Part shown: piece by piece, positions 1-64,000 of the stretch
How the letters are laid out: the number at the start of each line of letters is the position of its first letter
Numbering within the stretch: the first letter of the stretch is position 1
Source: Truepera sp.
GTDB lineage: Bacteria > Deinococcota > Deinococci > Deinococcales > Trueperaceae
Reading direction: 5' to 3'
Assembly (NCBI GenBank): GCA_032027045.1
Contig: JAVSMU010000001.1
Location: 1,449,756-1,513,755 of the forward strand
DNA: 64,000 nucleotides
Made by a program: the position numbers and the translations under genes
The notes under the pieces: generated by a model
What the model was told of the DNA's origin: nothing
Seen by the model: the letters and a program-made list of their open reading frames with translations, nothing else
The model's database searches: none

Positions 1-264
1 GCCGCGTCGGTTCACGGCCTGACAGACGAGCTGCCTGGCAAGGTGCAGATCGCCGTTCCCAGGGGCACGCGCACGCCGCAGATCGCGTACCCTCCCACTC
101 AGGCCTTGAGGTTCGACGCGCCAACTTTTGAGCTGGGCCTGTCTCAAGTGGAGGCCGCTCCCGGCGAGAGCGTCCGCGTGTACGACCCCTCACGTACCGT
201 GGTGGACCTGTTTCGCCTCCGGCACCGCTTCGGCGAGGCGGCCGCCTATGGCGTGCTTCGCTAG
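1..264 (+). pseudogene. AbiEi-like antitoxin, 3' part only, probably truncated
   Basis: Frame 1 is open from the window edge to a TAG at 262, so the gene begins upstream. The visible 87 residues contain VYDPSRTVVDLFRLRHRFGE, which resembles the conserved core of AbiEi-family type IV antitoxins/transcriptional regulators. Family members usually continue for tens of residues past this core; here a stop follows almost at once, and the next in-frame codons (YLR...) look like its continuation. The partner toxin remnant directly downstream is also broken, so I read this as a decaying gene rather than a functional antitoxin. The family call rests on motif resemblance alone. Confidence 0.55.
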
Positions 265-281
265 TACTTACGTACCCAGGC

Positions 282-661
282 GTGCGATTCGAAACAGGCA
301 GCGTCAAGACCCACGTGATACGGGAGTCTGACCGCTACGCAGGCGTGAGGGCATCGCTGACAGCACATATCGGTTCCGCCAAGTTGAGTGTGCGGCTGGG
401 CGTCAACTTCGGAGATCCGATCGTACCCGAGCCACGCGCGAATCGGTCTCTCAGCCGACCCATGGGTTCACCGAACTCCCCAGTGCGGCGTACCACACCT
501 ACCGGGCGAACCTCGCAGGACAAGGCGAGCACCGACCGCTCTAGCTACGTTCTCTGGCCGATCTCATCACGCAGTTCATTGCACCGCTAGTTGAGAACGG
601 CGTTTCCATGCCGGCAACGTGGGACCCCATCACAAGGCAGTGGCAAGATCGTCAGAACTGA
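282..661 (+). pseudogene. AbiEii-like nucleotidyltransferase toxin remnant
   Basis: Two pieces of one AbiEii/AbiGii-type nucleotidyltransferase can be read in different frames. The first (from 282, frame 3) has YAGVRASLTAHIGSAKLSVR followed by LGVNFGDPIVPEP, the middle of the family. The second (about 491-661, frame 2) has LADLITQFIAPL and ATWDPITRQW, resembling the family C-terminus, but is interrupted by a TAG at 542. The part expected between them is missing or scrambled, and no start is intact. With the truncated AbiEi-like gene upstream this is the relic of an AbiE toxin-antitoxin operon. Family assignment is by recognition of conserved stretches, not by a search. Confidence 0.55.
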
Positions 662-982
662 CATCTCGACTTGCCCTTAGCCACTGCCTAACTGAGTCAT
701 GGTCGGCAAGCGCCGACCAGCCGGCAGCCGAAATCGCGCCAAAGCGCTCGCGAGCTCAGGCCCAGCCGCTGCCGCTACTAACCGAGCAGCGCCTCCCGAG
801 CACCACCTCCTCAAGACTACCGGCGTGTCAGTGCCGCCTGTCCTCTCGCAAGCGCCGTGCTAGCTTGTCGCCAAGCACGACGGCGATGGCGTCCGCCGCG
901 AACCGCCCGCGAGGCTGACGACGCCTGATCATGCGCGGCGTCGAGCGGCGCGCGAGCAGCGAGAAGGCGACGTGCGCTCGCA
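662..982 (+). other. Intergenic, no gene recognised
   Basis: About 320 bases between the AbiE remnant and the MFS gene. Short open frames exist on both strands but none gives a recognisable protein. No tRNA or clear hairpin was seen. It may be further debris of the degraded region to the left. Confidence 0.4.
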
Positions 983-2164
983 ATGACCTCCAAGCCCCAG
1001 TCACCGGATAACTCGGCCGCAATGCGCTTCGTCATCGGCTTCGGCATGGTGAGCCTCTTCGCCGACTTCACCTACGAGGGGGGCCGGAGCATCGTCGGCC
1101 CTTACCTGGCGGTGTTGGGCGCGAGCCCGTTCCTCGTAGGCGCCATTGCAGGAGCGGGGGAGTTCCTCGGATACGCCCTGCGGTTGGCGTCGGGCAGCTT
1201 CGTGGACCGCAGAGGTCATGCCTGGCCCCTGATCTACCTCGGTTACGCGGTGAACCTGCTGGCGCTACCCGCGCTCGCGCTGGTGTCGGCCGTGGCGCCC
1301 GCCGCGGCGCTCGTGTTCGCCGAGAGGCTCGGCAAGGGCATCAGGAACCCCCCGCGTGACACACTGCTGGCCGACGTCGGCGGCGGCATCGGGCGCGGCA
1401 AGGCCTTCGGTATTCACGAGTTGCTCGACCAGATCGGTGCTACGATCGGTCCGCTCGCAGTCGCCGGCGCCGTCGCCTGGAGCGGCTACAGGCTCGGGTT
1501 CGGCGTCCTCCTGCTCCCCGCGCTGGTGGCCCTGGCCATCCTCGTCACCGTGCGCCGCCTCCAACCGCCGCGCGAGCCCACGGCAGCCACGGCGCCCACG
1601 GAACCCGCGGCGGTAGGGTTCTCGCCCACCTACTGGCGTTACCTGATCTTCGTGACCCTGGGCGTAACCGGGCTCGCACACTTCGTGCTGATCGCGTACC
1701 GCCTCGAGACCGCGCACGTCGTGGCGGCTGGCACCATCCCGCTGCTCTTCGCGCTCGCGATGGGCGTGGACGCCGTCGCCTCATACGTCGCCGGGCGCGA
1801 GTACGACCGCGTCGGCTTGCGTGTCCTCTACGGCCTGCCGCTACTGACGCTGCCTACGGCACCTCTGTTGTTCCTCGGTAACCGCGCTTGGCCAATAGTC
1901 CTTGGGATGGTTCTATGGGGCGCCGCCATGGGACTGCAGGAGAGCGTCATGCGCGCTGCCGTCGCCGAGCTCGTCCCCGCGGTCCGGCGCGGGACCGCCT
2001 ACGGCCTGTTCGATACCGCGATCGGCTCGGCCTCGCTACTCGGAGGTATCGCGATGGGCTGGCTCTTAGGTGTGGCGCCTGCGTTGCTCGTGGTGTTCGC
2101 ACTCGCGGGGCCCGTCCTCTCTATCGTGCCGCTGGTGGGCCTGGTCCAAAGGACTGCGCCTTGA
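983..2164 (+). CDS. MFS transporter
   Basis: Predicted integral membrane protein of 393 residues, with about 11-12 hydrophobic segments typical of the major facilitator superfamily. The loop between TM2 and TM3 carries GSFVDRRGHAWPLI, a version of the MFS G-x3-D-x2-G signature; the family in general moves small solutes by proton coupling. Substrate cannot be read. Start ATG at 983; an in-frame ATG at 1022 just before the first membrane segment is an alternative. The gene ends at 2164 and may overlap the next frame, which suggests a disturbed boundary downstream. Not visibly part of an operon with a recognisable function. Confidence 0.8.
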   Translation: MTSKPQSPDNSAAMRFVIGFGMVSLFADFTYEGGRSIVGPYLAVLGASPFLVGAIAGAGEFLGYALRLASGSFVDRRGHAWPLIYLGYAVNLLALPALALVSAVAPAAALVFAERLGKGIRNPPRDTLLADVGGGIGRGKAFGIHELLDQIGATIGPLAVAGAVAWSGYRLGFGVLLLPALVALAILVTVRRLQPPREPTAATAPTEPAAVGFSPTYWRYLIFVTLGVTGLAHFVLIAYRLETAHVVAAGTIPLLFALAMGVDAVASYVAGREYDRVGLRVLYGLPLLTLPTAPLLFLGNRAWPIVLGMVLWGAAMGLQESVMRAAVAELVPAVRRGTAYGLFDTAIGSASLLGGIAMGWLLGVAPALLVVFALAGPVLSIVPLVGLVQRTAP

Positions 2165-2561
2165 TGACCGCGACCAGGGCCACGGCGGGCTCGGGGCAAT
2201 AGCTGCCGGTTGCCTGCGGTCGAGGGGAGCAGGTTTCGAACTACATCGGAACCTGGGGTACGTTGATTACTCGGCCGAGGTAGCCGAGCTGGTGAACATC
2301 GCGTACGAAGACGGTTGGGTTCGACGCGAGCTCGACTGGGGCGAGTGGACGGCGACGGACGAGGCCAAATCCCTGCGCGACGAGCCAACGGTCATGGAAC
2401 GAGCCACCGTCCAGCAACTGGCGAACCTCCTGACGGTCGTCATCCGCCAAGAGCGGTTCGTAGACGGATCGTTGTTGAGCGCCATCGAGAGCGGCCTAGT
2501 GCAACGCATCCTGCGGCGGGTTCGCTCACTCGACCAACTGTCCGCATCTGCGGACGGTTGA
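2070..2561 (+). CDS. DUF6508-like small protein, start uncertain
   Basis: The convincing part is the C-terminal ~105 residues (from about 2250): YSAEVAELVNIAYEDGW, DWGEW, then LLTVVIRQERFVDGSLLSAI and a final ILRRVR. This order resembles DUF6508 proteins, whose function is unknown. No ATG, GTG or TTG lies in frame between 2070 and about 2291, and the 5' 95 bases overlap the MFS gene in another frame. The true start may be a rare codon near 2200, or the gene may have lost its N-terminus by rearrangement. The end at 2561 is firm. Treat as a possibly truncated gene. Confidence 0.5.
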   Translation: MWRLRCSWCSHSRGPSSLSCRWWAWSKGLRLDDRDQGHGGLGAIAAGCLRSRGAGFELHRNLGYVDYSAEVAELVNIAYEDGWVRRELDWGEWTATDEAKSLRDEPTVMERATVQQLANLLTVVIRQERFVDGSLLSAIESGLVQRILRRVRSLDQLSASADG

Positions 2562-2609
2562 CACTTAGCCAACCTTCAAACGACAGTCTCACCCCAGCCC
2601 TAAGTCCCC

Positions 2610-3050
2610 TTACCCACGAGCCTCGACTCGCTCCTGCGCCACGCGGATGTTGTCGACCAGCCAGGCGGGCGCCTCCCGGCTGTGGAACACCTCCTCGGCG
2701 CTCAGCCAGAGCAGCTCGCTCACTTCCGCCGGATCGCCCGGCGTGGGTTCCCCCGGCTCCACCTCGGCGAGGAACACGACGTCGACCCCGAACGTGTCGG
2801 CCCTGATCTCTACGCTCTTGCTCTTGAGGTACTCCAGGCGGATTGCCTTCAGGCCCACTTCTTCGAACAGTTCCCGTTTCGCCGTAACCTCAAGAACGTG
2901 GTCGGCGACAATCCTCGGGTCGACCTTGCCGCCGGGTAGCGCGAGCACTCCAGCCGCGTACTCCTCGGCTGCCGAGCGCCGCACCACCAGGTAGCGTCCG
3001 GAGCGCACCACCGCGATCTCCACGTTGACGATGTACTTCCAGGGTTCCAC
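2610..3050 (-). CDS. Nudix hydrolase
   Basis: A 146-residue single-domain protein. The Nudix helix is readable as GGKVDP followed by RELFEEVGL, giving the RE-x-x-EE-x-G metal-binding core; the spacing between the leading glycine and RE is a few residues longer than the canonical 23-residue box. Nudix enzymes cleave nucleoside diphosphates linked to another moiety; the substrate is not predictable here. It ends 9 nt downstream on the minus strand of the ABC exporter pair's 3' gene (stop at 3060), so it could be the last gene of that operon. Confidence 0.85.
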   Translation of the reverse strand: MEPWKYIVNVEIAVVRSGRYLVVRRSAAEEYAAGVLALPGGKVDPRIVADHVLEVTAKRELFEEVGLKAIRLEYLKSKSVEIRADTFGVDVVFLAEVEPGEPTPGDPAEVSELLWLSAEEVFHSREAPAWLVDNIRVAQERVEARG

Positions 3051-3059
3051 GGCTTCAGG

Positions 3060-4874
3060 CTACGCCACCGGGTCGTAATCCGCGCTCTGATGCCTGAAGT
3101 AGGCGTCGTACAGCTCCGCGTAATGACCACCCCGCTGGAGCAGTTCCTGGTGCGACCCCTCCTCCACCACGGCACCCTTCTCAAGAACCAGGATCCGGTC
3201 GGCCGCGCGGACGGTAGAGAGCCGGTGAGCGATCACGATGGCGGTGCGGCCCGCCAGCACCTCGTCTAGGCCCTCCTGGATCTGCGCCTCTGTCAGGGGG
3301 TCCACGCTCGCAGTCGCCTCGTCGAGGATGAGGATGCTCGGGTCTTGGAGGAGCACGCGCGCCATGGCCACGAGCTGCTTCTGGCCCATCGAGACGCCTC
3401 GGCCGCCCTCGCCCACTTCGGTGTCCAGACCGTTGGGTAGGGCGTCGAGCCAGTCTCCCCCACCCATCCGCTGGACCACCGCCAGCACCTCCTCGTCGGT
3501 AGCACCTGGCTTGCCGTAGCGGACGTTGTCGCGCACGGTCCCCGTGAAGAGGAACGGCGTCTGCTGGACTATGCCCAGGTGGCTTCTGTAGGAGTCGAGG
3601 TCGAGCGTACGGATGTCGTGCTCGTCGATGAGCAGGCGCCCACCCTGGAACTCGTAGAAGCGCGCGATGAGCTTGCCGAGGCTGGACTTGCCCGCGCCCG
3701 TGTGACCCACGAGCGCCACGGTCTCGCCCGCCTTGATGTCGAGGTCGAAGCCGGCGAGCACCGTCTCCTGCTCCGTGTAGCGGAAGTCGAGTCCCTCGAA
3801 CCGTATGCGGCCCGCCACCTCGGCCAGCTTCACGGAGCCGGTCTGCTCCACGCGCGGCTCGGCGTCGATGAGCGCGAACACGCGCTCGCTGGCCGACATC
3901 CCGAGTTGGAACTGGCTCCAGAACGACGCGATGGACGTGAGGGGGCCCCAGAACATGGCCACGGCCTGCACGAACAAGAACCACTGACCGGTGGTGATGT
4001 CGCCGCCGAGGGCGCGGGCGCCGCCGAAGTAGACGATCAACCCCGTCCCCACGCCGCCGACGATGCCCAGCACCGGGAAGATGGCCGAGAAGATGTAACC
4101 CTGCAGCAGGTTGAGGCGATAGGACTGGTCGTTCACCCCCACGAACTGGCGGTAGATGGCGGGTTCCTGCCGGAACGTCTTCGCCACCGAGATGCCCGTG
4201 AGCGTCTCCTGGACGTTCGCGTTCACCTCGGCCAGCACCCGGCGCGCCTGCGTCGTCACCACGCGCGCCACCTGCCTGAACGCGAGGGCGATGGCCACGA
4301 CCACCGGCGCGATGGCCAGGGCGATGAGCGAGAGCCGCACGTCGATGTAGAACAGGACGCCCAGGAGGATGGCGATCTGGAGCACCTGACCTATGAGGTT
4401 CAGCGTCAGCGTCACCACGGTCGAGAAGTCGTGGGTGTCGGACGTCACGCGGCTGACGATGCGGCCCGTGGAGTACTCGTCGTAGAACGACATGTCGCGC
4501 CGCATGACGGCGTCGAACGCGTCGTTGCGCAGGGTGAGGACGACGTCGCCGACCACCCGCGCGCTCAGCCATTGGCGTAGGAAGTTGAAGCCCCAGGAGA
4601 GCACGCCGGCCAGAGCGAAGGCGGCCACCAGCCAACCGACGCGGTTCCAGATCTCGGCACGCAGGTCGGTGGCGTCAGCGAGGCGGTCGATGCCCGCCGA
4701 CACGAGGATCGGCAACGACGCGTCGAGGACGGCCGCCAACAACACGGCCACGCCGACCGTCAACATCAGGACCAGGTGTGGCCTGAAGTAGGCGAAGATG
4801 CGCCGCACCAACTGGCGGTCGCTGTACTCGCGATCGTAGCCCTCGGCCGCGAGGCCGTCCATGATGAAGCCCAT
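3060..4874 (-). CDS. ABC exporter half-transporter, subunit with degenerate signature
   Basis: 604 residues: an N-terminal six-helix exporter membrane domain (about residues 25-320) and a C-terminal ATPase. Walker A is GHTGAGKSS near residue 390, Walker B ILILDEATASVD keeps the catalytic glutamate, and the switch histidine is in AHRLS. The signature motif is VSMGQKQ instead of LSGGQ. This pairs with the neighbour, which has normal LSGGQ but lacks the catalytic glutamate, giving one canonical and one degenerate ATP site as in heterodimeric exporters such as TmrAB or BmrCD. Start ATG overlaps the stop of the upstream subunit by one base (TGATG), indicating coupled translation. Substrate unknown; multidrug or lipid export is plausible. 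Confidence 0.92.
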   Translation of the reverse strand: MGFIMDGLAAEGYDREYSDRQLVRRIFAYFRPHLVLMLTVGVAVLLAAVLDASLPILVSAGIDRLADATDLRAEIWNRVGWLVAAFALAGVLSWGFNFLRQWLSARVVGDVVLTLRNDAFDAVMRRDMSFYDEYSTGRIVSRVTSDTHDFSTVVTLTLNLIGQVLQIAILLGVLFYIDVRLSLIALAIAPVVVAIALAFRQVARVVTTQARRVLAEVNANVQETLTGISVAKTFRQEPAIYRQFVGVNDQSYRLNLLQGYIFSAIFPVLGIVGGVGTGLIVYFGGARALGGDITTGQWFLFVQAVAMFWGPLTSIASFWSQFQLGMSASERVFALIDAEPRVEQTGSVKLAEVAGRIRFEGLDFRYTEQETVLAGFDLDIKAGETVALVGHTGAGKSSLGKLIARFYEFQGGRLLIDEHDIRTLDLDSYRSHLGIVQQTPFLFTGTVRDNVRYGKPGATDEEVLAVVQRMGGGDWLDALPNGLDTEVGEGGRGVSMGQKQLVAMARVLLQDPSILILDEATASVDPLTEAQIQEGLDEVLAGRTAIVIAHRLSTVRAADRILVLEKGAVVEEGSHQELLQRGGHYAELYDAYFRHQSADYDPVA

Positions 4875-6667
4875 CAGTCGTACCTCAGGAAGATCCGGCG
4901 GTAGAGGTCGTTGCGCTCGAGTAGTGCGGCGTGGGTGCCCTGATCGACGAGGCGCCCGCCATGCATGACGAGGACGAGGTCGGCGCGCCGGATCTGGGCC
5001 AGGCGGTGCGTGATCATGAGGGTGGTGCGGCCCTCGAGCACCACGTTCATGGCGCGCTGGATGGCGTCCTCGGTGGCGCTGTCGATGGCGCTCGTGGAGT
5101 CGTCCAGTATCAGCACGCGCGGGTCGGTCAGCAACGCCCTCGCTATCGCCAGGCGCTGGCGCTGGCCGCCCGAAAGGGTCTGGCCGCGCTCACCGATGAC
5201 GGTGTCGTACCCGTCCTCGAAGCCAAGGATGAAGTCGTGCGCCTGCGCCGCCTTCGCGGCGTCGATTATGTCTTCCCGGGTGGCGGCGTCACCGAGGCCG
5301 AAGCCGATGTTCTCCGCCACCGAGCGGGAGAAGAGGAACACGTCCTGCTCTATGACCGAGACTTGCGAGCGCAGGGACTCCAAGTTCCAGTCGCGGACGT
5401 CCACGCCGTCGATGCGCACGCTGCCAGCGCCGGCGTCGAAGATGCGGTTGACGAGCTTCGTCAACGAGCTCTTGCCCGAGCCGGTCTGGCCGACGATGGC
5501 CACCGTCTGACCCGGCTCCACGCGGAAACTCACGTCGGTGAGCGCGTCCTTCCTGCCCGCGACTTCGTAGGCGAACGAGACCCCGTCGAACTCGATGGCG
5601 CCGACGATCCTTCCCGCGTAGCCGCCAACGTTCTCGTCCAGGTCGACCTCGGCGTTGATCAGCTCCAGAATGCGCTTGGCGCCGGCCAGGCCCATCCGCA
5701 CCAGGTAGAACGTGAAGATCGAGATGAACGCCGGGAAGCGCATGACGCCCATCAGGCCGATGTAAGCGACCAACTGCCCGGTGGTGATGGCGCCCAGGGA
5801 GACGAGGTAAATCCCATGCGCGAAAGCCACCGCCAGGGCCAGTCCGACTAGCAGCAGCGGCAGGTAACGGGCCTGAACCAGGCCCGCCTTCACGAAGTAG
5901 TCGCGGAAGAGCCTGGCGTTGCGCGCGAAGCGAAGCCGCTCGGCGCCCTCCTGCACGGTCGACTTGACGACCATGATGCCGGTGATGGTCTCGTTGAGGC
6001 CGGCGTTCAGCACCCCGAGCTGCTCGCGCTGGGCCACGGACACCGGCTCCAGCTGCCGCATGTACGACCGCAGCGCGAAGTAGAAGGTCACCACGAACAA
6101 AGCCGGCGCCAGGAGCAGGCGCTGGTCTATCGCCGCGATGAACACCATGGGCACGACCAAGCTGGTGATCGAGTCCGTGATGAGCGCCACCCCCGGGTTC
6201 ATCATCGGCTTCAGCTGGCGCACGTCGTTGGCTGCCCGGGCCATGACGTCTCCCACGCGGTTGCGGTCGTGAAACGTCTGGCTCTTGCCGAGGAGGCTGA
6301 TGTAGAGCTCGCGGCGGGTGTCTCGCTCCAGCCGTTGGCCCAGCGTTTCCACCGAGAAGCTCGTCGCAAGCTCCAGTACGCCCCGCAACGCGGTCATGCC
6401 CAGGATCAGCAGCCCTACCCGCAACACGTCGTTGACGGTGGCGGTGCCCGACAGCACGATGTCGAACGCGCGGCCCGTTTCACTGGGGATGGCGGACGTG
6501 AGAGAGGTGGCCAGGACGGCGCAGACGGCGAAAGCCACCAGCAGCAGCGGGTAGCGGAGCAGGTGAGAGACGATCCAGCGTAGCGGGGTGCGCCTGTCGA
6601 ACTTCAGCTCGCCCTCGACGGCGAACTCGCCCGTTCCTGCCCTGTCCATCATGCTTGCAAGACTCAT
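4874..6667 (-). CDS. ABC exporter half-transporter, subunit lacking catalytic Glu
   Basis: 597 residues with the same layout as its partner: six-helix membrane domain then ATPase. Walker A GQTGSGKSS (about residue 385), intact LSGGQRQ signature, and Walker B VLILDDSTSAID, in which aspartate replaces the catalytic glutamate. It therefore contributes the inactive Walker B to the same site that receives the degenerate VSMGQ signature of the partner, while its LSGGQ completes the active site. First gene of the pair; ATG at 6667 follows a GGAGG Shine-Dalgarno with 4-nt spacing. Upstream is 51 bp to the end of an MFS gene on the same strand. Confidence 0.92.
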   Translation of the reverse strand: MSLASMMDRAGTGEFAVEGELKFDRRTPLRWIVSHLLRYPLLLVAFAVCAVLATSLTSAIPSETGRAFDIVLSGTATVNDVLRVGLLILGMTALRGVLELATSFSVETLGQRLERDTRRELYISLLGKSQTFHDRNRVGDVMARAANDVRQLKPMMNPGVALITDSITSLVVPMVFIAAIDQRLLLAPALFVVTFYFALRSYMRQLEPVSVAQREQLGVLNAGLNETITGIMVVKSTVQEGAERLRFARNARLFRDYFVKAGLVQARYLPLLLVGLALAVAFAHGIYLVSLGAITTGQLVAYIGLMGVMRFPAFISIFTFYLVRMGLAGAKRILELINAEVDLDENVGGYAGRIVGAIEFDGVSFAYEVAGRKDALTDVSFRVEPGQTVAIVGQTGSGKSSLTKLVNRIFDAGAGSVRIDGVDVRDWNLESLRSQVSVIEQDVFLFSRSVAENIGFGLGDAATREDIIDAAKAAQAHDFILGFEDGYDTVIGERGQTLSGGQRQRLAIARALLTDPRVLILDDSTSAIDSATEDAIQRAMNVVLEGRTTLMITHRLAQIRRADLVLVMHGGRLVDQGTHAALLERNDLYRRIFLRYD

Positions 6668-6718
6668 CCGGCCTCCGAAGAACGACGGCTAGTTTAGACC
6701 GTAAGAGGCGGTTCGCAG

Positions 6719-7876
6719 TTACGCCCCTCTAGAGGGAGGCCTGTTGATTGCCGCGACGGCGGCCACCACGAGCGCGGCGAACAGCAGCACGCTGCCCGAG
6801 TAGAGCGCGACCCTGACCTCGCCGGCAGTACCACCCAACGCCTCGCCGACGGCGCCGGCAAGGGCGGGGCCGACCGCCTGACCGACCGCGAACGCAGCGG
6901 TGGACAGCGCCACGGCCCGGGGCCACGCTCCCACCGGCAGGCGCTCGCGGATCAGCTCGGTGATGGCCGTGATGACACCGAGGAACGACAGTCCGAAGAA
7001 CAGCGCCGATACGAACGGTGCCGCCGCGACCAGCGGCGGGAGGCTGGCGGCGGTCAACACCAGGAGCACGACCACATGGGCAAGCGACCCGTGCAGCCTG
7101 GACGTCAACGGTCCCCATAGGGGCCCATTGAGCATGGCGCCGGCCCCCAGAACGACCCAGAAGGGCCCGGTAGCCACGGACAGGTGAGAGGTCACGAAAG
7201 TCATGTAGGCGATGTAGCCCGCGCCGTACAGCCCGTAACTGAGCAGCGCGGGCCAGATCGCCACGATGCTCCCTTCCGCGCCGGTCGCGGGCGGTGCCGG
7301 CTCCACCAACCGAGGCCAGGCCGCGAGGGCGGCGATGGCGAGAACGAGTCCTAACACCCCCAACCACATCCAGGCCGTGCGCCAATCGCCCGCCAGCGGC
7401 AGGACCGCCGTGGAGATCACGATCCCCAGCCCAACGCCACCGAAGTAGAGCCCCAGACCCAGCGCTCTACCCCCGGCGGCCATGATCAACGCCGCGCCGC
7501 CCACGAACACGAAGCCGCCCAGGACGCCCTGTGCCAGCCGCAGGGCCGCCATGAGCCAGAAGGGTGGAGCGGTTACCAACAAGAGCAGCGTCAGGCACTG
7601 CAGGAACGCCGCCAAGTAGAAGCCCCGCCGGTAGCCGAGCGCCCCAAGGACCCTGTGGCTGACGAAGGCGCCCAGCAGGTACCCGCCGGTGTTGGCGCTG
7701 CCGAGGAAGCCCGCCTGCTTCACCCCGAGATCGAGGGCCGAGAGCATGTCCGGGAGCACGAGGGCGTAAGCGAAGCGCCCTACGCCCAACGCGGCCGCCG
7801 GTCCGAGGCCGACGAATAGCGCCGTCACGGCGGCCCCAACCACCGAGGTGCCACTTCGAGGTGTTGGCGATGTCAC
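6719..7876 (-). CDS. MFS transporter, YbfB/YjiJ-like
   Basis: 385 residues, about 12 membrane segments. The start region (VGLGPAAALGVGRFAYALVL) resembles the YbfB/YjiJ group, whose members have an early GxGRFAY motif in TM1. Role: proton-linked transport of an unknown small molecule. The GTG start at 7876 has no Shine-Dalgarno spacing of the usual kind, but TAGCGT lies exactly 7 nt upstream (7884-7889), consistent with a leaderless transcript. Divergent from the secreted protease at 7940. Confidence 0.82.
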   Translation of the reverse strand: MTSPTPRSGTSVVGAAVTALFVGLGPAAALGVGRFAYALVLPDMLSALDLGVKQAGFLGSANTGGYLLGAFVSHRVLGALGYRRGFYLAAFLQCLTLLLLVTAPPFWLMAALRLAQGVLGGFVFVGGAALIMAAGGRALGLGLYFGGVGLGIVISTAVLPLAGDWRTAWMWLGVLGLVLAIAALAAWPRLVEPAPPATGAEGSIVAIWPALLSYGLYGAGYIAYMTFVTSHLSVATGPFWVVLGAGAMLNGPLWGPLTSRLHGSLAHVVVLLVLTAASLPPLVAAAPFVSALFFGLSFLGVITAITELIRERLPVGAWPRAVALSTAAFAVGQAVGPALAGAVGEALGGTAGEVRVALYSGSVLLFAALVVAAVAAINRPPSRGA

Positions 7877-7883
7877 GTCCTAG

Positions 7884-7889
7884 ACGCTA
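7884..7889 (-). promoter_or_regulatory. Leaderless-type -10 box (TAGCGT) for the MFS gene
   Basis: TANNNT hexamer 7 nt before the GTG start at 7876 on the minus strand. The same spacing recurs at several genes in the window. No clear -35 was seen. Confidence 0.4.
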
Positions 7890-7939
7890 TCAGGTCCGGG
7901 TAGAATCGTTGGCATATGGTCCTGCTAGGAGGAATCCCG

Positions 7940-9151
7940 ATGCGTTTCATCCGCTCCATGCTCTTCTTGCTGCCGCTTGCCTTCGCCGCCACCGTGACGG
8001 CCCAGGCGATGCCGCGCGAGGTCCGGCTCGGGATACTTCAGGCGGTGGTGCAGATCATCCCCTACGACGGCGGAACGGACGACCTCGTGGGCTGGTCGGG
8101 CTCCGGCACGATAATCAGCCCGTCGGGCTACGTACTCACCAACTTCCACGTGGCCGGCGACCTCGACACGCGGAGTCACTACGAGTGGCACACGATCTGG
8201 GTGACCGACCCCGAGTTCACGGACCAGGCGCCCCAGTTCACTTTCTGGGCCAGGTACGTGGCTGGCGATCCGACTCACGACCTGGCGCTCCTCAAGATCA
8301 TGGAGTGGAGCGACGAGACGCCCGTTGCGGCTGATTTCGTCTTCCCACACGTTCAGGTGGGCGATTCCAACCAGCTCATCCCCGGTGACGCCATCACCAT
8401 CGTGGGCTACCCCGGCATCTCGGGCTCGACCATCACCTTCACCGCCGGCGTGATGTCGGGCTGGCTCGGCGAGAACTTCGAGAGCGGCGGCAAACAGTGG
8501 ATCAAGACCGACGGTAAGATCGCACACGGTAACTCGGGCGGCGGGGCGTTCGACGAGAACGGCTACCTGATCGGCGTCCCAACCGCCGGCAGGACCGTGA
8601 AGTACGAAGAGCTCGACGTCGAGGAGCAAGCCTACGTGCGCCCCATCAGCCTCGGCTGGGCCGTCATCGGCCCGAACGTGCCGGACGTTGCACGGGCCAC
8701 CAGCCGTTCCGGGGTAAGAGCGACTCCTCCTCAACCGTCCGGCACCGACACGCAATCTGGCACCTCGCAGGCCTCCAACGGTCCGGGGAGCAGCGGCGTG
8801 GGGCCGTGCGACTTCTGCACCGTGGGTGAGCTCGCCATCGGCAAGGAGACCTCGAGCGTCATCGGCGGCGTGCCCGAGTACGTGAACTTCCACTCCTACA
8901 CGGTGACGGTGCCCGACGGCACCCCGACACTCACGGTCATGCTCGACTCCGACCACGACCTCGACCTGGCGCTCAAGTACGGCAGCCCCATCGAGACCTG
9001 GGCGGACGAGGGCGACTGGGACTATCGCGACATCACCGAAGGACCCGGTGGCGCCTTCACCATCTCACTGCCCACCCCGGGCGTCTGGTACGTGGACGTC
9101 ATCCAGTTCTACGAGGACCGTCAGACGAAATACGTGCTTTCCGTGCGCTGA
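7940..9151 (+). CDS. Secreted trypsin-like serine protease with PPC domain
   Basis: 403 residues from the ATG at 7940, which has AGGAGG at 7927-7932 with 7-nt spacing. Residues 1-23 are a signal peptide ending in TAQA. The S1-type catalytic triad is visible: His70 in VLTNFHVAG, Asp114 in HDLALLKI, Ser199 in HGNSGGGAF. This is the HtrA-like form of the fold but without a PDZ domain. After a Ser/Thr/Gly-rich linker (about 255-290) the C-terminal ~85 residues form a bacterial pre-peptidase C-terminal (PPC) domain, with the typical VMLDSDHDLDLALKYG and PGVWYVDV strands. It probably acts in the periplasm or outside. Substrate unknown. Confidence 0.88.
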   Translation: MRFIRSMLFLLPLAFAATVTAQAMPREVRLGILQAVVQIIPYDGGTDDLVGWSGSGTIISPSGYVLTNFHVAGDLDTRSHYEWHTIWVTDPEFTDQAPQFTFWARYVAGDPTHDLALLKIMEWSDETPVAADFVFPHVQVGDSNQLIPGDAITIVGYPGISGSTITFTAGVMSGWLGENFESGGKQWIKTDGKIAHGNSGGGAFDENGYLIGVPTAGRTVKYEELDVEEQAYVRPISLGWAVIGPNVPDVARATSRSGVRATPPQPSGTDTQSGTSQASNGPGSSGVGPCDFCTVGELAIGKETSSVIGGVPEYVNFHSYTVTVPDGTPTLTVMLDSDHDLDLALKYGSPIETWADEGDWDYRDITEGPGGAFTISLPTPGVWYVDVIQFYEDRQTKYVLSVR

Positions 9152-9226
9152 TAGGCGCCGCCGGCGGCCCACATCACTTGCCCACCACCTGGCACCGACG
9201 TATCATCTTGTCGCGTCGTCCATCGT

Positions 9227-9244
9227 CCGGACCTCGAGGTCCGG
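9227..9244. repeat. Perfect 18-bp palindrome
   Basis: CCGGACCTCGAGGTCCGG, 18 nt before tRNA-Arg(CCU) and 75 nt after the protease stop. As RNA it could end the protease transcript, but there is no T run; as DNA it could be a protein-binding site. Confidence 0.4.
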
Positions 9245-9262
9245 GCGCGCGACGCTACTCAT

Positions 9263-9339
9263 GCGCCCGTAGCTCAGCTGGATAGAGCGGGGGACTCCTA
9301 AGCCCTAGGCCGCAGGTTCGACTCCTGCCGGGCGCACCA
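9263..9339 (+). tRNA. tRNA-Arg (anticodon CCU)
   Basis: 77-nt cloverleaf: acceptor GCGCCCG pairs with CGGGCGC, D arm GCTC/GAGC, T arm GCAGG/CCTGC around TTCGACT, encoded ACCA end. The anticodon loop CTCCTAA gives CCU, reading AGG. Confidence 0.93.
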
Positions 9340-9348
9340 CGACTTCAG

Positions 9349-9375
9349 CTCCCCCGGCACCCAGGCCCGGGGGAG
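9349..9375 (+). terminator. Possible terminator hairpin after tRNA-Arg
   Basis: CTCCCCCGG and CCGGGGGAG form a perfect 9-bp stem with a 9-nt loop, 9 nt after the tRNA. No T tract follows, so efficiency as an intrinsic terminator is doubtful. Confidence 0.4.
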
Positions 9376-9393
9376 GTCGTAAAGGCCCAGGCG

Positions 9394-10593
9394 GTGAACC
9401 CATTGAGACAGGTCCTACTCCTAGCGGCGCTACTCGTGGCGCTACTCGCGACACCTCATGCCCTCGGCGCCAACGAACTCATCGTTGGCGTCATCACCTC
9501 ACGCGCTACCGCAGCCGGTGCGGCCCAAACCCTCGTGGCTACCGGCTGGGCTGCTCAGTTGCGCGCCGCGGGCGGCGTGTTCGGCGTCCCCGTGCGCCTG
9601 CTGTTGGCCGACGACGGCGGCAGCGTGGACGGTGCGGTGGCGCAGGCCCAGGCACAGGTCGATGCGGGCGCACTGGCCATCGTCTGCTGCACCACGCCCG
9701 CGTCCACCAAGTCCGTTGCCGAGCTCGTCGAAGCAGCGGGCGTCACCCTCCTCGCCCCAAGCGCCTGGCTGAACACGTCAGGCAGCGCATATTGGGCGTT
9801 CACCCTGACCCCGACCGACACGGACGCCATGGCCGCGATAGTCGCCGACGCCTACCGCCGCGGCCGTACTTCCATCGCCATCATTGCGCCCGACCTGCCC
9901 ATCACCGAAGCGGCGGCCAGCGACCTCGAGGCGCTTACCCGGCTGGTGGGCATCGCGGTGGTGAGCGACACCCGGTACCCGCAGTCGCAGTCTGAGGTGA
10001 CCCCCGAGGCGCTGCTGGTGGCCAGCAAGCGCCCGGGCGCCGTAGTCGTCTGGGGCGCCGCCACCGACATCGCGCGCGCTGCCGACGCTCTCGAGCGGCG
10101 CGGTTACGAGGGCGACGTCTACGCCCGCGCCGCGACCCTCTACCCGGGCGGTCAACCCCCCACGTGGCGCTCGGTGGCCGACTTACTGTTCCCGGTTCCT
10201 CCTGCCGCGGTCGTCCGGCCGGGCAGCGCCACCGCGACCGTACTACCAGGCGAGCGTGAGGGCGGCGCGCTGGGCACGTGCGCGGGCGCCGCAGCGCGCG
10301 ACGCGGCGAGGATCGAGGCATCCACCGGCAGCACCACGCAGGCGCTGGCGGCCGCTCCGGTGCTAGGCGGTCTCGACCTACTGGAGGCGGCGTTCGAGCA
10401 ACTCCTCGCACTCCAGATCCCGCAGACCGGCGTGGCCGTCATGAGGCAGGCCCTCCGCGACACCCTGGTGGGGTTGCCCGTTCACTGCAGCGGGGCCGGG
10501 GCATTGGACCTGCAGGATGGGAAGATTGGCGCGGTGCTACCGCGGAGTCTGGCGATCGCCAGGGCTACACCGACCGGTCTAGTCGTAAGGTAG
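9394..10593 (+). CDS. Periplasmic substrate-binding protein, branched-chain amino acid type
   Basis: 399 residues with an N-terminal signal peptide (about 1-25, ending ATPHALGA). The rest resembles the Leu/Ile/Val-binding fold of periplasmic binding family 6: early LIVGVITS strand, GVFGVPVRLLLADD, a CTTPASTKSVAELVEAAGV segment, and a distant C-terminal domain. Such proteins normally deliver ligands to a LivHMGF-type permease, but no permease or ATPase genes are adjacent, so it may be an orphan binding protein or sensor. Start GTG at 9394 lacks a strong ribosome site. Ligand unknown. Confidence 0.75.
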   Translation: MNPLRQVLLLAALLVALLATPHALGANELIVGVITSRATAAGAAQTLVATGWAAQLRAAGGVFGVPVRLLLADDGGSVDGAVAQAQAQVDAGALAIVCCTTPASTKSVAELVEAAGVTLLAPSAWLNTSGSAYWAFTLTPTDTDAMAAIVADAYRRGRTSIAIIAPDLPITEAAASDLEALTRLVGIAVVSDTRYPQSQSEVTPEALLVASKRPGAVVVWGAATDIARAADALERRGYEGDVYARAATLYPGGQPPTWRSVADLLFPVPPAAVVRPGSATATVLPGEREGGALGTCAGAAARDAARIEASTGSTTQALAAAPVLGGLDLLEAAFEQLLALQIPQTGVAVMRQALRDTLVGLPVHCSGAGALDLQDGKIGAVLPRSLAIARATPTGLVVR

Positions 10594-10684
10594 TGGACCA
10601 ACACGATAGAGGACAATCGCATATACTGACCGGTTCATATAGGTCATGAGTGAAGCGTAATCCGCCGCGCAGCGACGCCGAGAG

Positions 10685-10690
10685 TACACT
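10685..10690 (+). promoter_or_regulatory. Leaderless-type -10 box (TACACT) for prfA
   Basis: TANNNT hexamer 7 nt before the ATG at 10698. It supports that start over the GTG at 10650. No matching -35 was seen. Confidence 0.4.
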
Positions 10691-10697
10691 TGACTCA

Positions 10698-11810
10698 ATG
10701 ACAGAGAGAATTCAGGCCCTCAAGTACGAGCTCGAGACGCTGGAGCGCAGCCTCTCGGACCCGGGGTTGTTGTCCGACCCCACCGGGTACCGCAAGACCA
10801 TGCGCCGCTACAGCGAGGTCAAGGAGATCGTCGACGCCGCCGCCACGGTGGAGTCGCTCGAATCGCAGTTGGCCGACTTGCAAGAGCTCCTAAGCGACCC
10901 GGAACTCCGGGCAGAAGCCGAGAGCGAGGCGGAGCTGCTGGAGGAGTCCCTGGCGGCTCACCGCAACGAACTCGACGTGCTACTCACCCCCCGCGACCCG
11001 TACGACGACAAAGACGTGATCGTCGAGATCAGGGCAGCGGCCGGGGGCGACGAGGCCTCGCTGTTCGCCCGCGAGATGCTCGGCATGTACCTCAAGTACG
11101 CGGCCGACCTGGGCTTCAAGACCGAGCTCCTCGACTCACACCCCACGGAGGTGGGCGGTCTCACCAAGGTGTCGTTCGGCGTGACCGGCAGCGGGGCGTA
11201 CAGGGCCTTCAAGTTCGAGTCGGGCGTGCACCGCGTGCAGCGCGTGCCGACCACCGAGTCCCAAGGACGCATCCACACGAGCACCGTCACCGTTGCCGTG
11301 CTGCCCGAAGCGGACGACGTGGACGTGCACCTCTCCCCCAACGATTACCGCGTCGACGTCTACCGCTCCAGCGGCCCCGGCGGCCAGTCGGTCAACACGA
11401 CGGACTCGGCGGTGCGCATCACCTACCACCCTGGCGAGAGCGACGAGATCCTGGTCACCTGCCAAGACGGCAAGTCGCAGATCAAGAACAAGGAACGCGC
11501 CCTCACGGTGCTGCGGGCGCGGCTGCTCGAACGCGAGCGCCAGCGGGCCATGAGCGAGGCCAGAGAGGCGCGGCTAGTGCAGATCGGCACGGGTGACCGC
11601 TCGGAGCGCATCCGCACCTACAACTTCCCGCAGTCGCGCGTGACCGACCACCGCATAGACTTCACGACGCACGACCTCAGCGGCGTGCTGGGTGGCAGCC
11701 TGGAAGAGCTCACGGCGGCGCTGCAGGCCGAGGAGCAGACGAGGGCGTCACTCGAAGCCGCCAAGGCCGGCGGCGACGCCTTCGCCGACCGGATCAGTGG
11801 CGCGGCGTGA
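10698..11810 (+). CDS. prfA: Peptide chain release factor 1
   Basis: 370 residues from ATG 10698. Class I release factor that recognises UAA and UAG in the ribosomal A site and triggers peptide release. The peptidyl-tRNA hydrolysis motif GGQ is in SSGPGGQSVNTTDSAV; the stop-codon recognition tripeptide lies in VQRVPTTESQGRIHTST, in the RF1 position (PxT) rather than the SPF of RF2. The N-terminal helical domain (LETLERSLSDPGLL) is typical. A GTG at 10650 would add 16 residues; I prefer 10698 because homologues begin about there and a TANNNT box sits 7 nt upstream. Its stop overlaps the start of the next gene by 14 nt. Confidence 0.95.
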   Translation: MTERIQALKYELETLERSLSDPGLLSDPTGYRKTMRRYSEVKEIVDAAATVESLESQLADLQELLSDPELRAEAESEAELLEESLAAHRNELDVLLTPRDPYDDKDVIVEIRAAAGGDEASLFAREMLGMYLKYAADLGFKTELLDSHPTEVGGLTKVSFGVTGSGAYRAFKFESGVHRVQRVPTTESQGRIHTSTVTVAVLPEADDVDVHLSPNDYRVDVYRSSGPGGQSVNTTDSAVRITYHPGESDEILVTCQDGKSQIKNKERALTVLRARLLERERQRAMSEAREARLVQIGTGDRSERIRTYNFPQSRVTDHRIDFTTHDLSGVLGGSLEELTAALQAEEQTRASLEAAKAGGDAFADRISGAA

Positions 11811-12270
11811 GTTCGTCGTTGCCGCGGCCATACTGCTCGACCCTATGGGTCGAGTACTACTCGTAGGCAACGACTGGCAGGGGCACGGGCGCGTGCGCTA
11901 CACGCTTCCAGGGGGCGTGGTGGAGCGGGGCGAGTCGACGCTCGACGCCCTGGGCCGCGAGGTGTTGGAAGAGACCGGGCTCGAGGTCACGGCCGTCAAG
12001 CACCTGGCTTACGCCGTACACGTGGAGGACCGCCGCCGCAACGACCGCGCCGTGTCGTTCGCCTTCGTGGCGGAGTACAAGGGACTGCTCAACCCACGCG
12101 ACCCCGACGGCTTCATCGTGGAGGCGCGCTTCTTCCCCGTGGAGGAAGTGGCGACCATCGTCCCCATAGCGCCGTTGCGGGACCCGCTCGTCACCTACCT
12201 CCGCGAGAGGGTGCCAGGCAAGTTCTACGCGTACGGCGGTTGGGACGGCCGCACAGCCCGGGTGGTCTGA
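11797..12270 (+). CDS. Nudix hydrolase
   Basis: 157 residues starting at a GTG inside the 3' end of prfA, implying translational coupling. It has a canonical Nudix box: GGVVERGESTLDALGREVLE followed by ETGL. The preceding LLVGNDWQGHGRVRYTLP strand and C-terminal RFFPVEEV segment fit an ADP-ribose or (d)NTP pyrophosphatase type; substrate not predictable. Pairing with prfA is positional only. The gene converges on icd, whose stop is at 12332. Confidence 0.87.
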   Translation: MARREFVVAAAILLDPMGRVLLVGNDWQGHGRVRYTLPGGVVERGESTLDALGREVLEETGLEVTAVKHLAYAVHVEDRRRNDRAVSFAFVAEYKGLLNPRDPDGFIVEARFFPVEEVATIVPIAPLRDPLVTYLRERVPGKFYAYGGWDGRTARVV

Positions 12271-12331
12271 GCCCGGGTCACCTGAACGCAGGCCGTCCGA
12301 GCCCGAGCCGGCTTGGGGGCGGGCCGCCGGT

Positions 12332-13594
12332 TCACATGTTCTCTACGAGCGCCTCACCGAACTCGCTGCACTTGAGCAGCGTCGCGCCCTCCATGAGGCG
12401 GTGGAAGTCGTACGTCACGCGCTTCTGGCCGATGGTCTTGCTTACCGAGTGGAGCACCATGTCGGCGGCCTCGGCCCACCCCATGTGCCTGAGCATCATC
12501 TCGCCCGACAGGATGAGTGACGACGGGTTCACCTTGTCCTGGCCCGCGTACTTGGGCGCGGTGCCGTGGGTCGCCTCGAACACGGCGTGGCCGGTGTCGT
12601 AGTTGATGTTCGCGCCCGGGGCAATCCCGATGCCCCCCACTTGCGCGGCCAGGGCGTCCGACAGGTAGTCGCCGTTCAAGTTGAGGGTGGCTATGACGCC
12701 GTACTCGCTCGCGCGCGTCAATACCTGTTGCAACATGGCGTCGGCGATCATGTCGTTGACGACGATGTCCTTGCCGCTGATGGGGTTCTTGAACGTGCGC
12801 CAGGGGCCGCCATCGAGCAGTTGCGCTCCGAACTCGCGATCGGCGAGCTCGTAGCCCCAGTCGCGGAACGCACCCTCGGTGAACTTCATGATGTTGCCCT
12901 TGTGCACGAGGGTGACGGAGGGCTTGTCGTTGTGGATGGCGTACTCGAAGGCCGCCCGCACGAGGCGCTCCGTGCCCTCGCGCGAGACGGGCTTGATGCC
13001 GATCCCACTGCTTCCGGGGAAGCGGATCTTGGCGAACGACTTGGGGAACTCGCGCTCGAACACTGCGAGGAACCGCTTGGCCTCCTCGGAGCCTTCTTGG
13101 AACTCGATGCCGGCGTAGATGTCCTCCGTGTTCTCACGGAAGATGATCATGTCTACGTCCTCGGGGCGCTTGACGGGGCTCGGTACTCCGGTGAAGTACT
13201 GTACGGGCCGCACGCAGGCGTAGAGGTCGAGCAGTTGGCGGATGGCGACGTTGATGCTTCGGATGCCACCGCCCACTGGCGTGGTGAGCGGGCCCTTGAT
13301 GCCGATGAGGTACTCGCGGATGGCGTCGACGGTCTCGTCGGGCAACCAAACCTGCTCGCCGTAGACCTCGTTGGCCTTGTCGCCGGCGTATACCTCCATC
13401 CAGGCGATCCTGCGCTTGCCGCCGTACGCCTTGTCGACGGCCGCGTCGAGAACGCGTTGCGAGGCGCGCCAGATGTCGGGGCCGGTGCCGTCGCCCTCGA
13501 TGTAGGCGACGATCGGGCGGTTCGAGACGTGTAGCTCGCCGTCTTGCAGCACGATGCGGTCCCCGTCTGGGACCTTGATGTGACGGTAACTCAT
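12332..13594 (-). CDS. icd: NADP-dependent isocitrate dehydrogenase
   Basis: 420 residues. TCA-cycle enzyme converting isocitrate to 2-oxoglutarate with NADP+. Visible are the N-terminal [15 protein letters not shown], the phosphorylation/substrate loop region with [51 protein letters not shown], and the C-terminal [20 protein letters not shown]. Start ATG 13594 is preceded by GAGGAG; a longer in-frame extension is possible but low-complexity. Length matches bacterial Icd of the E. coli type. Monocistronic, divergent from the DNA glycosylase gene. Confidence 0.95.
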
Positions 13595-13735
13595 GCTCTC
13601 CTCTTTCATGGATCCGTGGTCTTGGTGTGGTGCCGAGTTCGGGCGGTCGCACGCTATGTTGCGTGCCGCCGAGTTCGCTCGAGCGTACCACGGCCCCCTA
13701 GCCGGGCCGCGACCGGCGAACGGCGGAGGGGGCGT

Positions 13736-13741
13736 TAGATT
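13736..13741 (+). promoter_or_regulatory. Leaderless-type -10 box (TAGATT)
   Basis: TANNNT hexamer 7 nt before ATG 13749 of the DNA glycosylase gene; it decides the start among several in-frame options. Confidence 0.4.
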
Positions 13742-13748
13742 GCTGGGG

Positions 13749-14489
13749 ATGCACACACCAGGCAACCCACCGCCGGTCGGGCATGAGTTGGGCCCGCCGC
13801 TGCCTCGAGCGTTCTATGACCGCCCGGCCGACACGGTGGCGCGCGCGCTGCTAGGGGCGTTCATGGTGGTGCGCGGCGACGCGCATGAAGAGTCTGGCGG
13901 GCGCGCCGAGCGTACCGGACACGCAGGGCGTACCGGACACGCAGAGCGCATGGGGCACACCGAGCGTGACGGACACGCCGAGCGCATGAGGCACGTCGAG
14001 CGCATCGGGCGCATCGTTGAAGTCGAGGCCTACCTCGGCGAGGACGACCTCGCCTGCCACGCCTCGCGCGGCCTTACCCCGCGGACGCGGACACTCTACG
14101 GCCCGCCGGGAACGGCCTATGTCTACCTCGTGTACGGCGTTCATGAGCTGTTCAACGTGGTGTGTCAGCCGCGGGGCGTGCCACACGCGGTCCTGGTCAG
14201 GGGGGTGGAGCTATTCGACGACGGGCAGGTGCTGGACGCCTCGGAGGGCGCCGGTCCGGGCAAGCTCACCCGTGCACTCGGCATAGGCCGCCGGCACGAT
14301 GGCGCTTCGCTCCTGGCGCCGCCCATCACCCTGCATGCCGGCCCGGCGCCCAGGCGCACCGAAGTGACGGCGCGGGTCGGAGTGGCCTACGCGCAAGCGT
14401 GGGCCGCCGCCCCGCTGCGTTTCCTCGATCCCGACAGCAACGCGGTCTCACGGCCGCCGCGCGGTCGCGTGGGTCTAGGAGCCTCGTAG
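13749..14489 (+). CDS. 3-methyladenine DNA glycosylase (AAG/MPG family) with repeat insertion
   Basis: 246 residues. Base-excision repair enzyme that removes alkylated purines. Family features: early [19 protein letters not shown], catalytic glutamate in [47 protein letters not shown], and the late [11 protein letters not shown]. Between the first helix region and the catalytic strand lies a roughly 36-residue insertion of six degenerate hexapeptides (ERTGHA-like), encoded by an 18-bp tandem repeat at 13908-14015. Normal homologues have a short loop there. The insertion is Arg/His/Glu-rich and in frame, so the enzyme core looks intact. Confidence 0.9.
13908..14015 (+). repeat. Six 18-bp tandem units inside the DNA glycosylase gene
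   Basis: Units begin at 13908, 13926, 13944, 13962, 13980 and 13998, each starting GAGCG or GGGCG and encoding [36 protein letters not shown]. The unit length is a multiple of three, so copy-number change keeps the frame. Confidence 0.88.
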
Positions 14490-14553
14490 CCGACGGGTTC
14501 CCTGACTCAAACGTCCACAGTTCGGGCTCGATCTGGCTGAGGCACGCCCCAGC

Positions 14554-15441
14554 TCAGGCGCCCCGGCCCTCATCGAATTCGTCCTTCGGGGAGACGGCCT
14601 TGTCCCGCAACCCCTCTACGTAGGGCTCGACGTGGAAGGTCGTCACCAGGTCTTCGAGGTCGGCGTGGATGGCCTTCTCCAGGCGCCCGACCAGCGCGTG
14701 AGCATCCTCGACCGTCATCTTGGGCGCTACGAACACGTCAACCTCTGCGAAGCGCGCCCTGCCGGACGTGCGGGTCCGCAGGCGGTGGAAGCCCAGTACC
14801 TCGGGCGCGGCCTCCAGCACGTCCAGGATGAGGGCCTCCTCGGCTTCGGGCAGGCGCTCGTCGAGCAGCCGCGACAGTGACCGCCTCATCACGTTGACGC
14901 CCACGAACACGATGTTGGCCGCCACCGCCAGACCGATCAAGGGGTCGAGGGCGTGCCAGCCGGTGACGCCGACGAGGAGGACCCCGAGGACGACCCCTAG
15001 CGACGTGTAGACGTCCGTTAGGACGTGCCTGGCGTTCGCGTTGAGGGCGGCGGAGTTCTCGCGCCGCGCCACCCCGAAGATGTATAGGGCGAGTAGGCCG
15101 TTGGCCACGGCGGCAACCAGCGAGACCGCCACGCCCACGCCCACGTTGGTGAGGGCGGAGGGGTGCAGCAGCCGCTGCCAGGCGTTCCAGGCGATGGCGC
15201 CCGCCGCGACGATGATGAGGGCGGCCTCGAGCACGCTCGAGAAGTACTCCGCCTTGAAGTGGCCGTAAGGGTGGCGGTAGTCGGGTGGTGCCTCCGACAC
15301 GGCCAGCGCGATGAGCAACACGGCGGCCGCCACCAGGTTCACCAGTGACTCCGCCGCGTCGGAGAGGAAACCGATCGAGTCGGTCACCAGGTAGGCCGCG
15401 AACTTGAGCACCAGGACTATGGCGGCGCCCCCTAGGCTCAC
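14554..15441 (-). CDS. Cation diffusion facilitator (metal efflux)
   Basis: 295 residues. CDF proteins export divalent metals (Zn, Fe, Mn, Co) by proton antiport. The membrane part carries SIGFLSDAAESLVNL in TM2 and NARHVLTDVYTSLGVV in TM5, which hold the acidic/His transport-site residues; the C-terminal cytoplasmic domain (from about 200) has the ferredoxin-like dimer fold with HRLRTRTSGRARFAEVDVFV. The GTG start at 15441 is the first in frame before TM1, so TM1 is close to the N-terminus. Third gene of a minus-strand run after the M20 peptidase and DUF2007 genes, with a 64-nt gap. Metal specificity not assignable. Confidence 0.9.
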   Translation of the reverse strand: MSLGGAAIVLVLKFAAYLVTDSIGFLSDAAESLVNLVAAAVLLIALAVSEAPPDYRHPYGHFKAEYFSSVLEAALIIVAAGAIAWNAWQRLLHPSALTNVGVGVAVSLVAAVANGLLALYIFGVARRENSAALNANARHVLTDVYTSLGVVLGVLLVGVTGWHALDPLIGLAVAANIVFVGVNVMRRSLSRLLDERLPEAEEALILDVLEAAPEVLGFHRLRTRTSGRARFAEVDVFVAPKMTVEDAHALVGRLEKAIHADLEDLVTTFHVEPYVEGLRDKAVSPKDEFDEGRGA

Positions 15442-15505
15442 CCAGGCGGCGCGGTTACGGCGGCGGTCGCTGGCCGACCTGGCGGGGCCGGCCTGGTGGA
15501 TTACC

Positions 15506-15880
15506 TTACTCGTCGTCCGCCCCGTCTTCCAACGCCAGGTCGTCCTCGCTCTCGCCTGGGTCGAACCCTTCCGGCACCTCCCCCGCGGCCATGCGCTCGA
15601 GCAACTCGTCCAACTCGTCGCCCTCGTAGTCGGTCACCGTCTCGGCGATGAGGGTCATCGCCCGCTCGGCATCGGCCTCGGGCACCAGGACGAAGCTAGC
15701 GCCGACGCTGGTGGAACCCAGGTGGGAGAAGACGTCGCTGAGCATGGCGGCGCCACGGACCATGGACACCAGGCCCTCGTCCTCCAAGATGGCGGCGACC
15801 ATCTCGGCGAGTGGCGCGGCGGGCGCGACGTCCACGATGGTCCAAGGGTCGCCGTTGATGGTCACGGTCGTGCCTTTCAT
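15506..15880 (-). CDS. DUF2007-like small acidic protein
   Basis: 124 residues. The first ~85 resemble the DUF2007 (putative signal-transducing) fold: AEMVAAILEDEGLVSMVRG, then SFVLVPEADAERAMTLIAE. The C-terminal ~35 residues are strongly acidic (Glu/Asp-rich). Function unknown. Its ATG overlaps the stop of the M20 peptidase by 4 nt (ATGA) and has an AAAGGA ribosome site, so the two are co-translated. Confidence 0.6.
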   Translation of the reverse strand: MKGTTVTINGDPWTIVDVAPAAPLAEMVAAILEDEGLVSMVRGAAMLSDVFSHLGSTSVGASFVLVPEADAERAMTLIAETVTDYEGDELDELLERMAAGEVPEGFDPGESEDDLALEDGADDE

Positions 15881-17070
15881 GCTGTTCCTTTCAGCCCTAG
15901 GGCCCCGCCCCCGCGGCCGACGCCAACGCTCTCGAGCGGGGTCAAGTAGGCGGTCGCGAACTCGCGGTAGGCGTCACGCGCCGCGTGCAGGTCGGCTACC
16001 TCGATGCTCTCGTTGTTGGTGTGGGCCAGCTCCTCCTCGCCCGGGCCGAACCCCACGACCGGGGCTCCGCGCTGCGCCAGGTGGGGCGCGTCGGTGCAGA
16101 ACCACCAGACGCCCTCCGCGAGCGTGCGCCCGTGGCGGGCGAGGGCGCGTGTGAACGCCGCTCGCGCCGTAGCGACCACGGGCAGGCCGGCGTCCACCAG
16201 GTAGGCGGGCGCCGTGCGCAGAGAGGCTTGACCGTTCCCACGCTGGGGGTCCTGGGCTACGCTCACCGAGATGCGTTCGTCCTCGGCAATGCTTCTCAAC
16301 CGCGCCACCAGCGCCGCAGCGCTCTCGTCGGGCAGCGAACGGTAGTCGACCGTCAGCCGCGCTTCACCCGGAACCACGTTCGAGGAATCGGATGGCAAGC
16401 TCGTGAGGCGGGTTGGCGTTGCGCTCGAGCCGCCGAAGACCGGGTCGCTCGGGAGCTCGAGGTCCTCTAGCGCCACCAGGTAGCGCCCGGCATGAGTCAG
16501 TGCGTTCTCCCCGAGTGACGCCTTGGCTGCGTGCGCGATGGCGCCCGGGAAGACGACCTCGACCACGGTGCAGCCGCGGTGCCCGAGCATGAGCCTGAGT
16601 TTCGACGGCTCGCCCAGGACGACGGCGTCGTAGTCGAGGGTGGCGCCCAGGTGCCGCGCTCCGAGCCCGCCAACCTCCTCTTGCACCACGCCGCTGACGA
16701 TCAGGGTGCCGCGGAAGCCGGACGCCGCCGCGTCGGCCGCCGCGAAGACCATGCTCGCGAGGGCGCCTTTCATGTCGCAGGCACCACGGCCCCACAACCG
16801 CCCACCCTCGACCACGCCGCTCAGGGGCGGGTGGGGCCAGCGTTCCTCGGCGCCGAGCGGCACCGTGTCGAGATGCCCGCAGAGCATCAGCGTCGGGCCG
16901 TCACCTCGCCTGAACACGCCGATGGCGTTCCCGACCTCGTCCACTCGGGCCTCGTCGAAGCCATGATCGTAGAAGGCGTCCATGAGGACGCGGGTGGCGG
17001 GCCCCTCTCGGCCCGATGGGCTGTGGGCACGGATCAGCGCTGCAGCAAGGTCGACCAACGGGTCGTTCAC
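15877..17070 (-). CDS. M20 family metallopeptidase (ArgE/DapE-like)
   Basis: 397 residues. Di-zinc amidohydrolase/peptidase. Readable ligands: His in MLCGHLDTVP, bridging Asp in WGRGACDMKG, general-base and metal Glu in VSGVVQEEVGG, metal acid in VVLGEPSK, and the late His in LAHTNNES. The dimerisation domain is present between. Members include acetylornithine deacetylase, succinyl-diaminopimelate desuccinylase and, in Thermus relatives, LysK; the exact substrate cannot be fixed. GTG start at 17070 has TAAGAT 6 nt upstream. First gene of a minus-strand operon with the DUF2007 protein; divergent from 17132. Confidence 0.85.
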   Translation of the reverse strand: MNDPLVDLAAALIRAHSPSGREGPATRVLMDAFYDHGFDEARVDEVGNAIGVFRRGDGPTLMLCGHLDTVPLGAEERWPHPPLSGVVEGGRLWGRGACDMKGALASMVFAAADAAASGFRGTLIVSGVVQEEVGGLGARHLGATLDYDAVVLGEPSKLRLMLGHRGCTVVEVVFPGAIAHAAKASLGENALTHAGRYLVALEDLELPSDPVFGGSSATPTRLTSLPSDSSNVVPGEARLTVDYRSLPDESAAALVARLRSIAEDERISVSVAQDPQRGNGQASLRTAPAYLVDAGLPVVATARAAFTRALARHGRTLAEGVWWFCTDAPHLAQRGAPVVGFGPGEEELAHTNNESIEVADLHAARDAYREFATAYLTPLESVGVGRGGGALGLKGTA

Positions 17071-17076
17071 GACGCC

Positions 17077-17082
17077 ATCTTA
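17077..17082 (-). promoter_or_regulatory. Leaderless-type -10 box (TAAGAT) for the M20 gene
   Basis: TANNNT hexamer 6 nt before the GTG at 17070, minus strand. It lies back to back with the plus-strand box at 17119. Confidence 0.4.
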
Positions 17083-17118
17083 CGAAAAGATTCGCATCGC
17101 TCCGGCCGGCCTCGGATT

Positions 17119-17124
17119 TATGCT
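17119..17124 (+). promoter_or_regulatory. Leaderless-type -10 box (TATGCT)
   Basis: TANNNT hexamer 7 nt before ATG 17132. The ATG at 17120 in the same frame lies inside the box, so 17132 is the better start. Confidence 0.4.
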
Positions 17125-17131
17125 GGTTCGG

Positions 17132-17929
17132 ATGTCCGACGTGGCCACCCCGAGCGTAGGCTGGACCTGCCCAGCCTGTGGGCAGGTCAACCTGGCCGGC
17201 GTCACTTGCGACGCGTGCGGCGTTGCCCGCCGCATCACCGACGACCCGCCCCTCGACCTCCCCTACCGCCCGCGTCTAACGCGGCTGCCGGCGTTCTGGC
17301 TCGGGCTCATGTGGAGTGCGGTAACGCTCCTAGGGTTGATCCTGTGGCTCTCGCCACTCGCGCGAAACGCCATCGGGAACTTCTTCCTCCTCGCCCAGAT
17401 AGTCGGGGCCGGTGGCGCGGCCGTGTCCTCCATCTTCACCGCCTTGTGGCAGCGGATCTTCAACGAGGTCGAGTTGGTGGTGCCGCAGCAGGTGCGCACC
17501 GGTGAGATGCTCGAGGCCGAGGTCCGCCTCGTGCCCTACGAGACCGTCGGCAACGTCTTCGTGAAGGTGGCGCTCTCCGACCGTTACTACCAGAGGACGA
17601 GGGAGGGGTTCGAGATGGAGCGCCGCGAACTCGAACACGACGTCCTCCTGAGCAACGCCAGGCTACGGGGCCGCAGGCTGACGAGCGTGACGGCGAAGTT
17701 CATAGCGCCCTTTCCCGACACCCCTCACGAGAGCCTGCAAGCCAACATACTGGCCGACGTCCTCGGCCTGCTGTCGTTCGCCGTCCCCGCGCTGGCCTGG
17801 CAGGCCAAGAACTTGCGCGAGCACGGCGGGTACTTCGTCGAGGCACGGGTCAGGGTGGGCCTGCTGAGCCGCAGGTATCACAAGCGGGTCTTCGCTTACT
17901 ATGTGGGCGATGCCCTGCACTTCGGGTAG
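17132..17929 (+). CDS. Membrane protein with N-terminal zinc ribbon, function unknown
   Basis: 265 residues. Residues about 10-32 hold two CxxC pairs (CPACGQVNLAGVTCDACG), a RanBP2-like or zinc-ribbon motif. Two hydrophobic segments follow (about 55-75 and 85-105), then a soluble C-terminal region of ~150 residues rich in strands. That region includes EAEVRLVPYETVGNVFVKVA, suggesting an arrestin- or immunoglobulin-like beta domain, but I do not recognise the family. The topology suggests a membrane anchor with cytoplasmic ends. Monocistronic and divergent from the M20 operon. Confidence 0.65.
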   Translation: MSDVATPSVGWTCPACGQVNLAGVTCDACGVARRITDDPPLDLPYRPRLTRLPAFWLGLMWSAVTLLGLILWLSPLARNAIGNFFLLAQIVGAGGAAVSSIFTALWQRIFNEVELVVPQQVRTGEMLEAEVRLVPYETVGNVFVKVALSDRYYQRTREGFEMERRELEHDVLLSNARLRGRRLTSVTAKFIAPFPDTPHESLQANILADVLGLLSFAVPALAWQAKNLREHGGYFVEARVRVGLLSRRYHKRVFAYYVGDALHFG

Positions 17930-18045
17930 CGGGCTCTTGAGCAGCGGTTGGCTTGAGAACCGCGGATTATGCGGCGGCTGTCGCGGGAGGGGGCTTACTC
18001 GAGGGTTTCGACCTGGCGGTTCTGGCCCTGCGTTTTCGCACTGGC

Positions 18046-18501
18046 TTATCGCACGCTGGTTACTTCGCGCTGATCGCGCGTCACCTCCTCGATTCGCATG
18101 CTGAAGTTGGCGCCAAGGGCTTGGAGGATGCGCTGCGCTTTTTCGGTGCTGACATTGTGGTATTCGTTGCGCTCGTCCTTCGAGACTTGCGCTTCGCTCA
18201 CTTGCAAGAAGTCAGCGAGTTGCTTTTGCGTCCACCCCCGGTAGATGCGTAAACCGATCAACCAACGGCCGATTCCACTCAGGTTGCTGAGCGAATCGAA
18301 TTGGCCGCGCCGCATGCGCTCGTACGCTTCGACCTCTTCGACGAGCTGCGCGTGAAAAGAGAGCGCCGGTTGCATAGCGCGAATGATTTCGTCTTCGCTC
18401 AAGTTCGCCTGTCCCAATGCGGTTCTGAGTTGCTCAAGGTAGTCCTTGTCGCCTCCTAGGCGTTCTTTGGCGCGCGTGTATTCAGCTTCCGTCCTGATCA
18501 T
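18046..18501 (-). CDS. XRE-family helix-turn-helix protein
   Basis: 151 residues. The C-terminal half is an HTH_3/Cro-type DNA-binding domain: IGRWLIGLRIYRGWTQKQLA, then DFLQVSEAQVSKDERNEYHN. The N-terminal ~75 residues are helical and charged and may mediate pairing. It is encoded directly after the nucleotidyltransferase-like gene with an ATGA overlap, the layout of a toxin-antitoxin or self-regulated two-gene module in which this would be the repressor/antitoxin. Codon use is less GC-biased than neighbours, hinting at horizontal origin. Confidence 0.8.
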   Translation of the reverse strand: MIRTEAEYTRAKERLGGDKDYLEQLRTALGQANLSEDEIIRAMQPALSFHAQLVEEVEAYERMRRGQFDSLSNLSGIGRWLIGLRIYRGWTQKQLADFLQVSEAQVSKDERNEYHNVSTEKAQRILQALGANFSMRIEEVTRDQREVTSVR

Positions 18502-18980
18502 GGCTTCTGGTCCTCCTTATCTGGGTCACGGTCTGCTTTGGACGCCCTCACGATTCTGACGATGCCTTTGGCTTCGTTCGTGTCTCTCCTGACTCGGAAG
18601 GCGGCGGGGAACTGAAGGGCATTACCGTTCTGGTCACGAAGAGCGATCAAACCCGGGAAGTGAGGGTAGAGCGCATTAAGGCCATCTTGTAATTGGCCGG
18701 AGGCGTAGTACTTCAGGTCGACATGAAAGTAGCCGTCTATGTCGTTCGGGTGCGCTTTTGCCTCCACGAAGGAGCCGTCGAGGAAGATCTGCTCGATGCC
18801 CACCTCCCACAACTGCCTGACCATCCGTTCGGCCTGGTCGATGAGGTACATGCGCCATGGCCCATCGAGCGTGACCTCTCGTGTGCCGCGCACGAGGACG
18901 GACTCTCGAAGCTGTTCGAACGTCACCTCGTAATCCCCAGGCGGGAGAACTCCACTGGGAGTGAAACCGGGAATCGACAC
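18498..18980 (-). CDS. DUF6932-like nucleotidyltransferase-fold protein
   Basis: 160 residues. IFLDGSFVEAKAHPNDIDGY contains GS-x9-D-x-D, the active-site signature of the nucleotidyltransferase fold (as in MNT and AbiEii toxins). The N-terminal IPGFTPSGVLPPGDY resembles the opening of DUF6932 proteins. Biochemical activity unknown; NMP transfer to RNA or protein is possible by fold. GTG start at 18980 has GGAGG 10 nt upstream, and an in-frame TAA lies just before. First gene of the two-gene unit with the XRE protein, behind a good promoter at 19002-19030. Confidence 0.65.
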   Translation of the reverse strand: MSIPGFTPSGVLPPGDYEVTFEQLRESVLVRGTREVTLDGPWRMYLIDQAERMVRQLWEVGIEQIFLDGSFVEAKAHPNDIDGYFHVDLKYYASGQLQDGLNALYPHFPGLIALRDQNGNALQFPAAFRVRRDTNEAKGIVRIVRASKADRDPDKEDQKP

Positions 18981-19001
18981 CCGTTCTTAACCTCCAAGTG
19001 T

Positions 19002-19030
19002 AGTCTAGCAACTCTAAACCTACGTGTCTA
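19002..19030 (-). promoter_or_regulatory. Promoter of the nucleotidyltransferase/XRE pair
   Basis: On the minus strand TAGACA (-35, 19025-19030) and TAGACT (-10, 19002-19007) are separated by exactly 17 bp; a GGAGG ribosome site follows (18991-18995) before the GTG at 18980. Confidence 0.5.
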
Positions 19031-19201
19031 CCATCACGGCGCCTCGTTTGAACACGCCGCGATCGCCCTCTCCTACATGCTCATAGCGCATTGCACGCTT
19101 GCTTTTGACCCGCCCGCAGAGCCCAGTAAATGCGGGCCATCATTTTGCAAGTGGAACAAAGGCTCAGATGCTGATCGAAGCACCTGCATTATGCGGACGG
19201 T

Positions 19202-19528
19202 CTACTTGAGGCCGGGCACCTCGCCCAACCAGCGATAGCGCTTGAGGTCGACGCGGTCGTTTACCACTTCCACGCCCTCCGAGCGCAGCAGCGCCACTTG
19301 CAACTCGCCGCTGCCCACCTTGTAAGTAGAGATGCCGCCGGAAGCGTTGATGACGCGTTGCCACGGCACGTCGCCATCGGCGTCACGCAGCCCGTAGAGC
19401 ACCGTCCCGACCTGCCTGGCGTTGTTGGGCTTCCCAGCCAGCAGCGCCACCTCGCCGTAGGTAGTCACCTTGCCCGTGGGCACGGCGCGGACCACCCGTA
19501 GGACGGCTTCACGGAAGTCGGCGGCCAT
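19202..19528 (-). CDS. Alkyltransferase-like protein (ATL)
   Basis: 108 residues, only the C-terminal DNA-binding domain of O6-alkylguanine-DNA alkyltransferase. The active-site PCHRV of true methyltransferases is replaced by PWQRVI, with Trp at residue 56 in place of the acceptor Cys, the hallmark of ATL proteins. These bind O6-alkylguanine without repairing it and flag the lesion for nucleotide excision repair. The HTH and arginine-finger regions (YGEVALLAGKPNNARQVG) are present. ATG 19528 has TACCAT 5 nt upstream. Divergent from a small membrane gene at 19592. Confidence 0.9.
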   Translation of the reverse strand: MAADFREAVLRVVRAVPTGKVTTYGEVALLAGKPNNARQVGTVLYGLRDADGDVPWQRVINASGGISTYKVGSGELQVALLRSEGVEVVNDRVDLKRYRWLGEVPGLK

Positions 19529-19591
19529 GCCCGATGGTACTACCGCCGCGCGGCTCGCGCCGCTTCCGTTATCCTTGGCGCGGAGGTCCGG

Positions 19592-19768
19592 GTGCTCGAG
19601 ACGACGGTCAAGGTGGCCAGTTACCTCTTCCTGCTAGCCGTGCTGCTCATCTTCAGCAGCGCAGTCCCGGCGGTCAGGAAGTGGTTCCCACGGGGGTTCA
19701 TGCTGGGTTCCCTGCTAGCGCTCGGCAGTCTGCTCCTCGTACTGACCGGGGCACTGGTCTTCCGCTAG
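19592..19768 (+). CDS. Small two-helix membrane protein
   Basis: 58 residues from a GTG with GGAGG 5 nt upstream (19582-19586). Two hydrophobic segments (YLFLLAVLLIFSSAVPAV and GFMLGSLLALGSLLLVLTGA) separated by RKWFPR form a helical hairpin. No family recognised. It lies 28 nt ahead of miaB on the same strand, so the two may be co-transcribed. The good ribosome site and membrane pattern argue for a real gene. Confidence 0.55.
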   Translation: MLETTVKVASYLFLLAVLLIFSSAVPAVRKWFPRGFMLGSLLALGSLLLVLTGALVFR

Positions 19769-19796
19769 GAGCGAGAACGCGAGGGAGGCGGCAGGG

Positions 19797-21143
19797 TTGC
19801 GAGCGCACGTGATCACCTTCGGGTGCCAGATGAACGAGTACGACACGCACACCATCCAGTCGGAGCTGGTGGCCGGCGGGCACGAGTTGGTGACGCACCC
19901 CGCCGACGCCGACCTGCTGCTTCTCAACACTTGCGCGGTGCGCGGCAAGCCGGTGGAGAAGGTGGTGAGCGTCCTAGGCGACCTGCGCCGGCAACGCTCG
20001 GAGGGCCGAGACGTGACGGTGGGGCTCATGGGCTGCCTCGCCCAGCTCGAGGAGGGCCGCGAGATAGCCACCAAGTTCGGCGTCGACCTCCTGGTGGGTC
20101 CGGGGGCCATCACCGACCTGCTCGCCGCACTCGAAGAGCACGTTTCGATGCGCGGCGGCGAGAGGGAGATGGTGCAGCGCCTCGGCTTCGAACCGGAACT
20201 CCACGACCTGCTCCCGCCCCCACCCACCGGCCTGGCCGGGTTCTTGACCATCATGCGTGGCTGCAACCACCACTGCACCTACTGCATCGTGCCCGACACG
20301 CGCGGGCCCGAGGTCTCACGCTCGCTGACGAGCGTCCTGGCCGAGGCGAAGGCCATGCGCGCCGCCGGCGTGGAGGAGGTGACGCTCCTCGGCCAGAACG
20401 TCAACTCCTACGGCCTGGACGACCCGGCGAAGCCCAGCTTCCCCGAGCTGTTGCGCCTGGTGGCCGACGTCGGCTTCCCGCGGGTCAAGTTCGTTACCAG
20501 CCACCCGATGAACTTCACCAGCGACCTGATCGACGTGATAGCGGGGCACCCGAACGTCTGCAACTACATCCACTTGCCCATGCAGTCGGGCTCTGACCGC
20601 GTGCTCAGGCGCATGGCGCGCGAGTACCGGATCGAGCGTTACCTCGACATCGTCAGGGAGATCCGCGCCAAGGTGGCCAACGTCGTCATCTCGACCGACG
20701 TCATCGTCGGCTTCCCGGGTGAAACCGAGGACGATTTCGACGCCACGCTGCAGGCCTGCGAGGTGGCGAGCTTCGAGCAGGCGTACATGTTCCTCTACTC
20801 CCCCAGGCCGGGCACCCCCAGCTACAAGCACTTCACCGACATGCCGCGCGAGGTGAAGGTCGAGCGCCTCCAGCGGCTCATCGAGCGGCAGAAGGCCCGG
20901 AGCCTGCAGGCCAACGAGGCCCTGGTGGGCACGAGGCTACGAGTGCTGGTCAAGGACCTGGGCCGCGACTCGCGCTACGCCGTGGGGCACTCCGATCAGA
21001 ACCACACGGTGCTGGTGCCGGCCGAGAGCGTCACGAGCATGGGGCTGGCGGAGGTAGCGGTGACGAGCGCCACCCCGCACGCCCTCTATGGCGAGGTCGT
21101 GGGTGCGAGGTCACAGGGCATAGAACTCGTGATGGCCTCGTGA
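19797..21143 (+). CDS. miaB: tRNA-2-methylthio-N6-dimethylallyladenosine synthase
   Basis: 448 residues. Radical-SAM methylthiotransferase adding the 2-methylthio group to i6A37 of tRNAs reading UNN codons. The N-terminal domain has the three cluster cysteines Cys10, Cys46 and Cys80; the radical-SAM CxxxCxxC is in RGCNHHCTYCIVP (about residue 150); the C-terminal TRAM domain ends near VGARSQGIELV. Start is a TTG at 19797 with GGGAGG upstream. Typical family length. Confidence 0.93.
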   Translation: MRAHVITFGCQMNEYDTHTIQSELVAGGHELVTHPADADLLLLNTCAVRGKPVEKVVSVLGDLRRQRSEGRDVTVGLMGCLAQLEEGREIATKFGVDLLVGPGAITDLLAALEEHVSMRGGEREMVQRLGFEPELHDLLPPPPTGLAGFLTIMRGCNHHCTYCIVPDTRGPEVSRSLTSVLAEAKAMRAAGVEEVTLLGQNVNSYGLDDPAKPSFPELLRLVADVGFPRVKFVTSHPMNFTSDLIDVIAGHPNVCNYIHLPMQSGSDRVLRRMAREYRIERYLDIVREIRAKVANVVISTDVIVGFPGETEDDFDATLQACEVASFEQAYMFLYSPRPGTPSYKHFTDMPREVKVERLQRLIERQKARSLQANEALVGTRLRVLVKDLGRDSRYAVGHSDQNHTVLVPAESVTSMGLAEVAVTSATPHALYGEVVGARSQGIELVMAS

Positions 21144-21150
21144 AGCTCAC

Positions 21151-21618
21151 TTGAGTGCCGGTACCGGGGCTGAAAGCCCATCCGCCCTGACCCGCGACCT
21201 GGCGGTGAGCGTCTTCGTCGTCTGGCGCGATCGTGTGCTGCTACACAAGCACCGGAAGCTCGGGCTGTGGTTGCCGCCCGGCGGGCACGTCGAACGCAAC
21301 GAGGTGCCCGACGACGCTGCCGTGCGCGAGGTGCTGGAGGAGACGGGCGTAGCCGTCAGGCTCATCGGACGACCGCCAATAGACGCGCCCGGCCCACGGC
21401 AGCTCACGCGCCCACGCGGGGTTCAACTCGAGGACATCGGCCCGGGGCACCAGCACGTGGACCTCGTCTACCTGGCGCGGCCAACGGAACCCTACGATGG
21501 CCTGCTCCGGACGGGCGAGGAGGGGCTGGGTTGGTACGACCTGACCGGCGCCACGGCGCTCGGCCTCACGGCTGAGATGAGCGCCTGGGTGAGCCTCGCG
21601 CTGAGCGAAGTTGACTGA
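21151..21618 (+). CDS. Nudix hydrolase
   Basis: 155 residues starting at a TTG 7 nt after miaB. Nudix box: GGHVERNEVPDDAAVREVLE followed by ETGV, all catalytic residues present. The N-terminal LLHKHRKLGLWLPPGG context is typical of NUDIX proteins of unknown specificity. Probably in the miaB transcript. Confidence 0.87.
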   Translation: MSAGTGAESPSALTRDLAVSVFVVWRDRVLLHKHRKLGLWLPPGGHVERNEVPDDAAVREVLEETGVAVRLIGRPPIDAPGPRQLTRPRGVQLEDIGPGHQHVDLVYLARPTEPYDGLLRTGEEGLGWYDLTGATALGLTAEMSAWVSLALSEVD

Positions 21619-21715
21619 GGGGGCGGCGCAAGGGCGCTCGTAGCGCGGGGCGGGCGCTACCGGGTATACTCCGTCCGCTGCCGGCCGTGATTACGGCTGC
21701 CGGTACCGCCGTTGT

Positions 21716-21792
21716 CGGGGCGTAGCGCAGTCTGGTAGCGCACCTGGTTTGGGACCAGGGGGTCGCTGGTTCGAATCCGGCCGCCCCGACCA
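21716..21792 (+). tRNA. tRNA-Pro (anticodon UGG)
   Basis: 77 nt. Acceptor CGGGGCG pairs with CGCCCCG, anticodon stem CCTGG/CCAGG with loop TTTGGGA giving UGG, T loop TTCGAAT, encoded ACCA. TATACT at 21664-21669 may be its -10 box. Confidence 0.94.
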
Positions 21793-21854
21793 CCGTTCGC
21801 CCACCGCGAGGCCTCTCGCGCAGCGCGACGGGCACGGGCGTAGTCCGACGCCGA

Positions 21855-21930
21855 GCGGGAGTAGCTCAGTTGGTAGAGCGACAGCCTTCCAAGCTGTAAG
21901 TCGCGGGTTCGAATCCCGTCTCCCGCTCCA
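21855..21930 (+). tRNA. tRNA-Gly (anticodon UCC)
   Basis: 76 nt. Acceptor GCGGGAG/CTCCCGC, anticodon stem ACAGC/GCTGT with loop CTTCCAA giving UCC, T loop TTCGAAT, encoded TCCA end. Confidence 0.94.
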
Positions 21931-21951
21931 CTTCATACGCCGGGGTAGCGC

Positions 21952-22027
21952 GCACCAGTAGCTCAGGGGATAGAGCAGCCGCCTTCTAAGCGGTAGGCCG
22001 AGGGTTCGAATCCTTCCTGGTGCACCA
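21952..22027 (+). tRNA. tRNA-Arg (anticodon UCU), island attachment target
   Basis: 76 nt. Acceptor GCACCAG/CTGGTGC, anticodon stem GCCGC/GCGGT with loop CTTCTAA giving UCU, T loop TTCGAAT, encoded ACCA. From 21987 its 3' part is identical to a second copy at 35232, so it is the integration site of the downstream island and was restored on insertion. Confidence 0.94.
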
Positions 22028-22033
22028 ATTCCC
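21987..22033 (+). repeat. Attachment repeat, tRNA-proximal copy (47 bp)
   Basis: Starts in the anticodon loop of tRNA-Arg(UCU) (TAAGCGGTAGG...) and ends 6 nt past its CCA. Identical to 35232-35278; the bases just outside differ (C versus A before, T versus C after). Confidence 0.9.
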
Positions 22034-22156
22034 TGGAGGACAGAGTTCCTGCCGCATGCTATCGGCTTGCGGACAGTTGCCTTGGATGCTAGGTGGGTAC
22101 CGCGGTGGCCTAGTTGGCTATGCGGGGGCCTTGCACTCCTACCGGGATAAAGCACC

Positions 22157-22393
22157 TTATCGAGGCGCTCCGCACCTTCTTCTCGGCAGGTAGGCAGGAC
22201 ATTGGCCATAAGCGTCAAGGGTGATAGCCGCGTTCGCGTGCCCTATACGCTCGCCAACTCCTTTGGGGTTTATGCCCATAGCCATTAGCAGCGTCGCGCG
22301 AGCATTGCACAGATCGGGGAGCCTAATAGAGCTGTCCAGCCCAGCGCACTTCAACACAGGCTTGAATGAGTCCTTCGGCCGGTCGTCGCCCAC
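22157..22393 (-). pseudogene. Tyrosine recombinase (integrase) C-terminal remnant
   Basis: 78 codons from a GTG. The stretch ARATLLMAMGINPKGVGERI followed by GHANAAITLDAYG matches the C-terminal catalytic region of phage integrases (normally HDLRHTHATLLL... and a final Tyr). The catalytic HxxR has become LPDLCNA, so even this piece is inactive, and an in-frame TGA precedes it. The rest of the enzyme is missing. Position and orientation beside the attachment repeat suggest the island's original integrase. Confidence 0.75.
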
Positions 22394-22682
22394 ACGCCTT
22401 CAATATTGGGATGTGGCACGGCGCCTCTCCAGTGGTGAGCTGCACCATGGCGCGCAGCCGCTGTCATTCGGTTAGTTCCGGGCGTGGAGAGGAACGGGTT
22501 CAGCTGAGTTGGCCCGCACCCACCTCAGACGGCGCCACGCCGCAGGAGACCGTGGACGCTGGTAAACTGGGCCCGTGTCTGAACTAGTGCGGCAAATCAT
22601 CTCCCGCGACCACTCATGAGCAATTGCCTAGAGTCTCAAGGCGAGAGCCAAGCCGTCAGCCAATCACATTTGCGTTCGCATA

Positions 22683-22865
22683 ATGGGCTTGCCGCTGGAG
22701 GAAATCTTCATCGCGCATCGAATCATCGCGGGGTTGTTGTCGGACGAGCTCGAGGAGCCCGTGTATCTATTGGATCGGGTTCCGGTGGCGGCGCCTGCAG
22801 GTTGCATCGTGCCGCTGTGTGACCTGCACCGTGAGGCGATGTGGGAGTTTGGCGAGGATAGTTAG
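22683..22865 (+). CDS. Hypothetical small protein
   Basis: 60 residues (MGLPLEEIFIAHRIIAGLLS start). Amphipathic and acidic, with no recognised family. No clear ribosome site. It lies in the island between the integrase remnant and rraA-like gene; it could be chance coding. Between 22394 and 22682 I see no gene. Confidence 0.3.
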   Translation: MGLPLEEIFIAHRIIAGLLSDELEEPVYLLDRVPVAAPAGCIVPLCDLHREAMWEFGEDS

Positions 22866-23004
22866 GCCGCCTGTATGAGTCCGGGTTGTGATGGGACGGC
22901 TCTTGGTTAGAGAGTGGAGGTTCCAAATCCTGCGGGGATAGGAACCTCCGACATGAGATTACAGGATTAGCGACATCGGCAAGTGTCACCGGTACCGCAC
23001 GCGC

Positions 23005-23682
23005 TCATATCCGTCCGAACCGGGTAAGCAACTCTTCGACTGTCGCTCCTTCGAGGATTGCCTTCCGCGCAGCCTCTTCCGCGTCGGCCTGCTCTCTGGC
23101 GCGCGGGTAGACCGCTGCCCAATCCTGCTGGGGCACGACCGTTACACCGATCTCATCGGCGACGACTAGATCTCCCGGATTAACGATGATTCCACCGCAA
23201 ACGACCGGCACGTTGATCCGAATCGGCTCACGGCGCCCAGAGTACGCGGTGTGCGCCGCACGTGGGCTGACGTGGCGTGAGGCAATCGGGAAGTCGAGGA
23301 GCTTCGACTCGTCGGTGTCTCGGACAGAGCCATCTACGACTGCGCCCACGACGCCCGCAGCCCACGCCAGGCCGGACATGAGTCCGCCCCAGATCGAAGT
23401 ACTTGACTCCCCAAACGCGTCGATTACCACTACCTGGCCCGGCTCAGCGATTTCAAAGATGTCCAGGCAGTCAACAATGTCGCCAGGCGTCAGCTTCACC
23501 GTGAGCGCATGGCCAATGAACGGCTTGTTCACGCTCCGGAACTTGATGTCAGGGTGCATCACATTTTCACGTTCCTGAGCGTCGGTCATCACGCACGAAA
23601 TGCTCAGCACGCCCTTAAGCGCAACCAACTTCCCAAGCAGTTCGCGATCGACGCGGGCGTTCGGTTCAATCATCTTGGTCAT
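23005..23682 (-). CDS. RraA-like aldolase/hydratase family protein
   Basis: 225 residues from the ATG at 23682, which follows AAGGAG. Belongs to the RraA/HMG-aldolase fold: GGLMSGLAWAAGVVGAVVDG followed by SVRDTDE is the conserved oxaloacetate/pyruvate-binding loop, with the Arg-Asp pair seen in class II pyruvate aldolases of this family (4-hydroxy-4-methyl-2-oxoglutarate aldolase). Middle AHTAYSGRREPIRINVPVVC and late NPGDLVVADEIGVTVVP are also typical. In this cluster it probably acts on a keto acid rather than on RNase E. Divergent from the IclR-led operon, sharing its regulatory region. Confidence 0.8.
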   Translation of the reverse strand: MTKMIEPNARVDRELLGKLVALKGVLSISCVMTDAQERENVMHPDIKFRSVNKPFIGHALTVKLTPGDIVDCLDIFEIAEPGQVVVIDAFGESSTSIWGGLMSGLAWAAGVVGAVVDGSVRDTDESKLLDFPIASRHVSPRAAHTAYSGRREPIRINVPVVCGGIIVNPGDLVVADEIGVTVVPQQDWAAVYPRAREQADAEEAARKAILEGATVEELLTRFGRI

Positions 23683-23729
23683 GCTCGACTCCTTCTGGGG
23701 CCAGTTCAACGGATGCCCACGCCTGCTCA

Positions 23730-23775
23730 TTGACAGGCACCGACCATTATGCTACTTTTTATCTACCAAAAGTAG
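23730..23775 (+). promoter_or_regulatory. Promoter with overlapping inverted-repeat operator
   Basis: TTGACA (23730-23735), 17-bp spacer, TACTTT (23753-23758). The -10 overlaps the left arm of a perfect inverted repeat, CTACTTTT at 23752-23759 and AAAAGTAG at 23768-23775 with an 8-bp centre. It lies between the divergent rraA-like gene and the iclR operon, so it is a good candidate site for the IclR regulator at 24385. The 5' leader to the next start is about 80 nt. Confidence 0.55.
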
Positions 23776-23848
23776 TTTTCATTACGTGAAAATGTGTTGT
23801 GCAGAATCCCAGCGTCGATTGATCAGCGCGGGCAGCACCTAGGGAATC

Positions 23849-24388
23849 ATGACCGACGCAACAACTCACCACCGCTCGTCGATTCGCGCCGAAAGCGTTG
23901 TCGGTGCGTCTGACGCGGACGGCGTGCTCGCTACAAGCTCGGGGTTCATGCTTGCACGCCGCCTCAGCCAGCTGACCGTCGAGACTGCGCTCGCTCTCCG
24001 GGCTCCCAAGTTGCCTGGAGCATTCACGCTCTCGGAAGGCGGCTTTGGGCGGAGTGCGGGAGCGAGGCGGACGGAGGTGGTCCAGCTGGATCTCAATGGG
24101 ACTGGGGGTCTGAAGCCGCTGAAGGTGCCGTTTGAGCGAAATCCTCTCGCCGAGGCCGGCCAGGTTGACGCGGTTGGTGAGGCTGCATCCCTTGCCGCAA
24201 TTGCGGACGAGTTGAGCGCCGGGAGCGGCCTGGTGCCCAGCTCGACTCACTGCAGCCGCGGTATGCTCGAGATCGCAAAGGCAGTTGAGGAACTCCACCG
24301 AGCAGTCGATTACGCTCCGCGCCTAACACGAGGCACGGCGGGAGTCGACAGCAGTGACCCGTCGACGGCCCCCGGGGTCACCCCATGA
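23849..24388 (+). CDS. Hypothetical protein upstream of iclR-like gene
   Basis: 179 residues, Ala/Leu/Gly/Ser-rich, with no recognised motif. In favour of a real gene: codon third positions are GC-rich in this frame, and its TGA overlaps the ATG of the IclR gene (ATGA), the same coupling seen through the rest of the cluster. Against: no ribosome site before ATG 23849 and a long open frame also exists on the other strand (23759-24298). If not coding, this is a 500-bp leader for iclR. Confidence 0.35.
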   Translation: MTDATTHHRSSIRAESVVGASDADGVLATSSGFMLARRLSQLTVETALALRAPKLPGAFTLSEGGFGRSAGARRTEVVQLDLNGTGGLKPLKVPFERNPLAEAGQVDAVGEAASLAAIADELSAGSGLVPSSTHCSRGMLEIAKAVEELHRAVDYAPRLTRGTAGVDSSDPSTAPGVTP

Positions 24389-25230
24389 GCGCCACGCCTC
24401 ACGGATCCGACGGTCGCTATAACATCCGCGTCCTGGACAGGGCGTTCCGCATGCTCGAGCTGCTTGCCGAGGGCACCGAGCTCACCCTCACCGAGATCAG
24501 CCAGGCGATCGGCCTCAATACGAGCACAACGTTCCGAATGGTCGCGTCGCTGGAGTTTCACCGCTACTTGTCGCGTAACGAGGAGAGCGGCAAGTACACG
24601 CTTGGCCTCGCCTGCCTTGAGTTAGCGAAGTCGTTCCAGGCGGCAAACGCCCTCTCTCGGCTAGCCGCGCCTGACCTCGAAGCCCTGCGCGACGACGTAC
24701 GCGAGACCGTACATCTGGCCGTGCTCGACGGATCGGATGTGGTGTATCTGCAGAAACTGCCGGGCCTCCACGCAATCGGGTTCATGGAGTCTAGCGTCGG
24801 CGGGCGCCTCCCCGCTTACTGCACTGGGCTCGGCAAGGCGCTCCTTGCTTATGCCGACCCGGATTACGTGCGTGGCCTAGTCGAGAGAGGGCATGGCGCC
24901 CTCGAGCGCTTCACTCCGAACACCATTACCGACGTCGATGAGCTCATGGACCAACTGATGACCATCCGCGAGCGGGGGTTTGCATTTGACTCGGGGGAGC
25001 ACGAGCCCGACGTCCGCTGCGTCGCTGTTCCCGTCTTTGGCAGGAACGGTGGAATTCAGGCTGCGATCAGCGTAACTGGACCCGCCAACCGAATGGAACC
25101 ACTCGAAGAGAACTGGGCCGTGATTCACGCGGCACTAGCCACCGCAGCCAAGGTCTCAATGAAGTTGGGTTTCGTTTCGAGCAACCCCCAACGCACCGCC
25201 AGTGGAGCGCCGGAGGAGGTGCGCCCGTGA
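24385..25230 (+). CDS. IclR family transcriptional regulator
   Basis: 281 residues. N-terminal winged helix-turn-helix (LTLTEISQAIGLNTSTTFRM, residues about 30-55) and a C-terminal IclR effector domain (GRLPAYCTGLGKALLAY, then FDSGEHEPDVRCVAVPVFG), which binds small organic acids. Local regulator of the catabolic cluster by position; the inverted repeat at 23752-23775 is its likely operator. Its TGA overlaps the GTG of the next gene (GTGA). Confidence 0.92.
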   Translation: MSATPHGSDGRYNIRVLDRAFRMLELLAEGTELTLTEISQAIGLNTSTTFRMVASLEFHRYLSRNEESGKYTLGLACLELAKSFQAANALSRLAAPDLEALRDDVRETVHLAVLDGSDVVYLQKLPGLHAIGFMESSVGGRLPAYCTGLGKALLAYADPDYVRGLVERGHGALERFTPNTITDVDELMDQLMTIRERGFAFDSGEHEPDVRCVAVPVFGRNGGIQAAISVTGPANRMEPLEENWAVIHAALATAAKVSMKLGFVSSNPQRTASGAPEEVRP

Positions 25231-26405
25231 CCGACCCCTTCACACGGATCCGCCGGCTCCAGGCGAGCATGCGTCACCACGGTCTGGACGCGATAGTCTG
25301 CCGCCTGCCCGAGAACGTCGTCTTCCTCAGCGAGCATTGGCCGATTCACGGAGTGTCCATCGCGGTGCTCGAGCAGGAGGGACGCGCGCACCTGCTGATC
25401 CCGGAGATCGAGACTGCCTATGCGAACCCCGACTGGGCCGACGTCGAGGTGTTCGGCTGGTCGCTCGTGAAGGACCGTGACTTGTACGAGGAGGTACGCG
25501 AGCGCCTGTCGCGCATCCGTGACGAGCGTGGCCTCTCCTCCGCTTGCATAGGAGTCGAGCAATCTTTTGAGGTGGTGGGGTCCAGCTACCGCGCTGCTGA
25601 GCCTATCGTGCCGGCCGCGCCGTGGAACGCTGCGTTGACCGAGGTCTTTCCCTCCGCCACACTCGTGGACTGCAGGCCTGCCGTTATCGACGCTCGCAAG
25701 GTCAAAAGTACGTACGAACTCGCCAAGCTGCGCAACGCCAACCGCATTGCCGAGATCGGCATGCAGCGATTCCTAGCTGAGCTGGAGCCGGGAATGACCG
25801 AAATCGAGCTCGGCGCCATGATTGAACACGCGATCCGCGCCGAAGGACCCGGCCACGACGGCGCGCGTCTGGTACGCGCGTCAGCCGAGGTATCCGCTGG
25901 GCCCCACAACTCCGCCAGAGCAGTCCTGCTCGTGCCCTCAACGGCGTATCGGATTCGGGAGGGGGACCTCGTCATGGTTGAACTCGGTGTTGTCGTCGAT
26001 GGCTACTGGGCCGACCTGACTTACATGGCGATTGCCGGACGGGAGCCGAGCGCCGAACAACGAGGACTCCACAACACCGTGCTCCGGGCACAGCAGGAAG
26101 CTGCCGACCAGATGCGACCGGGCCGCCCATGGTCGGCGCCTGACGAGGCGGCTCGCCGCGTCTTCAAGGACGCTGGTCTGCTCGACCACTTTCCACACAT
26201 TACCGGGCACGGGATTGGCTTTCGCTACCACGAGTCCGAGCCGCTTCTGGCCCCCGGCGCAGACCAACCACTCGAGGAAGGCATGGTCAGCAGCGTAGAG
26301 CCCGGCGTTTACCGTTTCGGCTCCGGCGGGATCCGGATCGAAGACATCGTGGCGGTCGGCGCCCAAGGACCGGAATTCCTGTCTACGCCGCGGGAGCCCT
26401 GGTGA
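25227..26405 (+). CDS. M24 family hydrolase (Xaa-Pro peptidase/creatinase fold)
   Basis: 392 residues: N-terminal creatinase-type domain (about 1-165) and C-terminal pita-bread domain. Metal-site region: VMVELGVVVDGYWADLTYM, ITGHGIGFRYHE, MVSSVEPGVY and IRIEDIV. The usual first Asp ligand is replaced by Glu (VELG), the other ligands (Asp, His, Glu, Glu) remain. Members include Xaa-Pro dipeptidases, ectoine hydrolase and creatinase; within a sugar or keto-acid cluster it may open an amide-linked substrate. Coupled at both ends (GTGA overlaps) with iclR and the kinase gene. Confidence 0.85.
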   Translation: MTDPFTRIRRLQASMRHHGLDAIVCRLPENVVFLSEHWPIHGVSIAVLEQEGRAHLLIPEIETAYANPDWADVEVFGWSLVKDRDLYEEVRERLSRIRDERGLSSACIGVEQSFEVVGSSYRAAEPIVPAAPWNAALTEVFPSATLVDCRPAVIDARKVKSTYELAKLRNANRIAEIGMQRFLAELEPGMTEIELGAMIEHAIRAEGPGHDGARLVRASAEVSAGPHNSARAVLLVPSTAYRIREGDLVMVELGVVVDGYWADLTYMAIAGREPSAEQRGLHNTVLRAQQEAADQMRPGRPWSAPDEAARRVFKDAGLLDHFPHITGHGIGFRYHESEPLLAPGADQPLEEGMVSSVEPGVYRFGSGGIRIEDIVAVGAQGPEFLSTPREPW

Positions 26406-27520
26406 CGACGCCCACGAACCCGGTGACGCCGCAGATCGTCGCGCTGGGCGAGGTCATGATCCGTGACACACCGCGCGACCTGCAGCGGCTCGAAAGCACC
26501 CGCGAGGTCTTCGTGTCCCCGTCGGGGAGCGAGTACACCGTCGCGCTGCTCGCCCGACGCCTGGGTGTCCCCAGTGCCTATGTCACCCGCCTACCGGACA
26601 ACCCGTACGGCTGGATGATTCGCGACATCGCCCGGGCTCACGATGTCGACGTCTCGGGCTTCGTCTGGGCGCCGGCCTGGGAGCCGATCGGCCGCTACCT
26701 CTACGAGCTCGGTCGCGAGCCCCGCCCAAGTTACGGCTGGTACCAGCGTGCCGGCTCGGCCGCTGCGCGGCTCGGGCCGGGCGAGGTCGCCTGGAAGGAA
26801 TTACTGTCGAGCGCGCGAATCCTGCACACCTCTGGGATTACGTTCGGCCTTGCGTCGCACGCCGGACTGGCCAATAATCCGCTTCTCGCTGCGTTCGAGG
26901 AGGCCGTTTCGGCACGCCCAGAGGGGTGCGCGGTCGGACTCGACTTCAATTATAGATCGACGCTGTGGAGTAAGGAGGAGTGCCGCGGCGTCCTTGAGGG
27001 TGTGCTTGTGGACCACACGGACATCCTGATGACGTCCCCATATGACATGGCGCAGCACTTTGCCATCGGTTTTGCCACCAAGGCGCCCGAAGACGTGCTT
27101 GAACAAGGGCTCACAGCGCCGGAGGACGACGAGTTACACGACTTCTGCTTGCGCGTCCTAGAGCGTTTCGACTTGGACACCGTCGCGGTTACGCTCCGGC
27201 AACCCCGGTCTTTCACCGAGCACCTGTGGGAGTCTTGCGCCATGCGTGCGGACGGCAGCTTTGCCCGCTCGAAGACGCCTCGACCGATCCGAGTGTTGGA
27301 CCGGCTGGGGGGTGGCGACGCGTGGACAGCTGGCTTCTACGCGAGCCTTCTGCAGGGTGACGGTGGTGAGGGTGCGCTCGAAAGCGCAATCGCTTTCGCT
27401 GATGCCTCGACGCGTCTCGCTCAGACACTAATGTTCGATCTGGCCGTGCTGCGAGCGGAAGACGTCCGCGCACTCCTCGACGCCGACGAGGCCGGCTATG
27501 CGCAGGGCACCATCCGTTGA
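26402..27520 (+). CDS. PfkB family carbohydrate kinase
   Basis: 372 residues. Ribokinase-fold sugar kinase phosphorylating a sugar or keto-sugar acid with ATP. Visible: N-terminal VALGEVMIRDTPRD strand, VSPSGSEYTVALLARRLGVP (substrate region), CAVGLDFNYRSTLW typical of KDG-kinase-like members, and the C-terminal signature RLGGGDAWTAGFYA carrying the catalytic Asp. 2-keto-3-deoxygluconate kinase is one possible role given the DapA-type aldolase in the same island, but this is inference. GTG start overlaps the preceding stop. Confidence 0.88.
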   Translation: MTTPTNPVTPQIVALGEVMIRDTPRDLQRLESTREVFVSPSGSEYTVALLARRLGVPSAYVTRLPDNPYGWMIRDIARAHDVDVSGFVWAPAWEPIGRYLYELGREPRPSYGWYQRAGSAAARLGPGEVAWKELLSSARILHTSGITFGLASHAGLANNPLLAAFEEAVSARPEGCAVGLDFNYRSTLWSKEECRGVLEGVLVDHTDILMTSPYDMAQHFAIGFATKAPEDVLEQGLTAPEDDELHDFCLRVLERFDLDTVAVTLRQPRSFTEHLWESCAMRADGSFARSKTPRPIRVLDRLGGGDAWTAGFYASLLQGDGGEGALESAIAFADASTRLAQTLMFDLAVLRAEDVRALLDADEAGYAQGTIR

Positions 27521-27538
27521 GCCGCGAAAGGAGGCCCC

Positions 27539-27619
27539 TTGGAAGCACAGACCCTAGCCGTCCAAAGCTCGACTCAGCTTGCGTCCGTTAGCCCCGTCAA
27601 CCCGCTGCAATTGCGCTGA
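27539..27619 (+). CDS. Possible 26-residue leader ORF with strong ribosome site
   Basis: TTG at 27539 follows AAGGAGG (27527-27533) with 5-nt spacing and reads 26 codons to a TGA at 27617-27619. The TGA overlaps the AAAGGA ribosome site of the binding-protein gene at 27632. No resemblance to a known peptide (starts MEAQTLAVQSSTQL). It may only couple translation across the gap, or be a small protein, or a decayed gene. Confidence 0.35.
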   Translation: MEAQTLAVQSSTQLASVSPVNPLQLR

Positions 27620-27631
27620 AAGGATGTACCA

Positions 27632-28630
27632 ATGAAGAGAATTTCACTCGTACTCAACGTCATGCTCATCCTGGGCTTCGTCATGGCCCAGTCGTACATG
27701 CCCCCCGGTAATGCACTCCCACCGGTGCCCCTGGCCGAAGGTGCCCAGGCCACATGCCAAGGCCTGGCTCCAGGAGACAGCATCCGTATCGCCTACATGC
27801 CCCCGGCCACCGAGTTCAATTACTACATGGACATCGGGAAGGGCATCAAGGCGCTGGCGGCGGAGCGCGGCGTCGATACCTTCATGTTGGCGCCGCAGAG
27901 CGGCTCTGATATCGCCGGGCAGATGGGGATGATTCAAGACGCTATTACGCAGGGCGTTGACGCGATCATTCTCTCCACGCACGACGAGAACGCCGCCGCC
28001 CCTCTCGTGCAGCGCGCCGTCGAACAAGGCATCGCAATCATTATCGTGAACTCCGACATCGCCGACTTCCCAACCCCTGTGCACGGCGTCGTCGGCTACT
28101 CACAACGCGGCGGAACTTTCGAAGAGGGCCAGTACCTGATAGGCCTTGTCGACGGCAAGGCGAAGGTCGGCGTGCTCGAAGGCCTGCCCGGCTACCACTC
28201 TACTGAGCGTATCGGTGGCTTCCTCGATGCGTTCGCCGAACAGCCCGGCATGGAGATCGTCACGTCACTGCCTACCGAGTGGAACGTCGAGACCGGCAAC
28301 AAAGCGATGATGGACCTCCTGCAGGCACACCCTGAAGTCACGATGGTCGTGACGGCTAACGACTACATCGCGCTCGGAGCCGCTGCGGCCGCTCAGGCGC
28401 TCGGCCGCAGCGATGTGATCATCGCGGGCAACGACGGTGACCCAGCAGGCCTAGAGGCCATCGCACAGGGCCGCATCACATCGACCGTCAACACCCAACC
28501 GGTTGAGATGGGCAAGGTCGCGCTACAGGTTGCCATAGACTGCCTCAACGGCGTGTACCCCGGCGGCTGGACCGAAACGCCTTCAGTGATTGTCGACAAG
28601 TCGAACGTCAGCGAATACCTTGGACAGTAG
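27632..28630 (+). CDS. Sugar ABC transporter, periplasmic binding protein (RbsB type)
   Basis: 332 residues with a signal peptide (about 1-20, cut near VMAQS). Type I periplasmic binding fold, family 4: RIAYMPPATEFNYYMDIGKG, GVDAIILSTHDENAAAPLVQ (second strand-helix), GKAKVGVLEGLPGYHSTERI, and the late GNDGDPAGLEAIAQGRITST. Ligands in this family are pentoses, hexoses, autoinducer-2 and sugar alcohols. Strong ribosome site (AAAGGA). A perfect hairpin right after the gene probably protects its mRNA, giving more binding protein than ATPase or permease. Confidence 0.9.
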   Translation: MKRISLVLNVMLILGFVMAQSYMPPGNALPPVPLAEGAQATCQGLAPGDSIRIAYMPPATEFNYYMDIGKGIKALAAERGVDTFMLAPQSGSDIAGQMGMIQDAITQGVDAIILSTHDENAAAPLVQRAVEQGIAIIIVNSDIADFPTPVHGVVGYSQRGGTFEEGQYLIGLVDGKAKVGVLEGLPGYHSTERIGGFLDAFAEQPGMEIVTSLPTEWNVETGNKAMMDLLQAHPEVTMVVTANDYIALGAAAAAQALGRSDVIIAGNDGDPAGLEAIAQGRITSTVNTQPVEMGKVALQVAIDCLNGVYPGGWTETPSVIVDKSNVSEYLGQ

Positions 28631-28646
28631 TCCACGCACTTACGAC

Positions 28647-28672
28647 GGTAGGACGCCAGTTGGCGTCCTACC
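28647..28672 (+). other. Perfect 11-bp hairpin between binding-protein and ATPase genes
   Basis: GGTAGGACGCC, loop AGTT, GGCGTCCTACC. No T run follows, so it looks like an mRNA processing or stability element rather than a full terminator. Confidence 0.6.
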
Positions 28673-28691
28673 CCATCACGCCGGAGGCCGG

Positions 28692-30242
28692 ATGACGGAA
28701 TCTGGAGCCTACCCCCCCCTGTGGCGCCTGGACGGAGTCAGCAAGCGGTTCTATTCGGTGCGCGCTCTTACCGGCATCGACGTGGTGTTCCCTAGGGGTG
28801 AGGTGCACGCCCTCGTCGGTGAAAACGGCAGCGGCAAATCCACGCTCGTCAAGTGCCTGGCCGGCGTCCATCGGCTGGACGAGGGCGCCCTCTATCACGA
28901 CGGATCCCACGTGACCCTTGGCCACCCGCTTGACGCCCGGGCCCACGGGGTGGCGACCATTTTCCAAGAGTTCTCGCTCGTGCCGACCCTCAGCGTGGCC
29001 GAGAACGTATTCTTGGGCCGGCAACCGGTAATGCACGGCCCGTGGGTTGACTGGGACCGCATGCGCGAAGAGACGAGCCGCGCGCTAGGCGAGCTAGGCT
29101 CCACCACCGATCCAGACACGATTGTCGGACATCTCTCTGTGGCTGATCAGCAACTCGTCGAGATTGCAAAAGCCATCTCCCTAAACTCCACTCTCCTGAT
29201 CCTCGATGAGCCCACCGCCGCCTTGGGATATCAGGAGACGGAACGGCTTCTCGGGCTCGTCCGCGATTTGGCGCGCCAAGGTAAGGCGATCCTTTACATT
29301 TCGCACCGGCTCGACGAGGTTTTCCGTGTAGCGGACCGCATCACCGTCCTCAAGGACGGTAGGTTGGTGGCCACCAAGCCGATTCAGGACGTCGACATGA
29401 ACTCCGTCGTACACATGATGGTCGGCCGCGACATCGAGCAACATTATCCGAAGCAGTCCTCTAAGACCAACCGCGTCCGCCTGGCCATCCGTGCCCTGAC
29501 GACTGAGCGGGGTGTGGACGGGGTGAGTTTCGATGTGTGCGCGGGTGAGGTATTCGGGTTGGGCGGCATGGTGGGCGCAGGTCGCACCGAGATCGCCCGC
29601 GCCCTCTTCGGACTCGACCGCGTCGCATCGGGCAGCATTGAACTCGACGGTACACCGGTTTCCATCGGCAATCCCGACGAGGCGATCGCGGCCGGAATCG
29701 GGCTGGTTCCCGAGAACCGCAAAGCTGATGGACTCTTCTTCAACTTCGACGGGCCCCGCAACATCACGACGTCCAAGTGGTCGCGCATCATGCGCGGGTT
29801 GGTCTTCGACCTGGCGCGCGAGCGAGAGGTCGGGCGAAGCTACGTCGACTCGCTCAAGATCACTCCCACCGCCATGAGCACCTCCGTGCGCTTCCTCTCC
29901 GGAGGAAACCAGCAGAAGGTGGTAATCGCCCGCTGGCTCTATTCCGAGGCAAAGGTGCTGATCCTTGACGAGCCCACCCAGGGCATCGACGTCGGGGCCA
30001 AGCTCGACGTTTACGGCGTGATCAACGACCTTGCCGCGCAGGGCGTGGCTATAATCCTAATCAGCTCGGATTACCCCGAACTCCTCGCGATGAGCGACCG
30101 GATTGCCGTCATCCGTAATGGCACCGTGGTGACCATCTTGCCTGCCGACGAGATGACCGAGCACCGTCTCATCGCTATCGCCTCGGGCGCCGAAGTACCT
30201 CCCGAGCCGCCCCACCCCGCCAACCGAAGGGCCACCGCATGA
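28692..30242 (+). CDS. Sugar ABC transporter ATP-binding protein, double NBD (RbsA type)
   Basis: 516 residues from ATG 28692, with GGAGG at 28683-28687. Two ATPase domains: the first has GENGSGKSTLVK, LSVADQQLVEIAKA and LLILDEPTAALG; the second has a degenerate Walker A (GMVGAGRTEIARAL, normal for RbsA second domains), LSGGNQQKVVIARWL and VLILDEPTQGIDVG. It energises import by the permease at 30239. Its stop overlaps the permease ATG. Confidence 0.93.
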   Translation: MTESGAYPPLWRLDGVSKRFYSVRALTGIDVVFPRGEVHALVGENGSGKSTLVKCLAGVHRLDEGALYHDGSHVTLGHPLDARAHGVATIFQEFSLVPTLSVAENVFLGRQPVMHGPWVDWDRMREETSRALGELGSTTDPDTIVGHLSVADQQLVEIAKAISLNSTLLILDEPTAALGYQETERLLGLVRDLARQGKAILYISHRLDEVFRVADRITVLKDGRLVATKPIQDVDMNSVVHMMVGRDIEQHYPKQSSKTNRVRLAIRALTTERGVDGVSFDVCAGEVFGLGGMVGAGRTEIARALFGLDRVASGSIELDGTPVSIGNPDEAIAAGIGLVPENRKADGLFFNFDGPRNITTSKWSRIMRGLVFDLAREREVGRSYVDSLKITPTAMSTSVRFLSGGNQQKVVIARWLYSEAKVLILDEPTQGIDVGAKLDVYGVINDLAAQGVAIILISSDYPELLAMSDRIAVIRNGTVVTILPADEMTEHRLIAIASGAEVPPEPPHPANRRATA

Positions 30243-31225
30243 GGCAGCGGCTGCTTAGCTCCAACGTGATTGGTCCCTTCGCAGCGCTAATTCTTGTCGT
30301 GATCGTGGTGAGCCTGACGACGGACCGGTTCTTATTACCGCAGAACCTGTCGAACGTCACTCTCCAAGTTAGCAGCGTGGCCTTCGCAGCAATCGGAGCA
30401 ACGCTGGTAATCCTCGCCGGTGGCATCGACTTGAGCCCCGGGGCCGTACTCGCGCTCTCTAGCTGCACGTTGGCGATTCTGGTCAAGACATTGGGCTGGC
30501 CGATCGAGGTGGCGATTCCCGTCACGCTCATGCTGGGTGCGTTGCTAGGGCTGATTAATGGCCTGCTGAGCACTTACCTCCGCATCCCATCCTTTGTGGC
30601 GACCCTCGCGACTCTCACGATCTATCGCGGCCTGGCCTTCTTGATCACCGGCGGAACTCCCATCTTTTCTATCTCGCCCAAGCTGCGCCCCCTCTTCTAC
30701 TGGTCGTTTCTGGGCATCCCGCTGCCCGTTTACTACGTGGTCGTGGCGTTCGGCCTCACCGCTCTATTCCTTCGGTACACCGTGCCTGGCCGCGCCATTT
30801 ACGCTGTGGGCGGCAATGAATCGGCCGCCCGCTTCACTGGAATCAAGGTGAACCGGACGCGCATGCTCACCTTTGTGATTGCCGGCCTGACGGCGGCCGC
30901 GGCGGGCGTCCTTACCACCGCGCGCCTGGACTCCGGGTCGCCAAACTACGGCGTCGGCCTGGAGTTGCAGGCGATCGCTGCTGCAGTAATCGGTGGCGCA
31001 AGCCTGGCCGGGGGCTACGGCAGCATCATCGCCACGCTCTTTGGGGCCCTGATCGTCGCCGTGGTCCAAAACGGCCTAAACCTCAACGCTGTCCAGGCAT
31101 CCTGGCAGCAGATTACGCTCGGCACGATCATCGTTCTTGCGGTCGGCCTGGACATGTGGCGCAAGGATCTCGGTGCAGCGCTCCGCCGGCTGTTTCGCCG
31201 GCCCGGGCAGAAAGGATCAACATGA
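30239..31225 (+). CDS. Sugar ABC transporter permease (RbsC type)
   Basis: 328 residues, about 9-10 membrane segments. Family features: ILAGGIDLSPGAVLALSS near TM2-3, GLINGLLSTYLRIPSFVATL, and IYAVGGNESAARFTGIKVNR, the cytoplasmic coupling loop typical of RbsC/AraH/XylH permeases. ATGA overlaps at both ends with the ATPase and VOC genes. Confidence 0.92.
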   Translation: MRQRLLSSNVIGPFAALILVVIVVSLTTDRFLLPQNLSNVTLQVSSVAFAAIGATLVILAGGIDLSPGAVLALSSCTLAILVKTLGWPIEVAIPVTLMLGALLGLINGLLSTYLRIPSFVATLATLTIYRGLAFLITGGTPIFSISPKLRPLFYWSFLGIPLPVYYVVVAFGLTALFLRYTVPGRAIYAVGGNESAARFTGIKVNRTRMLTFVIAGLTAAAAGVLTTARLDSGSPNYGVGLELQAIAAAVIGGASLAGGYGSIIATLFGALIVAVVQNGLNLNAVQASWQQITLGTIIVLAVGLDMWRKDLGAALRRLFRRPGQKGST

Positions 31226-31737
31226 GCAAGCCATATCCCCGCGCGTTCTCGCATATCGGCCTCTCGGTCAGCGACATCGACCGTTCGTATAAGTTCTACA
31301 CAGAGGTCCTCGGGTTCTACACCATCATGCCCCCAACCGAAGTCGAGCAGGACGACAGCGCAATCGGAATAATGTGCGACCGCGTGTTCGGTGCAGGCTG
31401 GGGGCGGTTCAAGATTGCTCACCTGTCAACCGCCGATAAGGTTGGAATTGAGCTCTTCGAGTTCCCGGACAACTACCCTCCCCAGAACAACCTCGAGTAT
31501 CGCAAGCTCGGCATATTCCACTTCTGCATCCAGGATCCAGACATCGAAACGCTGGCCAAGAAGATCGTGGACGCAGGCGGCAAGCAGCGTATGCCGATAA
31601 GCGAGTACTATCCCGGCAAGAAGCCGTATCGAATGGTCTACTGCGAAGACCCGGATGGCAACCTCCTCGAGCTGTATTCACACAGCTATGAACTTACCTA
31701 CTCCCCCGGCGCCTACCAGCATCAGCTCGACGAGTAA
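31222..31737 (+). CDS. VOC family protein (glyoxalase/dioxygenase fold)
   Basis: 171 residues. Two beta-alpha-beta-beta-beta units with metal-site candidates His in FSHIGLSVSDID, Glu in GIELFEF, His in IFHFCIQD and Glu in GNLLELYSHS. The fold covers glyoxalase I, extradiol dioxygenases, epimerases and sugar-processing lyases; the spacing is closest to lactoylglutathione-lyase-like proteins. In this cluster it may isomerise or cleave a catabolic intermediate. ATG overlaps the permease stop, and AAAGGA is upstream. Confidence 0.85.
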   Translation: MSKPYPRAFSHIGLSVSDIDRSYKFYTEVLGFYTIMPPTEVEQDDSAIGIMCDRVFGAGWGRFKIAHLSTADKVGIELFEFPDNYPPQNNLEYRKLGIFHFCIQDPDIETLAKKIVDAGGKQRMPISEYYPGKKPYRMVYCEDPDGNLLELYSHSYELTYSPGAYQHQLDE

Positions 31738-31746
31738 GGAGGAGCC

Positions 31747-32736
31747 GTGACCGTTCGCCGCGCCAGGATCGTCATCAGCGACTACGACTATGGCGACGTG
31801 GAAGTGGAGCGCGCGATTATCGAGGGTGCCGGACACGAGCTGGTTGCCCTCCAGTGCCGTACCGATGAGGAGCTCGCCAGAGAAGCTGCGGGCGCTGTAG
31901 GCATCCTCTGCCAATACTGCCGCGTCGGCGCGAAGACAATCCAAGCGATCGACTCGCTGCGGCACATCGCCCGCTACGGCGTCGGCGTGGACATCGTGGA
32001 CGTGGCCGCGGCTGCCGAGCGCGGCGTCCTCGTGACCAACGTCCCGCACGACTACTGTCTAGACGAAGTCGCCGATCACGCCATGGCGCTGATGCTCGCT
32101 CTGACCCGCAAGCTCCGTGTTTACGATCGCGCCGTCCAGGACGGAGTCTGGCACTGGCAAAGTGGCCGCCCGCTATACCGGCTTCGCGGCAGCGTGATGG
32201 GCATATTGTCGCTGGGCAACATCGGTCGCGCAATCGCCGCCCGCGCTCAGGCGTTCGGGTTTGAGGTGATTGCCCACGACCCCTACGTGAATGACGGCGT
32301 GTTCAATGAGACTGGCGTCGAGCGCGTGTCGTTCGACGCGCTCCTCCGGCGCTCGGACGTCCTGATGAACCAAGTACCGCTCACCAAAGAAACGCGAGGA
32401 CTGATCGGTGTCGACGAGCTGAGATCCATGAAGCCGACCGCCTACCTCGTCAACACTGGCCGCGGGCCCACCGTCGACAACCAGGCCCTCCGCGAGGCGC
32501 TCGACGATGGGCGGCTCGCAGGCGCGGCGCTGGACGACCTAGAGGAGGAGCCAGCCAAGCGGCGCGACTGGACGCCGACCGAGAGTCCCCTAGTCGGACA
32601 TCCCAAGGTTATCGTCACGCCACATGTGGCGTACTACTCGGAGGCGTCCATCGAAACAGCCCGGAGCTTCGCGAGCGAGGAGATCGTGCGCGTCCTCGCG
32701 GGCAAGCCGCCGCGGACGCCTGTGAACCCGAAGTAG
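31747..32736 (+). CDS. D-isomer specific 2-hydroxyacid dehydrogenase
   Basis: 329 residues. NAD(P)-dependent reduction of 2-keto acids or the reverse. NAD-binding GILSLGNIGRAIAARAQAFG (GxGxxG variant, S-L-G-N-I-G), substrate Arg in NTGRGPTVDNQAL, Glu in LDDLEEEP, and catalytic His in VTPHVAYYSEAS. The region VTNVPHDYCLDEVADHAMAL resembles the C-terminal-binding-protein subgroup. Last plus-strand gene of the cluster; GGAGG (31739-31743) lies before the GTG. Confidence 0.9.
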   Translation: MTVRRARIVISDYDYGDVEVERAIIEGAGHELVALQCRTDEELAREAAGAVGILCQYCRVGAKTIQAIDSLRHIARYGVGVDIVDVAAAAERGVLVTNVPHDYCLDEVADHAMALMLALTRKLRVYDRAVQDGVWHWQSGRPLYRLRGSVMGILSLGNIGRAIAARAQAFGFEVIAHDPYVNDGVFNETGVERVSFDALLRRSDVLMNQVPLTKETRGLIGVDELRSMKPTAYLVNTGRGPTVDNQALREALDDGRLAGAALDDLEEEPAKRRDWTPTESPLVGHPKVIVTPHVAYYSEASIETARSFASEEIVRVLAGKPPRTPVNPK

Positions 32737-33286
32737 GTCTGGCCGGCGAAGCATGCCGGACGTCACTATCAATATCGTCGGCCACTCGACAAGCTGGGCC
32801 CCTCGCGCACTTAGATGCACCTCGCGGAACTGTGCGAACTCGACTGGTGCCGTGATCGATGGTGGCGGTTCCCACGCGCTAGGATCTCTCAGCACAGCGC
32901 CGCCTCCGCCTCGACCGCCAGGAAGCGGCGCGGTTTGCAGAGGACCAGCAGGTTGACTTCGGCCGAAAGAATCCAGCTTCCCCAAGCTTTGGACGAAGCG
33001 GGTGAGGACGTAGTCGAGCAACGGAACGCTGCTGTACGGTCGCCAGTATGCGGGCACCCGAGATCGACCGCAATCAGGGTGCGGCGCACAGACACAATCG
33101 ACCATCGCGAGGTGGGGCACTATGAGCGCCAAATAGGAGTCGCACGTGGCCTTGCCGCTACGGCGGTGGTAGTCCAGCTAGAAGCCAGCCTCGGCCGCCT
33201 GTACGTGACGGTTGGCGTCGACGTTTCGGTGCATGTTGCTCACAGCAATGCAGGGGAGTCATAGCGCTCTCGATCAGGAACCTGGC
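32737..33286. other. Intergenic, no gene recognised
   Basis: 550 bases between the convergent dehydrogenase and the small gene at 33287. Open frames on both strands exist but none gives a plausible protein; the sequence may be decayed cargo of the island. Confidence 0.35.
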
Positions 33287-33424
33287 CTAGGCTCCAAGCC
33301 CAACGTGCCGCCAGTGGTGTGAAATGCAAAGTCGCGCCCACAGGGAGCAGGGCGTACGGAGCTGCTGCAGGAACGCCCGCATCTCCATGCTGATCGCGCC
33401 GCCAGCATTGAGCCACGGCTTCAT
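33287..33424 (-). CDS. Possible truncated gene after the aldolase
   Basis: 45 codons from an ATG overlapping the aldolase stop by one base (TGATG). It begins MKPWLNAGGAISMEMRAFLQ, which reads like the true N-terminus of a protein, then runs into an unlikely tail and stops. I suspect the 5' end of a lost downstream gene of the aldolase operon. Family not recognised. Confidence 0.3.
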   Translation of the reverse strand: MKPWLNAGGAISMEMRAFLQQLRTPCSLWARLCISHHWRHVGLGA

Positions 33425-34299
33425 CACATCGCCTCCAAATCGGTGAGGATCGGCGCGAGCGCCTGCTCGACCCGCGCGCGCTCGTCGTCGCTCAGGTCGG
33501 CGAGCGGCGTGCGGACTGGGCCGAGGTCGACGCCGCGCAGCCGTATCGCGGTGCGCGTCGCCATCAGGTAGGGGTGCGCACCGAATAGCTTGCGCAGGGT
33601 GTGGATGCGCTCAGCCCAAGGCGCGAGGTCAACGCCATCTTCGAAGGCCCGGGTCGCGCCCACCACCACGTCGGGGAAGGTGTTAGCCATACCTGAGGCG
33701 ATCCCCGAGGCGCCGGCCTCCAACCCTTCGAGCAGCGTGGTGTCGCTGCCCATCAGGAAGTCGAGGTAGGGGACCGCCACTCGGACCGCCCGCAGGTACG
33801 AAAGGTCCTGCGAGCTGTCCTTGATGCCGACGCACACCCCCTCGACCGCGAGCGCCGTGACGGTGGCGACGGGGATGCTGAAGCGAGTGTAGCGCGGGAT
33901 GTTGTAGAGGTAGATCGGCCCGCCGAAGGCGTCGGCGACGCGACGCGCTAGCTCGGCGAAGGCCGGCTCGGTGATTGGGAAGTAGTAGGGGGGCAGCAGC
34001 GACACGTCGCTGGCGCCGACGCGTGCCGCGTGGGCTGCCAGCCTCAGGACTTCGTGGGCGACGGTGCCGCCGACGTTGGCGACCACCCGTCGTCCTTGCG
34101 CGGCAGCGACGTGCGCCTCGAGTACATGTTCGCGCTCATCGACCGCCAGCGAGGCGAACTCGCCGTTAGTCCCGAGCGCTAGGAAGCCATCGACGCCATG
34201 GCCGATCAGAAAGGCCAGGTAGTCAGGTAGGCGCTCGAGCGCGAGGCTGCCGTCGGGTCCAAACGGCGTCAAGGTGGCAGCGAGGACGGGGTGCTTCAC
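33424..34299 (-). CDS. DapA/KDG-aldolase family lyase
   Basis: 291 residues. Class I (Schiff-base) pyruvate aldolase/lyase of the DHDPS superfamily: early GFLALGTNGEFASL (the GTTGE-like loop), Tyr in PIYLYNIPRY, Schiff-base Lys in GVCVGIKDSSQDLSYL. The superfamily includes DapA, N-acetylneuraminate lyase and 2-keto-3-deoxygluconate aldolase; housekeeping DapA is unlikely in an island with sugar-acid genes, so a keto-sugar-acid aldolase is preferred. GTG 34299 overlaps the SDR remnant's TAG, implying a former operon. Confidence 0.87.
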   Translation of the reverse strand: MKHPVLAATLTPFGPDGSLALERLPDYLAFLIGHGVDGFLALGTNGEFASLAVDEREHVLEAHVAAAQGRRVVANVGGTVAHEVLRLAAHAARVGASDVSLLPPYYFPITEPAFAELARRVADAFGGPIYLYNIPRYTRFSIPVATVTALAVEGVCVGIKDSSQDLSYLRAVRVAVPYLDFLMGSDTTLLEGLEAGASGIASGMANTFPDVVVGATRAFEDGVDLAPWAERIHTLRKLFGAHPYLMATRTAIRLRGVDLGPVRTPLADLSDDERARVEQALAPILTDLEAM

Positions 34300-34682
34300 T
34301 ATGCGGCCTCCGGTCCGCGCATGCGACGCAGGTAGTAGTCCCGGTCGTCGCTCCGGACCCACCGGTCGAGCCTGATGCCCCCCAGGCGCGCGGGCAGGCC
34401 CCCGACGAGTAACGCGGTCGGTTCGTCGAAGATAATCACGGTATGCAGATCGTGACACTGGTTGGCCGGCTTGTCTCGGAAGAATCCGGTATCGACGTTC
34501 GCCGGCGGGTAGACGGTATTGACATTCACGCCGGTGCCGCAGGCATCGACCACAATGGCGTATGTGAACGTCTCCAGCGCCGCTTTCCGGCAGCAGAGCG
34601 AGGAGGCGACGATGAACCATCGCTTGGAGCTGCGCCCCAACCATTTGTTGGTGCCTGCGTAGTACGTGTCCTGCGCGTCCAA
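34299..34682 (-). pseudogene. SDR oxidoreductase remnant
   Basis: 127 codons. Only the C-terminal part of a short-chain dehydrogenase/reductase is readable: RKAALETFTYAIVVDACGTG, then VNVNTVYPPANVDTGFF and a final GGIRLDRWVRSDD. The Rossmann nucleotide-binding half is missing and the catalytic YxxxK appears as CCRKAA (Tyr lost). It precedes the aldolase gene in one transcript orientation, so it was probably part of the same pathway before decay. Confidence 0.6.
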
Positions 34683-35231
34683 CTAGCCATGGTTCTCCGC
34701 CTCAAACTCCCCCTACAATTCCTGCTCCTCATTGGCCTACTCGTGCGTCACCAAGCTGCGCCTCGGTGAGTATCAAACCATCTTGCGCTACATTAGCCGA
34801 GGACGCCTTGGGTCTGAGCATTATGGTGACTAAGTCGTTACGCATCCAAATCTAGAGCGCCCCCGAAGGTTGCACTTTCAGGGCGACCTCTTCCAGGCCG
34901 TTAGTGGCGCGCACCGGCCACCAGGCTGGTTGCGCGATGGCCAGCCGCGAGGCGACCACCTTGGTCTCGGATTGCGGGCCCTGACTCTTGTCGGAGTTCC
35001 ATACGTGTTGCTCTGGGTGACCAACTCGGCATTGTACGAGCCGATGGCCGATTCCCTGAAGGAGTAGCATGTAGAAGAGTCACCCCGCCAGTCCGCGCTG
35101 GGTACCTGTCGGGTACCAATGGGCCCAAGCTGGCCGTTATGGCCCTATCTCAATCGAACTTCAACTCCAGGTTAGTGCGTCTAGAACGATGCATTCGTAC
35201 CCATAGAGCCTGAACCTGAGCATAGAACTAA
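34683..35231. other. Intergenic end of the island, no gene recognised
   Basis: 549 bases between the SDR remnant and the second attachment repeat. Only short frames without recognisable content; base composition is less GC-rich than the flanks. Confidence 0.35.
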
Positions 35232-35278
35232 TAAGCGGTAGGCCGAGGGTTCGAATCCTTCCTGGTGCACCAATTCCC
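35232..35278 (+). repeat. Attachment repeat, distal copy (47 bp)
   Basis: Exact copy of 21987-22033 without the 5' half of the tRNA, so it is not a functional tRNA. Marks the far end of the island. Confidence 0.9.
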
Positions 35279-35674
35279 CGAGGCGCGGGCTCTTCGAAAT
35301 GCTCTAGAGCTCGCCACTCGTCCGACTGGACGTCGCGCATGGCCCGGGCGAACAAGAAGGAATGCTTCACGGTTCAGGCAACTACTACTCGTTCAGTCCT
35401 CGGTGAACAACGCGCCACCATCGATACGCGAAAGGTCCACTCACGACTGTTGATCTACGGGCGGCGCCCGGCGCGCGCCCCTGGGAGCGGCAATCACCCC
35501 TGAGCAAGCCTGCGCCGCCAATGGGGTGCCTTGGACCCATTTGTATCAACTATGGCGCCCTACTGAGCAGTCCAGGATCGTATCGCCACCATATGCCATA
35601 GTTACACTGTAACGATCCTCTTGACAACGGAACCCTGAGAAGCGCACTATATGCACCGAAACGGAGGAAATGGA
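35279..35674 (+). other. Intergenic with palindrome and promoter before the cupredoxin-like gene
   Basis: No gene recognised. GTTACACTGTAAC (35601-35613) is a perfect odd-centred palindrome. Eight bases later TTGACA (35621-35626) starts a plausible promoter with CACTAT (35645-35650) at 18-bp spacing. The palindrome may be a regulator site for the gene at 35675. Confidence 0.4.
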
Positions 35675-36577
35675 ATGGCTTCACGCCCAGTGGACGCCCT
35701 CATCCGCCACTTTGCCGCACCAGCAAGACTCGCGCGGCTCACCCTTCTAGGCTGCTTCCTTGCGCTGGGCTTTGCCCACGCCGCTGCAGACGTCAGCGTC
35801 GAGTTCATGAACGGCGCTCTCACGGCTCCGCAGACCTTCGCGGGCACCGGGTACCATTCCATCGCACTGGTCAACAGCAGCGACCAGCTCGCCACTTTCA
35901 GTTTGGTTCGCCTACATCCTGGGACGAGCCTGGGTGACTACACGAAGGCGAACGATGCCCTCAACCAAACCAAAGACGGCGACGGCGACGCCGCGGTGGC
36001 AGCCACGAAGGCGCTGTTGGCGCTAGCCGACGCCCTAAGCGGCACGGACGTGAAGCCGCACGCCGAGATCACCATGTACACCGACCTCCAAGCCGGGACG
36101 TACGTCGCTTCAGCCCTCCCCGCTGACGAGCAAGGACCCACGGGTCCGACGGTCTACGCTCTGTTCATGGTCACGGAGTCAGGCAGCCCAGCGGCAGCAC
36201 CCGAGACCCCTTACGTCGTGCACTTCTCGGACTTCGCCTACGACTTCCCGGCCACTATCGAGGCGGGCACGAACCTCTGGCAGATCAGCAACACGGGCGA
36301 ACAGCCTCATATCGCGGTCTTCTTCAAGCTCCTACCCGGCAAGACGCAGTCCGACCTGGTGGCGGGCCTGAGCGACGAGACGGGCGAGAGCGGCCCACCA
36401 CCCTTCGATACCGATATGGTCTTCGAATTGGAGGCACTGTCCGCGGGCCAGACCGTCTACCTGCCGCTCGACTTCGCGCCGGGCAACTGGGTGGCCGTCT
36501 GCTTCGTGCAGGACCTGGACGATCCAGAAGTGATGCACGCCATGGAGGGAATGATCCAGGAGTTCGCGGTCAACTGA
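35675..36577 (+). CDS. Secreted cupredoxin-like protein
   Basis: 300 residues from ATG 35675, with GGAGG 7 nt upstream. Signal peptide at about 1-37 (ends FAHAAADV). The C-terminal ~125 residues look like a plastocyanin/amicyanin-type domain: strand FSDFAYDFPATIEAGTN, His in EQPHIAVF, then Cys in WVAVCFVQD, His in VMHAMEG and Met in GMIQEF, in the His-Cys-His-Met order of type 1 copper sites. The N-terminal ~140 residues form a second, unassigned beta-rich domain. Role in copper binding or electron transfer outside the membrane is inference. Confidence 0.6.
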   Translation: MASRPVDALIRHFAAPARLARLTLLGCFLALGFAHAAADVSVEFMNGALTAPQTFAGTGYHSIALVNSSDQLATFSLVRLHPGTSLGDYTKANDALNQTKDGDGDAAVAATKALLALADALSGTDVKPHAEITMYTDLQAGTYVASALPADEQGPTGPTVYALFMVTESGSPAAAPETPYVVHFSDFAYDFPATIEAGTNLWQISNTGEQPHIAVFFKLLPGKTQSDLVAGLSDETGESGPPPFDTDMVFELEALSAGQTVYLPLDFAPGNWVAVCFVQDLDDPEVMHAMEGMIQEFAVN

Positions 36578-36602
36578 GCCGGTCGACTTACACGCGGCGA
36601 AG

Positions 36603-37088
36603 ATGGCCGTGAACGTCCTGTTCCTCTGCAGCGGCAACTCCTGTCGCTCGATCATCGCTGAGGCAGTGTTCAACCACCTTGCCCCCGCCGGTTGGAAGGC
36701 GATGAGCGCCGGCAGCCAACCGACGGGGCAGGTGCATCCGCGCACGCTGGCCTTGCTGGAACGCTCGGGAATTGCGACCGAGGGTCTGCGAAGCAAGTCC
36801 TGGGAAGGTCTACCTGAGGCGCCGGACATCGTCATCACTGTTTGTTCCAGCGCCGCTGGCGAGGCCTGCCCCTCCTATCTAGGACCGGTGCCGCGCGCGA
36901 ACTGGGAAGTGGAAGACCCGGCGCGCGTGACGGGCGCCGATGCAGAGATCGACGCCGCGTTCGCCAGCGCCTACCTCGTCCTTCGGGCGCGCATCGAAGC
37001 CTTCCTGACCCTGCCCCTGCGCGAACTCTCGCACGACCGCGAACTGCTGAAGACCGAGCTCGATCGCGTTGGCACGCTTCTCGGTTGA
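36603..37088 (+). CDS. arsC: Arsenate reductase / low-molecular-weight phosphatase family
   Basis: 161 residues. Catalytic P-loop CSGNSCRS (Cys9 to Arg15) of the LMW-PTPase fold, followed by the redox pair Cys81 and Cys89 in CSSAAGEACP, the arrangement of thioredoxin-coupled ArsC (reduction of arsenate to arsenite). Asp general acid probably in EVEDPARV. No arsenite exporter or ArsR gene is adjacent, so the role in arsenic resistance is by family only. Starts 25 nt after the cupredoxin-like gene and may be co-transcribed. Confidence 0.85.
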   Translation: MAVNVLFLCSGNSCRSIIAEAVFNHLAPAGWKAMSAGSQPTGQVHPRTLALLERSGIATEGLRSKSWEGLPEAPDIVITVCSSAAGEACPSYLGPVPRANWEVEDPARVTGADAEIDAAFASAYLVLRARIEAFLTLPLRELSHDRELLKTELDRVGTLLG

Positions 37089-37197
37089 TCGGCCTCTCGA
37101 CTGCCGAAGAACACAACTGTTTGTCCGTTCACAGCCTGCCTGTCGCAGAAATCCGTCCAGGAGATCAACTCGTGACCCAAGGCGAAGTCTCCCGAAA

Positions 37198-38232
37198 CTA
37201 AACTCCGTCGGCTTGCTTGTTGAGAACACCCCGCACGTACAGGTGTCTGACCAGCAGCAGGATGACGGCCGCCAGCGGGGTGGCCACAAGTACCCCTAAG
37301 AAACCGAACAGTTTGCCCATCACTATCAGCGCTAGCACGAGTATGGCCGGGGGGATCTGCACGGCGCGGCGCTGCACCAGCGGCTGGATCACGTTGCCTT
37401 CGAGCTGCTGAACCACGAGGAAGGCCACGGCGGCCCACACCCCCGTCCATACCCCGTTCGTGAACCCGATGAGTACTGCCGGGATGGCGGCCATTAGCGG
37501 TCCGAAGAACGGAATGAGGTCGAGCAGGCCGGCGATGATCCCAAGCGCCAGCGGAAATGGCACGCCGGCCAGCGTGAGGCCGACTGCCGTGAACACCGCG
37601 ACGAAGAACATGGCGATCGACTGTCCGATGAGCCACGCCTGCAGGGTGGCGATCACTTCACCAAGTAGCGTCTTGACGCGCCCCTCGAACTCGCTTGGCA
37701 CGAGGCGCAGTAGACCGCGCTGGTACGCCCCGGGCGTTGCCGCCAGGAAGACCCCGATCACCACGATGAAGACCGCGTCGGCAATGCTGCTGACCGTTAT
37801 GGACACGGTGCTACCGACCCCAGCGAACACGCTGCCCGCTTCACCCGATAGGGCCGCCGTGTCGGGCAGGCTCGTCAGCAGGGTATTGCCCCACGAGGTG
37901 CGCTCGAGCGCGGCCCTCAGGTCACCCAGCAGCGTGGGCAACCTGACGAACAACTCGTTCAACTGTGCTATCACCGACGGCAGGAAGAGCAAGCCTCCCA
38001 GAACGACGGCGCCGGTGAGCACCGCGATGGTCACGAACAGGGACCACCCGTGCGGCAAGCGGGTGACGCGGCGCACGCCTCCGGCACAGGCGTCGAAGAA
38101 GACGGCGACGATGAAGCCCGCGAAGCCGATCAGCATTACGTCCCGGATCTGCCACGCCAGCAGTAGCAGCACTATGCTTGCCAGCGAGACGCCGACGGTA
38201 TAGAGGACACGCCGCTGGAAGTTCAGCCTCAT
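37198..38232 (-). CDS. AI-2E family transporter
   Basis: 344 residues, about 7-8 membrane segments with the family pattern: hydrophobic N-terminal hairpin, a central helical region (LNELFVRLPTLLGDLRAALE), then LLDLIPFFGPLMAAIPAVLI and GNVIQPLVQRRAVQIPPAIL, the conserved PFFG and NxxxP motifs. Members (YdiK, TqsA, YhhT) export small molecules or act in Na+/H+ exchange; substrate not assignable. AAGGAG lies before ATG 38232. Confidence 0.9.
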   Translation of the reverse strand: MRLNFQRRVLYTVGVSLASIVLLLLAWQIRDVMLIGFAGFIVAVFFDACAGGVRRVTRLPHGWSLFVTIAVLTGAVVLGGLLFLPSVIAQLNELFVRLPTLLGDLRAALERTSWGNTLLTSLPDTAALSGEAGSVFAGVGSTVSITVSSIADAVFIVVIGVFLAATPGAYQRGLLRLVPSEFEGRVKTLLGEVIATLQAWLIGQSIAMFFVAVFTAVGLTLAGVPFPLALGIIAGLLDLIPFFGPLMAAIPAVLIGFTNGVWTGVWAAVAFLVVQQLEGNVIQPLVQRRAVQIPPAILVLALIVMGKLFGFLGVLVATPLAAVILLLVRHLYVRGVLNKQADGV

Positions 38233-38354
38233 CCGCTCCTTACGCCAACCCGGCGGTGCGCAAGTCTACGCTCTGCCGGGGCCGGCGCTTGGGTCGCATG
38301 CACGGCACACGCCTTCCAAGCCACTAACTCCGCTCCTTACAACCCCTCGCAACG

Positions 38355-40214
38355 CTAGAGGCTCTGGCGGAAGTACTCGTTCGTCTCCTCGTCGGGGCTC
38401 CACACGAAGCAGCCCTTGGCTCCTCGCGACATCAGCGTGCGGTAAGTGTTCTTGACGATCTCGTCGGCCGCTCTCATCGCTGCGGCGGGATCCTGCTTGT
38501 AGCGCTTCTTGAAGCCCCTCAGCGTAGAGTCCTGCGGGGAACGGGCGAAACCGTCCGTCACCACCTCACCACCGCGGACGAGGAAGTCGGGGCCGACGAT
38601 GACTCCGACGTAATCGAGCTCCAGCCCCTGGCAGGTGTGGATGCAGCCGACCTGCTCCACGGAGTTGGGTTGCAAGATCCAGAGGCTCCCGTCTACGTCC
38701 AGATTCCACTGAGCGTGGAAACCGTGCTCGGGGAACTCGATGTCGAACGCCTCTGGGTCCTTCTTGCTGCGCCAGTCCCAGCAGTAGCCCGCTACCATCC
38801 GCGACTTGTTGTTGGCGAGGTTCTCGGTGACGATCAGCTCACGCAACTCCGCCGGCGAGTCGACGACCCGGAAGTCGTAGTCGCTGCCCGCCAGGTGCGT
38901 GTTGGCGGTGCGCCGCACCCACAGCGTGTGATCCAGCCAGGCAAGGTAACCATCCGAGCCGTTGCAGCGGAACTGCGACTCGAGCTTCCCGTAGGTCAGG
39001 CACGCGCCCGCCGCTTGCGCCCACATCTCGATCTCTCCAACGCGACCGATGTCGTCGAGCGCTATGCGTTGCGACTCGTCGATGAAGAACACGGAGCACC
39101 GGGCCGCGTCGATGATCTCCTTGACCTGATTCTCGCCCCGGTTCTTGAACATGCCCGACTTGGCGTTGAGGCGGTGCGCCTCGTCTACTACCAGCGTCTG
39201 GAACGTGTCGGGCCCGGCGTCGTGATACGCGCCTGAGCCCTTGAACAGGTTGTTGATGCGCGTCTTGCGCAGGCTGCCCGACAACTTCGAGGCATAAACG
39301 GCGCGAGGCGCGGCGTTCTTCGTGACGTACTGCACGACCTGGCCCCTGTTCGTCAGCTCGACCAGCAGGTTGATGGCCACCACCGATTTCCCCGTACCCG
39401 GACCACCCTCGACGATGTAGACCTGCTTCTGCCCCGTGCTTCCTTGCTCGGCGAGGTCGAGCGCGGTCTCGTAAACCACCTTCTGATCGTCTATCAGCCG
39501 GAACTCGGGCCGGCCGGCCAGCAGTTCCGCGAGGTGATCCGCCAGCGACTTCGACGGTCGGATCCGCCCGTTCTCTATCCGGTAGAGGAGCTCCTTGTCG
39601 TCGCCGTAATGGACGAAGCGCTGGATGAAGCGTTGCAGCTTGAACACGTCGTCTCGCAGAAAGACGGGCGCCTTGCTCGTCCACGGCTCGTAGAACGGCA
39701 GTTTCAGGGCGGGCGAGTTGCTGTTGTGTAGGTAGGCGCACGCCTGAAGCGTGACGTCATCGTCCTGAACGGTCGCGTTGTAATCCTGCAGCAGCTCGGC
39801 GTACGTCCAGGCCTGGTAAGAGGGGTGCGCCATCTCCCTGACGGCGCCGCCCACGAACGTGGCGACCACGCCGTCCTTGGCGGTGCAGGCAACGTCGGTC
39901 CACTGCTTGAGCTCGACGATCACGGCGGTCTCCGGGCGGAGCGGCGCGCGGCCCTGTCCGGCGATGATGAAGTCGATGCGCTTAGCCGTCTGCGGGATGG
40001 TGAACTCGATGGCAACCCCCGCGTCGTCGGGAATGGTCGGCACGTCCAGCACGTTCTTCATGAACTGCAGCGAGTTGTTCCAGGCGGCCACCTCGGAACC
40101 CGAAACGGTCCTGCGGCCGGCCCGAGCGCCGAACCCTTCCTGCACCTTCGCCACGATCAGGTTCGAGTTGACGTGGTCGATGAACTCGGTCTTGGAAGCG
40201 GTGTAGACGAGCAT
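38355..40214 (-). CDS. DUF2075-type helicase with N-terminal nuclease-like domain
   Basis: 619 residues. The N-terminal ~150 hold RIDFIIAGQ and, further on, AVIVELKQW, an Asp then Glu-x-Lys pair fitting a PD-(D/E)xK nuclease core. The rest is a P-loop NTPase of the DUF2075 / Schlafen-group-3-like DNA/RNA helicase type: Walker A GGPGTGKSVVAINLL, Walker B LVVDEAHRLN, helicase motif FIDESQRI, later IHTCQGLELDYVGVI. Such proteins occur as solitary genes and in defence loci. Here neighbours are transporters, so an independent nucleic-acid defence or repair function is only a guess. Monocistronic. Confidence 0.8.
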   Translation of the reverse strand: MLVYTASKTEFIDHVNSNLIVAKVQEGFGARAGRRTVSGSEVAAWNNSLQFMKNVLDVPTIPDDAGVAIEFTIPQTAKRIDFIIAGQGRAPLRPETAVIVELKQWTDVACTAKDGVVATFVGGAVREMAHPSYQAWTYAELLQDYNATVQDDDVTLQACAYLHNSNSPALKLPFYEPWTSKAPVFLRDDVFKLQRFIQRFVHYGDDKELLYRIENGRIRPSKSLADHLAELLAGRPEFRLIDDQKVVYETALDLAEQGSTGQKQVYIVEGGPGTGKSVVAINLLVELTNRGQVVQYVTKNAAPRAVYASKLSGSLRKTRINNLFKGSGAYHDAGPDTFQTLVVDEAHRLNAKSGMFKNRGENQVKEIIDAARCSVFFIDESQRIALDDIGRVGEIEMWAQAAGACLTYGKLESQFRCNGSDGYLAWLDHTLWVRRTANTHLAGSDYDFRVVDSPAELRELIVTENLANNKSRMVAGYCWDWRSKKDPEAFDIEFPEHGFHAQWNLDVDGSLWILQPNSVEQVGCIHTCQGLELDYVGVIVGPDFLVRGGEVVTDGFARSPQDSTLRGFKKRYKQDPAAAMRAADEIVKNTYRTLMSRGAKGCFVWSPDEETNEYFRQSL

Positions 40215-40297
40215 CGTCGGTTCCCCCGGTGAAGCGCGAACTGGTCGCTCGCCCGGAGTATACGGCCCGCCGAACTCCCGCGGCTGCGCTAGGGCGT

Positions 40298-40303
40298 TAA
40301 GCT
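40298..40303 (+). promoter_or_regulatory. Leaderless-type -10 box (TAAGCT)
   Basis: TANNNT hexamer 7 nt before the GTG at 40311. Confidence 0.35.
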
Positions 40304-40310
40304 GGCCCGC

Positions 40311-41501
40311 GTGCAGGCAACCACCGTCCGCTCGAGGCTCCTACTGACCGGCACGTCCCTCACGGCGCTGCTGTTCCTCGCTCACTTCTTCAACGACTTC
40401 TTCTCCGGAACCCTCGCGGCCCTCCTGCCTACACTGCAGTTGCGCTTCGGCGTCGGCGAAGTGACGCTGGCCTTGTTCGTCGCCACACTCTCGTTCAGTT
40501 CGTCGGTGCTGCAGCCGCTGTTCGGAGCGGTGGCCGATCGCCTCGGTAGGCGGCTGGTGGCCGCGCTGGGCGTCGCCACCTCGTCGGCGGTGCTGAGCCT
40601 CATCGCCATCGTGCCCTCCCCCACCCTGCTGGTCCCCCTGCTCCTCATCGGGGGCCTCGGCTCCGCGGCGTTCCACCCTGCCGCTACCACCATCGCGAGG
40701 CAAGCCGCCGGCAAGAAGCGGGGCCTGGCCCTTGGCGTGTTCAGCGCCGGCGGCACCGTAGGCATGGCGTTCGGACCGCTGGTCATCGGGGCGTTCATCA
40801 TCGGCGGCGGGTTGAGCTACACACCGCTACTGATGATCCCGGGCATCGTGTTGGGTGCGCTGCTTTATCTGCTGCTCCCTCCCGTCGCGCCTCAGAACGG
40901 CGCCAACCGCGCCAAGCTCTTCGACCTGGAGCTCTTCAAGGGGCCCGTGGGACGGCTCTGCCTGGCCGGCGTGCTGCGCTCCATCTCCTGGATTGCCATC
41001 ATCAACGGCGCGCCCCTATGGCTCGTGCACTCGAAGGGCCTATCCGCCACCAGCCCGATCGTCTTCTGGACCATCACCGTCTTCACGCTCTCCGGGGCCG
41101 CCGGAGGCATCCTGGCGGGGCTGATCGAGCACCGCTTGTCCCGCCAGGCACTGGTAACCGGAAGCATGCTCCTCGCCACCCTTCCGCTCGCGCTCTTCCT
41201 CGTGAGCACGCCCGGAACCGTGCCCTACTTCCTGGCGCTAGTGCTATCCGGTGTGTTCGTCAACGGTGGACTACCCATCATGGTGGTCGCCGCGCAGGAC
41301 GCGGCGCCTCACGCCGTGGCAACGGCGTCGGGCATGATGATGGGCCTAACGTGGGGGACGGCCGGCGTGCTCTACCTTGGCGTCGGCGCGCTCCAGAACG
41401 CCATCGGGATGAACGCGGCCATGTGGCTGAGCCTCATACCGTTGGTCCCGGGCGCCCTCGTCGCGTACCGCGTCCTACGGGCGCGGCCCGCCGCGGGCTG
41501 A
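40311..41501 (+). CDS. MFS transporter, fosmidomycin-resistance (Fsr) like
   Basis: 396 residues, 12 membrane segments. HFFNDFFSGTLAALLPTLQL in TM1 and FGAVADRLGRRLVAALGV in the first cytoplasmic loop are typical of the Fsr-like MFS group, which exports fosmidomycin and other small drugs. GTG 40311 follows a TANNNT box by 7 nt. Actual substrate unknown. Confidence 0.87.
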   Translation: MQATTVRSRLLLTGTSLTALLFLAHFFNDFFSGTLAALLPTLQLRFGVGEVTLALFVATLSFSSSVLQPLFGAVADRLGRRLVAALGVATSSAVLSLIAIVPSPTLLVPLLLIGGLGSAAFHPAATTIARQAAGKKRGLALGVFSAGGTVGMAFGPLVIGAFIIGGGLSYTPLLMIPGIVLGALLYLLLPPVAPQNGANRAKLFDLELFKGPVGRLCLAGVLRSISWIAIINGAPLWLVHSKGLSATSPIVFWTITVFTLSGAAGGILAGLIEHRLSRQALVTGSMLLATLPLALFLVSTPGTVPYFLALVLSGVFVNGGLPIMVVAAQDAAPHAVATASGMMMGLTWGTAGVLYLGVGALQNAIGMNAAMWLSLIPLVPGALVAYRVLRARPAAG

Positions 41502-41602
41502 TAAGCACGCCCCCTGCATCGGCCGGGGTAGCCAAAAGGCACCCTGGCGCGGTAAAGTTCCGTTCGGCCTGGCGAGATAGTAGGCTCGTAGGCGCCTGCG
41601 TG

Positions 41603-41679
41603 GTGGGTGTAGCTCAGCTGGTTAGAGCACCGGATTGTGGTTCCGGGTGTCGTGGGTTCAAGTCCCATCATCCACCCCA
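41603..41679 (+). tRNA. tRNA-His (anticodon GUG)
   Basis: Acceptor GTGGGTG/CATCCAC, anticodon stem CCGGA/TCCGG with loop TTGTGGT giving GUG. The base before (G at 41602) and discriminator C match the extra G-1:C73 pair of histidine tRNAs. Encoded CCA. Confidence 0.94.
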
Positions 41680-41787
41680 ACCACCGGGATCAGGCCCGGC
41701 AGCGAGGGTGGGCCCGCGTCGGCGACCCGCCCTCGCCGTCTGTTCGCGAACGACCGTCGGCCCAGACGGGGCTATGGGCGCCTCCGC

Positions 41788-41871
41788 GCGAGGATGGCGG
41801 AACTGGTAGACGCGCTAGACTTAGGATCTAGTGGCTTTGCCGTGCGGGTTCAAGTCCCGCTCCTCGCACCA
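41788..41871 (+). tRNA. tRNA-Leu (anticodon UAG)
   Basis: 84 nt with a long variable arm. Acceptor GCGAGGA/TCCTCGC, anticodon stem CTAGA/TCTAG with loop CTTAGGA giving UAG, T loop TTCAAGT, encoded ACCA. Confidence 0.93.
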
Positions 41872-41992
41872 TCGCGGCAAGCCACGGGCTTGCCGCTCAC
41901 TTTTGGCGCGCCGTTCCCGCAGTAGTGGCGCGAAGCAGGACTCCGCCCCGGGCGGCCGACCGCTGGGCATCAGCAACGGAACGAGGAGAAGC

Positions 41993-43384
41993 ATGGAAGC
42001 CAGACTCGTAGAGAAGCAGGGCGTCAACGTCACGGTGAACGTGCGCGTGGACGCCGCCACGGTGGACGCCGCCTTCGAGCGTGTGCTCACGAACCTCTCC
42101 CGCACCGTGAAGGTGCCCGGCTTCCGGCCCGGCAAGACGCCACGGGGCGTGATCGAGAAGCGCGTGGGCGAGGAGGCGATCGGGCAGGAAGTGCGCGACT
42201 CGCTGCTCGACGAGTCCTATCCCGCCGCCATGAAGGAACTCGAGCTCTACCCGATAGACGCCCACTTCCACGCCGAGGGCGCCGTGCGCGGCCAGGACTA
42301 CGAGTACGTCGTACACGCCGACGTCTACCCGGACGTGGAACTTCCACACCTCGCGAACATCACGCTCGAGGCAGAGGCGGCGGTCGTAAGCGACGCCGAC
42401 GTCGAAGAGGCCATCGGGCGCCTCAAGCTCGAGAACGCCACCCTCGTGCCCGTCGACCGTCCGGTCGAGGACAACGACTGGGTGTTGGTCGCCCACGTGA
42501 CGGGTGACGACGAGGCGGACGAGGCCTCCACCTTTCCGGTGCACCTGGACCGCGCCGGCGACGAACTCAAGGGACAGCTACTCGGCAAGGTCGTGGGCGA
42601 CGTGGTCGACGTCGTGCTCACCGATCAGGACGAGGAGGGCAACCCGACGACTTCCAACTTGAAGCTCAGGGTCGTCGACGTCAAGGGCAAGGAGCTGCCG
42701 AGCAGCGAAGCCGAGTTGGCCATCCAGCTCGGCTTCGAAGACGCCGGCGAGTTGACCAAGCGCGTCCGGGAGAGCCTCGAGGCCGACGCGCGGCGGACCA
42801 CGCAGGACGCGCGCCGCGACGAGATCGTCGAGAAGCTGGTGGCGGGCGCCACACTCGACCTGCCCGGTAGCCTGGTGCGCCGCAGGCAGCGCACCCTCCT
42901 GCAAGACCTCGCGCACGACCTCAGCCACCAGGGCGTGACCCTGCAGCGCTACCTCGATCGCTTGGAGGAGCGCGGCAAGCGTGAGGAGTTCGAGGCCGAG
43001 TTGACGGCGTCGGCCGAGAAGGGCGTGCGCCGCGACCTGGTATTGGAACGCCTCATGGAGCTTCGCGGCACCGAGCTTTCGGACGCCGAGTACCAGGCTG
43101 CCCTCAAGCAGCTGGCGCAATCGCGCGGCGTGGACGTCGGGCGCCTGGAGCACGACCTCGGGGAGGATTACCTCGCCAACTACCGCTTCTTCATGCGGCG
43201 CGACAAGGCCCTGCGAGACTTCATAGCGGAGCTTAGCGGCGAGGCGGTGCCGGAGCCCGACGAGGACGACCTGTCGGAGGCTGCCGAAGTCGCCGCCGAT
43301 GCCGCCGACCTGGCCGAGGACGAGACTTACGGCGAGGAGGGCGGCGAGCCCCACGACCACGGTGACGAGGCCCAAGAGAGCTAG
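41993..43384 (+). CDS. tig: Trigger factor
   Basis: 463 residues from ATG 41993, after GAGGAG. Ribosome-bound chaperone and peptidyl-prolyl isomerase. N-terminal ribosome-binding domain with the signature VKVPGFRPGKTPRGVIEKRV (residues about 37-57), a central PPIase domain (GDDEADEASTFPVHLD..., roughly 150-240), and the C-terminal arms. The last ~35 residues are a strongly acidic, Ala-rich tail not typical of the family core. Upstream of clpP and clpX, the classic tig-clpPX order. Confidence 0.95.
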   Translation: MEARLVEKQGVNVTVNVRVDAATVDAAFERVLTNLSRTVKVPGFRPGKTPRGVIEKRVGEEAIGQEVRDSLLDESYPAAMKELELYPIDAHFHAEGAVRGQDYEYVVHADVYPDVELPHLANITLEAEAAVVSDADVEEAIGRLKLENATLVPVDRPVEDNDWVLVAHVTGDDEADEASTFPVHLDRAGDELKGQLLGKVVGDVVDVVLTDQDEEGNPTTSNLKLRVVDVKGKELPSSEAELAIQLGFEDAGELTKRVRESLEADARRTTQDARRDEIVEKLVAGATLDLPGSLVRRRQRTLLQDLAHDLSHQGVTLQRYLDRLEERGKREEFEAELTASAEKGVRRDLVLERLMELRGTELSDAEYQAALKQLAQSRGVDVGRLEHDLGEDYLANYRFFMRRDKALRDFIAELSGEAVPEPDEDDLSEAAEVAADAADLAEDETYGEEGGEPHDHGDEAQES

Positions 43385-43515
43385 CGCCTGGCCCGTCGCA
43401 GAGCCTGACCTCTCGCAACGAACGCCTGTCCCCTCGCAGCGCGTGTCCCCTCGCAACGCCTGTCCCCTCGCAACGCCTGTCCCCTCGCAGCGCCTGTCGT
43501 CTCGCAAAGCGCCTG
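43385..43515. repeat. 17-bp minisatellite between tig and clpP
   Basis: About seven head-to-tail copies, consensus CGCCTGTCCCCTCGCAA, begin right after the tig stop; the central four (about 43422-43489) are nearly identical, outer copies degenerate. Not coding in a convincing frame. On RNA they would give a C-rich unstructured leader upstream of clpP. Confidence 0.85.
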
Positions 43516-43646
43516 GCGGCAAACTCGGCGCTCGCTAGTAACCCGGCGCGGGCGGCCCGTACGGCTACCGCAGCGGTGCCGCGCAGCCCCCGTTGCAGGC
43601 CGGCAGACGCCGGCAATGGCGCCGCCGGTGCTACTCTGGACGCATA

Positions 43647-44263
43647 ATGCCGTTGATCCCATACGTCATTGAGCAGACCGGGCGCGGAGAGCGCACCTAC
43701 GACGTCTTCAGCCGCTTGCTCAAGGAGCGCATCATCTTCCTCGGTTCCGCCATCGATTCCGAGGTCGCCAACGTCGTCACCGCCCAGCTCCTCCTGCTCG
43801 ACTCGCAGTCGAGCGAGCAGCCCATCAACCTGTTCATAAACAGCCCGGGTGGCGAGGTTTACGCCGGCATGGCCATCTACGACGTCATGCAGTTCATCTC
43901 GGCGCCTGTTCACACGAACTGCGTGGGCATCGCCATGTCGATGGGTTCGCTGATCCTCACGGCCGGCGCCAAGGGGCACCGGGTGGCGCTGCCGCACAGC
44001 CGCATCATGATTCACGCCGGGTCGGCTGGGTTCCCGCGCTCCAGCCTTCCGGACCTCGAGGTCCAGGCCCGCGAGTTCCAGGACATCAGGGGCATGATGG
44101 AGCAGGTCTACGAGACCCACACGGGGGTCTCGATAGAACAGCTCAGGCGCGACATGGACCGCGACTACTTCATGTCACCCAAGCAGGCCCTCGCCTACGG
44201 ACTCATCGACAGCGTTGTCGAGCCCCGTATCTCCGGCCGCTTCGAAGGCCAGCAGGAACCCTG

Positions 44264-44264
<1 letters not shown>
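43647..44264 (+). CDS. clpP: ATP-dependent Clp protease proteolytic subunit
   Basis: 205 residues. Serine peptidase forming the tetradecameric chamber that works with ClpX. Ser98 (GIAMSMGS) and His123 (RIMIHAGS) are in place, with the Asp of DMDRDYFMS completing the triad. The segment after His123 reads [15 protein letters not shown], whereas most ClpP have QPxGG; the usual MIHQP is therefore missing. Oligomerisation sensor region differs, so activity may be atypical or this may be a non-canonical paralogue. TACTCT ends 9 nt before ATG 43647. TGATG overlap with clpX. Confidence 0.93.
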
Positions 44265-45463
<1,199 letters not shown>

Positions 45464-45465
45464 GC

Positions 45466-46644
45466 CTAGGCCCCGCGGCCGGTGCCGGCAACCCCACGCG
45501 CCCCGGCGACCGCTCGGGAGAAACGCTCTGCCGCGTCCGCCACGTGTGAGGCTTGCACCAACCGCCCGTAACTGAACCTCACGCTCGCCTTGGCCTCGGC
45601 CTTACCGAGCCCCATCGCCAGCAGCACGTGGCTGGGCTCCACGCTCCCCGCAGCGCACGCCGAGCCTGCGCTGGCGTACACGCCCGCCTCATCCAGGAGC
45701 ATCAGCAGCGTCTCGCCGTCGGCGCCGGCCACCCTGAGGTTCGTGTGTTTCACGCTGCGCTCGGCTCCCGCCCCGTTCAAGGACACGCCCGGAACGTTCA
45801 GGGCGGCGGCTTCGAAGGTGCGCTGCAAGGTGGCGAGCCGCGCGCGCTCCGACTCCCTGCGCTCCGCGGCCAGCGAAGCGGCCACGCCGAAGCCGACTAT
45901 GGCCGGCACGGCGTGAGTGCCGGGACGGTACCCCCGCTCCTGTTCACCTCCGGCGAGCAGCGGCGCCACCTCGAGGCCTTCGCGCATGATGAGGGCGCCC
46001 GCGCCCTTGGGGCCGTAGATCTTGTGGGCCGAAAGGGCCACCAGGTCGGCGCCCAGAGCGCCGAACGAGAACTCCTCCACGCCGTAGCCCTGCACCGCGT
46101 CGCAGAGGAACAGGGCGCCGTGCGCATGGGCCAGCTCCGCCAGGGCGGGCGCGTTCGCCAGCACGCCAGTCTCGTTGTTGACGAGCATGCCCGCCACCAG
46201 GGCGGTGCCGCCCCTGGTGGCCTGGTCGGCGAGGGCCGCCTCCCACGCCGGGAGCGGCGTGGCGCCGCTTTCGTCCAAAGGCACGTAGCTCACGTCGTGG
46301 CCCTCTGCCGCAAGCCGGCGGGCAGCCGACAGCACCGCCGCATGCTCGCCCGCGCTCACGACCAGGCCACCGGCGCCCGCTCTCAACGTCGAGAAGAGGG
46401 CCTGGTTGTCCGCCTCGGTCGCGCCCGACGTGAACACGACCTGGCGCGGCCGCACACCGAGCGTTTCGGCAACGCTCTCGCGAGCCGTCTCGACCCCACG
46501 CCTGGCGCTCTGCCCTAGACGGTGAACGCTGGACGGGTTGCCGAAGTCATTCCCGAAGTAGGGCAACATGGCCTCCAGCACCGCCTCGTCCAGGGGCGTG
46601 GTGGCCGCGTGATCGAAGTAGAGGTTAGGAGGGTCTTGCGGCAC
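45466..46644 (-). CDS. iscS: Cysteine desulfurase
   Basis: 392 residues from the GTG at 46644, 11 nt after the Rrf2 gene. PLP enzyme releasing sulfur from cysteine for Fe-S clusters and thio-tRNA. Family features: YFDHAATTPLDEAVLEAML, TSGATEADNQALF, Schiff-base Lys in VALSAHKIYGPKGAGAL, active Cys in AGSACAAGSVEPSHVL. A longer upstream open frame exists but overlaps the regulator. Preceded by an IscR-like repressor, the usual iron-sulfur operon opening; iscU is not in the window. Confidence 0.92.
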   Translation of the reverse strand: MPQDPPNLYFDHAATTPLDEAVLEAMLPYFGNDFGNPSSVHRLGQSARRGVETARESVAETLGVRPRQVVFTSGATEADNQALFSTLRAGAGGLVVSAGEHAAVLSAARRLAAEGHDVSYVPLDESGATPLPAWEAALADQATRGGTALVAGMLVNNETGVLANAPALAELAHAHGALFLCDAVQGYGVEEFSFGALGADLVALSAHKIYGPKGAGALIMREGLEVAPLLAGGEQERGYRPGTHAVPAIVGFGVAASLAAERRESERARLATLQRTFEAAALNVPGVSLNGAGAERSVKHTNLRVAGADGETLLMLLDEAGVYASAGSACAAGSVEPSHVLLAMGLGKAEAKASVRFSYGRLVQASHVADAAERFSRAVAGARGVAGTGRGA

Positions 46645-46655
46645 GGCGACGTGCT

Positions 46656-47105
46656 TCAGTTGTCGCGGCCAACGTACTGCGGGAGCGGTTCCATGCCCAG
46701 GAGGCGACGCTGCTGCACCAGGTCGGCGAGGGACGTGGACCTCAACACCTGACGCACGGCGCTGTCGACCCTGCGCCAGAGGCTCTCGGTCGAGCACATC
46801 CCGACGCGAACGCAGTTCGCCGCGTCGACGATGCAGCTGACGGGCGCCACGCTGCCCTCCAGCAGCTCCACGACCTCGAGCGAATCGATCTCCTCGAGCG
46901 GGCGGGCGACGCGGTAACCGCCATGGGCACCGCGCACCGACTCGACGATGCCCGCCTTGCGCAGCACGGCGAAGATCTGTTCGAGGTACTGGTGGCTTAG
47001 TAGTTGCCGTTCGGCGACGGTCCTGAGGCTGGTCGGCTCACTGCCGCCGAGAGCGACTTCTACGAGCGCCCTCATACCGTACTGAGCTTTGGTCGATACC
47101 CACAT
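46656..47105 (-). CDS. iscR: Rrf2 family transcriptional regulator (IscR-like)
   Basis: 149 residues from the ATG at 47105. Winged-helix DNA-binding domain (VSTKAQYGMRALVEVALGG, then LLSHQYLEQIFAVLRKAGIV), and three cysteines in CIVDAANCVRVGMC that can hold a [2Fe-2S] cluster; spacing is Cx6Cx5C. IscR senses Fe-S status and represses the isc genes. Placed directly ahead of iscS. A perfect palindrome at 47161-47175 lies 56 bp upstream. Confidence 0.88.
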   Translation of the reverse strand: MWVSTKAQYGMRALVEVALGGSEPTSLRTVAERQLLSHQYLEQIFAVLRKAGIVESVRGAHGGYRVARPLEEIDSLEVVELLEGSVAPVSCIVDAANCVRVGMCSTESLWRRVDSAVRQVLRSTSLADLVQQRRLLGMEPLPQYVGRDN

Positions 47106-47160
47106 GCCGGAACCTCTCAAACGGGCTACTTGCCTGGCCTTACTCTACCGCGAACCCGGC

Positions 47161-47175
47161 TCGGAAACGTTCCGA
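47161..47175. promoter_or_regulatory. Palindrome upstream of iscR, possible operator
   Basis: TCGGAA, ACG, TTCCGA: perfect 6-bp arms. It may be the autoregulatory site of the Rrf2 protein; unproven. Confidence 0.4.
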
Positions 47176-47199
47176 CATAGTACTCGGGCGTGAAGGGGT

Positions 47200-47348
47200 C
47201 GGCGCTCCCGCGTGCGACGGCCTACGGGCCGTGAGTCCTACGAGAACGTCCTAGACGCCGGGGTTCCCGCGTGCGCAGGGGTCAACGGTGGGCGGCGGTG
47301 GCGGGGCTGATCGTGTCGCGGGGGTTTCCGCGTGCGCAGGGGTCAACG
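47200..47348 (+). CRISPR. Relict CRISPR-like array (two good repeats, one degenerate), type I-E-like
   Basis: GGTTCCCGCGTGCGCAGGGG near 47262 and GGTTTCCGCGTGCGCAGGGG near 47323 belong to 28-bp repeats (47260-47287 and 47321-47348) that differ at a single base and start exactly 61 bp apart, leaving a 33-bp spacer, the geometry of type I-E arrays. The repeat has the dyad and GTTCCC...GGGG...AAC ends of I-E repeats. A poorer copy (TCCCGCGTGCG core at 47206) lies about 60 bp earlier. No cas genes are in the window, and the last repeat contains the M23 peptidase stop codon. Confidence 0.6.
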
Positions 47349-47929
47349 CCTTCCCTGCAGGTAAGGGAGCGGGTCGACCGCGCGCCCATCGAAACGCACC
47401 TCGAAGTGTAGGTGCGGGCCCGTGGAAGCGCCGGTGCTCCCGACCCGCCCGAGGACGTCACCCTGACGCAGCGCCTGGCCCACGCGCACCAGGACCGTGC
47501 TCAGGTGCGCGTAGCGCGTCTCGGTTCCGTCACCATGGTCCAAGGTGACGACGTTGCCGTAGGTGCCCCACCAACCCGCGCGCGTGACGATACCCGTTCG
47601 CGCCGCCCTCACGGGGGTGCCCAGCGGCGCTGCCAGGTCGATGCCGGCGTGATAACGGTTGCCGTTGACGCTCACGTTGCGCCACCCGAACCCCGATGAC
47701 ACCTTCCCGATGACGGGGGGCGCGAAGCCGCCGGCGCCCCAATCCAGGTTGGCCAGACCCTCCACCGCGAGCGGTAGGAGTGCGACCTGCTCTTGTCGCA
47801 GCCGCTCTCTCACCGCTTCCTGTGGGGCAGTGGGTTCGGCGGCACTTACGACCCCGGAGCCGAATACGAACGCCACCAGGAGGGCGCAGCCGCGGGCCGA
47901 GACGCCTCGACGGGTGCGCGCCCCTGGCA

Positions 47930-47930
<1 letters not shown>
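47343..47930 (-). CDS. M23 family metallopeptidase, secreted
   Basis: 195 residues from the ATG at 47930, which overlaps the rho stop by one base (TGATG). Signal peptide about 1-30 (CALLVAFVFGSGVVSAAEP). LytM/M23 domain: His and Asp in YHAGIDLAAPLGTPV, then THLHFEV-type motif as GPHLHFEVRF. Predicted peptidoglycan endopeptidase or an amidase activator acting in the cell wall. Its stop codon (47343-47345) sits inside a CRISPR-like repeat. Co-translated with rho. Confidence 0.88.
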
Positions 47931-49633
<1,703 letters not shown>

Positions 49634-50049
49634 CCCATCTCCGTTCCCACTGTTTTCTCGATTCACCGCCGGCTCACAGGGCGCCGGTCACCTGGCATTG
49701 ATCACTGGTACTCACGTCACGGACGCTGATGATTCCCGTTTTGCTCGGCTCGAACAACACGGTTCGACGACCAGGGTCTTGGCATTCCGAGCTGATGTGG
49801 GGCGCTCCTTGGAGGCAAAAGGGCGTTCAGACAACCGACTCGGTGAGGTGCGGACGAGTTCCGTTTTTGCTCAGGAGTAGCAACGGCGCTTATTTGACGT
49901 GCCTCGTGCCTGCTGCTAGGTTTGAGTCTAGCGTTGACACCGCTCGTTGTAAAGTGTCTGCGCTGCGAAGTGCGTGATGTTCATCACGCTCTTCCACCCG
50001 CGCAAGGCGAATTCGACCTGCGTGGACCGCCGGCAGTTGCCCGGCGTGG
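49634..50049. other. Intergenic between rho and the ileS leader
   Basis: No gene recognised. TTGACA at 49934-49939 is a possible -35 of the ileS leader transcript, but no -10 at the right distance is evident. Confidence 0.35.
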
Positions 50050-50330
50050 CTATGACGGGAACAGGCCGCGCGCCTTGCTACCCACAGCGAACCGGGGATG
50101 GTGAGAGCCCGGAGGCAGGCAAGCGCGAACGGTATCCTCCCCGAGCCGCTCCCCCAACCCGCCCATGCGCGGCAGTAGGCGGAGCCGAGTGGCGCCCGAG
50201 ACAGCGCCGGGTCGTTCGCGTCTGTGAGCGACCACCGAGGCCGGCGTAGAGAACCGCGTACGGCGAAGTTGGGTGGTACCGCGCTCCCGAGGCGCCCCAA
50301 CGCAACGTTGCGAGGGGCGCCTTCGTCGTC
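50050..50330 (+). promoter_or_regulatory. T-box riboswitch ahead of ileS
   Basis: The antiterminator core GGGTGGTACCGCG is at 50271-50283. It is followed by a long terminator-like hairpin (GGCGCCCC at 50291-50298 with GGGGCGCC at 50314-50321, inner CGCAACGTTGCG). Stem I is recognisable: GCGAACCGGGGATGGTGAG (50088 on) is the distal part, and an ATC triplet at 50134-50136 in the specifier bulge matches isoleucine. Uncharged tRNA-Ile binding should favour antitermination of ileS. Terminator U-run is weak (TTCGTCGTC). Confidence 0.85.
50289..50330 (+). terminator. Terminator hairpin of the ileS T-box leader
   Basis: 8-bp outer stem GGCGCCCC/GGGGCGCC with an inner self-complementary CGCAACGTTGCG, then TTCGTCGTC. 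Competes with the T-box antiterminator. Confidence 0.6.
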
Positions 50331-50376
50331 ACGAGGCGCCTAGCGCGCGCCGCTGCTCGGGACCGAGGTGACACTC

Positions 50377-54886
<4,510 letters not shown>

Positions 54887-54899
54887 GGTACACGAGACG

Positions 54900-56084
54900 A
54901 TGTTGCGTGGAGTCGACGACTTGGACCTGAGTGGCAAGCGCGTGCTGCTGCGCGTGGATTTCAACGTGCCGGTGAAGGACGGCCAGGTCGTCGACGACAC
55001 GCGCATCACTGCCGCGCTACCGACCATCAGGGCCTTGCTGGACAGGGGTGCCACGCTCGTGCTCACCTCGCACCTCGGCCGGCCCAAGGGTAGTCCTTCC
55101 GACAAGTACCGGCTGGGGCCGGTGGCCGCCAGGCTGGCGCAGCTTCTGGGCCGCCCCGTCCGCTACCTGCCGACGCCCGGGCCCGCCAGCAGCGAGCAGC
55201 AGGCTTTCGTGGCGGACGCTCCCGTCGGGAGCGTCACGCTCATCGAGAACAGCCGCTTCGACGCGCGTGAGGAAGCGAACGACCCGGCGCTCGCCCGCGT
55301 GCTGGCTTCATACGGTGACTTCTACGTCAACGACGCGTTCGGGGCGGCTCACCGCGCACACGCCACCACCGAGGCCGTTGCCAGGCTGCTGCCGAGCGCC
55401 GCCGGTTACCTCATGGCGGCCGAACTCAAGGCACTGTCACGGCTGACGAGCGAGCCGGAGCGCCCCTTCGCGGTGGTGCTCGGCGGCGCCAAGGTGAGCG
55501 ACAAACTGGGGGTACTGGAGCGCCTCATCGACCTTTCCGACACCATCTTGGTCGGCGGCGCGATGGCCTACACGTTCATCGTCGCCCGCGGCGGCGAGGT
55601 GGGGCGGTCGCTCGTGGAGCGCGAAATGCTGGCCCTGGCCACCGACGTGATGGCCAAGGCCGAAGCGCACGGGGTGAGGCTCTTGCTGCCCGTCGACTCC
55701 GTGTGCGCGCCCGGCATCGTGGCCGGCGCCCCGGCGTCGGTCCACCCGTCGAACGCCATCCCCGAGGACCTCATGGGTCTCGACATCGGGCCAGACGCCG
55801 TGGCCGAGTTCGAGGCTGCGCTGGCGCCGGCGAAGACCGTCTTCTGGAACGGCCCCCTGGGCGTCTTCGAGGTCCCGCCGTTCGACGCCGGCACCCGCGC
55901 GATCGCCCATGCCGTGGCCGCACTCGACGCCTACACGGTAGTGGGCGGCGGCGACTCCATCGCCGCCTTGAACGCCGCTGGGGTGCTGGGCGCGATCGAC
56001 CACGTCTCCACGGGCGGGGGTGCGTCCCTCGAGTTCGTCGAGGGACGGGCGTTGCCCGGGGTGGCCGCACTCGAGGTGGCATAG
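54900..56084 (+). CDS. pgk: Phosphoglycerate kinase
   Basis: 394 residues. Converts 1,3-bisphosphoglycerate and ADP to 3-phosphoglycerate and ATP. N-terminal [47 protein letters not shown], and the nucleotide loop [15 protein letters not shown] near the C-terminus. Starts 13 nt after gap. Its stop is 2 nt before the next gene. Confidence 0.96.
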
Positions 56085-56086
56085 GC

Positions 56087-56722
56087 GTGTCCTACGAGCC
56101 GTTCATCAACCTGGACAAGGACCGCTTCGGCAAGGCGGGCCCCGTTACGGCCGACATCGCCGACGTCGCCGGCGATTACACCTACCTCACCCGCGGTTAC
56201 TACGCCGCGCTCGACGCGGAGCTCGAGGGAAAGCTGGTGCTGCCCACCACGGCCGACGCGCTCGACGCCTACGTCGTGCCGATCGCGATGGAGAAGGCGC
56301 GGCTGGCCGGCATCCCGGTGCCCGAGTACGAGATCGTGGTGGAGCGCTTCCCGCCGCCACCCATGCTGGCCTACCCCATCAACCCCTTCAGCGTCAGGGG
56401 CGAGCTCCTGCTCGACGACGCCGCCGTGGAGTCGCGCCGCAAGGGCCTGACCTACACCGGCAAGTACGCGGTTCTCATCCAACGCCTGCCCGGGGATCAC
56501 CGGGTGGACGTGCTGCGGCTGGTGCTCGGCACCACCCCGGTAGCGGAGTACCAGGCCTTCGGGGCCAGGGTGTTCGAGGCCTTCCGCCTACCCCTCATGC
56601 GCGTGCGCGTGATCGTCACGCCCAAGGCTTACCTGCTCTCGGCCATCGAGCCGTTGCCGTTCAAGGATCTGGACGACGCCGAGCGCGCCGTTCTGGAGGG
56701 GATGGGGACATGGCGCGCCTAG
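56087..56722 (+). CDS. RimK-associated N-terminal domain protein (RLAN type)
   Basis: 211 residues from a GTG 2 nt after pgk. Resembles the RimK-like ATP-grasp N-terminal domain (RLAN), which in other bacteria is usually fused ahead of the ATP-grasp ligase. Readable parts: GPVTADIADVAGDYTYLTRG, YYAALDAELEGKLVLPTTAD, PFKDLDDAERAVLEGM. Its end overlaps the ligase gene by 13 nt in another frame, so the usual single protein is split into two here. Likely a subunit of the ligase; function in substrate or carrier recognition is inferred. Confidence 0.7.
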   Translation: MSYEPFINLDKDRFGKAGPVTADIADVAGDYTYLTRGYYAALDAELEGKLVLPTTADALDAYVVPIAMEKARLAGIPVPEYEIVVERFPPPPMLAYPINPFSVRGELLLDDAAVESRRKGLTYTGKYAVLIQRLPGDHRVDVLRLVLGTTPVAEYQAFGARVFEAFRLPLMRVRVIVTPKAYLLSAIEPLPFKDLDDAERAVLEGMGTWRA

Positions 56723-57585
56723 CCATCTTCACCGAGCGCTACACCATCCGCTCGTCGGTCGAGTTGACGGCCCTCACCAACTTCCGGCTCGCGGCTTTCG
56801 AGCTGGATCACGAGCTGGACTTCCTCTTCAAGCAAGAACTCAAGTACCTGAAGAACTACGACGGCATCTTCATCAGGGCCCTCACCGACCCGCTCAACGC
56901 CTCGTACGTGGTGGCGCGGCAGGCGGAGCTGCTCGGCAAGCGCGTGCTCGACCATTCGAGCGCCATACTCATCTGTTGCGACAAGGTCAACATGTACTCG
57001 CGGCTCATGGCGCACGGTGTCTCCATCCCGGAGACGCGCTTCCTGGAGGAGGCCGACCTCAACCCCATGAACGCCTCCAGGCTCTTCGAGGAGCTCGGCA
57101 CCCCGCTGGTGATCAAGGCGCCCAACTCGAGTTTCAGCGCGTACGTCGACAAGGTGGCCACGCCGGACGCTTTCGTCAAGGTCGGCAAGCGCTTCTTGCG
57201 GCGCTCCGACCGGGTAGTGGTGCAGCAGTACATGCCGAGTGACTTCGACTGGCGCGTGATCACGTTGGACGGCCGGGTACTCGCGGTCGTGAAGTACGCC
57301 TTCGCGCCGGCGCAGTGGAAGCTGATGGACCGCACCGAGTCGGGCGAGTGGGCCAAGACCGTCGCCACTCACCGTGACGAGGCGAACCCCAAGCTACTCG
57401 CCACGGCCCTCGCCGCGGCAAACGCCATCGGCACGAGCCTCTACGGCGTGGACGTGAAGGAGATCGACGGTGAGTTCTACGTCATCGAGGTCAACGACAA
57501 CCCCACGATCGCGGCCGGGGACGAGGACCAGGCGAACCCCGAAATCTACGGTGAGATCATCAGCCACCTAGCGGGTGATGCCTGA
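56710..57585 (+). CDS. ATP-grasp ligase, RimK family
   Basis: 291 residues. ATP-grasp carboxylate-amine ligase: CDKVNMYSRLMAHGVSIPET, then GTPLVIKAPNSSFSAYVDKV (ATP lid), VVQQYMPSDFDWRVITLDGR, and the metal-binding GVDVKEIDGEFYVIEVNDNP with the conserved Glu-x-Asn. RimK-family enzymes add amino acids such as glutamate to proteins or peptides; the real substrate is unknown. With the RLAN protein (502 residues together) it equals the length of the fused forms. Its 3' end overlaps the convergent GNAT-peptidase gene by 26 bp. Confidence 0.88.
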   Translation: MARLAIFTERYTIRSSVELTALTNFRLAAFELDHELDFLFKQELKYLKNYDGIFIRALTDPLNASYVVARQAELLGKRVLDHSSAILICCDKVNMYSRLMAHGVSIPETRFLEEADLNPMNASRLFEELGTPLVIKAPNSSFSAYVDKVATPDAFVKVGKRFLRRSDRVVVQQYMPSDFDWRVITLDGRVLAVVKYAFAPAQWKLMDRTESGEWAKTVATHRDEANPKLLATALAAANAIGTSLYGVDVKEIDGEFYVIEVNDNPTIAAGDEDQANPEIYGEIISHLAGDA

Positions 57586-58702
57586 CCTTCCCCCAGCGCT
57601 CGATGACGACCATGGCCCGGTGGCGGGCCCTCCCCCAACGGCTCACCTGGTCGAAGAACTCGCGCTCGATCGGCAGGTGAACGGCGTCGGCCCGGCTCGT
57701 GCCGTCGGGCACGAGCGGGTCGTGGATGTAGAGGTGGTGGTCGTCGAAGCCGGTCACGACCACCCAGTGAGGCACGCGCTCGTCGTACAGCCTGTAGCCG
57801 GACAGGAGCACCAGTGGCACCGCTCCGCGTGCGATGACGTCGGCCACGTCCTGATTGGTGAAGTCGCGGATCTCGACCTTGCCGCCGAGGCCGCGCAGTT
57901 CACGCTCGAAGGTCATGTGAGAGATGCGCACGACCTCCTTCTTCTCGCCCCTCACGCTGTCGAGGAACGGCACCTCGGCGTCGGGGGTGACCACCACGGC
58001 CTGGAAGCCGCGCCTCAGCGCCGCGACGGCGAGGCCATGGCCGCTGCAACCGCCGTGGCCCGAGAGCATGAAGACCGTGGTGGCCTCCCGCCAAAGGGCT
58101 AACTCGAGCCAACGCTCGAGCGGCACCGGGTAGTCGTGGTAACGCATGGCCATCATCAGGGCGGCCGGGCCGCACGTGAAGTCGAGCGTCTGGGCGTAGT
58201 AGGGGACGCCTAAGACGGTGGCGCCTCCGCGCGTGAAGCGCTTGTACATGCGAAGCGCGCTCGAGTGGTCCTCGTAGTAGTCGGCAGAGCGGCCCCGCAC
58301 CGAGTAGCCGGCGCCCTCGTAGAGCGCGATGGCGGCCGCGTTATCCTCTCGAACCTCCAGCCGCATGACGATGGCGCCCCGCTCGCGCGCCCCTTCCTCG
58401 CTCGCCGCGAGGAGCTGGCGCGCCACGCCGCGCCCACGAAAATCGGGGCTGACGACCATGGAGTAGAGGCGGGCGGAATTGAAGCCGCGGCGGAAGAGTA
58501 CGACGGCGTCACCCACCACCACCCCGTCCGACTCGGCGACCCACACCTCCGCGCTCTCGCGGCCCAGGAGGCGGGCGAACGAGGCGCGCGTCATGCGGTC
58601 GCCGGGGAAGGAGTCCTCCAACCCCAACAGCGCATCGAGGTCACGGCGCCCGGCGCGCCGCACCGTTACCCCGCCGGCGACCACCGCGGCGGCTTTCGTC
58701 AC
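57560..58702 (-). CDS. GNAT acetyltransferase / C39 peptidase fusion
   Basis: 380 residues. Residues about 10-160 are a GNAT N-acetyltransferase (RLYSMVVSPDFRGRGVARQL is the acetyl-CoA loop). Residues about 165-375 are a C39-like papain-fold peptidase: Cys in YAQTLDFTCGPAALMMAM, His in VPHWVVVTGFDDHHLYI, Asp in IHDPL. Such fusions are known beside RimK-type ligases, where they may modify or cut the peptide product. GTG 58702 overlaps the etfA stop by 4 nt, so it is translated with the ETF genes and converges on the ligase gene. Confidence 0.85.
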   Translation of the reverse strand: MTKAAAVVAGGVTVRRAGRRDLDALLGLEDSFPGDRMTRASFARLLGRESAEVWVAESDGVVVGDAVVLFRRGFNSARLYSMVVSPDFRGRGVARQLLAASEEGARERGAIVMRLEVREDNAAAIALYEGAGYSVRGRSADYYEDHSSALRMYKRFTRGGATVLGVPYYAQTLDFTCGPAALMMAMRYHDYPVPLERWLELALWREATTVFMLSGHGGCSGHGLAVAALRRGFQAVVVTPDAEVPFLDSVRGEKKEVVRISHMTFERELRGLGGKVEIRDFTNQDVADVIARGAVPLVLLSGYRLYDERVPHWVVVTGFDDHHLYIHDPLVPDGTSRADAVHLPIEREFFDQVSRWGRARHRAMVVIERWGKVRHHPLGG

Positions 58703-59658
58703 GAGCCCAGGAGCTCCGTCACCGCCTCACGTAGGGCCGGAGCCACCGCCTGGACGTCGCCCACGATGCCGTAATCGGCGACCTTGAATATGGGCGCGTC
58801 ACCGTCCTTGTTGACAGCCACGATTACCTTGGAGCGGTTCATGCCGGACAGGTGCTGGACGGCGCCCGAGATACCGAGCGCCACGTACAGGTCGGGGCTG
58901 ACGCTCTTGCCCGTCTGCCCGACCTGCTCCTCGTAGGGGCGCCAGCCGGCGTCGACCACGGCCCGGGTGGACGCCACGCCGGCGTGCAGGGCGTCCGCCA
59001 ACGACTCGACCTCGCGCGCGAACGCCTCGGCGTTACCCAGGCCACGCCCGCCGGCGACGACTACCTTGGCCTCCTCGAGGGGCACGCGGCCGCCCGCGGC
59101 TGCGGCGCTCTGGCCCACCTCGACGCGCTCATCGTTCGCTGAAAGGCTGGGCGAGAACTCGCTGACGCTGCCCTGTTGACCCGGCTCCGCGGGCTTGAAG
59201 ATGTTGGGCTTCACGCTGACCACTCGCGCCTTGGCGGCGCCGCTCGTGCGAACCGTCTCGGTGACGCGCGCGAGGTACGAGTACCGTTTGGCCTCCAGGC
59301 CATCGCCGTCGGCGCGCAAGGAGATCACGTCCTCGAGGAGCGCGGCGCCGAGGCGCACGGCCACCCTCGGGGCAACGCTCTGGCCCAGGCGGTTGGCGGA
59401 GAAGAGCACGGTGTCGGCGCCAAGCTGCTGCGCGAGCTGCGTGACGCTCGTGGTCACCGGCTCGGCTGTAAGTCGCTCCAGGTCGCCGATGTGGTGAACC
59501 TGGCCCACGTACGCGGCCAGCGCGTCGGCGGCCTCGCGCGGCCCGAACAACACGGCTTGGACCGCACCGGGCTCGGCCAGCTGCCTGGCGACGGTTATCA
59601 GCTCGAGGGCGCTACGTTGCGGGCGTCCGCTCGAGGCGGTGGTTACTACGAGGATCAA
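58699..59658 (-). CDS. etfA: Electron transfer flavoprotein, alpha subunit
   Basis: 319 residues. FAD-binding subunit passing electrons from acyl-CoA dehydrogenases to the quinone pool. The FAD domain is clear: [20 protein letters not shown], then [20 protein letters not shown] and [23 protein letters not shown] start at 59658 has AGGAGG 8 nt upstream; a TTG at 59682 would overlap etfB and add 8 residues. Same operon as etfB. Confidence 0.93.
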
Positions 59659-59678
59659 CTCGGGTTCCTCCTGTTTCC

Positions 59679-60434
59679 TCAAAGCACCTTGGCCTCGTCG
59701 CGCAGCAGGCGGACGAGTTCCTTGGCGGCGGTGGCGGCGTCTCCGCCGATGATCTTGCCCAGGCGGTCGCGGGTCTGGATCTCCTGCGCCACGATCTCGG
59801 TGAGCGCGGGGCCCGCGGCGAACTCGGACAGGTCCTTCTTGGCGAGCTCCTTGCGCTTAGCCTTCATGATGTTGGGCAGTGTGGGGTAGCGGGGTTCGTT
59901 GAGGCCCTGCTGGGTGGTGATGACCGCGGGGAGCGGCAACTTCAGGTCTTCGTGGCCGTTGTCGGTATCGTGCGTGACGCTGGCCTGCCCGTTCTCCAGC
60001 TTCAGCGCCGTGGTCCAGTCGGACTGCGGCCAGCCCAGCACCTCTGCGAGCGCCGGTCCGAGCGCAGCGCTGTCCCAATCTGCCTGCTTGCCGCCCACGA
60101 ACACGATGTCGGCGTTCTCCTGCTCTACGACCTTGGCGAGGACGCGCGCCTGCGTGATCGGGTCCAGGGCCTCGTCGGTCACCACGTGCACGGCGCGGTC
60201 GGCGCCCAAGGCCAGCGCCGTGCGTAGGGCCTCCTCGAAGCGCTCGGGGCCGAGGGCGACGGCCACGATCTCGAGGTCGAGCCCGCCCTCTCGCAGGCGG
60301 ATGGCCTCCTCCACGCCGTACTCGTCCATGCCATCGATCACGAAGGTGCCGCCGTCCAGGTTCACGCCGCCGGCGGCCGCGCGGATGCGGGCCTCGGCGT
60401 CCGGAACCTGCTTGATGATCGTCACTGCCTTCAC
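59679..60434 (-). CDS. etfB: Electron transfer flavoprotein, beta subunit
   Basis: 251 residues. AMP-binding subunit partnering etfA. The family N-terminus [17 protein letters not shown], the [15 protein letters not shown] region and [32 protein letters not shown] are visible. GTG start at 60434. Directly upstream are two acyl-CoA dehydrogenases, the natural electron donors. Confidence 0.93.
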
Positions 60435-60512
60435 TTCTTCGACCTCCAGGGGCGCCTTCGGCTGGCGCCCACGTCTCCGTTTTGTCGTTCTCGGCGCAGC
60501 GCGCCACTGGCC

Positions 60513-61652
<1,140 letters not shown>

Positions 61653-61671
61653 TGCTCACTCCTCATGCGGA

Positions 61672-62823
61672 TCAGCGGCCCAGCTCGCGGTAGATCTGCC
61701 GGTGAATCACGATCCGCTGGATCTCGCTCGTTCCCTCGTAGATCTCGGTCACGCGCGCGTCGCGGAAGTAGCGCTCGACCGGATACTCCTTCGTGTAACC
61801 GTACGCCCCGAGGACCTGCAGGGCGTCGTGGGTGACGCGGCTCGCCGTCTCGGAGGCGAGCAGCTTGGCCATGGCTGCCTCGCGCGTCGTGCGGTAGCCG
61901 TTGTCCTTGAGCCACGCCGCGCGGTAAGTCATGAGGCGCGCCGCCTCGATGCCGACCAGCATGTCGGCAAGCTTGAAACCGATGGCCTGGTGTTCGTGGA
62001 TGGGCTTGCCGAACGTGGTGCGCTCGAGCGCGTAATCGCGGGCGGCCTCGAATGCGGCGCGTGAGATGCCGACCGCCAGAGCGGCGATTCCCATGCGGCC
62101 CCCGTCCAAGCCCGCCATGGCGAGCACGAAGCCCTGGCCGACGCTGCCCAACACCGCTTCGTCGGGCACGAAGCAGTCCTCGAGGGTCACGGTCGTCGTG
62201 ATGGCCGCGTGTTGGCCGAGCTTCTCCTCGGGCCTGCCGAAGCTGACGCCTTCGGTCCCCTTCTCGACGAGGAAGCAGGTCACGCCGCGGGCCCCGGCCG
62301 CCGGTTCGGTCTTGGCGAGCACCAAGTAGAGCTGGGCCTCGCCCCCCGAGGTGATCCACGCCTTGGTGCCGTTCAGCAAGTAACCGCCCTCAGCGCGTGT
62401 CGCTCGCGTCTCCATGGCCACCGCGTCGGAGCCACTGTTCGGTTCCGAAAGGCAGAAGGCGCCGATCCACTCACCGCTGGCGAGCCGCGGAAGGTAGCGC
62501 CGGCGCTGCTCCTCCGTGCCGTGCTTCAGCAGTAGCGACTGCGGCAGGCCGTTGGTGACGCTCATGATGGTGGCGTGCGCCGCGTCTACCGCGGCGATCT
62601 CCTCGAGTAGCACCACGTACGCCAAGCTCCCCAGGCCCGCGCCCCCGTACTCGGCAGGCGTGAGCATCCCGAGAAGCCCGAGGTCGCCCATCTTGCGCAA
62701 CGTGGGCCACGGGAAGACCGGGTCACGGTCGAGCTGCGCCGCGACGGCGCCGAGTTCCTCGCGCGCGAAGGTCCTAACGGCGCGTTGCATGCTCAGCAGT
62801 TCCTCGGGTAGCGAGAAGTTCAA
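61672..62823 (-). CDS. Acyl-CoA dehydrogenase
   Basis: 383 residues, a paralogue of the neighbour. SLPEELLSMQRAVRTFAREE start, FCLSEPNSGSDAVAMETRA, NGTKAWITSGGEAQLYL, catalytic Glu in IYEGTSEIQRIVIHRQ. Starts at TTG 62823 after AGGAG. Together with its partner, etfB and etfA it forms a beta-oxidation electron-transfer operon; chain-length or branched-chain specificity is not determinable. Confidence 0.92.
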   Translation of the reverse strand: MNFSLPEELLSMQRAVRTFAREELGAVAAQLDRDPVFPWPTLRKMGDLGLLGMLTPAEYGGAGLGSLAYVVLLEEIAAVDAAHATIMSVTNGLPQSLLLKHGTEEQRRRYLPRLASGEWIGAFCLSEPNSGSDAVAMETRATRAEGGYLLNGTKAWITSGGEAQLYLVLAKTEPAAGARGVTCFLVEKGTEGVSFGRPEEKLGQHAAITTTVTLEDCFVPDEAVLGSVGQGFVLAMAGLDGGRMGIAALAVGISRAAFEAARDYALERTTFGKPIHEHQAIGFKLADMLVGIEAARLMTYRAAWLKDNGYRTTREAAMAKLLASETASRVTHDALQVLGAYGYTKEYPVERYFRDARVTEIYEGTSEIQRIVIHRQIYRELGR

Positions 62824-62894
62824 GCGTTTCGTCTCCTACGGCACTTAGCCTTAGGGGAGTATACCGGTGGCCGTTAGGCACGCCCCGGGGCGAC

Positions 62895-62900
62895 TAGACT
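62895..62900 (+). promoter_or_regulatory. Leaderless-type -10 box (TAGACT)
   Basis: TANNNT hexamer 6 nt before the ATG of the SCP2 gene at 62907. Confidence 0.4.
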
Positions 62901-62906
62901 GAGTAC

Positions 62907-63266
62907 ATGAACGCGAAACAGCTCTTGCTCAACGTGCCCAAGGCGGTGACTCTCGACTCGGCCACGCCCCGGTCGGTGGTCCAATACGACATCTCGGAGC
63001 CCATCTACCACGTGATCGAGGGCGGCGTCGTGAGCGCTCACGAGGGTAAGGCGGAGGGCCCGGACGTCACGATCAAGGTGAGCGACGCCGACCTGGTGAA
63101 GCTGTTCGACGGCCAGCTGAACCCCATGGCGGCCGTGTTCACGGGCCGCCTGAAGGTCCGCGGCGACGTGGGGCTGGCCCAGCGCCTGATAAAGATGGTC
63201 GACCGCGAGAAGCTACAGGAAGCGAAGGCCCGGCTCGAGGCAGAAGGGGACGGCGCCGGGCAGTAG
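62907..63266 (+). CDS. SCP2 sterol-binding domain protein
   Basis: 119 residues, a single SCP2-like domain: VVQYDISEPIYHVIEGGVVS, PDVTIKVSDADLVKLFDGQL, NPMAAVFTGRLKVRGDVGLA. These small proteins bind acyl-CoA or lipids. Divergent from the acyl-CoA dehydrogenase operon, consistent with lipid handling. Confidence 0.88.
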   Translation: MNAKQLLLNVPKAVTLDSATPRSVVQYDISEPIYHVIEGGVVSAHEGKAEGPDVTIKVSDADLVKLFDGQLNPMAAVFTGRLKVRGDVGLAQRLIKMVDREKLQEAKARLEAEGDGAGQ

Positions 63267-63350
63267 TCGAGCGGCGCGCTAGGCCGTGACCGGGCGGGGT
63301 GTTGGGCAGCAACCGCGCCAGGCACTGGGCAGCAACCGAGGGGCCGCTGC

Positions 63351-63830
63351 TCAGGGCCCCTGGTTCCCGCCGTAATGGGTCACCTCGTGACTCACGTAGC
63401 GGCCGCCCGAGTAGACGAACGACGCCGAGAACCAGCCGGGCTCGGTGAGCCACGGCAGGAAGTGGCGGTCGCCCTCCCACAGGTCGAGGTCGGCCAGGAG
63501 CTCGGTTGTCACCCAGAACAGGTCGCCCTCCGCGGACGACCGCGGCTCCCCCGAGAAGCCCGTGACGACGAACACGAAAGTGAAGACGTCGGTGCCGCCG
63601 TCGAACCCCGGGAAGGTGATGACGCCCTTCAGCTCGGCCTCCTTCACGCTCAGGCCCGACTCCTCCAACACCTCGCGGCGCATGCACTCCTCCGGCGACT
63701 CGCCGGGTTCCAGCTTGCCGCCAAGCCCGTTCCACTTGCCTTGTAGCGGGTCGTGGGCGCGGGTGCGCCGCAGCATGAGCGTGTAGGCTCCGCGCCTCAC
63801 GTAAACCAGGGTCGTCAGCCCAGTAGGCAC
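63351..63830 (-). CDS. Nudix hydrolase, MutT-like (8-oxo-dGTP type)
   Basis: 159 residues. Nudix box GGKLEPGESPEECMRREVLE followed by ESGL, complete. The preceding QGKWNGLGGK is typical of the MutT / MTH1-like subgroup cleaning oxidised dNTPs. GTG start at 63830, 3 nt after the stop of the next gene upstream, so co-transcribed. Confidence 0.87.
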   Translation of the reverse strand: MPTGLTTLVYVRRGAYTLMLRRTRAHDPLQGKWNGLGGKLEPGESPEECMRREVLEESGLSVKEAELKGVITFPGFDGGTDVFTFVFVVTGFSGEPRSSAEGDLFWVTTELLADLDLWEGDRHFLPWLTEPGWFSASFVYSGGRYVSHEVTHYGGNQGP

Positions 63831-63833
63831 GCG

Positions 63834-64000
63834 TCACTCGCCTTCCGCGGCCAAGCGGTCGAGTTCCGCCACGAGCGCCTCACGGGCAGCCGGCGCGTCC
63901 GCCAACTCGGCCCCACGGTTGGCCCTCACACGAAGCAGGTGTGCCGGGCCGCCGCCACGGTGCCACAGCCACCTGGCCACGAACCTGGCGGCCGCCACCT
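63834..64000 (-). CDS. Unidentified gene, C-terminal part only
   Basis: The frame is open from the window edge to a TGA at 63834-63836, giving about 54 residues ending DRLAAEGE. It includes FVARWLWHRGGGPAHLLRVR. No family recognised. It lies 3 nt upstream of the Nudix gene. Confidence 0.5.
   Translation of the reverse strand, partial: VAAARFVARWLWHRGGGPAHLLRVRANRGAELADAPAAREALVAELDRLAAEGE

Follow-up and report, generated by a model that had tools for sequence, protein, structure and literature searches.

The 64-kb stretch of DNA analysed here (the window) appears to harbour a mobile module of toxin-antitoxin (TA) type, in which a DUF6932 protein would serve as the toxin and an XRE-family protein as the antitoxin, with the window copy most likely combining a disarmed toxin and a functional antitoxin (a reading to which we assign a probability of about 0.6). 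For the DUF6932/XRE family at large, comparison across loci leaves the TA reading well supported. DUF6932 is mentioned in no paper of the literature searched and has no family in NCBIfam, and the pairing data point to toxin as its likely role and to an XRE protein with an N-terminal helical domain as its partner.

The window genome (2.92 Mb, one contig) contains a single DUF6932 gene, located at 18498-18980 on the minus strand, with a GTG start and a product of 160 amino acids. The assignment follows from the open reading frame call and from Pfam (PF22014; 91 bits, E = 1.2e-25, cut-off 27, positions 1-141 of 142). The gene occupies the toxin position of the pair and, judging from its sequence, its product is probably inactive. 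The G-S-x(n)-D-x-D motif of Pol-beta-type nucleotidyltransferases is present as a GSx9DxD signature (residues 69-82; 18735-18776, minus strand), and all four named residues of G69-S70-(9)-D80-I-D82 are invariant in the family alignment A1. No useful close relative came up when the PDB, phages and viral contigs were searched by sequence. The second gene (18046-18501, minus strand, ATG start) is the conserved partner of DUF6932 and encodes 151 amino acids, composed of an N-terminal helical domain of ca. 70 residues and a helix-turn-helix (HTH), for which the Pfam families HTH_31 and HTH_3 both score above their cut-offs, while no peptidase or HEPN domain was detected in it by Pfam. Its product is presumed to be antitoxin and autorepressor. 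The two genes share an ATGA stop/start overlap (18498-18501, minus strand), with a Shine-Dalgarno-like AAGGAGG just 5' of it within the DUF6932 gene, an arrangement which suggests translational coupling of both genes. The same ATGA overlap is found in a DUF6932 remnant from Frigoriglobus, and a 4-nt overlap in many plasmid relatives.

A preliminary description of the locus had read the first gene as a DUF6932-like nucleotidyltransferase and the second as an XRE regulator overlapping it by ATGA, all of which is borne out by these data, and it had further claimed less GC-biased codons than in neighbouring genes and a promoter of the module's own. The codon claim is accurate, with GC3 at 0.70-0.71 in both genes vs 0.83-0.93 in six neighbouring genes, making the pair foreign in this respect. 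As for the promoter, the 17-bp spacing stands, in a weak candidate TAGACA-17-TAGACT (19002-19030, minus strand) that matches at 9 of 12 positions: the scan returned 1 match vs 0.3 expected in shuffled sequence, and the transcription start it predicts would coincide with GGAGG (18991-18995, minus strand), where the ribosome would bind to translate DUF6932. A search for repeats yielded no convincing operator and no convincing terminal inverted repeats.

Pairing of the two genes is conserved well beyond this genome. DUF6932 loci were gathered from the window genome's relatives of Deinococcota type, plasmids, one genome contig and viral contigs, and at 30 of the 34 (five phyla and viral contigs) the next gene downstream, on the same strand, is of the XRE family. 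The partner takes the form of either a short XRE protein (window, Bacillota, Planctomycetota and some cyanobacteria) or an XRE-ImmA fusion. Four loci depart from this arrangement. On viral contig L034 an intact DUF6932 gene is accompanied by a partner that retains the N-terminal helical domain without the HTH, a form which hints that this domain binds the toxin; at L020 both genes have decayed; L035 encodes a divergent DUF6932 protein, the partner of which is not an XRE protein and has no PADLOC match; and at L005 the contig ends at the locus. Three further loci with weak PF22014 matches (L006, L021 and L022) were rejected, their reading frames showing no DUF6932/XRE pair. Distance matrices of the DUF6932 and XRE proteins are correlated (r = 0.82, 22 pairs, 0/5000 permutations, the permutation ignoring shared ancestry), which shows co-inheritance and not contact. 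The retention of this gene order in different phyla puts the pair well past what chance would give. The likeness to TA operons noted in the preliminary description extends past the window, with conserved pairing in other genomes, association with plasmids and mobile DNA, and the features of type II-like TA systems: a small two-gene operon with overlapping genes, mobile and patchy spread, and co-inheritance.

The window module sits in a segment of ca. 1.2 kb (17966-19196) between an arrestin-like gene (17132-17929; named by eye, no Pfam match), which adjoins the XRE side on the opposite strand, and an alkyltransferase-like gene (19202-19528; Pfam DNA_binding_1). DUF6932 is absent from all five congeneric genomes, where the conserved flanking genes are directly adjacent with a gap of tens of bases, compared to 1272 bp in the window. 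The site being empty in 5/5 congeners, the module is therefore an insertion, and its horizontal acquisition by the window genome is supported. The sequence ATTATGCGG occurs at both ends of the segment (17966-17974 and 19188-19196) and nowhere else in the 64 kb; a target-site duplication is possible but only suggested, because a shared 9-mer has a probability of about 5% by chance. Elsewhere in the window, a cluster of three tRNA genes precedes a short fragment resembling an integrase C-terminus (21716-22027 and 22157-22393; the fragment recognised by eye, no Pfam match).

Relative to full-length relatives (49-58% identical), the window DUF6932 gene has lost 102 bp in frame. The junction maps to 18669-18677 (minus strand) in protein alignments A1 and A2 and in pairwise DNA and protein alignments, and the 34 missing residues sit between ...GLN and LYPH.... 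The stretch removed, LDP...YRVE, includes the conserved E of a (V/G)EL motif, which is kept in 12/12 of the other A1 sequences and, in the wider alignment A2, is absent besides the window copy only from the divergent L035. The deletion is seen directly in the assembled sequence, and the conservation of the lost residue in the alignments. In Pol-beta-type enzymes a third acidic residue is located on a following strand, and the window copy lacks it; the comparable strand reads RVDIV in MNT proteins and RVELY in DUF6932 relatives. This correspondence makes the (V/G)EL glutamate the probable third carboxylate of the nucleotidyltransferase, and we infer that the window protein has probably been disarmed by its loss. 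Mutating the two Asp residues of the window copy would be uninformative, because the likely third carboxylate has already gone with the 34 lost residues. Natural in-frame deletions of this kind amount to ready-made loss-of-function alleles, indicating which residues matter.

Structural models are in line with the loss, though all were built with AlphaFold2 on shallow alignments (7 sequences). The model of the full-length protein L032 (pLDDT 73.8, pTM 0.75) has a strand at residues 142-147, which is missing from the window model (pLDDT 76.6). With Foldseek, neither the full-length nor the window model had a significant match in the PDB or among viral models, the best value for the full-length family model being E = 0.3, with nothing at E<=0.001. 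Among these non-significant top matches, nucleotidyltransferases are many for the full-length model (including MNT, Pol mu, LinB, AAD9 and Tam41) and few for the window model. Aligned with MNT proteins by hhalign, the family profile scores weakly (E about 0.02, probability 2%), with the motifs nonetheless in register.

Decay across the family is asymmetric. Five loci combine a broken DUF6932 gene with an intact XRE gene (the window, L029, L044, L004 and L007), and an intact DUF6932 gene having lost its whole partner was found at none of the 34. On a plasmid of the planctomycete Frigoriglobus, the DUF6932 remnant has lost another stretch in frame, this time with GSx9DxD in it, while ATGA and XRE are intact; in Oscillatoria (L044) DUF6932 is frameshifted and XRE open; and L004 and L007, from relatives of the window genome, likewise have frameshifted DUF6932 and open XRE genes, where the frameshifts may be assembly errors. 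Decay that spares XRE is the pattern expected of a harmful DUF6932 and a protective XRE, and the asymmetry, in small numbers, thus points to DUF6932 as the toxin and XRE as the antitoxin. A second line to antitoxins comes from a solo XRE paralogue in the same genome (L028:1270-1962, minus strand; genome C1:1917984-1918403), which is of the same family as the window XRE protein, 51% identical to it, and ends in an Xre_MbcA_ParS_C domain. This toxin-binding domain ties the window XRE family to antitoxins, in the manner of RES-Xre/MbcTA-type systems, although the window protein itself lacks it and is partnered by DUF6932 rather than RES. The paralogue was considered as partner of a DUF6932 protein of its own and rejected, there being no DUF6932 or other toxin gene beside it; an XRE gene of this type is also found in congener G001 (L025).

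The closest architectural counterpart is PD-lambda-2, a three-gene TA-like phage-defence system of a HigB-like, an XRE-peptidase and a P4-antitoxin-related protein (Vassallo et al., 2022, PMC9519451), in which B is toxic alone and rescued by A, with C required for defence (PMC9519451). Like the module, it has the gene in toxin position first and an XRE-containing protein second. The PADLOC model PD-Lambda-2_B matches proteins encoded by the second gene on rhizobial and Acinetobacter plasmids (E = 1e-74 to 1e-78), including L013 and L015, the latter carrying Peptidase_M78, and PD-Lambda-2_C matches the next rhizobial gene, a third gene being present in L013 and L014. In the rhizobial plasmid operons, DUF6932 therefore occupies the HigB-like toxin position ahead of PD-Lambda-2_B and PD-Lambda-2_C homologues, linking DUF6932 to a phage-defence architecture of which the toxin part is apparently exchangeable. 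The window module is akin to PD-lambda-2 in architecture and not a member: its first gene is DUF6932 only by Pfam and not HigB-like, its XRE protein of 151 amino acids has no Peptidase_M78, and there is no third gene of the beta family, the arrestin-like flank on the other strand adjoining XRE instead. On viral contig L050, a third gene looks beta-like by eye only.

The preliminary description knew of no characterised pair of this composition, which is inexact. Xress-MNTss of Streptococcus suis is a reported Xre-MNT TA system, toxic only when the toxin is exported to the periplasm (PMC8406773), and PADLOC lists a defence candidate, PDC-M63A, the model of which matches the window protein in part (residues 11-88, E = 3.4e-9) and DUF6932 proteins at E 4e-8 to 6e-15. 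By description, Xress-MNTss shares with the module a nucleotidyltransferase-type toxin and an XRE antitoxin; its toxin, however, resembles kanamycin nucleotidyltransferase, and its locus tags place the antitoxin ahead of the toxin. The PDC-M63B model matches neither the window XRE protein nor any partner protein scanned with PADLOC, PDC-M63AB conferred no defence in E. coli NILS69 (PMC12409345), and distant blastn in E. coli genomes recovered a short ImmA stretch only and not the E. coli PDC-M63 locus. The HEPN-MNT (type VII) and MenAT/AbiE (type IV) systems are, like the module, mobile and of two genes, with a minimal nucleotidyltransferase bearing GS...DxD. The partner in HEPN-MNT is HEPN, whereas that of the window is an XRE HTH protein, and MenAT/AbiE joins an AbiEii-type nucleotidyltransferase to an AbiEi-type partner, as opposed to DUF6932, a separate Pfam family, with an HTH protein. 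The available text of Makarova et al. (2009), with the table that lists predicted systems, shows no nucleotidyltransferase-Xre pair (PMC2701414).

PD-lambda-2 also raises the question of which gene is the toxin. As it is B, and not A, that is toxic alone in that system (PMC9519451), the roles in the module may by analogy be reversed, with the XRE or XRE-peptidase protein harmful and DUF6932 neutralising it, for instance by nucleotidylation as MNT does to HEPN; in the available text of PMC11586414, MNT is indeed the antitoxin of HEPN-MNT. Such a reversal seems unlikely to us, given that the five loci with broken DUF6932 and intact XRE would be harmful ones were XRE toxic, that the XRE paralogue bears an antitoxin-type domain, and that the window XRE protein has no peptidase or HEPN domain. 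An ordinary mobile regulator, in which an XRE repressor and a nucleotide-binding partner are non-toxic, would account for the lack of a defence phenotype in PDC-M63AB (PMC12409345) and for the weak fold evidence (Foldseek best E = 0.3), yet it leaves unexplained why the catalytic motif is conserved family-wide, why DUF6932 sits in PD-lambda-2-like operons and why decay is asymmetric between the two genes, and we regard it as similarly doubtful.

A different alternative concerns the window copy only. Its reading frame is open, its ribosome-binding site and GSx9DxD are intact, and short-form relatives vary in, or lack, part of what was deleted, all of which would suit a toxin that is still active, the deleted segment being dispensable and another acidic residue substituting for the lost one. 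However, the short-form relatives keep the E and LDP, which the window copy has also lost, and the strand carrying the E is missing from the window model, rendering this quite improbable.

The TA reading with a disarmed window copy is accordingly preferred, and its proposed course is as follows. DUF6932, encoded first, would be a minimal nucleotidyltransferase-like toxin, coupled via ATGA to an XRE protein whose N-terminal helical domain would bind the toxin and whose HTH would repress the operon. By analogy with MenT, AbiEii and MNT enzymes, an active toxin would nucleotidylate a component of the cell, e.g. tRNA or a protein. The module would have entered the genome as an insertion of ca. 1.2 kb, and the toxin, in the order we infer, would then have lost 102 bp in frame and, with them, the beta strand that carries the third acidic residue, the antitoxin staying intact. 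The present copy would thus be a disarmed toxin with a functional antitoxin or repressor, possibly an anti-addiction or leftover element. A broader proposal, to which we give somewhat less than even odds, is that DUF6932 constitutes a family of nucleotidyltransferase toxins, interchangeable before XRE antitoxins and, in longer operons, taking the place of HigB in phage defence of the PD-lambda-2 type, and that the toxin has decayed repeatedly while antitoxin and ATGA were spared, leaving protective anti-addiction relics such as the window copy.

Further observations concern the surroundings of these genes. On the Acinetobacter plasmid pAC1633-1 (L015), the DUF6932/XRE-peptidase pair follows directly after Tn7-like tnsD/tnsE, and its third gene is cut to 66 amino acids, with an IS30 transposase and blaNDM-1 next in line. 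At L012, L016, L039 and L041, on plasmids of cyanobacteria and alphaproteobacteria, a DUF4186 gene and then a gene of ~1 kb lie behind DUF6932/XRE-type pairs, possibly forming a larger conserved cassette. In the window genome, AbiEii-type nucleotidyltransferase matches number four, with one (C1:1446380-1446934) lying ~3 kb before the window.

Follow-up and report, generated by a model that had tools for sequence, protein, structure and literature searches.

Site-specific integration into tRNA genes leaves a characteristic signature, in which an intact tRNA gene is accompanied by a displaced, co-oriented 3' fragment of itself; the islands described with the program Islander include an anticodon-centred (A) class of attachment site and have a size peak at 13.6 kb (PMC4383910). 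Islands of Pseudomonas bharatica CSV86 (PMC9298801) are likewise integrated at tRNA genes and carry catabolic cargo, but they exceed 50 kb, and a conjugative element is among them. We describe here a 13.2-kb block in the genome of Truepera sp., contained within a 64,000-nucleotide stretch that we analysed as a whole and refer to as the window. With a probability of a little over 0.9, we read this block as a tRNA-targeted integrative genomic island, now fixed, that carries a sugar or sugar-acid operon.

Three tRNA genes (tRNA-Pro, tRNA-Gly and tRNA-Arg(UCU)) are consecutive at 21716-22027. The last of these, the target gene (21952-22027, plus strand; identified by ARAGORN), is intact and is syntenic in the congeners G002-G005. 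The 3' part of tRNA-Arg(UCU), starting at the last (third) anticodon base at 21987 and running through the encoded CCA and six further bases (ATTCCC), constitutes a 47-bp repeat, TAAGCGGTAGGCCGAGGGTTCGAATCCTTCCTGGTGCACCAATTCCC, identical at 21987-22033 (attL, plus strand) and 35232-35278 (attR, plus strand). The second copy is a displaced tRNA 3' fragment, and the arrangement, an intact tRNA gene with its fragment downstream and co-oriented, is that of a tDNA island. The complete 2.92-Mb genome, searched with up to three mismatches, contains just these two copies, both in the same orientation; a reversed control pattern has no match in it, and the chance of an exact 47-mer match in 3 Mb is negligible. 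Among 39 genomes of the family that were scanned, only the Truepera genome has two copies of the 41-bp tRNA part, while 18 others have one. From repeat to repeat the element measures 13,245 bp, within the 2–200 kb range used to define such islands (PMC4383910). A sequence-only reading of the window had proposed an island at this tRNA between 47-bp exact repeats, the tRNA 3' half and six extra bases recurring at 35232-35278, and this observation is confirmed.

At 110 bp inside the tRNA end of the island is a decayed C-terminal fragment of a tyrosine recombinase (22138-22378, minus strand), which points toward the tRNA and is split by a frameshift into two frames (22202-22378 and 22138-22218). 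Profile scores are low, with E = 0.016 for Pfam Phage_integrase (below the Pfam cut-off) and E = 0.0016 for the PHROG integrase, but pairwise comparison with a homologue in genome G007 is clear, at 44% identity over 76 amino acids (E = 1.4e-14). The fragment covers part of the catalytic domain, only about 75 residues, and the N-terminal part is not recognizable. The conserved Arg-His of the LRHT motif of its homologues is lost, the motif reading LCNA, and with this change and the shifted frame the enzyme is, judged from its sequence, very unlikely to be functional. A tyrosine recombinase is thus found inside the interval and beside the attachment site, as expected of a tDNA island although sub-threshold in Pfam, and its probable role as the recombinase of this island is assigned by position and homology; the intact integrase of an active integrative element is absent. 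The earlier proposals that a recombinase remnant lies just inside the tRNA end, and that its breakage has probably fixed the island, both hold. There is no tRNA gene and no convincing pair of attachment sites around the G007 homologue.

In a genome of another genus, G054, a homologous recombinase, also decayed, lies downstream of tRNA-Arg(UCU) in matching orientation, with its start approximately 160–180 bp from the tRNA gene (locus L101, positions 120-687, contig C340). This lineage of recombinases therefore appears to have used tRNA-Arg(UCU) on two or more occasions, or on a single very early one. At the same locus, 215-272 and 3891-3948 form an imperfect 58-bp repeat pair, which may bound a 3.7-kb element. 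A broader proposal, that tRNA-Arg(UCU) is a hotspot throughout the Trueperaceae at which one tyrosine-recombinase lineage moves compact metabolic modules between genera, rather than phage or defence genes, is speculative and we consider it unlikely.

The site was compared in five congeners. Four of these (G002-G005), in which MiaB is 83-86% identical, share the order MiaB, NUDIX, tRNA-Pro, tRNA-Gly, tRNA-Arg, MFS gene, tRNA-His, tRNA-Leu, and the MFS transporter gene (40311-41501, plus strand) is the first conserved gene to the right. By blastn homology the gap between tRNA-Arg and the MFS gene is ~100 bp in G004 and ~290 bp in G002; G003 and G005 have ~2.8 kb and ~1.5 kb of other DNA there, and the fifth congener, G001, has other genes after tRNA-Arg. 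All five have one copy of the repeat, and the cargo DNA finds no counterpart in them beyond short stretches, mostly of ABC-transporter genes. The same gene order lacking only the second repeat, the arrangement that would speak against an island, was not encountered, as none of the five has either the cargo or the second repeat. The empty tRNA-Arg(UCU) site called for by the sequence-only reading is thus present in nearly unoccupied form in G004 and G002, but the exact junction joining 21986 to 35279 is seen in no congener, the right flank being itself accessory. The block missing from the relatives extends from 22034 to ~40290 (~18.2 kb; homology resumes at ~40293 by eye and at ~40354 by blastn) and is longer than the 13.2-kb island; the bounds originally given, 21987 and 35278, stand as those of the repeats, but not as those of the DNA that relatives lack.

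The tRNA-Arg(UCU)–tRNA-His interval is a variable spot. Different genes occupy it in different relatives (L034, 6064-8855; L036, 5860-7351; L037, 3375-9459; L045, 5771-9587; coordinates refer to the reverse-complemented loci). The segment to the right of attR (35279-40290), absent at this site in relatives, encodes a secreted protein without a Pfam family match (35651-36577), an LMW phosphatase-family protein (36603-37088), an AI-2E transporter family protein (37198-38232, minus strand) and an SLFN-g3 helicase/DUF2075 protein (38355-40214, minus strand). Two more copies of the secreted protein gene, at 67-68% nucleotide identity, are present in the same genome, and it has relatives at other loci in three congeners. 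The variability of the spot thus extends past the ends of the 13.2-kb island itself and, given accessory DNA to the right of attR as well, the site had probably either been occupied before the island inserted or gained more DNA afterwards.

One version of this history, and the main rival for the flank, is a composite or tandem island. The older of two elements, spanning 35279 to ~40290, would have entered at tRNA-Arg(UCU) and lost the repeat on its right, and insertion of the 13.2-kb island between this element and the tRNA would have followed. Such a history agrees with our reading of the 13.2-kb part and differs from it only on the flank. The end of the missing block at ~40290 rather than 35278 in G002-G005 speaks for it, as do the variability of the site in other relatives and the presence of the SLFN-g3 helicase gene elsewhere in the genomes of G001 and G004. 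However, no third or degenerate copy of the repeat was found to the right of 35278 as far as 45000 (22034-45000 compared for shared words as short as 9 bases), no second recombinase remnant was found at 35279-35660 in six frames, and the GC3 values of the AI-2E and SLFN genes are near those of the core. We therefore regard the composite island as possible but doubtful.

The island proper contains ten intact cargo genes. An RraA-like aldolase family protein (23005-23730, minus strand; Pfam PF03737) is followed by an IclR-family regulator (24385-25230), an M24 (creatinase/prolidase-like) hydrolase (25227-26405) and a PfkB sugar kinase (26402-27520), all three on the plus strand; these four proteins are 91%, 81%, 85% and 87% identical, respectively, to proteins of G042, a genome of another genus in the same family. 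Next, also on the plus strand, are the genes of a sugar ABC transporter, with an RbsB-like binding protein (27632-28630), an RbsA/AraG-like ATPase (28692-30242, with the start codon chosen in this analysis) and an RbsC-like permease (30239-31225), and then a VOC/glyoxalase-family protein (31222-31737; TIGR03645, above the cut-off) and a member of the D-2-hydroxyacid dehydrogenase family (31747-32736). A DapA/KDG-aldolase superfamily protein (33424-34299) is on the minus strand. Gene ruins occupy 32740-33420 and 34300-35231, the latter possibly with a minus-strand remnant of a short-chain dehydrogenase (SDR; a weak match, E = 0.066). Two candidate genes were rejected: the SDR of a related Chloroflexi cluster, for which the match in the island is not significant, and an Eda-type aldolase, for which a single Eda-like match at ~23888-24235 has E = 1.4e-6 against a tiny database and is not trusted.

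Among solved structures (PDB), the sequences nearest to the PfkB kinase are 2-keto-3-deoxygluconate (KDG) kinases, and those nearest to the RbsB-like protein are binders of ribose and other sugars. None of the cargo genes reaches the equivalog cut-offs of KDG enzymes, the NCBIfam matches below them denoting family-level similarity, and so the substrate can be proposed only at the level of class. From these assignments the cargo is predicted to be most likely an operon for the uptake of a sugar or sugar acid, or of a conjugate opened by the M24 hydrolase, and for its breakdown via a 2-keto-3-deoxy acid; the IclR protein would be its regulator. The description of the cargo as a whole catabolic system in the initial reading agrees with the ten intact genes, but has to accommodate the gene ruins and a substrate that is specified only by class.

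Prophages often carry a tyrosine recombinase and sit at a tRNA gene, and 13 kb is in the size range of satellites, so that the island might be seen as a decayed prophage or satellite remnant that acquired metabolic genes. We consider this improbable: none of the annotated island ORFs is a phage structural, replication or packaging gene, such as would mark a prophage, and the recombinase fragment has no match to phage records at E≤1e-5. Relaxase and type IV secretion families, by which an integrative conjugative element would be recognized, are likewise absent among the island ORFs.

Base composition changes across the boundaries in both GC and GC3, a comparison that the sequence-only reading had suggested. 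Nine of the ten cargo genes have GC3 values of 0.72-0.81, against 0.83-0.93 in the neighbouring core genes tested; the DapA gene (0.86) is closer to the core composition than the other cargo. Judged within the window, GC drops to ~0.60-0.65 across most of the island and tetranucleotide distance is modestly raised.

A close relative of the kinase is present only in G042, both among genomes of the family and among 111 genomes of the phylum, and among named relatives of a cargo gene the nearest comes from a Trueperaceae MAG, at a locus that corresponds to G042. Across RraA, IclR, M24, PfkB and part of RbsB, protein identity between cargo and G042 is 76-91% and DNA identity 83-85%, whereas core DNA of the Truepera genome and G042 is mostly 64-74% identical (one gene, 82%), although the G042 operon is on a 5.3-kb contig of a fragmented, 77%-complete MAG and could be mis-binned or from another species. 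Identity of the cargo above that of the core points to a probable horizontal transfer of the operon. The left neighbour of the G042 operon is a small unrelated ORF, not a recombinase and tRNA. More distant relatives of IclR, RraA, M24 and PfkB, at 51-58% identity, are found in Chloroflexi MAGs, and at one Chloroflexi locus a KDPG-aldolase-type gene is clustered with IclR, RraA, M24, PfkB and RbsB/A/C-type genes. Locus L058 (1-10894; Chloroflexi) contains genes for an Eda-type aldolase, IclR, RraA, M24, SDR and PfkB and two RbsB genes, one of which is 70% identical to the island RbsB. Plasmid relatives of the kinase, at ~30% identity only, were set aside. An alternative takes the cargo to be ancestral, with loss from every congener sampled, and the second 47-bp copy to be a partial tRNA duplication. 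It could draw on the close operon copy in another genus of the family but is the least probable of all. The operon would have to have been lost independently by the five congeners and by almost every other genome of the family, and the remnant of a recombinase, the presence of an exact repeat at either end, the GC3 values and the excess of cargo over core identity would go unexplained.

For the integrative island that we favour, we infer the following order of events and route of transfer. A tyrosine recombinase encoded beside the attachment site would have joined the attP of the element with an attB inside tRNA-Arg(UCU), the tRNA being restored by the element's copy of the 3' part and the original 3' part being displaced to 35232-35278. 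The element would have delivered a presumably IclR-regulated operon for an RbsABC-type importer, a KDG-kinase-like PfkB protein, a hydroxyacid dehydrogenase and a DapA/KDG-aldolase-type lyase, together with an RraA-like aldolase, an M24 hydrolase and a VOC protein. Later decay of the recombinase would have made the operon an inherited chromosomal trait.

Gene transfer targeted to tRNA genes is a well-known kind of event, but its preservation here is unusually good: the attachment sites can be read, some congeners show the site nearly empty, and another genus has a close relative of the cargo. A search of the literature for islands in the Trueperaceae returned nothing on point, the terms co-occurring only in passing, and this instance was not found in the literature searched. 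The locus offers a precisely bounded case in which an operon for uptake and breakdown would have entered a lineage of the Deinococcota by site-specific recombination and been fixed by loss of the recombinase, and it singles out tRNA-Arg(UCU) as a site worth searching for lineage-specific genes in the Trueperaceae.

Among described systems, the CSV86 islands (PMC9298801) resemble the Truepera island in tRNA integration and catabolic cargo; the Truepera island differs from them in its size of 13 kb, its lack of transfer genes and its sugar-type cargo. The cargo itself is like the KDG/KDPG sugar-acid clusters with RbsABC importers, such as L058, in bringing together IclR, RraA, M24, PfkB and RbsB/A/C-type genes, the first four at 51-58% identity. 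The two differ in that an Eda-type aldolase and an intact SDR are found in L058, and a DapA-type lyase and a hydroxyacid dehydrogenase in the Truepera island. Unlike the 'putatively active' set of Islander (PMC4383910), the Truepera island has only a broken fragment of an integrase, and a fixed remnant of this kind would not necessarily be listed there. In its architecture it is nonetheless like the islands of that collection, bounded by an intact tRNA gene and a co-oriented 3' tDNA fragment with a tyrosine recombinase at the tRNA end; its length of 13.2 kb is near the 13.6-kb size peak, and the start of its repeat at the anticodon fits the anticodon-centred class.
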